Assembly: GCA_947490265.1 (NCBI GenBank)
Contig: CANLGQ010000009.1
Span: forward strand, 1 to 34,070
Direction: 5' to 3'
DNA length: 34,070 nt
Source of the DNA: Pseudomonadota bacterium
GTDB taxonomy: Bacteria > Myxococcota_A > UBA796 > GCA-2862545
Made by a program: the position numbers and the translations under genes. The notes below the pieces were generated by a model. That model ran no database searches, had not been told where the DNA came from, and was given only the letters and a program-made list of their open reading frames with translations. Below, in pieces: positions 1 to 34,070 of the stretch (within the stretch, counting starts at the first letter, position 1; each line of letters starts with the position of its first letter).

Positions 1-1
1 C

Positions 2-2302
2 GCCGAGGGAGTCAACGAGATGATCGGCGTCCTCGCGCTCGTTGCCGACCAGGTCACGACCGTCGCCCGCGAGGTCGGCGTCGAGGGAAAGCTGGGTGGC
101 CAGGCGCGGGTACCCCTCGCCGCAGGACGGTGGCGCGAAGTCACCGACCACGTGAATCACCTCGCCGCGATCCAGACGACCCAGGTACGCGCCATCGCCG
201 AGGTGGTCACCGCGGTGACCCAGGGCGACCTCTCGCGGGCGATCACGGTCGACGCACCCGGAGAACTGGCCGCGTTGAAGGACAACATCAACCAGATGAT
301 CCTCGCGTTGAAGGTGACCACTGAGAAGAACCTGGCGACGGACTGGCTGAAAACCAGCTTGGTACGCTTCACGCGGATGCTTCACGGGCAGCGCAACCTG
401 ATCGCGGTCGCGCAGATGATCTTGTCGGAGCTGGCGCAGGTCGTGTCTGTCCAGCGCGGGGCTTTCTATGTGATGGAGGGTTCGACATCCGGGGACGAGC
501 TTCGCCTGCTCGCCAGCTATGCGGTTCCACGTCGACCGACCGTCCCCACGCACTTTGCCGTCGGAGAAGGCCTCGTCGGCCAATGTGCCCACGAGAAGTC
601 CCGCATCCTGCTCACCCACGTTCCGGCGAACTACGTGCAGGTCACCTCCGGCCTCGGCTCCGCACCCCCGAACCGCATCGTGCTCCTGCCGGTGTTGTTC
701 GAGGGCGACGTCCTGGCCGTCATCGAACTCGCCACGTTCGAGGCCTTGTCCGACATCCACCTGACGTTCCTCGAAAAGCTCACCGACGGCATCGGGATCG
801 TGCTCCACACGCTGTCTGCCCACGCGCGCACCGAGGAGCTCCTCAAACAGTCTCAGACGCTGACCACCGATCTCCAGATGCAGCAATGGGAGCTCAAGGC
901 GTCGAACGGGCGCCTCGAGCAGCAGGCCGCCACCCTCCGGCAATCCGAGGAGCGGCTCCGTGCGCAGCAAGACGAGCTTCGGCACACGAACGAGCAGCTC
1001 GAGGAAAAGGCCGCGCTGCTAGCTCGAAAGAAAGCTAAGATAGAGGCTAAAAATATCGAGATCGTCCAAGCGGGAGTCGCCCTCGAACAGAAGGCCCATC
1101 AGCTCGCACTGGCGTCCAATTACAAGTCCCAGTTCCTCGCCAACATGAGCCACGAGCTGCGAACCCCGCTGAATTCACTGCTCATTCTCGCCCGATTGTT
1201 GGCCGACAACGACCGCGGCAACCTGTCCCCGAAGCAAGTGGAGTTTGCACGGACGATCCATGCGGCCGGGTCCGACCTCCTCTCCCTCATCAACGAGATC
1301 CTCGACCTGTCCAAAATCGAATCGGGGACCATGTCCGTGGACCTGAGCCGCGTATCGATGGCGGAACTGCGGTATTTCGCCGAGAGCGTGTTCCGAGTCG
1401 TCGCCCTCGAGCAGGGTCTCGCCTTCGAGGTCGAGATCGCTCCCGAGGTGCCGCCCGATCTCGAAACGGACGTCCGGCGCCTCCAACAAGTGATCCGGAA
1501 CCTGCTCTCCAACGCCTTCAAGTTCACCAGCGACGGCTCCGTGACGCTCAGGGTCGCGCTCGCGTCGAGCGGATGGAGCGCGGATCACCCGACCCTCGGC
1601 ACCGCGCGACACGTGCTGGCCGTAACGGTGATCGACACCGGCTTGGGGATCGCCCTCGACAAGCAACGCCTCGTCTTCGAGGCCTTCCAGCAGGCCGACA
1701 GCACGACCAGCCGGCTGTTCGGCGGCACGGGGCTCGGACTTTCGATCAGCAGGGAGATCGCCCAGTTGCTCGGCGGCGAGCTCTCAGTGGAGAGCGTTCT
1801 CGGGACCGGAAGCGCGTTCACCCTCTATCTGCCCCAGCCCTGTCCGGCCCCGCGGGTGCCCTCCATCGCCCGATCGGTCGCCCCGAAATCGGTGGTACCT
1901 GCCTCCGGTGAGAGCCCGGCCCTCGCCGGGCGACGCGTGCTCGTCGTCGACGACGACATGCGAAACCTGTATGCTCTGACCAGCGTGTTGGAGCAGCAGC
2001 AGATGGAGGTGCGGCACACCACCAACGGCACCGACGCGATTCAGCTCCTTCAAGAGGAGCCTGAAGTGGACGTCGTCCTGATGGATCTGATGATGCCCGG
2101 GCTCGACGGCTACGAGGCGATTCGCGCGATTCGCCAATTCTCCAACTTCAAATCGACGCCGATCATCGCGCTCACCGCCAAGGCGATGCACGGCGATCGC
2201 GAGACGTGTCTCCAGGCGGGTGCTACCGATTACCTGGCCAAACCCGTGGACACGCGCCAACTGGTGGCCCTGCTCGCGCGCCACCTCGAGCACCGACCGT
2301 GA
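2..2302 (+). CDS. Hybrid sensor histidine kinase (HAMP-GAF-HisKA-HATPase-REC), 5'-partial
   Basis: This is a cytoplasmic signalling kinase that autophosphorylates on His and passes phosphate to its own receiver. The frame is open to the left edge, so the true start lies upstream. Counting from the first Met (base 20), residues 1-100 are HAMP-type repeats ([20 protein letters not shown]). Residues about 115-265 are a GAF domain and about 270-370 a charged coiled coil. HisKA follows with [12 protein letters not shown], the phospho-accepting His being residue 378. The HATPase has an N box (NLLSNAFKF), DTGLGI and [12 protein letters not shown]-terminal receiver (about 640-755) carries VLVVDDD, a phospho-Asp near residue 689 (LMDLMMPG) and LTAKA. 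HAMP arrays of this type are common in large myxobacterial and other soil-bacterial kinases, so more HAMP copies probably lie upstream. The stop overlaps the next gene by 4 bases, so the two are probably co-translated. The input signal is unknown. Confidence 0.93.
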
Positions 2303-3462
2303 ACGACCCGCGGCCCGAGTCGATCCTCGTGGTCGACGATGAGCCATTCAATCTCCAGGCGCTCTCGGCGCTCCTGGAGAACCTGGGTGTGCACGTGGTG
2401 ACCGCGGGCTCGGGCAAAGAGGCGCTGCGAAAGCTCCTCGACGAGGACTTCGCCCTGATCCTGCTCGACGTGCAGATGCCCGACATGGACGGCTTCGAGA
2501 CGGCAGAGCTGATCCGGCAACGCGAGCGAAGCCGTTCCACCCCCATCGTATTCCAGACGGCGTGGCAAGAAGAACCCGCGCGGATCGCCCGCGCCTATTC
2601 GGTGGGTGCTGTCGACTTCGTCGTAAAGCCGCTCGACCCGGTGGTGCTGTGCAGCAAAGTCTCGGTGTTCCTCGACCTTCACCGGAAGACCGAAGCACTC
2701 CTCCGAAAGAACCTGGAGCTGGAGGCCGCCCTGGATCAGGCCGGTCGCGCCAACGAGTTCAAGAGCCGCTTTCTAGCTAGCATTTCGCATGAGCTTCGCA
2801 CGCCTCTCGGCGGAATTCTCGGCTATGCCGAGCTGCTCGAGCATGAGCACGCCGGACCGCTCACCCCTCAGCAGCGCGAGTACCTTCGCCACGTCCTCAG
2901 CAGCACCGAGCACCTCACGCGTCTGGTCAACGACGTGCTGGACTTGTCGAAGATCGAGGGCGGCCGCATGAACATGGCGCCGCGGTGGACACCGCTACGC
3001 AAGCTCGCCGACAGCGCGGTCGGCGGGCTCAAGGCGGCCGCAACCACTGCCGGCGTGCACGTGTGCATCGAGATCCCGAGGAATTTCCCAAGCTTGTACG
3101 TCGATCCTCTCCGGATTCGACCGGTGTTGTTCAACCTGCTCTCGAACGCGATCCAGTACAGCCCACCGGGTTCGACGACCACGCTCCGCGCCTACACCGA
3201 GCCGCGCACGGCGGCCATTGCCGTTCAGGACCACGGAGCCGGGATCTCATCCAACCAAATGGCGCGGCTGTTCCATGAGTTCGAGCCGTCGGCGCCGCGT
3301 GACGGCGGGCGGCCCGGACCTGGGTTGGGCCTGGCCATCGCCCGCCACCTCGTGGAGCTGCACGGCGGCAACATCGGGGTCGACACGGTGGTCGGGCAGG
3401 GGTCGGTCTTTACGGTGCGTTTGCCGCTCCGCCGCCGGGAACGAGAGACCCCGCCCCTCTGA
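2299..3462 (+). CDS. Receiver-histidine kinase (REC-HisKA-HATPase)
   Basis: A 387-aa protein with an N-terminal receiver domain (ILVVDDEP, phospho-Asp in LILLDVQMP, FQTAW and a conserved VKP Lys). A short coiled segment follows, then HisKA ([15 protein letters not shown]) and a HATPase (LFNLLSNAIQYS, DHGAGI, GPGLGLAIA). It has no membrane segment. I chose the GTG at 2299 because it overlaps the TGA of the upstream kinase (GTGA), the receiver starts immediately afterwards, and the longer in-frame version from 2206 would add a low-complexity Pro/Arg-rich leader inside the upstream gene. Proteins of this layout often take phosphate from a partner hybrid kinase and relay it through their own His. 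Here the partner is probably the preceding gene (inference). The output regulator is not obvious, although the sigma-54 activator on the opposite strand, 12 bp away, is a candidate. Confidence 0.9.
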   Translation: MNDPRPESILVVDDEPFNLQALSALLENLGVHVVTAGSGKEALRKLLDEDFALILLDVQMPDMDGFETAELIRQRERSRSTPIVFQTAWQEEPARIARAYSVGAVDFVVKPLDPVVLCSKVSVFLDLHRKTEALLRKNLELEAALDQAGRANEFKSRFLASISHELRTPLGGILGYAELLEHEHAGPLTPQQREYLRHVLSSTEHLTRLVNDVLDLSKIEGGRMNMAPRWTPLRKLADSAVGGLKAAATTAGVHVCIEIPRNFPSLYVDPLRIRPVLFNLLSNAIQYSPPGSTTTLRAYTEPRTAAIAVQDHGAGISSNQMARLFHEFEPSAPRDGGRPGPGLGLAIARHLVELHGGNIGVDTVVGQGSVFTVRLPLRRRERETPPL

Positions 3463-3474
3463 GCCCCTCCGCCG

Positions 3475-4530
3475 TCAGTCGTCGACGTCGCGTTCCAGCG
3501 ATTCGCCGTATTCTTGGGGCCGGATGCCGTGGTCTTTTAGCTTCTCCCACAGGCCCTTGCGGGAGATGTGGAGCGCCCGCGCGGTCTCCCCGCGCCGACC
3601 TCGGTTTTGGCCAAGTACCTGGACCAGGTAGGCGCGCTCGAACACCCGCCGCGCGTCGGCCAACGGGAGCGGGGCATCGGAGGCGCTGAAGTCGGGCTCA
3701 GCCTCGACCTCGAGCGGCCGGTCGAAGTGCGCGTGGCGGGTGACCTCGCCCGGCAGATCGCCCACGTCGATGTCACGCCCGTTGGCCATGACGAGCGCAT
3801 GCTGGATGACGTTCTCGAGCTCCCGCACGTTCCCGGGGAACGGGTAGGCCGCCAGCGCCTCCTGCGCACGGACGGTCAGGTGCGGTCGGAATCCCGCCGC
3901 ATAGCGCTTGACCAGGTGGTCGACCAGCACCGGGAGGTCCTCCGCCCGCCCCCGGAGCGGCGGGAGCGCGACGTGGAGCACCTTCAGTCGGTAGAACAGA
4001 TCTTCCCGGAACGCGCCGGTCGAAATGCACTGGCGCAGGTCGCGGTGGGTCGCCGAGAGGATTCGGACGTCTACCGACAGCGTGCCATCCATCCCGAGGG
4101 GTTCGATTGTGCCCTCCTGAATCACCCGGAGGAGCTTGGCCTGGGCCGACAACGAGAGCTCGCCAACCTCATCGAGAAATAGCGTGCCGTGATCCGCCAT
4201 TTTGAAGCGACCGTCCCGTCGAGCGATCGCGCCCGTGAAGGCCCCCTTGCTGTGGCCGAACAGCTCGGATTCAATCAGGGTGTCGGGAAACGCTGCACAA
4301 TTCACCGCAACGAAAGGCCGGTCGCGACGCGGACCGCCGAGGTGCAGCGCACGGGCGACGAGCTCCTTGCCCGTGCCGCTCTCCCCGGTGATGAGAACCG
4401 GGGCTTCACTCTGGCAGATTCGCGAAACGCGCTCGAGCACCGACCGCATCGCCGGGCTTCCGCCCAGCAGCGAAGCCAGTGGTGCGTCTCGGTTCTCCGA
4501 AGTCGGTCGCCGCGGCGCTGCAAGGGCCAT
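3475..4530 (-). CDS. Sigma-54-dependent transcriptional activator lacking a receiver domain
   Basis: A 351-aa bacterial enhancer-binding protein that would use ATP to remodel sigma-54 RNA polymerase. The AAA+ domain (residues about 20-250) has Walker A GESGTGKE (49-56), the sigma-54-contact loop GAFTGA (96-101), Walker B GTLFLDE (115-121) and the conserved FREDLFYRL and PLRGRAEDLP segments. A Fis-type helix-turn-helix lies at about 293-335 (NRGRRGETARALHISRKGLWEKL). Only about 20 residues precede the AAA+ core, so there is no receiver, GAF or FHA input domain. That is PspF-like and implies control by expression level or by a partner protein. The ATG is preceded by GGTGGAG five bases upstream. 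It converges with the two-component pair on the plus strand with a 12-bp gap. It could serve that pathway, but the lack of a receiver argues against direct phosphorylation. Confidence 0.93.
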   Translation of the reverse strand: MALAAPRRPTSENRDAPLASLLGGSPAMRSVLERVSRICQSEAPVLITGESGTGKELVARALHLGGPRRDRPFVAVNCAAFPDTLIESELFGHSKGAFTGAIARRDGRFKMADHGTLFLDEVGELSLSAQAKLLRVIQEGTIEPLGMDGTLSVDVRILSATHRDLRQCISTGAFREDLFYRLKVLHVALPPLRGRAEDLPVLVDHLVKRYAAGFRPHLTVRAQEALAAYPFPGNVRELENVIQHALVMANGRDIDVGDLPGEVTRHAHFDRPLEVEAEPDFSASDAPLPLADARRVFERAYLVQVLGQNRGRRGETARALHISRKGLWEKLKDHGIRPQEYGESLERDVDD

Positions 4531-4535
4531 CGTGG

Positions 4536-4563
4536 CTCCACCAAGCCTGTTTCATGCACAGGC
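4536..4563 (-). promoter_or_regulatory. Ribosome-binding site and upstream inverted repeat of the sigma-54 activator gene
   Basis: On the minus strand GGTGGAG (4536-4542) is a good Shine-Dalgarno site for the ATG at 4530. Directly upstream is a perfect inverted repeat, GCCTGT (4545-4550), 7-nt spacer, ACAGGC (4558-4563). It could be an operator, possibly autoregulatory, or a 5'-UTR hairpin. Which of these applies cannot be told from sequence. Confidence 0.4.
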
Positions 4564-4719
4564 ACAGACTCATCGTAATACCGCTCAGGGGGCCGGGCTA
4601 GCGTCGACAGCAGAAACGTCACCGACGCCGGCGCACACGTTTCGCGCGGCCCCAGCGGGTACTTTTCGAACCGCTTTGGTAGGACCTCTTGCAGCTTTTC
4701 GACGGCCGGCGTCGTCCGT

Positions 4720-5061
4720 TCAACTCTCGGCCCAATCCCCCGCGCGCCGTAGCGGGCCATCGCTGCCGCAAAACCCATCCCCGCCCAACTCGGTGAGCAG
4801 TTCGCCCGCCTCGGTCGCGACCAGGACGACCTCGACCTCGCGCCACCGGTCGCCCTCCAGCCGCATCCGCACGCGGCCCGCGCCAACCCCTTCCCAGGAA
4901 AACGCCAGGATCCCCGCCGTCACCAAGATCCCTGCCGAGATGACTCGCCCGGTGCCGTCGGGGTCGAACTCCCAGCGCTCCCCCACCCACCCCGTGAACG
5001 GCTGCGCGGCCGTCTCCCAGGCCCCGGTCAGCACTTCCTGCACCGGTCGCTCCGACTCCAC
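4720..5061 (-). CDS. Small hypothetical protein (113 aa)
   Basis: I do not recognise this family. The product is acidic and rich in Trp, Gly and Glu, with no signal peptide and no convincing membrane segment. It looks like a beta-rich cytoplasmic domain: WEFDPDGTGRVISAG, then AFSWEG, RMRLEGDRW and VVLVATEAGELL. The strand-turn pattern is loosely lipocalin-like, but that is only an impression. The start is GTG at 5061 with GGAG six bases upstream. Codon third positions are strongly G/C, as in neighbouring genes, which supports coding. It is divergent from the alpha/beta hydrolase, with only 20-29 bp between starts. It is followed by about 190 bp of non-coding DNA before the sigma-54 activator on the same strand. 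Confidence 0.6.
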   Translation of the reverse strand: MESERPVQEVLTGAWETAAQPFTGWVGERWEFDPDGTGRVISAGILVTAGILAFSWEGVGAGRVRMRLEGDRWREVEVVLVATEAGELLTELGGDGFCGSDGPLRRAGDWAES

Positions 5062-5081
5062 CTCGACTCCGGCCCGGCTAT

Positions 5082-5948
5082 GTGGGAGACATGCTTCCCG
5101 AGCGCCTCCCCAGTCTCACCCTGCCCACCCTCGGCGGCAAGCAGCTCTGGGCCGACCTGTGGGTCCGCTCGGGTTGGCGGATCCAACGCTCCCTGATCAC
5201 CGGCCACCACCGCCTGCTCGGGCCGCGCGACCTGCGCTTCGCCGCGGGCTCTTTCGCCCACTGCCTGGAGACGTTCGACCGCCGGAGCCTCCCCGATCCT
5301 CCTGCCCACGCCGTCCTGTGTCTTCACGGGATCTTTCGCTCGAAGGACTCGTTCAACCCCATGGCTCGGGCGCTCGAGGCCGCCGGCTACCACGCGGTGA
5401 CGGTGAACTACCCGAGCACCCGGCGACCGCTCGCGGGGCACGCCGATCAAATCTCGACCGTGCTCGACGGGTTGCCGGCGACGACGACCCGCGTCTCCTT
5501 CGTCACCCACAGCATGGGCGGAATGGTCGCTCGAACCCTCCTCGCCCGCGAGGGCGCTCCGTGGCGCGACCGGATTGCGCTCGGGCGGCTGCTCCTGATC
5601 GCCACCCCAAACCGCGGCGCGGACATCGTCCCCTGGCTCGAGTGCCTTCCCGCCCTGTACCACGCCGCTGGGCCCGCGCTGCGCGAGCTTCATCCGGCCC
5701 GGGCGAGCGCGGTGCCCCCGCCCGCCCTCCCGTTCGCCACCATCGCCGGCGTGCGGGGCGATCCCCGAGGTTGGAACCCGCTTCTCCCCGGTGACGACGA
5801 CCTCACGGTGGCGGCCGCGTCGGTGCGCCTCGACGGCGCGGAAGATCACCTCGACGTTCCCGCGCTCCACACGTTCATCGCCGCGGATCCGCGGGTCATC
5901 CGCGCGGCGATCCACTACCTGGCCACGGGATCCCTGCGCGTCCGGTGA
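5082..5948 (+). CDS. Alpha/beta hydrolase (lipase/esterase-like)
   Basis: A serine hydrolase of the alpha/beta fold, probably an esterase, lipase or acyltransferase acting on an unknown ester. Numbering from GTG 5082 (288 aa), the oxyanion-hole strand is VLCLHGIF (78-85) and the nucleophile elbow is THSMGG with Ser144. Candidate acid residues lie in PGDDDLTV (about 237-244), and a late LHTF supplies the likely catalytic His. ATPNRGADIVPW after the nucleophile resembles the lid-side loop of PGAP1/lipase-class-2-like enzymes. There is no signal peptide, so it may be cytoplasmic. The start is uncertain: GTG 5082 and ATG 5091 are both in frame, and neither has a well-spaced Shine-Dalgarno site. 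It converges with the MopE lipoprotein gene with a 6-bp gap, leaving no room for a separate terminator. Confidence 0.88.
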   Translation: MGDMLPERLPSLTLPTLGGKQLWADLWVRSGWRIQRSLITGHHRLLGPRDLRFAAGSFAHCLETFDRRSLPDPPAHAVLCLHGIFRSKDSFNPMARALEAAGYHAVTVNYPSTRRPLAGHADQISTVLDGLPATTTRVSFVTHSMGGMVARTLLAREGAPWRDRIALGRLLLIATPNRGADIVPWLECLPALYHAAGPALRELHPARASAVPPPALPFATIAGVRGDPRGWNPLLPGDDDLTVAAASVRLDGAEDHLDVPALHTFIAADPRVIRAAIHYLATGSLRVR

Positions 5949-5954
5949 TCCGCG

Positions 5955-8168
5955 TCACTGCAGGGTGAGCAGCAGCCAGCCGACCTGGTCGTCGTCGGGG
6001 CACGCTACGGAACAGTCGCTGTCGTCGGGTCCGTTGGCGGTGGCCGCGACGAGCACCTCGGTGCCGAAGATCCCCAGGGAGACATCAACCGGGATCAGGT
6101 CGGGATCGAGAAAGCCGAGGATCGCGGTTTCCGGGTCGCCATTGTCCAAGAAGAGCTTCACGATGTTGGGCGTGCCGGCGACCACCGCAGCAATGACCGT
6201 GTCCCCACCAAACTGCGCCGCGGTCGCCGCGAGCACCGTTTCGCCGGCAAAGTACACCACGTCGCCGTTCGCCCCCCGAACCGTGACCCCGGTCCCGCCG
6301 ACCGGGACGAGGGTGATCGTGTCACCGTAGCGCTCGATCCGGGCCCATCCATCATCCGTGGCCCAGTCGCCGACCGTGTCGACCGGCGCCAAGTTCCCGC
6401 CCGCGTCGAACGAATAGGTCACACACGTAGTGGAGTTGCATACGGTGAACGCCGGATTTCCGGTGCCGTCGTCCTCGGCGATGCAGGTCGACGCCCCGGT
6501 CAGGCCGTCCGCAACATCCGCGCGCCCGAGTCCAGGTATGAAGCCAGGTATGAAGTTTTCGACGCCATACACAACGCCGTCGCCACAGCCGACCGTCCAG
6601 GTGTCGCCGTTTGGGCGCAACAGGACCGACACGTCGTCGGCCGCAGCAAACCCACCTTCGAACAAGATCACATCGAAGTCGTCTAGGTCGTAGGACCCGC
6701 CGGGGTTCCACGAGAACAGCCACTCCGCGAGGGAATTCGAGGTCGTGGCGTACGTCGTACCCACGTGCAACGCCTCGCCTTCCGCGACGAGATCGTTTCC
6801 TGGGAAGACCGCGGTCGTGTAGATCAGCCCGGACCGGATCGTCGGATCGAGGGTGCCGGCCACCAACCCGTACATCAGGAACAAGTTATCCGACGCCCCC
6901 CCGGGCACGACGGGCCAGACCACGTGATCGGCGGGCACACTCAGCGCCCAGTGGATGTCGGTGTGAGCCACTTCGACTTGCCCGACGTTCGTCCAGTACG
7001 CCCCCTCGTAGGTGCGGAAAGCAGCGTTGTCGCTATTCACGTCCCCAAAACAATCCTGGTCTTGGCCGTCAAGGATCTCCTGCTGACCGGGATGCACGAG
7101 GGCATCTTGGTCGTTGCAGTCACCGTCCATGACGAGCAGGTTGAGACCCCAGTAGCCCAGATACGCGTTGACCTGATCGACATCGCCCGCCCTCGAGAAT
7201 CCGTCGCCGTCCTGGTCGAAGTCGTTGTCGCCGGCGCAGTCGGCATCGATGCCGTCATAGGACGCATCGTACTGGACCTTGAAATGGACATCCGACGAGT
7301 CGAACCCCGCCGACGGAGCACAGAAATCGACCACATTGTCGCCGTCGGTGTCGGGCAGGGTGGCCGGGGCCACCGACGCGTCGCAGCTGTCCCAGCAATC
7401 CCCCAACAGGTCGCCGTCCCAGTCGATCTCCTCTTTCCGGAAGAGTCCGAGGTAGCCGTTGAATTCGTCCTCGAATTCACGAGGGTAATACCCATCCCCG
7501 TCGGCGTCGAAGTCGTTGTTCGCCTTGCAGTCGTTGTCCTTGCCGTCATACCAGTCGTCGTCGGCCGCGAGAACGCCCGGGTTGATCGCCTCGTCGCTGT
7601 CGTTGCAGTCACCGCCCTCGAGCTCGCCGAAGTCGTAGCCGGTGGCGGCGAGGAAGCAGGCGTATTGGTCCTCGGTGCCCGCCTTCAGATAGTCGTCGCC
7701 ATCGAGGTCGAACTCGTTCAACCCGTCGCAGTTGGCGTCGCTGCAGTCGTAGGCCCCGTCGTTCGCCACCCCGGGATTGACCGAGTTCCCCGGGCCCGGT
7801 TCGTCGTTGCAGTCGAGCCCACGGCCGGCGAAGTCCTCGGTCGGCCAGGACTCGGCTTCGATCGGGTCGACCGACCCGAGCAGCACCGCATACTCCTCCT
7901 CGGTGATCCCCGGAAAGCCGTCGCCATCGCGGTCGATGAGGTCGCCGCCCTGGCAGTCATTGTCGATGCCATCGTAGGGGATCTCGGGGTTGGTCGGAAA
8001 CCGGTTGGGGGAGAGGTCGCCGTTCGCCCCGCAGGCCACCTCGTCGGCGGCCTTGACGCCGTCGCCGTCTTCGTCGAGCTCGCCGAGGCGATCGGCGCGA
8101 TCGCCTGCCCCGATCCAAGCGCAGCCCGACGCCAGGAACGCCACCGCGACCACGAGCAACCACCGCAT
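5955..8168 (-). CDS. MopE-repeat putative metal-binding lipoprotein
   Basis: A 737-aa secreted lipoprotein. The signal peptide MRWLLVVAVAFLASGC ends in a lipobox with Cys16. The N-terminal half holds at least four MopE-type units. Each has a core like YDGIDNDC followed by D-x-DGDG: residues about 65-72, 207-214, 304-311 and 367-373. A degenerate unit lies at 139-149, and GDCNDxD spacers sit between them. In Methylococcus MopE related repeats are linked to copper binding and the Asp loops resemble calcium sites, so metal binding is likely but the metal is unknown. Residues about 385-737 form an unrecognised, beta-rich, Gly/Val/Thr-rich domain, possibly a propeller. The protein probably sits at the outer membrane or cell surface. 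I chose ATG 8168 because it creates the signal peptide; the longer in-frame extension to 8420 lies inside tlyA and lacks one. tlyA ends 28 bp upstream. Confidence 0.88.
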   Translation of the reverse strand: MRWLLVVAVAFLASGCAWIGAGDRADRLGELDEDGDGVKAADEVACGANGDLSPNRFPTNPEIPYDGIDNDCQGGDLIDRDGDGFPGITEEEYAVLLGSVDPIEAESWPTEDFAGRGLDCNDEPGPGNSVNPGVANDGAYDCSDANCDGLNEFDLDGDDYLKAGTEDQYACFLAATGYDFGELEGGDCNDSDEAINPGVLAADDDWYDGKDNDCKANNDFDADGDGYYPREFEDEFNGYLGLFRKEEIDWDGDLLGDCWDSCDASVAPATLPDTDGDNVVDFCAPSAGFDSSDVHFKVQYDASYDGIDADCAGDNDFDQDGDGFSRAGDVDQVNAYLGYWGLNLLVMDGDCNDQDALVHPGQQEILDGQDQDCFGDVNSDNAAFRTYEGAYWTNVGQVEVAHTDIHWALSVPADHVVWPVVPGGASDNLFLMYGLVAGTLDPTIRSGLIYTTAVFPGNDLVAEGEALHVGTTYATTSNSLAEWLFSWNPGGSYDLDDFDVILFEGGFAAADDVSVLLRPNGDTWTVGCGDGVVYGVENFIPGFIPGLGRADVADGLTGASTCIAEDDGTGNPAFTVCNSTTCVTYSFDAGGNLAPVDTVGDWATDDGWARIERYGDTITLVPVGGTGVTVRGANGDVVYFAGETVLAATAAQFGGDTVIAAVVAGTPNIVKLFLDNGDPETAILGFLDPDLIPVDVSLGIFGTEVLVAATANGPDDSDCSVACPDDDQVGWLLLTLQ

Positions 8169-8188
8169 CCGCGTACCCTCACGGTCGA

Positions 8189-8216
8189 AGCATACACTAC
8201 CGACGCTGCAGGTGAA
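8189..8216 (-). promoter_or_regulatory. Possible sigma-70-type promoter for the MopE lipoprotein gene
   Basis: On the minus strand TTCACC (8211-8216) and TATGCT (8189-8194) are separated by 16 bp, each matching the consensus at four of six positions. The site overlaps the 3' end of tlyA and would give a short leader of about 15-20 nt before the ATG at 8168. A separate promoter fits the unrelated function of the lipoprotein. Matches this weak are expected by chance in GC-rich DNA. Confidence 0.3.
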
Positions 8217-8934
8217 GGAAGTGCTCGACGTTCCCGGCCCGGGCCCCGGGAAGGACGCAGTCCACCCCCCCGAGCACGACAAATCCGAGCGTGGCAGCGA
8301 CGGTCGCAACGCGATCGATGGCCGCGGCCCGATCGGCGTCGCTGCGCACCCTGCCACCGCGGGCGATCGCCTCGCGTCCCGCTTCGAACTGCGGTTTGAC
8401 GAGCACGAGGGCCTCGCCACCGGCCACCAGCAATCGGTGGACGGCCGGCAGGACCAGGGCGAGCGAGATGAACGACAGGTCGCCGACCAGCAGCGCGATC
8501 GGCTCCGGGAGCGAGGCCAGACTCCGCGCGTTGACCCCCTCCATCACGACCACCCGCGGATCCGCCGCCAGGCGGCTGTGCAGCTGCCCTCGGCCCACGT
8601 CGACCGCATACACCCGGGGCGCCCCGCGATGGAGCAGCACCTCCGTGAATCCGCCGGTGCTCGACCCGAGATCCGCGCACACGCGCCCGGCGGGGTCGAC
8701 CGACAAGGCGTCGAGCGCACCCATCAACTTGTACGCCCCCCGTCCCACCCAGACGTGCTCTCCGCTGTCCACCGTGATCGGCCGGTCGACCGCCACCTGA
8801 GCGGCCGGGCGCTGGGCCGGAACGCCGTCCACTCGCACCCGCCCCGCCTCGATCCACTCCCGCGCGCGTTCCCGCGAGGGCGCGAGGCCTCGCTCCACCA
8901 ACAACCGATCGAGGCGCGCTTTTGCGGCCATCAC
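8197..8934 (-). CDS. tlyA: TlyA family rRNA (cytidine-2'-O)-methyltransferase
   Basis: A 245-aa S4-FtsJ protein. The N-terminal S4 RNA-binding domain (about 6-65) contains RLDRLLVERGLAPSRERA and GRVRVDG. The SAM-dependent FtsJ/RrmJ domain has ADLGSSTGGFTE (SAM site) and YAVDVGRGQL. The K-D-K-E catalytic set is visible as YKLMGALD, VGDLSFISL, VLVKPQFEAG and a late GNVEHF. The family 2'-O-methylates 16S and sometimes 23S rRNA, affecting capreomycin sensitivity; the older name hemolysin A is misleading. The start is GTG 8934 (GTGA overlap with the upstream prenyl synthase stop) or ATG 8931 (TGATG). Both imply translational coupling. tlyA next to an ispA-like gene is a common bacterial arrangement, usually with dxs nearby, but dxs is absent here. 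Confidence 0.92.
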   Translation of the reverse strand: MMAAKARLDRLLVERGLAPSRERAREWIEAGRVRVDGVPAQRPAAQVAVDRPITVDSGEHVWVGRGAYKLMGALDALSVDPAGRVCADLGSSTGGFTEVLLHRGAPRVYAVDVGRGQLHSRLAADPRVVVMEGVNARSLASLPEPIALLVGDLSFISLALVLPAVHRLLVAGGEALVLVKPQFEAGREAIARGGRVRSDADRAAAIDRVATVAATLGFVVLGGVDCVLPGARAGNVEHFLHLQRR

Positions 8935-9752
8935 CGCGCGCGCGCGACCGCGAGCCGGGCGAGCGCCTGGAGCGCACCCGGCCGCGGCATCGCGGCGATT
9001 CCCGCGATCGCCTGCTCCCCGAGCGCGATCGCCCGAGCGCGCGTCTCGGACACGCCGAGAAAGCGCACGAACGAGGGCGGCCCATCGGGATCGAGCGCCT
9101 CGTCGGCATCGAGCACGTCGTCGGCGAGCTGAAAACCGAGACCCACGTCGCGACCGAATGCCTGGAGCAGCGCCCGCTGGCCGGGATCCGCGCCGCCCAC
9201 CAGGCCCCCGATCTCCGTGGCCGCCGCGATGAGCGCGCCGGTTTTCAAGGCGTGCACCCGCTCGAGCGCCTCGAGGGAGGTGACCCGGGCGATGTCGCCG
9301 GCCTGCCCGCCGACCATCCCGGCCGCCCCGCTGGCCACGGCGAGGAGCCGGATCGCGGGGAGCGAAACCTCCGAGAGGGCGACGAAGGCCTCGGTCAGCA
9401 GCGCGTCGCCCACGAGCACCGCGGTCGCCTCGTCGAACGCCCGATGCACCGTCGGCATTCCTCGCCGCTCATCGTCGTCGTCCATGCAGGGAAGGTCGTC
9501 GTGCACGAGCGAGTACGTGTGGACCAGCTCCACCGCCACCGCGGCGGGGAGCGCCGCGCTCGGGTCACCGCCCACCGCCTCGCACGCGGCCATCACGAGC
9601 AGGGGCCGAAACCGCTTTCCGCCGGTGAACAGCGGATAGCGCAGGGCCAACCCGAACCGGTCCGGCCACACATCGTGAAATCTGGCTTCGAGCGCGGCCT
9701 CTACCCGCACGATGGCCTCGGCTTGCCACCGTTCGGCGTCGAACCCGGTCAT
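8931..9752 (-). CDS. ispA: Short-chain polyprenyl diphosphate synthase (IspA-like)
   Basis: A 273-aa trans-prenyltransferase that condenses IPP with allylic diphosphates, probably giving farnesyl or geranylgeranyl diphosphate. It has GGKRFRP (44-50) for IPP binding, a first Asp-rich motif HDDLPCMD (D85, D86, D91) of the DDx4D bacterial type, KTGALI, and a second Asp-rich motif FQLADDVLD (D211, D212, D215). After this the usual GxDxxxxKxT segment is replaced by a shortened DGPPSFVRFLG, so the normal substrate-contact Lys is not evident. The protein is slightly short for the family. I chose ATG 9752 because it forms an ATGA overlap with the upstream gene; an in-frame extension to 9845 would be spurious. 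The chain length of the product cannot be read from the sequence. Confidence 0.88.
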   Translation of the reverse strand: MTGFDAERWQAEAIVRVEAALEARFHDVWPDRFGLALRYPLFTGGKRFRPLLVMAACEAVGGDPSAALPAAVAVELVHTYSLVHDDLPCMDDDDERRGMPTVHRAFDEATAVLVGDALLTEAFVALSEVSLPAIRLLAVASGAAGMVGGQAGDIARVTSLEALERVHALKTGALIAAATEIGGLVGGADPGQRALLQAFGRDVGLGFQLADDVLDADEALDPDGPPSFVRFLGVSETRARAIALGEQAIAGIAAMPRPGALQALARLAVARAR

Positions 9753-10558
9753 CCTGGCGAGAAGAGCAACGGGAGCAGCGCACGAGCGGTCTTGTCGGGC
9801 CCGAGCGCCGGAAACTTCATCGTGGGCAGGACGAGCTCGATGCACGGAACCAGGGTGCCGGTCGGATCTTCGAGCGTGCCACCGCCCTGCTGGATCTTCG
9901 TGGGCTCCATCGCCTCGCCGCGCGGCCCGACCACCGCCTCGATCGTGAGCGTGCCGGCGAGCACGTTGTCGCCGGTGGGCAACGCCGGGGTGGCGAGCGC
10001 GGCGTCGTAGCAGGCGCGCAGCGCGGGGAGGACCCGGCTCACCGACCCGTGTGCATCGACATCGGTGAGCGCACCCACGATGCGGGGACTCGCCGGAAAG
10101 ATGCCGCGCGGCATCGTACCGGGATCCACCTGGTTCGCCGCCTGCGGCCCCTCCGGCTTGAGCTTCGCGAGCCCCACCTGGGTGGCACCGGCCGCCCGCG
10201 CCAAGTCGACCACATGCACCACAATGCTGTACTTGACCTTCGGATGGGCATCCACGAACACATTCTTGTGCTCGACGGCGAGCAAGCGCCGACCGAGCTC
10301 GAAGGCCAGCTTGTCCTCCTTCATCAGCCGCCGATTTAAGGCCAGCGAGCCGTCTTCGTACACCGCCACCGCGAGCTGCTCGCTGGGGGGCGGCGGGGTG
10401 ACCACCGGCTCGAGCGAGGGCAGCTTGAGCCCCATCTGCTCGATCGAAATCGGGATGTTCACCATCATGATGATGAGCACCACGAGCACGATGTCGATGA
10501 GCGGCGTCATGTTGATCTCGGACTGCGGACCCCCCGATTTGCTGACCTTCGCCCCCAT
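9749..10558 (-). CDS. ExbD/TolR protein fused to a TonB/AgmX-like C-terminal domain
   Basis: A 269-aa inner-membrane protein. Residues 1-135 are ExbD/TolR: a basic N-terminus, one membrane helix with the proton-channel Asp (INMTPLIDIVLV, D22) and a periplasmic domain containing VFVDAHPKVKYSIVVHVVDLARAAG. The extra half (about 165-269) has LPALRACYDAAL, GTLTIEAVVGPRGEAM and LVPCIELVLPTMKFPAL. That pattern fits the AgmX/TonB-like C-terminal domain that typically follows separate energy transducers in myxobacteria. The fusion puts the force-transducing stator subunit and a substrate- or envelope-contacting domain on one chain (inference). Two Cys in the C-terminal domain could form a periplasmic disulfide. 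It is the second of two exbD genes, 3 bp after the first, and its ATG follows AAGGAG. Its stop overlaps the ispA start by 4 bp. Confidence 0.85.
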   Translation of the reverse strand: MGAKVSKSGGPQSEINMTPLIDIVLVVLIIMMVNIPISIEQMGLKLPSLEPVVTPPPPSEQLAVAVYEDGSLALNRRLMKEDKLAFELGRRLLAVEHKNVFVDAHPKVKYSIVVHVVDLARAAGATQVGLAKLKPEGPQAANQVDPGTMPRGIFPASPRIVGALTDVDAHGSVSRVLPALRACYDAALATPALPTGDNVLAGTLTIEAVVGPRGEAMEPTKIQQGGGTLEDPTGTLVPCIELVLPTMKFPALGPDKTARALLPLLFSPG

Positions 10559-10561
10559 CGG

Positions 10562-10975
10562 TCAGTGCTCCTTCGCGGCGGCGATCAGCACCGACAGCAT
10601 GTTGTTCGCGGCGAGCACGTCCATCACCTCGCGCACCTGCTCGTAGGTGCAGTTTCCATCGGCCTTGACCAGCACCGATCGGTCCGGCTTCTCCCGATAG
10701 CGCTCATTGATCTTGTCGACGATGTTGTCCTTCGTCACCGTCTCCTGCTCCACCGCCCACCTCCCGTCCTTGGTGACCGAGATGACGATGAACTGACCGG
10801 CGTCGTTGACCGTCTGCGTGGTGGTCGCGATCGGCAGGTCGACCGCCAAGCCTGACTGCAGCAACGGCGTGATGACCATGAAGACCACGAGCAACACGAG
10901 CACCACGTCGATGAGCGGCGTGACGTTCATGTCCGCCATTGGCCCGCCGCCTGTACCCCCGACCTTCGCGCCCAT
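10562..10975 (-). CDS. exbD: ExbD/TolR biopolymer transport protein
   Basis: A 137-aa protein of normal ExbD/TolR size. A basic cytoplasmic tail leads into one membrane helix with the proton-path Asp ([15 protein letters not shown]23). A periplasmic domain ends in [26 protein letters not shown]. With ExbB it would form the proton-motive-force-driven motor that energises a TonB- or TolA-type transducer. It lies 6 bp after exbB and 3 bp before the longer ExbD fusion. Both ExbDs share the unusual N-terminal opening MGAKV, which suggests a duplication within the operon followed by gain of the extra domain in the second copy. Tol versus Ton assignment is not possible from sequence alone. Confidence 0.92.
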
Positions 10976-10981
10976 CGGAAC

Positions 10982-11701
10982 CTACTTCCCGGCCCGGCTC
11001 TGGAGCAACTTCTCAGCCCACTGCATGAAGTCAGCGTCTGAGCTCCGCAACTCGTCGGCCACCTTGTCCACCCGAGCGTTGAAGTAGTTGAACATCCACA
11101 CCCCGATCACCGCCACCCCGATTCCGACACCGGTGGTGATGAGCGCTTCCGAGATACCCGCGGAGATCGAGGCGAGACCAGCCCCTTCCGAGGCCATGCC
11201 CTGGAATGCGTTGATGACGCCGAACGTGGTTCCGAACAGGCCGACGAACGGCGCCGTGGACCCGACCGTCGCCAGGATCGTCATCCCGCGCTTCATCTTG
11301 GAGAGCTCCTCCCCGTGTGCCTTCTCGACCGCGCGGCGCGCGTTGTCGATCCCATGGGCATCGACCCCCGCCGACAGCTCCTTCAGGCCCGCTCGCAACA
11401 AGGTGCCGAGGTAGGCCGACTTGAAGTCCGGCTTTCCAGCCACGCTGAGTGCGCCGTCGATGTCGCCGCCCTGCAGCGATTTGACGACCGCCTGGGCCAG
11501 TGCACGGGACTGTCCGCGCGCGTTGTAGAAGGCGATCGAACGCTCGAAACCCGTGAAGATGGTTCCAAGGAACATGAATCCGAGCATGACGATGACGCCA
11601 CGCGCGATGCCCCCGGAGTGCTGCCAGATTTCGCTCATGGTGAAGCCCGGCGCCGCCTCGTCGGCGGCCAGGGCGATGTTCTCGAGAAGGAACAGGATCA
11701 T
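10982..11701 (-). CDS. exbB: MotA/TolQ/ExbB proton channel protein
   Basis: A 239-aa inner-membrane protein with the three-helix MotA/TolQ/ExbB plan. A short hydrophobic N-terminus ending in LAADEA may act as a signal-like leader. The helices lie at about 33-52, about 143-165 (ATVGSTAPFVGLFGTTFGVINAF, the conserved pore helix with Thr/Ser residues) and about 178-205 (ISEALITTGVGIGVAVIGVWMF). A cytoplasmic loop lies between the first two. It would form the pentameric channel around the ExbD helices. ATG 11701 has GGAG eight bases upstream. It is preceded by the TonB-like gene (12-bp gap) and followed by two exbD genes, giving a complete tonB-exbB-exbD-exbD cassette. Confidence 0.92.
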   Translation of the reverse strand: MILFLLENIALAADEAAPGFTMSEIWQHSGGIARGVIVMLGFMFLGTIFTGFERSIAFYNARGQSRALAQAVVKSLQGGDIDGALSVAGKPDFKSAYLGTLLRAGLKELSAGVDAHGIDNARRAVEKAHGEELSKMKRGMTILATVGSTAPFVGLFGTTFGVINAFQGMASEGAGLASISAGISEALITTGVGIGVAVIGVWMFNYFNARVDKVADELRSSDADFMQWAEKLLQSRAGK

Positions 11702-11713
11702 CGTGGCAACTCC

Positions 11714-12436
11714 CTACTTCATCTTGTAGACGATGCTGATCGTCGTCTGGGCCTTGGTACGTTCTTTCCCGACCTTGGGCGGATACCACCGCCACTTCAA
11801 GATCGCTGCGCGCGCCTCGTCGTGGAACACCTGGGGACAGCCGGAGACGTCGGCCGAAAATGGAACCCCTTCCTCGTCCATCGACACCTTGACGAGGCAC
11901 CGCTGGTCGCCGAGGTTGAGCTGCTTGGCCGCCTCCGGGTATTCCGGCTGCACCTGCTTCTTGATCTCGAGCTCCGAGTGGTGCATCACCCGCACCCCGA
12001 GCTGGCCGCCGAGCACGCCCCCGACGACGCCGCCGATCACCCCGCCGATCACCCCGCCCTCGACCCCGCCGACCACGCCGTTCTCGACGGCCGAGCCCGC
12101 GGCCTCCTTGATCTCCTCCTTGACGTCCTCCTCGAGCTCCTGGATCTCTTCGGTCATCTCGTCGGGGTTGGGCTCGGTCTCCTCGGCCCCGGCCGACGGT
12201 GGCGGCGGCGGCGGCGGCGGCGGCGGCAGGTCGGGGAGGGCGTCTTCCAGGACCACCTCCACCATCTCCTCGTCGACCGGAGCGATGATGGCCTGGACCG
12301 CCAGCGCGGCCTGGTAAGCCAGCCAGGCCGCGGCAAACCCGCCGGAAAGGGAGAGACCCGCACCGGTGAGAAGCAACGCATAGAAGCGCCGCTTAGCTGC
12401 CTCTTTGTCGTTGTTCACACCGACGTTGTCGAACAT
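11714..12436 (-). CDS. TonB-like energy transducer
   Basis: A 240-aa membrane-anchored periplasmic protein. A basic N-terminus (KEAAKRRF) precedes one membrane helix (about 18-52). Next come ten consecutive prolines (71-80), a strongly acidic helical stretch (about 85-112), and a glycine-rich segment with GGV/GGVI repeats (about 119-147). The C-terminal TonB-type domain (about 160-240) contains QPEYPEAAKQL, CLVKVSMDEEGVP and ILKWRWYPPKVG, where the YP and RWYP motifs are typical. Cys180 and Cys200 may form a disulfide. The domain would couple the ExbB/ExbD motor to an outer-membrane transporter or envelope structure, but no receptor gene is nearby. ATG 12436 follows GGAGCAGGT. About 108 bp separate it from the rsmB-like gene upstream, so it may have its own promoter. 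Confidence 0.88.
   Translation of the reverse strand: MFDNVGVNNDKEAAKRRFYALLLTGAGLSLSGGFAAAWLAYQAALAVQAIIAPVDEEMVEVVLEDALPDLPPPPPPPPPPSAGAEETEPNPDEMTEEIQELEEDVKEEIKEAAGSAVENGVVGGVEGGVIGGVIGGVVGGVLGGQLGVRVMHHSELEIKKQVQPEYPEAAKQLNLGDQRCLVKVSMDEEGVPFSADVSGCPQVFHDEARAAILKWRWYPPKVGKERTKAQTTISIVYKMK
11996..12082 (-). repeat. Glycine-valine repeat segment in the TonB-like gene
   Basis: Residues about 119-147 of the TonB-like protein are built from GGV-x four-residue repeats, encoded by similar 12-base units (on the plus strand ccgatcaccccg occurs twice in tandem). In the protein this would be a flexible or glycine-zipper linker in the periplasm. Similar GG-rich linkers occur in other myxobacterial TonB-like proteins. 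Confidence 0.7.
12201..12227 (+). repeat. (GGC)9 triplet tract encoding the polyproline run of the TonB-like protein
   Basis: Nine uninterrupted GGC triplets on the plus strand read as CCG-type proline codons in the minus-strand TonB-like gene. Tract length changes would stay in frame and alter only the length of the polyproline spacer. Confidence 0.85.
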
Positions 12437-12544
12437 ACCTGCTCCGCAGCGGGCGCCCTGGGCTCAAGCGGCCCGCAGCTTGCCACAGCCGCTGGCTAAC
12501 CGAAAGGGGATCTGCTGACCCGGTGGCGAGTCGCACGCCGACGT

Positions 12545-13717
12545 TCACCCTGGCCGGCGGATCCGGGCCGCGAAAAAACCGTCGGTGCCGTGCACATGGG
12601 GAAACCAGCGCTGGTCGGGCTCCTGCCGCGACCAACCCGTTTCGCCGAGCACGCGCTCGATCGCGCGCTCTCCCTCGATCGCGAGCACCGAGCAGGTGGC
12701 CAGCACGAGCGTTCCGCCCGGGGCCACCGCGGCGGACGCCCGCACGGCGATCGCCACCTGCTCGTCGGCGTACGCCGCCGCATCACCGGCCCGACTCCGG
12801 AGTTCGGGGTGGCGGCGCCAGACCCCGGTACCGCTGCACGGCGCGTCGACCAGAACCACGGGAAATTTCCCGCGCCACGACAGCGGCAGCGGACCGGTCC
12901 CCTCGAGGCGCGCGGTGGCGATCCGGTGTCCACCCCGTGCGGCGCGCCGCTCGAGCTCGGCGAGCGCAGCGGGACGCACGTCGGCGGCGGTCACCGTGCA
13001 TCCGCGCGCGGCGAGCGCCAACGACTTCCCCCCCGCGCCGGCACAGAAGTCGAGGACGGGGCCGCCCTCCGCGACCAGCGCCGCCACCGCCTGGCTCGCA
13101 TCGTCTTGGACCTCGAAGAGCCCGCCCCGAAACTCGGGGGTTCCCTCGACGTTCGCGCGGCCCCGCACCCGAAGCGCGTGCACGGACACCGGCGACGCGT
13201 CGGTTGCGATCCCCCGATCGGCCAGCTGGAGGGCCAACCGATCGCGATCGGTTCGGGCGACGTTGACCCGCAACACGACCGGGGCACGCTCGTTCGACGC
13301 GCGCGCAAAGGCCATCGCGCTCTCTCCCAGACTCTCGGACAGCGCTGCCGCCACCTCCGCGGGCACGCCGGCCACCGCGGCGAGGTCGCCGCCCGCCACC
13401 GCCCGGTCGATCTCATCCGGAAGAAGCTGGCTCTCTCCCGACTGCCACCCCACCCAGGCGTCCCACCGCGCGCCCGGATCGCTGAGCCCCAGCCGCCCGA
13501 AGATCCCCTGCCAACGCACGAGGTCAAACACGCCGTCCGCCACGAGGCGCCGCTCGGCAGAGTGCAGGTGCCGCGCTTCCCGCAGGCGGGCGCGCACGCG
13601 ACCCGTGGACCGAGACGGATCCTGGGCCATCGCCTCCGCGAGCTCCAGCGCGAGGGCCCGGATCCGACCTGGCGCCCGGGCTCGGTGGGCCAGTCGCGGA
13701 TCTACCAACGCCACCAC
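12545..13717 (-). CDS. RsmB/NOP-family rRNA (cytosine-5)-methyltransferase
   Basis: A 390-aa SAM-dependent RNA m5C methyltransferase. The N-terminal 130 residues are helical and NusB-like, as in RsmB. The catalytic domain has VLDFCAGAGGKSLALAARG (SAM motif I), TAADVRP, then VLVDAPCSGTGVWRRHPELRSR with the PC-motif Cys. The second catalytic Cys is in VLATCSVLAIEGE. The C-terminus GFFAARIRR matches the family ending. The probable target is 16S rRNA, but the exact site cannot be assigned, so I withhold a symbol. The start is GTG 13717 or the next GTG at 13714. Both lie inside the upstream zinc-ribbon gene, giving an overlap of up to 16 bp and implying coupled translation. Confidence 0.9.
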   Translation of the reverse strand: MVALVDPRLAHRARAPGRIRALALELAEAMAQDPSRSTGRVRARLREARHLHSAERRLVADGVFDLVRWQGIFGRLGLSDPGARWDAWVGWQSGESQLLPDEIDRAVAGGDLAAVAGVPAEVAAALSESLGESAMAFARASNERAPVVLRVNVARTDRDRLALQLADRGIATDASPVSVHALRVRGRANVEGTPEFRGGLFEVQDDASQAVAALVAEGGPVLDFCAGAGGKSLALAARGCTVTAADVRPAALAELERRAARGGHRIATARLEGTGPLPLSWRGKFPVVLVDAPCSGTGVWRRHPELRSRAGDAAAYADEQVAIAVRASAAVAPGGTLVLATCSVLAIEGERAIERVLGETGWSRQEPDQRWFPHVHGTDGFFAARIRRPG

Positions 13718-14697
13718 GAGGTTCGACCGCCCTTCATCGCCCGCTCCACGCGCTCGTAGATCGGCAGCTCGGGGTTGATCTTGCGGGCTTTCTTCAGGTC
13801 GAGCTTGGCCGAGGACGCGTCGCCGGCGATCGCATACAGACGTGCGCGATGGGCCAGCAAAATGGCCGACTTTTCGACGTTACTACTCGCCCGATCGATC
13901 AGGCGATCGATCTCGTCGTCGCGCTTCTCGCCCTCGAAGATGTCGGCGAGCTGCTCGGCGGTGGACAAGGCGAGCGCACAGGTCGCGTCGTCGAGCGGCA
14001 TCTCGAGCACGCGGCAGACCTCGTCGTAGGCCTGGCCCTCCCGGTGCAACACCATCAACAAGCTCGCCCGGCGCGCCCGGAGCTGGTGAAGCGAACGGTC
14101 CTTCTTCAGCGCTTTTTCGTAGGCCTCTGCCGCCGAGCCCGGGTACTCGGCCTGCAGCTGCTGCCCGTAGGTCGCCCAGGCCAACGCCGAGGGATCCGGC
14201 ACGTTCTCGACCCACGCCCGGGCGTCGTCGAGCGCCAGCCCAGGATCCGACAGACGACCGAGGAGCCAGATCCTCAGCGCACGGGCGACGTCACCCTGGT
14301 TGTTCTCGTTCTGGGAAGCCGCGGCGGTAGCCAGCTTCAGCGCGAGGACGTTGCGACCGGAACGCACCGCGGTGCGCGCCGCTTCGAGCTGGTTCTGGTC
14401 GGGGGCAATCACCTCGCGGAGCTCGTCGTGGACCTGGGAATCCTCTTCACGGGTGAGTCCGCAGTTGATGCAATGGTCAAAGTCACGCTTGTCACCGCAA
14501 TTGATGCACCGTCCGGGGACCATCGGCACGAGGGGCGGGTACCAGTCCTCCTCGAGGATCGCGACCCCACAGGTCTGGCACTGAAGCAGGTCGATCGGCA
14601 CCTGGCGGCGCACCGTGATCCACCGCAGCGCGGCCGACTGGCACTTCGGGCAAGAGGTGGGGGTCACGATCCTCGCTTCCGGCCCCAGGGTAGCCAT
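13702..14697 (-). CDS. Double zinc-ribbon, TPR-repeat protein of unknown function
   Basis: A 331-aa protein. The N-terminus carries two Cys4 zinc knuckles: C16-x2-C19 with C40-x2-C43, and C64-x2-C67 with C76-x2-C79 (CPKC, CQTC, CINC, CINC). Residues about 90-320 are helical with TPR-like repeats (SAAEAYEKALKKDRSLHQLRARRASLL, HRARLYAIAGDASSAKLDLKKARKINPE). There is no signal peptide or membrane helix, so it is probably a cytoplasmic scaffold or nucleic-acid-associated factor. The family is not recognised. It is first in the minus-strand run and overlaps rsmB, which hints at a ribosome- or RNA-related role (inference). The start is ATG 14697 with no clear Shine-Dalgarno site. It is divergent from a Ser/Thr kinase across a 123-bp spacer. 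Confidence 0.85.
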   Translation of the reverse strand: MATLGPEARIVTPTSCPKCQSAALRWITVRRQVPIDLLQCQTCGVAILEEDWYPPLVPMVPGRCINCGDKRDFDHCINCGLTREEDSQVHDELREVIAPDQNQLEAARTAVRSGRNVLALKLATAAASQNENNQGDVARALRIWLLGRLSDPGLALDDARAWVENVPDPSALAWATYGQQLQAEYPGSAAEAYEKALKKDRSLHQLRARRASLLMVLHREGQAYDEVCRVLEMPLDDATCALALSTAEQLADIFEGEKRDDEIDRLIDRASSNVEKSAILLAHRARLYAIAGDASSAKLDLKKARKINPELPIYERVERAMKGGRTSWWRW

Positions 14698-14737
14698 GCG
14701 CGACGCGTCCGACTACCCGCCGAGGCGAACAAGGCTT

Positions 14738-14760
14738 CCGAAGGCCCTTCGGTCCGGACC
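14738..14760. promoter_or_regulatory. Overlapping palindromes in a divergent intergenic region
   Basis: The 123-bp spacer between the zinc-ribbon/TPR gene (minus) and the Ser/Thr kinase gene (plus) contains CCGAAGG-c-CCTTCGG (14738-14752). It runs directly into the perfect 10-bp palindrome GGTCCGGACC (14751-14760). Their central position in a divergent promoter region fits an operator controlling both genes. A TACGCT hexamer at 14807-14812 could be a -10 element for the kinase with a very short leader. Confidence 0.35.
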
Positions 14761-14820
14761 CGACGCCATCGCGCGCGGCGCGGCACACGGCCGGTCGTGA
14801 AACTGCTACGCTCCCGTCGC

Positions 14821-16191
14821 GTGAAACCCGACTCCCGCCGCCGCTTCGTGCTCGGATCCTGCCTGGGGCGCGGAGGCTACGGCGAAGTCTACCGGGCGAC
14901 CCTCCTTTCCACCGGTGGCCTGAGTTCCCAGGTCGCGCTGAAACTGGTCCGCGCTGACCTGCAGGTGCCGCCCGACGCCATCGCGCGCCTCCGCGACGAG
15001 GCCCGGCTCCTCACCCGCCTGGCTCACCCGAACATCGTCCGGGTGATCGACCTGTGCCGCGTCAGCGACGACCTCGAAACCAGCCGCCTCGCCCTCATCA
15101 CCGAGCTCGTAGACGGCTGCGATCTCGAGTCGCTTCGACAGGGCGCCAGTCCGATCGGCCTGCGGGCCGCGGTCGAGGTGATCGGGCGGGTCGCCCGTGC
15201 GCTCGACTCCGCGTGGTCGAGCCCAGGCGCGGACGATCGCCCGCTCAGAGTGGTCCACCGCGACGTGAAGCCGGGCAACATCGCGGTGGGGCGCCATGGC
15301 GACGTCAAGCTGCTCGACTTCGGCATCGCGCGGTTCGAGGGCGAGGAGCGCGAGGCCCGCACCGCCACCGCGCTGCTCGTCGGCAGCCTGCCGTACCTCG
15401 CGCCCGAGCGGTTCCTCGAGCGCGAACCTCAGTCCGCCTCCGATGTCTTCGCGCTTGGCTGTGTGCTGTTCGAGTGCGCGACCGGGGAGCGCTGGTACGA
15501 CGGCGTGAACCCGCGCGACATTCCTGCCCTCGCGACGAACCGCGACCGGTATGAAGCCCGCCGCTGGGAGCGCCTGGCGAGCGTGCCGATCGCCCCCGCG
15601 CTGCAAGCGATCCTCGCCAACACCCTCGGCTGGGAGCACCGCGACCGGGTGTCCGCTGCCGACCTGGCCGACCAGCTCGAGGCGCTCGCCTTGCCTGGCC
15701 CCGCGCTCCGCGCCTGGTGCCGGCAGCGCGACTGGCCGAGCCTCCAGGTACCCGCCGGCGCGCTCGAGGGCCGCACGCTGTATGAGGCAACCCTCGAGAT
15801 CCCCCGCACGCCAGCCTCCACGCCCGCTCCGATCGCGCCTCTCGCCCCTCGGTTCGTCCGTCAGCCGCTGGTCACCGTCGACCCGGTCGATCTCCCCCGC
15901 GCGGCGGCGGGCGGCGGCCGGGTGGCGCCCGTGGTGGTGAGCCTGCAGCGGCCCCGACTCGCCAGCATCGGCGGCGGCACCCACTTCGTGCCCATGATCC
16001 TGGCCCGCCCTCCCCAGGCCCTCTCGCTGGCGCTCCCGGTCGCCCCCGCTCCCGGTCCACCTCCGGCTGCGCCCGCCCACGCGCCGCGGTGGGTGTGGAT
16101 GATTGGTTGCCTCCTCGCGTTTTCCCTGCTCAGCGGGTTCCTCGTCGCCCTGGCGAGCGGGCTCCTCGGGGCGATCGCCTTGTTTGCTTGA
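14821..16191 (+). CDS. Membrane-anchored Ser/Thr protein kinase (Hanks type)
   Basis: A 456-aa protein with an N-terminal eukaryotic-type kinase domain (about 8-285). It has a glycine loop GRGGYGEV (16-23), catalytic Lys41 (VALKLV), HRDVKPGN (146-153), DFG (166-168), and GSLPYLAPE ending at about 196. All catalytic residues are intact and it is an RD kinase, so it should be active. A Pro/Ala-rich region (about 330-420) leads to one hydrophobic helix at the extreme C-terminus (about 424-455). The kinase would be tail-anchored in the inner membrane with essentially no outside sensor domain. The start is GTG 14821, 10 residues before the kinase fold. GTG 14797 is also in frame, and upstream in-frame codons run antisense through the zinc-ribbon gene and are spurious. 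No Shine-Dalgarno site is visible, so it may be leaderless or nearly so. Confidence 0.92.
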   Translation: MKPDSRRRFVLGSCLGRGGYGEVYRATLLSTGGLSSQVALKLVRADLQVPPDAIARLRDEARLLTRLAHPNIVRVIDLCRVSDDLETSRLALITELVDGCDLESLRQGASPIGLRAAVEVIGRVARALDSAWSSPGADDRPLRVVHRDVKPGNIAVGRHGDVKLLDFGIARFEGEEREARTATALLVGSLPYLAPERFLEREPQSASDVFALGCVLFECATGERWYDGVNPRDIPALATNRDRYEARRWERLASVPIAPALQAILANTLGWEHRDRVSAADLADQLEALALPGPALRAWCRQRDWPSLQVPAGALEGRTLYEATLEIPRTPASTPAPIAPLAPRFVRQPLVTVDPVDLPRAAAGGGRVAPVVVSLQRPRLASIGGGTHFVPMILARPPQALSLALPVAPAPGPPPAAPAHAPRWVWMIGCLLAFSLLSGFLVALASGLLGAIALFA

Positions 16192-16447
16192 ACCGTTTGT
16201 TTCGCGGGGAGGAAGACCCCTGCTCCCTCCCGGGTTCGTAGAACGGGACGAACGGTGACGATTTCTGGTCGCCAACCGCTCCACCCGGCGCCACAATAGC
16301 GTCAGTGCCGATCACCTGATCCCGCGCTCTCGTACCACCCCGCCAGCAACGCGCACGAAACCGTGCTGCATCGCCGGGTGAACGGCGATCGCTGGCCCAA
16401 CCTGCCGAGGAACTTGCAGGCCTCAGACCGAGGCGAGGAGGAGACCT
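16192..16447 (+). other. Intergenic leader before the prkA operon
   Basis: A 256-bp spacer with no convincing gene. It holds a G-rich/C-rich inverted repeat (GGGAGG near 16208 with CCTCCC near 16226) and a GTTC-gta-GAAC hairpin (about 16236-16246). Neither is followed by a T-run, so they are weak terminator candidates. A strong Shine-Dalgarno run GAGGAGGAG (16435-16443) precedes the prkA ATG. The promoter of the operon should be here, but I cannot place a confident -35/-10 or -24/-12 pair. Confidence 0.45.
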
Positions 16448-18493
16448 ATGCCGGCCGCATCCGTGTCAGGACTGCTAGGAATGATCGCCGCCCACCAGGA
16501 CCTGGGGCAGTACCAGGAACTGCTCTGGGAAGGCGGATTTGGCGACTACCTCGACATCGTCCGCCAGGATCCCGGCGTGGCGCGAAACGCCTACCAGCGA
16601 CTCTACGACCTCGTCGTGTCGTACGGGCACGAGGATTACACCGAGTACAAGAAGAGTATCCGTCGTTACACGTTCTTCGACGATCCCTTCGAACAGGGGT
16701 CCGATGCCGTGTTCGGACTCGACGTCCACCTCATGAAGCTGGTCCGCGTGCTGCACGCCGCGGCCCTCGGCTATGGCCCCGAGCGACGGGTGATCCTCCT
16801 CCACGGTCCAGTGGGCTCGTCGAAGTCGACCATCGCCCGGCTGTTCAAGAAGGGCCTGGAGGCGTACTCCCGCTCCGAAAAGGGACGGCTCTACAGCTTC
16901 GTCTGGGTGGACGCGAACGGGAAAGAGACGCCGTGCCCGATGAACGAGGAGCCGCTGAAGCTCCTGCCCGAGTCGACCCGACCCGCGGTGCTGAACGAGA
17001 TCAACGGCGGAAGCCGGACCCCGTACCCGGTTCGCCTCGAAGGCGACCTCTGCCCGGTGTGCCGACACCTGTACCGCGAGGTGATGCGCGAGGTCCACGG
17101 CGACTTCCTCGAGCTCGCCAAGCGAATCAAGGTGCGCCGGCTGGTGCTCTCCGAGCGCGACCGGATCGGGATCGGCACCTTCCAACCGAAGGACGAGAAG
17201 AACCAGGACTCTACCGAACTTACCGGCGACATCAATTACCGGCTCATCGCCGAGTATGGGTCAGACTCCGACCCCCGGGCGTTCAACTTCGACGGGGAGT
17301 TCAACGTCGCGAACCGCGGCCTCATCGAATTCATCGAGGTGCTCAAGCTCGACGTGGCGTTCCTCTACGACCTGCTGGGCGCCTCGCAGGAGCACCGAGT
17401 AAAACCGAAGAAGTTTGCGCAGACCCACATCGACGAAGTCATCCTCGGCCACACCAACGAACCCGAATTTCGGCGCCTACAGAACAACGAGTACATGGAG
17501 GCGCTGCGCGACCGCACGATCAAGATCGACGTGCCGTACATCACCCGCCCGAGCCAGGAAGCGCGGATCTACCAGAAAGACTTCAATCGCCGCAAAGTGG
17601 CGGCGCACATCGCGCCCCACACCATCGAAACGGCGGCCTTGTGGGCGGTGCTCACCCGGCTGGAAGAGCCCAGCAACCACAAGCTCAGCCTGATTCAAAA
17701 GGCCCGACTCTACGACGGACGCGCCATCCCCGGCTTCACCGAGGATCACGTGAAGGAGCTCCGAAAGACCGCGAAGCGCGAAGGTCTGGAGGGGATCTCT
17801 CCCCGCTACATTCAAGACAAGATCAGCAACGCCCTGGTGCGCAACCCGGGCGTCACCTGCATGAACCCGTTCATGATCCTGAACGAGCTCGACAGCGGCC
17901 TCGACCAGCACAGCCTGCTCTCCGGCGACGAACAGAAGGAGCGGTTCCGCGAGCTCCTGGGCGTCGTGAAGCAGGAATACGAGGACCAGGTAAAGAACGA
18001 GGTTCAAAAGGCAATCTCGGCCGACGAGGGCGCGCTCCGTCGGCTCTCCGGAAACTACATCGACAACCTGCGAGCCTATGTGCTGAAGGAGAAGGTGCGC
18101 AACGCATTCACCGGGGCAGCCGAGGAGCCGAACGAGCGGCTCCTTCGATCGATCGAGGAGAAGATCGACATCCCCGAGGGGCGGAAAGACGATTTCCGCC
18201 GCGAGCTCATGAACTACATCGCCGGGCTCGCGCTCGATGGAAAGACCTTCGACTACACGATGAACGAGCGCCTGCACCGGGCGCTCGAGCTCAAGCTGTT
18301 CGAGGACAGCAAGGACAGCATCAAGCTGACGAGCCTCGTGACGCAAGTGGTCGACGCCGAAACCCAGGCGAAGATCAACATCGTGAAACAGCGTTTGATC
18401 GACCACTACGGCTACTGCGAAACCTGCAGTTCCGACGTGCTCCAGTACGTGGCCAGCATCTTCGCCCGCGGCGATGCCTCTCCTCGAAAATAG
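16448..18493 (+). CDS. prkA: PrkA family serine protein kinase
   Basis: A 681-aa cytoplasmic protein of the PrkA/YeaG family, AAA+-related kinases or proteases tied to stress, stationary phase and sporulation. The AAA-type core has Walker [10 protein letters not shown] (120-128) after RVILLHG. Later family-typical stretches include [57 protein letters not shown] and [13 protein letters not shown], and the PrkA C-terminal domain follows. Length is close to the family norm of about 640 aa. The ATG follows GAGGAGGAG at good spacing. It is the first gene of the conserved prkA-yeaH-spoVR module found in many proteobacteria and spore formers. B. subtilis PrkA affects sporulation and E. coli YeaG affects nitrogen-starvation survival. 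A role in starvation or development is likely but inferred. Confidence 0.96.
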
Positions 18494-18509
18494 CGCTCGG
18501 AGGTGACCG

Positions 18510-19589
<1,080 letters not shown>

Positions 19590-19593
19590 CGCC

Positions 19594-21126
19594 ATGTCCC
19601 GGATGCCCAGTCGGTTCCTGCGCGAAGGCCGCCAACTCCCCGGCGAGCTCGAGGAGGCGCGACAGTCGATCGAGGCGCTCGCCCGAAGCTATGGCCTCGA
19701 TTTCTTCGACACGATCTTCGAGATGTGCACCTACGACGAGATCAACATGGTGGCCGCTTACGGTGGCTTTCCCACCCGGTATCCGCACTGGCGGTTCGGG
19801 ATGGAATTCCTCGAGATGCAGAAGTCCTATGAGTACGGCCTTTCGAAGATCTACGAGATGGTGATCAACACCGACCCCTCCTACGCCTACTTGATGGACT
19901 GCAACCTCGTCGTCGACCAGAAGCTCGTGATGGCCCACGTTTTCGGGCATGTCGATTTCTTCAAGAATAACGCCTGGTTTGCGCACACCAACCGCAAGAT
20001 GCTCGACGAGATGGCGAACCACGCGACGAAGGTTCGCAACGCGATGGAGAAGCACGGGACGGGCGAGGTCGAGGCCTTTATCGACCAGTGCCTCTCGATC
20101 GACAACCTGATCGACCCCCACGGGCCCCACATCGTCCGCCGCCGACCCATCGACGAGGACGCTTTGGACAGCGAAGCCCCCCGTGCCGACATCCCCAAGA
20201 TGCCGGCCCGCGACTACATGGACAAGCACATCAATCCACCGGACTACCTCGAGGACCAGCGCAAGCGCCGAGACGACGAGATACGGCGGATGAAGGGGTT
20301 TCCCGAGGAGCCGGTGCGCGACGTGATGGCGTTCGTGCTGGAGCACGCACCGCTGCCGCGCTGGAAGCAGGAAATCCTGCGGATGATCCACGACGAGGCC
20401 GAGTACTTCGCGCCCCAAGCCCAGACGAAGGTGATGAACGAGGGGTGGGCCTCGTACTGGCACACCCTGCTCATGACCCGCCATATCCTCGCTCCCAGCG
20501 AGGTGATCGACTACGCCGACCATCACAGCGGCACCACCGCCATGCGCCCGGGTCAGTTCAACCCGTACAAGATCGGGCTGGAGCTGTGGCGCCACATCGA
20601 GGAGCGCTGGAACAAGGGCCGCTTCGGGAAGGAGTGGTTGGACTGTGACGACCCCGTGCTGCGCCGGAACTGGGACACCGGCGCCGGCCTCGGCCGGGAA
20701 AAGATCTTCGAGATCCGGCGCACCCACAACGACATCACGTTCCTCGACACGTTCCTCACCGAGGACTTCTGCCGAGAGATGGGGTTCTTCACTACGAAAT
20801 TCGACCCGAAGTCGCGGGAGTGGTTGCTCGACAGCCGGGAGTTCCACGAGGTGAAACAAGGCCTCCTGAACCAGTTGGCCAGTCGAGGAAGTCCCCGGAT
20901 CTACGTCGTCGACGCGAACCACGAGAACCGAGGCGAGCTGCGCCTGTGGCACGATTACGACGCGCTCGATCTGCAGCTCGAGTGGGCCACCGTGACGCTC
21001 GGGAACCTCGTCTCCCTGTGGGGTGGGCGACCCGTGCACGTCGACACCCGCGTCGAGGGAAAGCCGGTGCGACTGACCCACGACGGCTCGGAGATGAAAC
21101 GACAGACCCGAAAGGAGGAAGAATGA
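19594..21126 (+). CDS. spoVR: SpoVR family protein (YcgB)
   Basis: A 510-aa cytoplasmic protein, the same length class as E. coli YcgB. Family features are YGLDFFDTIFEMCTYDEINMVAAYGGFPTRYPHW, YAYLMDCNLVVDQKLVMAHVFGHVDFFKNN, HDEAEYFAPQAQTKVMNEGWASYWH and NPYKIGLELWRHIEERW. Several conserved His and Glu residues suggest a metal site, but no reaction is established. SpoVR is needed for normal spore cortex in Bacillus. In Myxococcota the module is plausibly linked to starvation or fruiting-body development (inference). Its Shine-Dalgarno GGAGGT (19582-19587) overlaps the yeaH stop. Its own stop overlaps the next gene (ATGA). Confidence 0.95.
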   Translation: MSRMPSRFLREGRQLPGELEEARQSIEALARSYGLDFFDTIFEMCTYDEINMVAAYGGFPTRYPHWRFGMEFLEMQKSYEYGLSKIYEMVINTDPSYAYLMDCNLVVDQKLVMAHVFGHVDFFKNNAWFAHTNRKMLDEMANHATKVRNAMEKHGTGEVEAFIDQCLSIDNLIDPHGPHIVRRRPIDEDALDSEAPRADIPKMPARDYMDKHINPPDYLEDQRKRRDDEIRRMKGFPEEPVRDVMAFVLEHAPLPRWKQEILRMIHDEAEYFAPQAQTKVMNEGWASYWHTLLMTRHILAPSEVIDYADHHSGTTAMRPGQFNPYKIGLELWRHIEERWNKGRFGKEWLDCDDPVLRRNWDTGAGLGREKIFEIRRTHNDITFLDTFLTEDFCREMGFFTTKFDPKSREWLLDSREFHEVKQGLLNQLASRGSPRIYVVDANHENRGELRLWHDYDALDLQLEWATVTLGNLVSLWGGRPVHVDTRVEGKPVRLTHDGSEMKRQTRKEEE

Positions 21127-21542
21127 AGCCTCTTTCCGAGGCGCTCGACGCGCTGGGCGGGCAGCCGGGGACGGCCCGCGCCGAGGGGACGGCGGGATCG
21201 ATCGAGGTCGACGTCGCCGACGTCGACCGGCTGGGCGTGCGGGTGTCCCGGGTGAAGGTCGCTCGGTCCCCGGTCGACGTGGAAGCGGAAGCTCACGCGC
21301 TGCCCCAGCGCCTGCGCGCACTGCCCCACGCGATCGCCCCGGTGGAGGTGGCGCCCACACTCGGAGGGGCGCGACTCCGCAGCATCCCCGCGCACGCGAA
21401 GGACGGTTGGTTCGAGGTGGCGATCGAGCCCGGTGAATCGGTCGTCACCCGCACGGTCCGGCGCGGCGCGGAGCGAGTATCGGGGGACTGGACGATGACC
21501 CGCGAGCAGCTCGAGCAGCTCGTCGAAGAACTCGGAGGGTAG
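21123..21542 (+). CDS. Hypothetical protein coupled to spoVR (139 aa)
   Basis: A small acidic protein of no family I recognise. It is beta-rich with short charged repeats (GSIEVDVADVDRLGVRVSRVKVARSPVDVEAEA, then PVEVAPTLGGARLRS, GWFEVAIEPGESVVTRTVRR) and ends in a helix MTREQLEQLVEELGG. It has no signal peptide or membrane helix. The start overlaps the spoVR stop as ATGA and is preceded by AAGGAGG (21112-21118), a near-perfect ribosome-binding site. It is therefore almost certainly translated as the fourth gene of the prkA operon. A longer in-frame extension to 20820 lies inside spoVR and is rejected. It may be an accessory partner of PrkA, YeaH or SpoVR (inference). Confidence 0.85.
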   Translation: MKPLSEALDALGGQPGTARAEGTAGSIEVDVADVDRLGVRVSRVKVARSPVDVEAEAHALPQRLRALPHAIAPVEVAPTLGGARLRSIPAHAKDGWFEVAIEPGESVVTRTVRRGAERVSGDWTMTREQLEQLVEELGG

Positions 21543-21598
21543 CCTCACCCCCGCGCAGATCCGGTCGACTCGCGGCTACACTGCCCGGGGAGGTGGAC

Positions 21599-23056
21599 GT
21601 GTGGTTGGCCCTGTCCGTGAGCTTGGCCGCAGCCCGCATGCCTTGTGGGACGGAGGAGGCGCTCCGCCATGCGCCGCCACCGGCCCGCGCGCCGCGCGCC
21701 GCTGCGCCCCCGTCCGAACCCGCCCACCGCGACCCCTACGGCGTAGAAAACGTGAGAACCAGCGCTAATTTCGCCGTGCGATGGGGGCCCGACTACATCC
21801 CCGAGGAGCAGGTCACCCAGCTGTTGAACGCGATGGAGATCGCCTGGAGCGTCCAGGTCACGAACATGGGCCACCCGCGCCCGCTCGGGACCGACCAGTG
21901 GTACTTCAACGTGTACATCGGCAATACGGGGGGCGGTGCGCCCAGTATCGGCGACTTCGGCGGGTTTCAGACGTTCGACTCCGACGGCTACCCGATGATC
22001 GTGATGAACCCGCTCACCCTGGACGACGAAGACGGGGCGGAGGCCACCGCGATCCACGAGTTCTATCACGCCATTCAGAGCTCTCTCGGCCGCTACCCGT
22101 ATGCCGGCCTCGGCGCCTGGTACTGGGAGGCCACCGCCGAGTGGGCCGCCGCTTCGACCCGTCCCACCAACCCCGCCGTCGGCTCGAGCGCCTACGGGTA
22201 TGCGTTGCTCCCGGATCTGCCGGTCAACTTCTTCGACTACCCCGACTCGAACGCGCTCCAGGAGAGCCATCAGTACGGGGCCTTCCTCTTTCCGTGGTAC
22301 CTCTCTGGCCTCTTCGGCCCGGAGCTGATCCGCGACACCTGGGTGATTCCCGGGTCCTCCGACGACCCGCTCGAGGTCCTCCGGGAGCAGCTCGCGCTGC
22401 GGGGCGAGGACTTCGACGCGGTGTGGCTCGACCACATCGCCACCCTGGCCGCGTGGGACTTCCCCATGGCCGACCTGTGGCATGACGAGGTCACCTACCT
22501 GGCGAACTATGTGGGAAGTCGGCAATACGCCGGCGTCTTCTCCACGGATGGGCGGCACGAGCCCCTGCGACGCGAGGGCTGGGGCGAGGCCCCGGGACGC
22601 TACGGCTTCAACGTATTCGTGCTGCAAGACCCGCGGTTCGGCGACGTGGACATCGAGGTCACCGGCGACGCCCTGGGCGACGCCGGGAGTCCGGCCACGT
22701 TCGTGGCTCGGGTCGTCCACATCGACGGCTACGACGCCCGGTACACCCCGCTGGTGTTCGACGGCGCGACGGCCCGCGCGACGGTGCCGGTCGACGGCGC
22801 CGACCAGGTGCTGCTGGTGGTGGGGGCCCTCACCCCGGCAACCACCCACTGGGACAGCGAGACCTTCGCGTTCACGATGACGATGTCGATCGGGGAGCCG
22901 CCGGATCCCGGATCGGGTGGGTTGTCCATCGAAACCCCGAAACCGACCGAACCAGTGCCCTCGGTCTGTGCCACCGGTGCTGAGACGTGGAGCCCGCTGA
23001 CCTTGGCCGTCCTCCTGGCCCTCCGACGACGATCACGCGCCCCGAACCGCGTTTGA
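21599..23056 (+). CDS. Secreted HExxH metalloprotease-like protein with a MYXO-CTERM-like tail
   Basis: A 485-aa protein with a short hydrophobic N-terminus (WLALSVSLAAARMP) that probably serves as a signal peptide. Its zinc motif is HEFYH (about residues 153-157, in AEATAIHEFYHAIQ). A downstream WYWEATAEWAA could supply a Glu ligand as in gluzincin-type peptidases. A C-terminal half rich in Val/Thr/Asp is probably beta-sandwich. The C-terminus has Cys-Ala-Thr-Gly, a hydrophobic stretch (LTLAVLLAL) and RRRSR. This matches the Cys-hydrophobic-basic plan of the MYXO-CTERM sorting signal for surface attachment. I chose GTG 21599 because GGGGAGG (21587-21593) is correctly spaced for it; GTG 21593 would overlap that site. 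TACACT at 21576-21581 may be a -10. It converges with the following minus-strand gene with one base between stops. Confidence 0.85.
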   Translation: MWLALSVSLAAARMPCGTEEALRHAPPPARAPRAAAPPSEPAHRDPYGVENVRTSANFAVRWGPDYIPEEQVTQLLNAMEIAWSVQVTNMGHPRPLGTDQWYFNVYIGNTGGGAPSIGDFGGFQTFDSDGYPMIVMNPLTLDDEDGAEATAIHEFYHAIQSSLGRYPYAGLGAWYWEATAEWAAASTRPTNPAVGSSAYGYALLPDLPVNFFDYPDSNALQESHQYGAFLFPWYLSGLFGPELIRDTWVIPGSSDDPLEVLREQLALRGEDFDAVWLDHIATLAAWDFPMADLWHDEVTYLANYVGSRQYAGVFSTDGRHEPLRREGWGEAPGRYGFNVFVLQDPRFGDVDIEVTGDALGDAGSPATFVARVVHIDGYDARYTPLVFDGATARATVPVDGADQVLLVVGALTPATTHWDSETFAFTMTMSIGEPPDPGSGGLSIETPKPTEPVPSVCATGAETWSPLTLAVLLALRRRSRAPNRV

Positions 23057-23057
23057 G

Positions 23058-26000
23058 TCAGGGCGTTCGGCCGCCGATGGACGCCCAGGTCTCGTCGGCC
23101 AGGGCCGTGAGCTCCGCGGAGAATCGCCCCGAGAAGCGATCCTCGGTCCGTCGGGCGAGCTCAGCCGCCTCGACCCGATTCCCCCCCCGAGCCAGCGTGC
23201 TCGCCAGCCGAAGGGCGAACTGGATCTCGAGGTTCGATCCCGTCCCGCGCAGCGCCTCAGCCGCCTCGTGGGCGCACGTGCGCGCATCGTCCGAATCTCC
23301 CCGAGCCAGCGCAACGTCGTGAAGGGCCCATAGCAACTCGGCCTCGACCGCTCGCCAGCCACCGCCCCGCGCGGCCACCAGCCCAGATCGAAGCCAGGGT
23401 TCGGCCTGCTCGTGCTGCCCGAGCCTGGCGAGGCCGCGTCCGAGCACCCCGTGGCAACGACCGACCCACAATGGTTCGCGCACCGCAAAGATCCGGCACG
23501 CTTCCAGGGCGAGTTCGGTCGCATCCTCACCGGCCTCGAAACGCGTCGTTGCGAGACCCATGCGCACGAGGCCAGCCAACCGGGAACCCAGATCCGTCTG
23601 GAGCGACTCCGCGCGCTCCCAGGCGGCGCGGGAGCCCGGGAGGTCACCGCGCAGACCCAGGGACGTTCCAAGCGCGCAAAGCACCCGCGACTCGAGGTCT
23701 TCGCTCGCTCCCTCGACTCGGCGCGCCGCCGCGAACAAGCGCGGGAGCGGATCCTCGCCGGTGTGCACCGCGAGTTGGCTCGCCACGATCGCGTACTCGG
23801 CGTGCCGAAGGTCGTGTAGGGGGATCGCAGCGGCGGCGGCAGCGGCTGTCCACAGGTCGAGAAGCCCCTGGCACTCGCCGACGTTGCCGACGTTCACCGC
23901 CTCCGCGGCAGCCGCCTGAAGACCGGGCAGCGCATCGGCGGGACGCCCCGCACCCACCAGGTGGCGACCCCGTCGACCGTCGCTCCCCGGACCGGTGGAC
24001 ACTTCAGCGCACGCCTCGTGCCACCAATGGGCACGGCCCGCGCTGACCGCCGCCGCGCACAGCGCCTCGCGAAACGGTGCGCTCCCCAATTCGGGGGGCA
24101 GCGCCTCGACCGGAGGAACGACCCCCGCGGCCAAACACGCCGCGCGCCAGGTGGCCTCGGACGCCCCGGCTCCGAGGGTGGCGGCGATCTCCCATGCCGC
24201 GCGCCGCTCGGTGCCCAGTGGGGCGAGAACCTCGATGCGAGCCAGCTCGATCGCGCGAACATCCTCCGGGAGCGAGACCGCGAACTCGGGCCGCAGTGCA
24301 AAGCCCTCGTCGGTCACCACCAGCTGATCCCGATCGGCGAGCCACCGAAGCAACCTCACCGCAAAACCCGGGTTTCCGTCCGCTCGGCGGGCGAGCCCGA
24401 CTCGCGTCATGCGCTCGAGGGGAAGGAGTCGATCGAGGATCGATTGGACCTCCAGGTCCGACAGGGGGCCCAACGCTAGGCCGGCCTCGAGGTGTAGGGC
24501 AGGGGGTCGGACCGCGGCGGCGAGCACCAGCGCACCCGCCTGGATCCACCCGGTCACGACCGGAAGGTCGGCCGGCTCCAGGTCATCGGCGAGTACCACC
24601 CGAGGCCGACGCCCGCTGCCTGGCGGGATCGCGCCAAGGCGCACGACCTCGGCCGCGCCGCTCGCCAGGCACAGCTCCCCAAAGGCCCGGAGAAAGTGAC
24701 TTCGACCCACCCCGGGGGGCCCCGTCGCGAGCACGCAGGCGCCGGGCCCACCCGAGGCGATCCGGGCGAGGGCCTGCCACGCGAGGTCGACCGCCTCGTC
24801 GCGGCCGACCAGGGGTGACACCCGCGCCGCCAGCAGCCCCTCCCCGAGGCCGCTCAGGAACGGCGTGGGGGGAGAGACCCCAATCGACCGCCAACCCGGC
24901 GGAAACGGGGCCGGCGGTGGCCGCGGGCGGGACGCGGGCGGCGGCAGGGGGCTCAGGTCGCCCACCGGGGTGATGCGCGTGGAGCCGAACGCATCGGGGA
25001 GTGCGACCGCGGCGGGCGCAAGCGAGCGGCTGGGGCCCGGCGGCGACCGCGCCGGCCCGAGGGCGGACAGCGCTGCGAGCGCGTCCGCGGCTGTTTCGAA
25101 CCGGTCGATGGGTGCTTTCTCCAGCAACACCCGAAGCCAGGCCTCGAGCCCCTCCGGCACCTCCATGGCGGGAACCAACGGCGGGATCGGCGCGCCACAT
25201 TGGGCGAGGAGGAGCTCCACCGGGTCGGATCCCCGAAACACGGTTTCGCCTGTGACCAGGCGCCACACCAACCCGCCCAGTGCGTACAGGTCCGTCCACG
25301 GGCCGATTTCGTCCGTCCTTCCCCGCGCCTGCTCCGGAGCGAGGTAGGCCGGGGTCCCAAACGCGCAGCCGCTCCGGCGCGACATCATGCCGACCAGTCC
25401 AAAGTCGGACAGCCGAGCCGAACTTGGGTTTCCCGTAGCGTCGAGGAGCACGTTGTCGAGCTTGACGTCGAGGTGGAGCACGCCCCGGGCGTGGGCGTGG
25501 GCAAGGGCCCCGAGCATCGCCTCCGAGATCTGGCGAACCTCCCGCCACCCCCACCGATCGGCGTGCCGGGCCGCCACGCCGCCCCCCATGTACTCCATCA
25601 CCAGGCAGGGGCTGCCCTCGGGCTGCCCCAGCATCGCCCCCGCGCCTGCGTCCAGCCGCAGGAACGCCAGCGTCTGCACCACGTGCGGGTGATCCAGGCT
25701 GGCTACCGCCGCGACCTCGTCCGAGAACAGAGCGTCGAGATCACCGTGATCTCCCCCCGCATCCAGGCGAAGCACCTTGAGCGCCACGTCTCGACCGGAG
25801 GCGCGGTGCACGCCCCGCCACACCTGACCCATTCCCCCTTCCCCGAGCAGATCCCCGACCGAGAACGGCCCCACCGGCACCCCGGCGCCTCGCCCTCGGA
25901 GCACCACGAGCTGCGGAAGCGCCACGTCCTGCGCGAGGCCTGCACGCCGCGCGAGCTGGAGCGCCAACGCGGCCCGATCCGGGTCGCCCTCGAGCCGGCG

Positions 26001-27050
26001 CACGCACAACTGCAGCGCCCGAATCGCGATGACGTCTGAGCGAACCCGATCGAGCGCCCGCTCGACCTCAGCGAGCGCGCGATCCAGGCCGGCCCGGTCT
26101 CCCCGCGTGGCCGCGATCGCGGCGACCACCGCGCGGAACGACAGGTCACCGAGGAGGGCCGGATCGGCCTGAGGAAGCGACTGTTCCGCGAGGTCTGGTT
26201 CGCCGATGCGGATCCAGGCTTCGGCGAGGAGCAGAGCACCTTCTCGCGCGGCGGCTCCGGGTGGAGGAGAGACATCGGCCAACAGCCCGATGGCCCGGCG
26301 CGGATCGTCGTCGATCAGCGCAAGTCGGGCCGAAAGGACCGTGGCCTCGGCGCCAAACAGCGGGCTGGACCCCAGCAGCGGCTTGGCCCGCCCGAGGAAG
26401 GTCGCAGCCTCGGCCGGATCGCGACTGGCCAGCACGAGGGCGAGGGTCATAAAAAGCGGCGCCAACGGTGTCTGGTTCGGGATGCCCTCCATCCGGCTGA
26501 TTGCCGACCGCAACTGCCGCTCGGCCTCCTCGCTCCGCCCGAGCCGCATCAAGCAGGTCCCCGCACCGTACTCGGCATTGGCCTCGCCATAGGCGTCGCC
26601 CAAAGCGCGGTACCGTCCCGCGGCCGCAGTGTAGCGCGCGGCAGCTTCTCCGAAGATCTCGCGGTGCTCCAGGGTAGACGCCAAGAACCGCTGACCGTGG
26701 GCCAAAACCCACGGATCTACGCCGATCTGAATCGCCCGCTCCAAGGGCGGCGCCCCGCCCATCGCGTCGCCCACCATCGCCCGGGCCGTGCCGAGCCCGA
26801 GCAACGCCAGAGTGAGCACGGTCGGATCGCCCCGGGCCGCATCGAGTTCGGCCACGAGGGGCTCGAAGCGCGCGGCGGCTGCGCGCGCGTCTTCGCCGAG
26901 CGCAGCCCACGCCTCCGTCAGCCGGACTTCCGCACGACCCGGTGTCACCGGGCCATCCAGCAGGGCGATTGCACCCCGGACGTCCCCTGCGCGGAACCGT
27001 TCGATGAGTTCGGCCTCGGGACCGCTCACGAGAAAGCCATGCTCTGCCAC
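23058..27050 (-). CDS. TPR-protein kinase-STAND ATPase-TPR protein, paralog A
   Basis: A 1330-aa cytoplasmic multidomain protein with no signal peptide or membrane helix. Residues 1-390 are helical TPR-like repeats (AEHGFLVSGPEAEL opening). The kinase domain spans about 393-665: glycine loop GEGGMGQV (403-410), Lys425, the catalytic loop HLDVKLDN (526-533) instead of HRD, DFG (549-551) and FGTPAYLAPE ending at 573. A Pro-rich linker (about 668-730) precedes a STAND/AAA-16-type ATPase. This opens with PLVGRDEA and has Walker A GPPGVGRS (777-784, Arg instead of Lys), RPRVVLADDLE and RRADGNPGFAV. The last 300 residues are TPR-like. Related kinase-AAA-TPR proteins include mycobacterial PknK, though its kinase is N-terminal. 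I chose GTG 27050 by homology to the tandem paralog upstream. It lies 59 bp downstream of that paralog and is probably co-transcribed. Confidence 0.9.
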   Translation of the reverse strand: MAEHGFLVSGPEAELIERFRAGDVRGAIALLDGPVTPGRAEVRLTEAWAALGEDARAAAARFEPLVAELDAARGDPTVLTLALLGLGTARAMVGDAMGGAPPLERAIQIGVDPWVLAHGQRFLASTLEHREIFGEAAARYTAAAGRYRALGDAYGEANAEYGAGTCLMRLGRSEEAERQLRSAISRMEGIPNQTPLAPLFMTLALVLASRDPAEAATFLGRAKPLLGSSPLFGAEATVLSARLALIDDDPRRAIGLLADVSPPPGAAAREGALLLAEAWIRIGEPDLAEQSLPQADPALLGDLSFRAVVAAIAATRGDRAGLDRALAEVERALDRVRSDVIAIRALQLCVRRLEGDPDRAALALQLARRAGLAQDVALPQLVVLRGRGAGVPVGPFSVGDLLGEGGMGQVWRGVHRASGRDVALKVLRLDAGGDHGDLDALFSDEVAAVASLDHPHVVQTLAFLRLDAGAGAMLGQPEGSPCLVMEYMGGGVAARHADRWGWREVRQISEAMLGALAHAHARGVLHLDVKLDNVLLDATGNPSSARLSDFGLVGMMSRRSGCAFGTPAYLAPEQARGRTDEIGPWTDLYALGGLVWRLVTGETVFRGSDPVELLLAQCGAPIPPLVPAMEVPEGLEAWLRVLLEKAPIDRFETAADALAALSALGPARSPPGPSRSLAPAAVALPDAFGSTRITPVGDLSPLPPPASRPRPPPAPFPPGWRSIGVSPPTPFLSGLGEGLLAARVSPLVGRDEAVDLAWQALARIASGGPGACVLATGPPGVGRSHFLRAFGELCLASGAAEVVRLGAIPPGSGRRPRVVLADDLEPADLPVVTGWIQAGALVLAAAVRPPALHLEAGLALGPLSDLEVQSILDRLLPLERMTRVGLARRADGNPGFAVRLLRWLADRDQLVVTDEGFALRPEFAVSLPEDVRAIELARIEVLAPLGTERRAAWEIAATLGAGASEATWRAACLAAGVVPPVEALPPELGSAPFREALCAAAVSAGRAHWWHEACAEVSTGPGSDGRRGRHLVGAGRPADALPGLQAAAAEAVNVGNVGECQGLLDLWTAAAAAAAIPLHDLRHAEYAIVASQLAVHTGEDPLPRLFAAARRVEGASEDLESRVLCALGTSLGLRGDLPGSRAAWERAESLQTDLGSRLAGLVRMGLATTRFEAGEDATELALEACRIFAVREPLWVGRCHGVLGRGLARLGQHEQAEPWLRSGLVAARGGGWRAVEAELLWALHDVALARGDSDDARTCAHEAAEALRGTGSNLEIQFALRLASTLARGGNRVEAAELARRTEDRFSGRFSAELTALADETWASIGGRTP

Positions 27051-27109
27051 CCTGGTTGGGGGGACCCTACCGCGCCTGAGCGCGCCGGCCGGGGGCGAGC
27101 ACGGTGGCC

Positions 27110-30100
27110 TCAGGGGCCGAGGGCTTGGCGGGCCTCGTCGGACAGCGCACGGAGCGCCGCGGTGAACCGACCGAGAAAGCGGTCCTCGGTGCGCTGGAGG
27201 AGCGTCCTCGCCTCGGCGCGCTCGCCGGCGCGAGCCAGCGCGCTGGCCAACCGGAGGGTGTGTTCGAGCTCGTGCCTCGATCCCGTCCCGCGCAGCGTCT
27301 CGAGGGCGTCGCGGGCCCAGGACAGGGCGAGGAGCGGGTCGCCACGCGCCAGGGCGCCGTCGTGGAGCGACCAGAGCGCATCCGCTTGAGCCCCTCGCCA
27401 GCCCGCCTTCCGCGCCGCTGCAAGGCCCAATCGAAGCCACGGCTCGGCGTCGGCGTGTCGCCCGAGCTGGGCGAGCCCCCGCCCCACCACGAGGCGACAC
27501 CGCTCAGCCAGCGCCGCGTCGTGCCGGGCGAGGATCAACCCCGCCTCGAGCGCGAGATCGGTCGCATCTTCTCCACATTCGAAGCGGGTTGTCGCCATAC
27601 CCATGCGGGCCAGTCCGGCCCAAATCGACCCCGAGTCGGCTTCCAGGGCCACGACCCGCTCGAACGCGGCGAGCGAGCCCGCCCGGTCGCCGTGGTTCCT
27701 GAGCTTCCCGCCGAGCGAGTAGAACACCCTCGATTCCCGGTCGCCACCTGTTCCTTCGACGCTCCGCGCCGCCTCGCGCAGTTGCGGGAGCGCGTCCTCG
27801 CCGGTGTGATCCGCCAACGTACTCGCGACCACCGCGAAGTCGGCGCGGCGTGGATCGTCGTTGGCGATCGCCGCCGCGGCCGCGGTGGCCGACCACAGAT
27901 CGAGCAAGCTCTGGCACTCGGCCACATCGCCCGCATTCACAGCGTCTGACGCTGCCAATCGAAGGAGGTTCAGCGCCTCCTGGAGACGCCCGGCGCCCAC
28001 CAGGTGCCGACCGCGACGGCCCTCGTTCTCCCGGCCCGTGGACACCTCGGCGCACGCGGCGTGCCACACGTGGGCCCGGCCGGCTGTTGCCGCCGCGGAG
28101 CAGAGCGCCTCGCGAAAGGGCGCGCCCGCCAGCTCGGCGGGTAGCCCCTCCGGCGGCGGCGCCACCCTCGCCACCGCGCAGGCTGCGCGCCACGTGGCCT
28201 CGGACGCGCCGGCCCCGAGCGTGGCGGCGATCTCCCAGGCCGCCCGCCGTGCGGTTCCCAGCGGGGCCTGGGCCTCGATGCGAGCGAGCTCGATCGCGGC
28301 GACATCCTCCGGGATCGACGCTGCGAACTCGGGCCGCAGTGCGAAGCCCTCGTCAGTCACCACCAACTGGTCGCGGTCGGCGAGCCAGCGAAGCAGCTTC
28401 ACCGCAAAACCCGGGTTTCCATCTGCCCGACGCGCGAGCCCTATCCGCGTCATTCGCTCGAGGGGAAGCAGCCGGTCGAGCACCGACTGGATCTCCAACT
28501 CCGACAACCCCCGCAAGGACACGCTCTCCGAGAACGGCCCCGCAAAGGGACGCACCCCGGTAGCGAGCACCAGCGCGCCCTCTCCGATCCACCCGGTCAC
28601 GAGGGGAAGCCCGGCCGGCTCGAGGTCGTCGGCGAGGACCACCCGCGGCCGACGGCCCGGGCCCGGCGGCACCGACCCGAGGTTCACCACCTCAGCCGCC
28701 CCGCTCGTCCGGCACAGCGCGCCGAACGCCCGGAGAAAGTGGCTTCGACCGACCCCGTGGGGCCCCGTCGCGAGCACGCACGCCCCGGGCCCCCCCGAAG
28801 CGATTCGGGCAAGCGCTCGCCACGCGAGCTCGATCGCGTCGTCGCGGCCGACCAACGGCGACACCCGCGCCGCGAGCAGCCCCTCCCCGAGTCCGCTCAG
28901 GAACGGCGGGGGGGCCGAGCCCCGGAACGACCGCCAGCTCCCCGGAAACGGAGCGGGCGGGGGACGCGCGCGGGAGACCGGCGGCGGCGCCGAGTCCAGG
29001 CCGCCCACCGGGCTGATGCGCGTGGAGCCGAATGCATCCGGCAGCCCGGCCGCGGCCGGCACGACCGGCTGGGCCGTCCGCGGATCGGCCCGCGCGGGCC
29101 CGAGGGCCGACAGTGCGGCGAGCGCGTCCGCCGCCGTTTCGAACCGTTCGACCGGTGCTTTCTCCAGCATCACCCGAAGCCAGCCCTCCAGCCCCTCCGG
29201 CACCCCCATCCGGGGAACCAACGGAGGGATCGGCGCGCGGCACTGGGCCACGAGGAGCTCCACCGCATCGGCGCCGCGAAACACCGTCTCGCCCGTGACC
29301 AGGCGCCACACCAGCCCGCCCAGCGCGTACAGATCTGTCCATGGGCCGATCTCGTCCGTGTTTCCCCGCGCTTGCTCGGGCGCCAAGTAGGCCGGGGTGC
29401 CGAAGGCGCAGCCGCTTCGACGCGACATCATGCCGACCAGTCCGAAGTCCGCGAGTCGCGCCGAGCCCGGGTCTCCCGTGGCGTCGAGCAACACGTTGTC
29501 GAGCTTCACGTCGAGGTGGAGCACGCCCCGGGCGTGGGCATGGGCCAGCGCCCCGAGCATGGCCTCGGCGATCTGCAGCACGTCTGGCCACGCCCACCCC
29601 TCGGCATGGCGGCCCGCCGCGCCACCCCCCACGTACTCCATGGCCAGGCACGGGCTGCCCTCGGGTTGCCCCAACATGGCCCCCGCGCCCGGGTCGAGAC
29701 GCAGGAACGCCAGCGTCTGCACCACGTGGGGGTGATCCAGGCTGGCCACTGCTGCCACCTCGTCCGAAAACAGGGCGTCTAAATCACCTTGATCTCCGCC
29801 CGCATCCAGCCGGAGGACCTTCAGCGCCACCTCCCGACCCGAGGTGCGGTGCACGCCCCGCCACACCTGCCCCATCCCGCCTTCTCCGAGCAACTGCCCC
29901 ACCGAGAACGGCCCGACCGGCACTCGGGCGCCGCGCCCTCGAAGCGCCACCAGTTGAGGAAGCGCCACCTCGGCAGCCAGCCCGGCGCGCCGCGCGAGCT
30001 GCACCGCCAGCGCCGCGCGATCGGGGTCGTCGTGCAGGCGCTGCGCACACCAGGACAGCATGGGAACCGCGGTCACATCGGAGCGAACGCGGTCGAGACC

Positions 30101-31096
30101 GCGCTCCACCTCGGCGAGCGCCCGATCGAGGTCGCCCTGGCCGCCCCGCAGGACGGCGATCGCGGCGGTCACGGCGCGGAAGGACAGGTCGCCAAGAAGG
30201 GTCGGATCGGCCGCCGGGAGCGCCTGCTCGGCGCGCTCCGCGTCCCCGAGTCGGACCCACGACTCGGCGACCAGCACGGCGCCTTCGCGCATCGCGTCTT
30301 CGGGGAGTGGACCCTGCCCCAGCAGCGCAAGCGCGGCGCGTGGATCGTCGCGCAAGAGCGCCAGCCGCGCGGACATCAGCTCCACATTGGCGAGTTCACC
30401 TGCGTGCGATCCCGCTCGCTCCCGGGCCCGCTCCACCAGCCGAACCGACTCGGCCGGGTCGCGCCCGGCGACGGCCAGGGCCAGCATCAGCAGGTGCGTT
30501 GCGGCGGGTCGCGCCGTGGGGAGGGCCTCGTACCGGTGGATCGCCGACCGCATCCGGCGCTCTGCCTCGTCCGAGCCACCTAATCTCATCAAGCACAGCG
30601 CGGCGCCACACTCGGAGCTCGCGAGCCCCCAGTCGTCGCCCCCGACCCGGTACCCCGCGGCCGCGGCCTCGTAGCGCGTGGCGGCCTCCGCGAAGGCCTC
30701 CCGAACCTCCAGGGTGATGGCAAGCAATCGTTGGCCATGCGCCTGGATCCAGGAGTCGGCCCCGACCTGAATCGCCCGCTCCAGCGGCGGCGCGGCAGCC
30801 AGCGGCTCGCCGAGCATCGCGCGAGCGCTCCCAAGCCCGAGCAGCGCGAGGGCGAGCCGCACCGGATCGCCCGGCGACCCGTCGAACTCCGAGACAAGAG
30901 GTTGGAAGAGCGCTGCCGCCGCTCGAAAGTCGACTCCGAGCACCCTCCACGCCTCGACGAGCCGGACCTCCACGCAACCTGGCGCGGCTGCGCGACACGC
31001 CTCGAGAAGGCCAAACGCGCCCGGGAGGTCACCGACCCGGAGCCGCTGGACGAGCTCGGCTTCGGGACGGCTCACGAGAAACCCATGCACAGCCAC
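27110..31096 (-). CDS. TPR-protein kinase-STAND ATPase-TPR protein, paralog B
   Basis: A 1328-aa protein with the same layout as paralog A. TPR-like helices occupy 1-390. The kinase spans about 394-665, with GEGGMGQV (404-411), Lys426, HLDVKLDN (527-534), DFG (550-552) and APE (572-574). A Pro-rich linker (about 670-730) leads to a STAND ATPase with PLVGRDDA, Walker A GPHGVGRS (778-785, again Arg for Lys), VVLADD (819-824) and ADGNPGFAV (891-899). TPR-like helices continue to the end. Kinase and ATPase cores are nearly identical to paralog A, while the first 390 residues have diverged much more, so the two may share an output but sense different inputs (inference). The start is GTG 31096 (MAVHGFLVS). 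The ribosome site is weak and a hairpin ends five bases upstream. It is the first gene of the B-A pair and is divergent from the gene at 31244. Confidence 0.9.
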   Translation of the reverse strand: MAVHGFLVSRPEAELVQRLRVGDLPGAFGLLEACRAAAPGCVEVRLVEAWRVLGVDFRAAAALFQPLVSEFDGSPGDPVRLALALLGLGSARAMLGEPLAAAPPLERAIQVGADSWIQAHGQRLLAITLEVREAFAEAATRYEAAAAGYRVGGDDWGLASSECGAALCLMRLGGSDEAERRMRSAIHRYEALPTARPAATHLLMLALAVAGRDPAESVRLVERARERAGSHAGELANVELMSARLALLRDDPRAALALLGQGPLPEDAMREGAVLVAESWVRLGDAERAEQALPAADPTLLGDLSFRAVTAAIAVLRGGQGDLDRALAEVERGLDRVRSDVTAVPMLSWCAQRLHDDPDRAALAVQLARRAGLAAEVALPQLVALRGRGARVPVGPFSVGQLLGEGGMGQVWRGVHRTSGREVALKVLRLDAGGDQGDLDALFSDEVAAVASLDHPHVVQTLAFLRLDPGAGAMLGQPEGSPCLAMEYVGGGAAGRHAEGWAWPDVLQIAEAMLGALAHAHARGVLHLDVKLDNVLLDATGDPGSARLADFGLVGMMSRRSGCAFGTPAYLAPEQARGNTDEIGPWTDLYALGGLVWRLVTGETVFRGADAVELLVAQCRAPIPPLVPRMGVPEGLEGWLRVMLEKAPVERFETAADALAALSALGPARADPRTAQPVVPAAAGLPDAFGSTRISPVGGLDSAPPPVSRARPPPAPFPGSWRSFRGSAPPPFLSGLGEGLLAARVSPLVGRDDAIELAWRALARIASGGPGACVLATGPHGVGRSHFLRAFGALCRTSGAAEVVNLGSVPPGPGRRPRVVLADDLEPAGLPLVTGWIGEGALVLATGVRPFAGPFSESVSLRGLSELEIQSVLDRLLPLERMTRIGLARRADGNPGFAVKLLRWLADRDQLVVTDEGFALRPEFAASIPEDVAAIELARIEAQAPLGTARRAAWEIAATLGAGASEATWRAACAVARVAPPPEGLPAELAGAPFREALCSAAATAGRAHVWHAACAEVSTGRENEGRRGRHLVGAGRLQEALNLLRLAASDAVNAGDVAECQSLLDLWSATAAAAAIANDDPRRADFAVVASTLADHTGEDALPQLREAARSVEGTGGDRESRVFYSLGGKLRNHGDRAGSLAAFERVVALEADSGSIWAGLARMGMATTRFECGEDATDLALEAGLILARHDAALAERCRLVVGRGLAQLGRHADAEPWLRLGLAAARKAGWRGAQADALWSLHDGALARGDPLLALSWARDALETLRGTGSRHELEHTLRLASALARAGERAEARTLLQRTEDRFLGRFTAALRALSDEARQALGP

Positions 31097-31101
31097 CCAG
31101 G

Positions 31102-31140
31102 GTACCGACCGTTAGCTCGTCTACACGAGAACGTCGGTAC
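31102..31140. promoter_or_regulatory. Long hairpin just upstream of paralog B
   Basis: GTACCGACCGTT (31102-31113) pairs with AACGTCGGTAC (31130-31140) with a single bulged C. An inner stem CTCGT (31116-31120)/ACGAG (31125-31129) encloses the loop CTAC. Sixteen base pairs in 39 nt is much more than typical background. On the minus strand it ends five bases before the GTG start of paralog B, so it could be a 5'-UTR structure controlling initiation, or an operator at DNA level. Confidence 0.55.
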
Positions 31141-31145
31141 GCGCC

Positions 31146-31216
31146 CCGGCCATCTTGATCCCGGCGATGTGGCCGGTTACCCGGACGGGTCGGCGCCGCC
31201 CGCAACTTCGGGTGGC
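31146..31216. promoter_or_regulatory. Two further inverted repeats in the divergent spacer
   Basis: CCGGCCATC (31146-31154) faces GATgtGGCCGG (31166-31176), with one extra base in the right arm. GCCGCCCG (31195-31202), loop CAACTT, and CGGGTGGC (31209-31216) form an eight-pair stem with one G-U. With the neighbouring hairpin they nearly fill the spacer. No T-run follows, so they are not ordinary terminators. Confidence 0.4.
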
Positions 31217-31220
31217 CCGC

Positions 31221-31242
31221 ATAACGGTTTAAGGCGGGTTAT
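31221..31242 (+). promoter_or_regulatory. ATAAC/GTTAT inverted repeat before the gene at 31244
   Basis: An AT-rich patch in otherwise GC-rich DNA contains ATAAC (31221-31225) and GTTAT (31238-31242) in inverted orientation around GGTTTAAGGCGG, ending one base before the ATG. AAGGCGGG (31231-31238) could be the ribosome site. The patch may be an operator or -10 region; the short arms make this weak. Confidence 0.3.
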
Positions 31243-31243
31243 C

Positions 31244-34070
31244 ATGAGTATGGTGGATACTGCGGTGGCTGCCGGCCGCTGTGCGGTGGCCGTGTCGGGG
31301 GCCTTGTTGCGCGATGCCGACGTCATGCTGGCGCTCACCGAGCGGCCGGGCCTCTCGGCGCTGGCCCTCAGCGGCCCGGCCCAGGCGCCGGTAGCGGCGG
31401 TCGGAGAACCTGGCCTCGCCCCCGCGCTGCAGCGCGACGGCGTGCTGGTGCTGATCGAACCCGAGGGTGCCGATGCGGTCGGCGTCGAGGCCATCGTCAA
31501 GCACCTCGATCGCGCAAAGGCGAAGCCGACCATCGTGGTGGTCGCCCGCGCCTGGAACCCCTTCCAGTTCCCGAAGCTCTCGGGGTTCAAGGTCGTTCAC
31601 GAGAAGGGCCGAGGCAAGCCGTACGTTCAAGGTCTCCCGAAGGGCCCGCCCGCGTCCACCGTCGGCGCCCCGGACGCCGAGGTCGAGGCGGCCCCCCGCG
31701 CACCGGCGCCGGGCGAACCGGCCGCGCCGCGCTTCGCGTTCGTCGGCCGCGAGGACGATCAAGCGGCCCTCGTCGCGTTCCTGGGCGAGGGCGGACCCAT
31801 CGCGGTCAGCGGAGCGCGCGGGATCGGTCGGAATTGGCTCGTCGAGCACGCGATCGCCGCGACGTCGCTGGTCCGCCTGCCGGATCTGTCCCTCGGTTGG
31901 GGCACCGGCTTCGACGTGCTGATCGCCCGGCTGGCCGAGCTGTGCCGAACCGCCGGGAGCCCCGAGCTCGCCACCGCACTGACCGCCGGCGCGCTGCCCC
32001 CCGAAAAGATCGACACGGTCGTCTCCACCCTCGCCAAAGCCGACCTCGCCGGGAAGGTGATGGTGGTGCGGCACCTCGAATTCGGCCTCGGTCGCGAGCC
32101 CGACTTCTTCCGGCGGAGCCGCCTCGAGCTCCTGCTCGAAGCGCTCCTCTGCGGCTCGTTCTCTCTCCGACTCGTCTTCGTGTCGACCCGGCAGCCCCAA
32201 TTCCACCGGGAAGGGGCGGCCGTCGGACTGCGTCGTCTGGAAGTCGGCGGGATCAAAGGTCGCTTCTACCAGGAGATCTTCTCGGCCTACAAGGCGCCCG
32301 AGTTCCCCCGAGATCGCTTCGGCCCCATGCACGAGAAGCTGCACGGGCACCCGGTCGCGATCCGGGTCCACGCCATCGCCGTGCGCGACCGGCCCGATGG
32401 ACTCGCCTTGACGGAGGACCCGCGTTTCCTCAAGCTCGACTCTGCCGAAGACCTCGATGCCGTCGGTAAGCAGATCCAAAAGAAGCTGGAGCGCCTCTCC
32501 GACGAGAACCGCAAGCTCCTCTCGCGGCTCGCCCACTGCCGGATCCCGGTGCCAGGCGGCCTCCTGTCCGACCTCGGCGTCTCGCGGAAGGCTCGGTTGG
32601 AGCTCCTCGCCGACGGCCTGCTCGACATGATCGGCACCGAGAACGACAAGAAGTATCGGGTCCACGAGCTGGTTCGCGAGCACCTGTCGTGGCGCGAGAT
32701 CACCGACTTCGACGTGTTCGCGGGCCTCGCCGAAATCTACGGAAAGCTAGCCCGCGAGGCGACCGATCCGATCGAGAAGCTCGCCTTGGTGCAGGAGACG
32801 AACCGCTGCGCGTTCGGCGCGCGGAACAAGAACCTCGCGATGCGACCCGAGTTCCCCGATCACGACCCGCTGCTCGAGGCCGCCATCGGCATGATCCGCA
32901 GCGACAAGCCGCGTTTCGATCTGGCGGGCGAACGGATCGCCGAGGTTCTGAGCCGCGATCCGACGAACAGCGACGGCTGGCTGCTCGAGCTCGAGCGACT
33001 CGACCGAAGCGAAGCACGGCCCGAAGACGTGATCCTGGTCCTCGACCAAGCCCTGGAGAAGGCGCCGGTCCCCGAGCTGTTCCAGTGGGGAGCTGGGTTC
33101 TGGCTCGGTCGCAAACAGCGCCCGAAGGCGATCGCGCTCCTCGAGAAGGCGATCCCGCTGTTGCCGCGCGAGAGCCGGCTGCGCACGCGGCTCGCCTCCC
33201 TTCTGTTGCGCCAAGGCCGCCGGCCGGAGGGCATCGCCCACCTCGAAGAGGCGATGCGGCTCGATCCGCTGCTCCCCGACAGCTACGGCCTGCTCGGACA
33301 GGCCCGCCGCGACGAGGGCGCGCTCGAGGTCGCGGAGACGCTCCTTCGCGAGGCGGTTCGACTGGCCCCCGACGACGCGACGCAGTGCGGCCGGCTCACC
33401 GATCTGCTGATCGCCCGGGCCCGGTCCGCCGAGCCCACCGAGGCTGCGTCGCTCCGCGAGGAGGCGAAAACCTTGCTCGATCCACTGATCAAGGGAGAGC
33501 GGAAGAATGCCGAGGCGCACCTGCTCCTCGCTCGGTTGGTCCGCGAGAGCGGCGGTGACCTCGAGCGGGCCGCTTGGCTGCTCAAGAAGGCCAAGAAGCT
33601 CTCGGATCGGCACAGCGAACGGCACTACCGGATCGCCTACGAGGAAGTGCTCCTCGACGCGATCGCCGGCAACCTCGACCCGGCCGAGTCCGCCGCCCGC
33701 GAGATCTGCGCGCGCGACCCGGCGGGTCACCGAGGCTTCTCGGTGCTCGGCCAGGTGTTGGCGATGCGCGAGATGTATGTCGCCGCCCACGCCGAGTTCC
33801 TGCGGGCGAAAGAGCGCGTGGCACAAGACAGCCTGGAAGCCCGTGAATATGACGACGCGCTCGCCCGGATGCAGACGATGATCGAGGTTCAGGCCGCCCG
33901 GCTCTACGCGGGCGACGACCTCGAGACGCTGCCGAGCGGGCCGAGCCTGGCCGCGTCGACCCGGGTGATTCGCCGCCGCAAGGAGGAGTCGGCACCGCCG
34001 GTGGCCGTCGAGGCCGTCGAGGCCGTCGAGGCCGTCGAGGCCGTCGAGGCCGTCGAGGCCGTCGAGGCCG
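31244..34070 (+). CDS. Degenerate-P-loop STAND-like, TPR-rich protein, 3'-partial
   Basis: An open frame of 942 codons running off the right edge. Residues 1-135 form a domain I do not recognise, possibly Rossmann-like (RCAVAVSGALLRDADVM, DGVLVLIEPEG, PTIVVVARAWNPF). A Pro/Ala linker precedes a STAND-like domain starting FAFVGRED (166-172). Its P-loop is GARGIGRN (190-197), with Arg for Lys and Asn for Ser/Thr, and the Walker B-like strand VMVVRH (272-277) lacks the acidic pair. KLHGHPVAI (366-373) corresponds to the GNP motif of STAND proteins. A winged-helix-like part follows (NRKLLSRLAHCRIPVP, YRVHELVREHL). TPRs occupy about 560-850 (KAIALLEKAIPLLPRESRLRTRLASLLLRQGR, GIAHLEEAMRLDP). A tail of Val-Glu-Ala repeats starts at residue 922. 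It has no signal peptide. The start is ATG 31244, with ATG 31250 as an alternative. It may bind rather than hydrolyse nucleotide and act with the divergent kinase pair (inference). Confidence 0.85.
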   Translation, partial: MSMVDTAVAAGRCAVAVSGALLRDADVMLALTERPGLSALALSGPAQAPVAAVGEPGLAPALQRDGVLVLIEPEGADAVGVEAIVKHLDRAKAKPTIVVVARAWNPFQFPKLSGFKVVHEKGRGKPYVQGLPKGPPASTVGAPDAEVEAAPRAPAPGEPAAPRFAFVGREDDQAALVAFLGEGGPIAVSGARGIGRNWLVEHAIAATSLVRLPDLSLGWGTGFDVLIARLAELCRTAGSPELATALTAGALPPEKIDTVVSTLAKADLAGKVMVVRHLEFGLGREPDFFRRSRLELLLEALLCGSFSLRLVFVSTRQPQFHREGAAVGLRRLEVGGIKGRFYQEIFSAYKAPEFPRDRFGPMHEKLHGHPVAIRVHAIAVRDRPDGLALTEDPRFLKLDSAEDLDAVGKQIQKKLERLSDENRKLLSRLAHCRIPVPGGLLSDLGVSRKARLELLADGLLDMIGTENDKKYRVHELVREHLSWREITDFDVFAGLAEIYGKLAREATDPIEKLALVQETNRCAFGARNKNLAMRPEFPDHDPLLEAAIGMIRSDKPRFDLAGERIAEVLSRDPTNSDGWLLELERLDRSEARPEDVILVLDQALEKAPVPELFQWGAGFWLGRKQRPKAIALLEKAIPLLPRESRLRTRLASLLLRQGRRPEGIAHLEEAMRLDPLLPDSYGLLGQARRDEGALEVAETLLREAVRLAPDDATQCGRLTDLLIARARSAEPTEAASLREEAKTLLDPLIKGERKNAEAHLLLARLVRESGGDLERAAWLLKKAKKLSDRHSERHYRIAYEEVLLDAIAGNLDPAESAAREICARDPAGHRGFSVLGQVLAMREMYVAAHAEFLRAKERVAQDSLEAREYDDALARMQTMIEVQAARLYAGDDLETLPSGPSLAASTRVIRRRKEESAPPVAVEAVEAVEAVEAVEAVEAVEA
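34007..34069 (+). repeat. 9-bp tandem repeat encoding (Val-Glu-Ala)n
   Basis: Seven perfect, in-frame copies of GTCGAGGCC are visible and the array continues beyond the window. Each copy adds Val-Glu-Ala to the C-terminal tail of the STAND-like protein. Length changes by slippage would keep the frame. A repeat at a contig edge may also mark an assembly break, so copy number is unreliable. Confidence 0.93.

Follow-up and report, generated by a model that had tools for sequence, protein, structure and literature searches.

Two probably independent elements at one contig end: a PknK-like kinase-STAND pair and an order-restricted, degenerate STAND gene

Two tandem genes that each join a protein kinase to a STAND-like NTPase lie head to head with a third gene for a large STAND-like TPR protein, and the arrangement raises the question of whether the three work as one module or are separate things that share a location. 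The window, meaning the whole stretch of 34,070 nt that was analyzed, is contig C9 in its entirety, taken from a draft genome (3.76 Mb, 316 contigs, 77.5% complete). The three long ORFs named in a preliminary description of this DNA, here genes A, B and C, are all present and occupy the right end of the contig (Table 1). A and B stand in tandem on the minus strand, with A downstream of the stop codon of B, and a gap of 147 bp separates B from the divergent C. As the window is the entire contig, C is truncated by the contig end; the contig terminates within a Val-Glu-Ala (VEA) repeat of C (window 33950-34070), where the assembly was likely interrupted. We consider it probable that the locus holds two independent things: a genome-specific pair of PknK-like kinase-STAND genes and an order-restricted, vertically inherited pseudo-STAND gene.

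Table 1. Positions of genes A, B and C and of their parts in the window
Feature	Position	Strand
Gene A (1330 aa), with TPRs, a Ser/Thr kinase, a STAND-like NTPase (AAA_16) and further TPRs in this order	23058..27050	-
Kinase domain of A (VALK, HLDVKLDN, DFG, APE; non-RD)	25070..25862 (approximate limits)	-
Gene B (1328 aa), in tandem with its paralogue A and 59 bp upstream of it	27110..31096	-
B, NTPase plus winged-helix region, with GPHGVGRS as Walker A, VVLADD as Walker B and a GNPGF motif	28007..28879	-
B, kinase domain (89% identity with the kinase domain of A)	29102..29917	-
B, N-terminal TPR-like region (61% identity with the same region of A)	29942..31096	-
Gene C, for a STAND-like TPR protein found order-wide in single copy; truncated at the 3' end by the end of the contig	31244..34069	+
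C, N-terminal alpha/beta domain, residues 1-135, conserved in the order	31244..31648	+
C, degenerate STAND core (NBD, HD, WHD; residues 163-500): GARGIGRN, GHPVAIR, YRVHELVRE	31730..32743	+
C, TPR region, approximately residues 501-885	32744..33898	+
C, variable tail with VEA repeats, where the assembly breaks	33899..34069	+

The remainder of the contig carries other recognizable genes. Two overlapping histidine kinase-receiver ORFs at 20-4530 adjoin a sigma-54 activator on the opposite strand, and genes for a MopE-type metal-binding repeat protein, ExbD, ExbB and TonB-like proteins follow at 5958-12436, all on the minus strand. Ahead of a PrkA-DUF444-SpoVR cluster (16448-21126) lies a gene for a Ser/Thr kinase (13849-16191), and a DUF6055/MXAN_6640-like putative metalloprotease gene (21593-23056) is convergent with A, 1 bp separating the two gene ends.

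We set the start of A at the GTG at 27050 by alignment with B and rejected the listed start at 27500, from which the frame would read back into B. The two proteins are 71% identical overall, and the identity varies by region. A and B had been described as sharing a near-identical core with diverged N-terminal TPRs: the first holds for the kinase but not for the NTPase (78%; the winged-helix region has 82%), while the N-terminal TPRs are indeed diverged but not alone in this, the C-terminal TPR end being equally so (59%). With divergence at both ends, a "shared output, changed sensors" reading would fit the pair. Pfam assigns Pkinase (7e-33 and 1e-34) and TPR domains to A and B, and AAA_16 at 5e-5 and 4e-5, under the curated cut-off. 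The catalytic set of these Hanks-type domains (VALK, HLDVKLDN, DFG, APE) is complete in both proteins, with HLD replacing HRD, in support of the kinase output proposed earlier. Proteins of the PknK type have a Ser/Thr kinase, then a MalT/AAA_16-like NTPase and a TPR-like C-terminus. A and B carry an AAA_16/MalT-like NTPase and TPRs after the kinase, and kinase-NTPase homologs are found in the same genome; since their Walker A motif has Arg in place of Lys, we term them PknK-like and not confirmed active members.

The relatives of A and B were surveyed within the order, where genes of the large kinase-AAA_16 family to which they belong are numerous. None of the 57 other genomes of the order held a full-length relative, and the closest, a partial gene from another family, was 40% identical and likewise had Arg in Walker A and HLD for HRD. 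A search of the same 57 genomes with the N-terminal TPR region of B returned a single weak partial match (E 4e-8). Judged by these searches, an N-terminal TPR region of the A/B type appears essentially unique to this genome.

Gene C has a different layout, beginning with an N-terminal alpha/beta domain of ~135 residues; a linker leads from it to the degenerate STAND core, and the TPRs and a variable tail follow. Using a profile of the core (residues 163-500) built from 37 orthologs, we found the best solved match to be PH0952 (PDB 6MFV), with an E value of 2.2e-7 that sums three individually weak blocks; the P-loop, helical and winged-helix blocks are colinear between the two. Pfam detects AAA_16 in 30 and nSTAND6 in 20 of the 37 members. 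C thus has the NBD-HD-WHD core and the subsequent TPR repeats of a TPR-sensor STAND. The TPR protein with a degenerate P-loop that had been placed beside the kinase pair is borne out as C, and Pfam and the 6MFV match agree with all three proteins having a STAND-type architecture and TPRs at their ends. The proposed relation to MalT/PknK-type proteins is likewise supported by the domain searches and the profile match.

The nucleotide motifs of C vary across the order. In the window copy, the Walker A motif reads GARGIGRN and the acidic Walker B residue is missing. Among the 37 orthologs, the Walker A Lys position is filled by Lys in 15 and by Arg in 22, the full GK[ST] is kept in 5, and an acidic Walker B residue in 9; His is the commonest residue at the Walker B position (17/37). 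By contrast with such decay, the motifs behind the closed/open switch persist across the orthologs: the GxP-type motif as GHPxAxR and the WHD His within xVHPLV, with Gly368, Arg374 and His474 invariant. The survey indicates that C retains the scaffold of the switch and has largely lost the motifs for hydrolysis. As the window copy has GRN and no acidic residue, and as GK[ST] and the acidic residue occur together in one ortholog only, C was classified as a degenerate (pseudo) STAND. The same survey bears on a rival account, which concerns the mechanism of C and not the division of the locus into two independent things: C could be a classical ATP-dependent STAND switch that tolerates the Walker changes and is driven by nucleotide binding. 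The conserved Gly-rich loop, GxP-like motif and WHD His would suit such a switch, as would the five intact GK[ST] motifs and the presence of Lys or Arg without exception at the Lys position, but the solitary ortholog with both motifs and the prevalence of His at the acidic position argue against it, and we regard the classical switch as possible though rather doubtful. Binding of ATP by C remains compatible with the motif decay, and Arg or Lys may hold the phosphate.

Arg at the Walker A Lys position had been noted for all three proteins. This is correct for this genome, with GPPGVGRS in A, GPHGVGRS in B and the GRN form in C, but Arg was rejected as a common signature because Lys and Arg are mixed among the C orthologs and because Lys is found in 28 of 32 kinase-AAA proteins with a recognizable motif, making Arg the exception there.

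The N-terminal domain of C has a mean column identity of 59% within the order and matched no Pfam family. Two candidate folds were considered, and neither was accepted. Matches to receiver folds in the PDB were weak (E 0.18-0.53), and a profile alignment to a receiver domain was full-length yet nonsignificant (P 0.12); for SIR2, only 22 columns align (P 0.003) and the TTNYD motif is absent. AlphaFold models made without an alignment were discarded for fold searches, with pLDDT of 38 for this domain and 45 for the rest. A separate SIR2-like gene (MNLPVEVIEAV..RCVLFLGNRAS..FTTNYDD..FVGYRPDEEEFERLF) occurs in loci L149-L157 and their relatives; many genomes from a single family of the order have it, and 22 consecutive residues close to its N-terminus are similar to the beginning of C.

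The distribution of C differs from that of the kinase pair. Searching with C, we found one full-length copy in each of 53 of the 58 genomes of the order; the additional matches were genes split across contigs or weak TPR-only matches. At the class level, C was present in 52/55 genomes of the order and in none of the six others, and at the phylum level, with a query that left out the TPRs, in 42/45 genomes of the order and in none of 241 elsewhere. A search for related loci gave one TPR cross-match in an acidobacterial genome and none in viral contigs. On a gene tree of 38 sequences, the six taxonomic families were grouped with five changes, the minimum, and none of 200 shuffles was as low, which indicates vertical inheritance. 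On this sequence evidence, C is a vertically inherited core gene confined to the order, and it is best read as a pseudo-STAND hub with that history.

We then consider whether A, B and C could nevertheless belong together, as the preliminary description proposed in treating them as a single three-gene module. In such a module, the genes of this species would be transcribed from a common divergent region, with C as a target of the A/B kinases or as the protein through which they work. The divergent arrangement and the short gap are in keeping with this, as is the TPR-STAND-like character of all three proteins, and B and C could be co-regulated here from the 147-bp region. The gap contains a strong hairpin, GTACCGACCGTTAGCTCGTCTACACGAGAACGTCGGTAC, at 31102-31140, 5 nt before the start of B; its pattern occurs once in the window and in none of 100 shuffles, and an operator or a 5' leader structure is possible. 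A second copy of the hairpin arms, in locus L007, falls within a kinase reading frame and was taken as chance. Against the module, a comparison of 40 C neighborhoods from 39 other genomes revealed no ORF matching the N-terminal TPR or the NTPase/C-terminal TPR parts of A and B, the only kinases nearby being generic ones. The conserved neighbor families were limited to uvrC, HAD and fam9: uvrC is the usual divergent neighbor of C in the family to which the window belongs, and a second family often has a gene for a HAD phosphatase ahead of C, in the same orientation. A Pro/Ala-rich gene lies beside C in several genomes from families f3-f6 (L091:5954-8677, L095, L096, L108); its product is kinase-like in its N-terminal part, carries a hydrophobic stretch at the C-terminus and has no Pfam match. 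In the sole same-genus relative, the sequence upstream of C holds other genes and no kinase-STAND gene; as this genome is 80% complete with C split over two contigs, and the source genome is itself incomplete, linkage within the genus is poorly sampled.

C is thus found once per genome across the order and, in the 40 neighborhoods compared, without kinase-STAND neighbors of the A/B type, the very pattern that the preliminary description had named as contradicting its module, while A and B lack a full-length counterpart in the 57 relatives and have an N-terminal region essentially of their own. We therefore hold a functional module to be improbable, and the position of A and B beside C is a feature peculiar to this genome.

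A role in defense had also been suggested as a speculation; in this reading, C or A and B would be antiviral surveillance proteins, either Avs/NLR-like or kinase-based. The combination of STAND and TPR parts resembles Avs/NLR-like sensors, and A and B match the PADLOC models PD-T4-6 and MAD6. These matches are restricted to the generic kinase domain, however, and a different kinase gene of the window reaches equal or higher scores; C has no PADLOC match, and its neighbors are ordinary genes such as uvrC and the HAD phosphatase. Defense genes are typically patchy in distribution, and C, being nearly universal, vertically inherited and single-copy, is unlike them. A known effector, a defense context and a patchy distribution, which mark Avs/NLR-like defense STANDs, were not found, and we consider an antiviral role very improbable.

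For ligands, oligomerization and output, we infer separate schemes for the two independent elements. In A and B, the TPR ends would bind a ligand, upon which the NTPase would open and bring the kinase domains together, leading to phosphorylation of targets. In C, the TPR end may bind a conserved cellular partner and this binding may alter the packing of the NOD against the TPRs, a change that would be relayed to the N-terminal alpha/beta domain and either expose or hide it. The nucleotide step of C is likely reduced or lost, leaving a scaffold or a pseudo-STAND switch driven by binding and not by ATP turnover. A further-reaching idea, which we offer tentatively and think less likely to be right than wrong, is that C founds a class of pseudo-STANDs with a housekeeping role. 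It would be a core hub, present in single copy and defining the order, that has lost nucleotide hydrolysis, responds to binding and carries an output domain of a new kind at its N-terminus. As a rule, STAND proteins are patchily distributed and mobile, and ATP drives them. A near-universal, single-copy, vertically inherited C with decaying ATPase motifs suggests that the NOD-TPR fold can leave nucleotide switching and stay a core part of the cell. The C orthologs, with GK[ST], GKR and GRR forms, provide a natural series for probing the role of each motif, and C supplies a signature gene for the order.

Among known systems, C compares with three. PH0952 (6MFV) is a TPR-sensor STAND serving as a template for MalT, and in such proteins the NBD is held clamped by the arm and sensor; once an inducer binds, the NOD opens, allowing nucleotide exchange and assembly (PMC6468293). 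C matches its NBD, HD and WHD in order and has C-terminal TPRs, but its Walker A and B motifs are degenerate, its N-terminus is occupied by an alpha/beta domain of its own, not by a known effector, and a DNA-binding domain was not found in it. Several C orthologs exceed the curated cut-off of nSTAND6 (PF25201) across nearly the entire model, whereas the window copy stays under it and the catalytic motifs of C are decayed. The iSTAND proteins of vWA-MoxR ternary conflict systems (PMC7159879) resemble C in that a small N-terminal domain is joined to a STAND core that is inactive; they differ in that no vWA or MoxR partner was seen among the conserved neighbor families of C, and in that nearly every genome of one order has a single copy of C, unlike a patchy conflict system. 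For A and B, the closest known system is the mycobacterial PknK-type kinase-STAND (PMC9045387), with which they share the order of kinase, NTPase and TPR-like C-terminus; they depart from it by the ~385 residues of TPR-like repeats ahead of the kinase, by the Arg in Walker A and the HLD for HRD, and by their tandem duplication.
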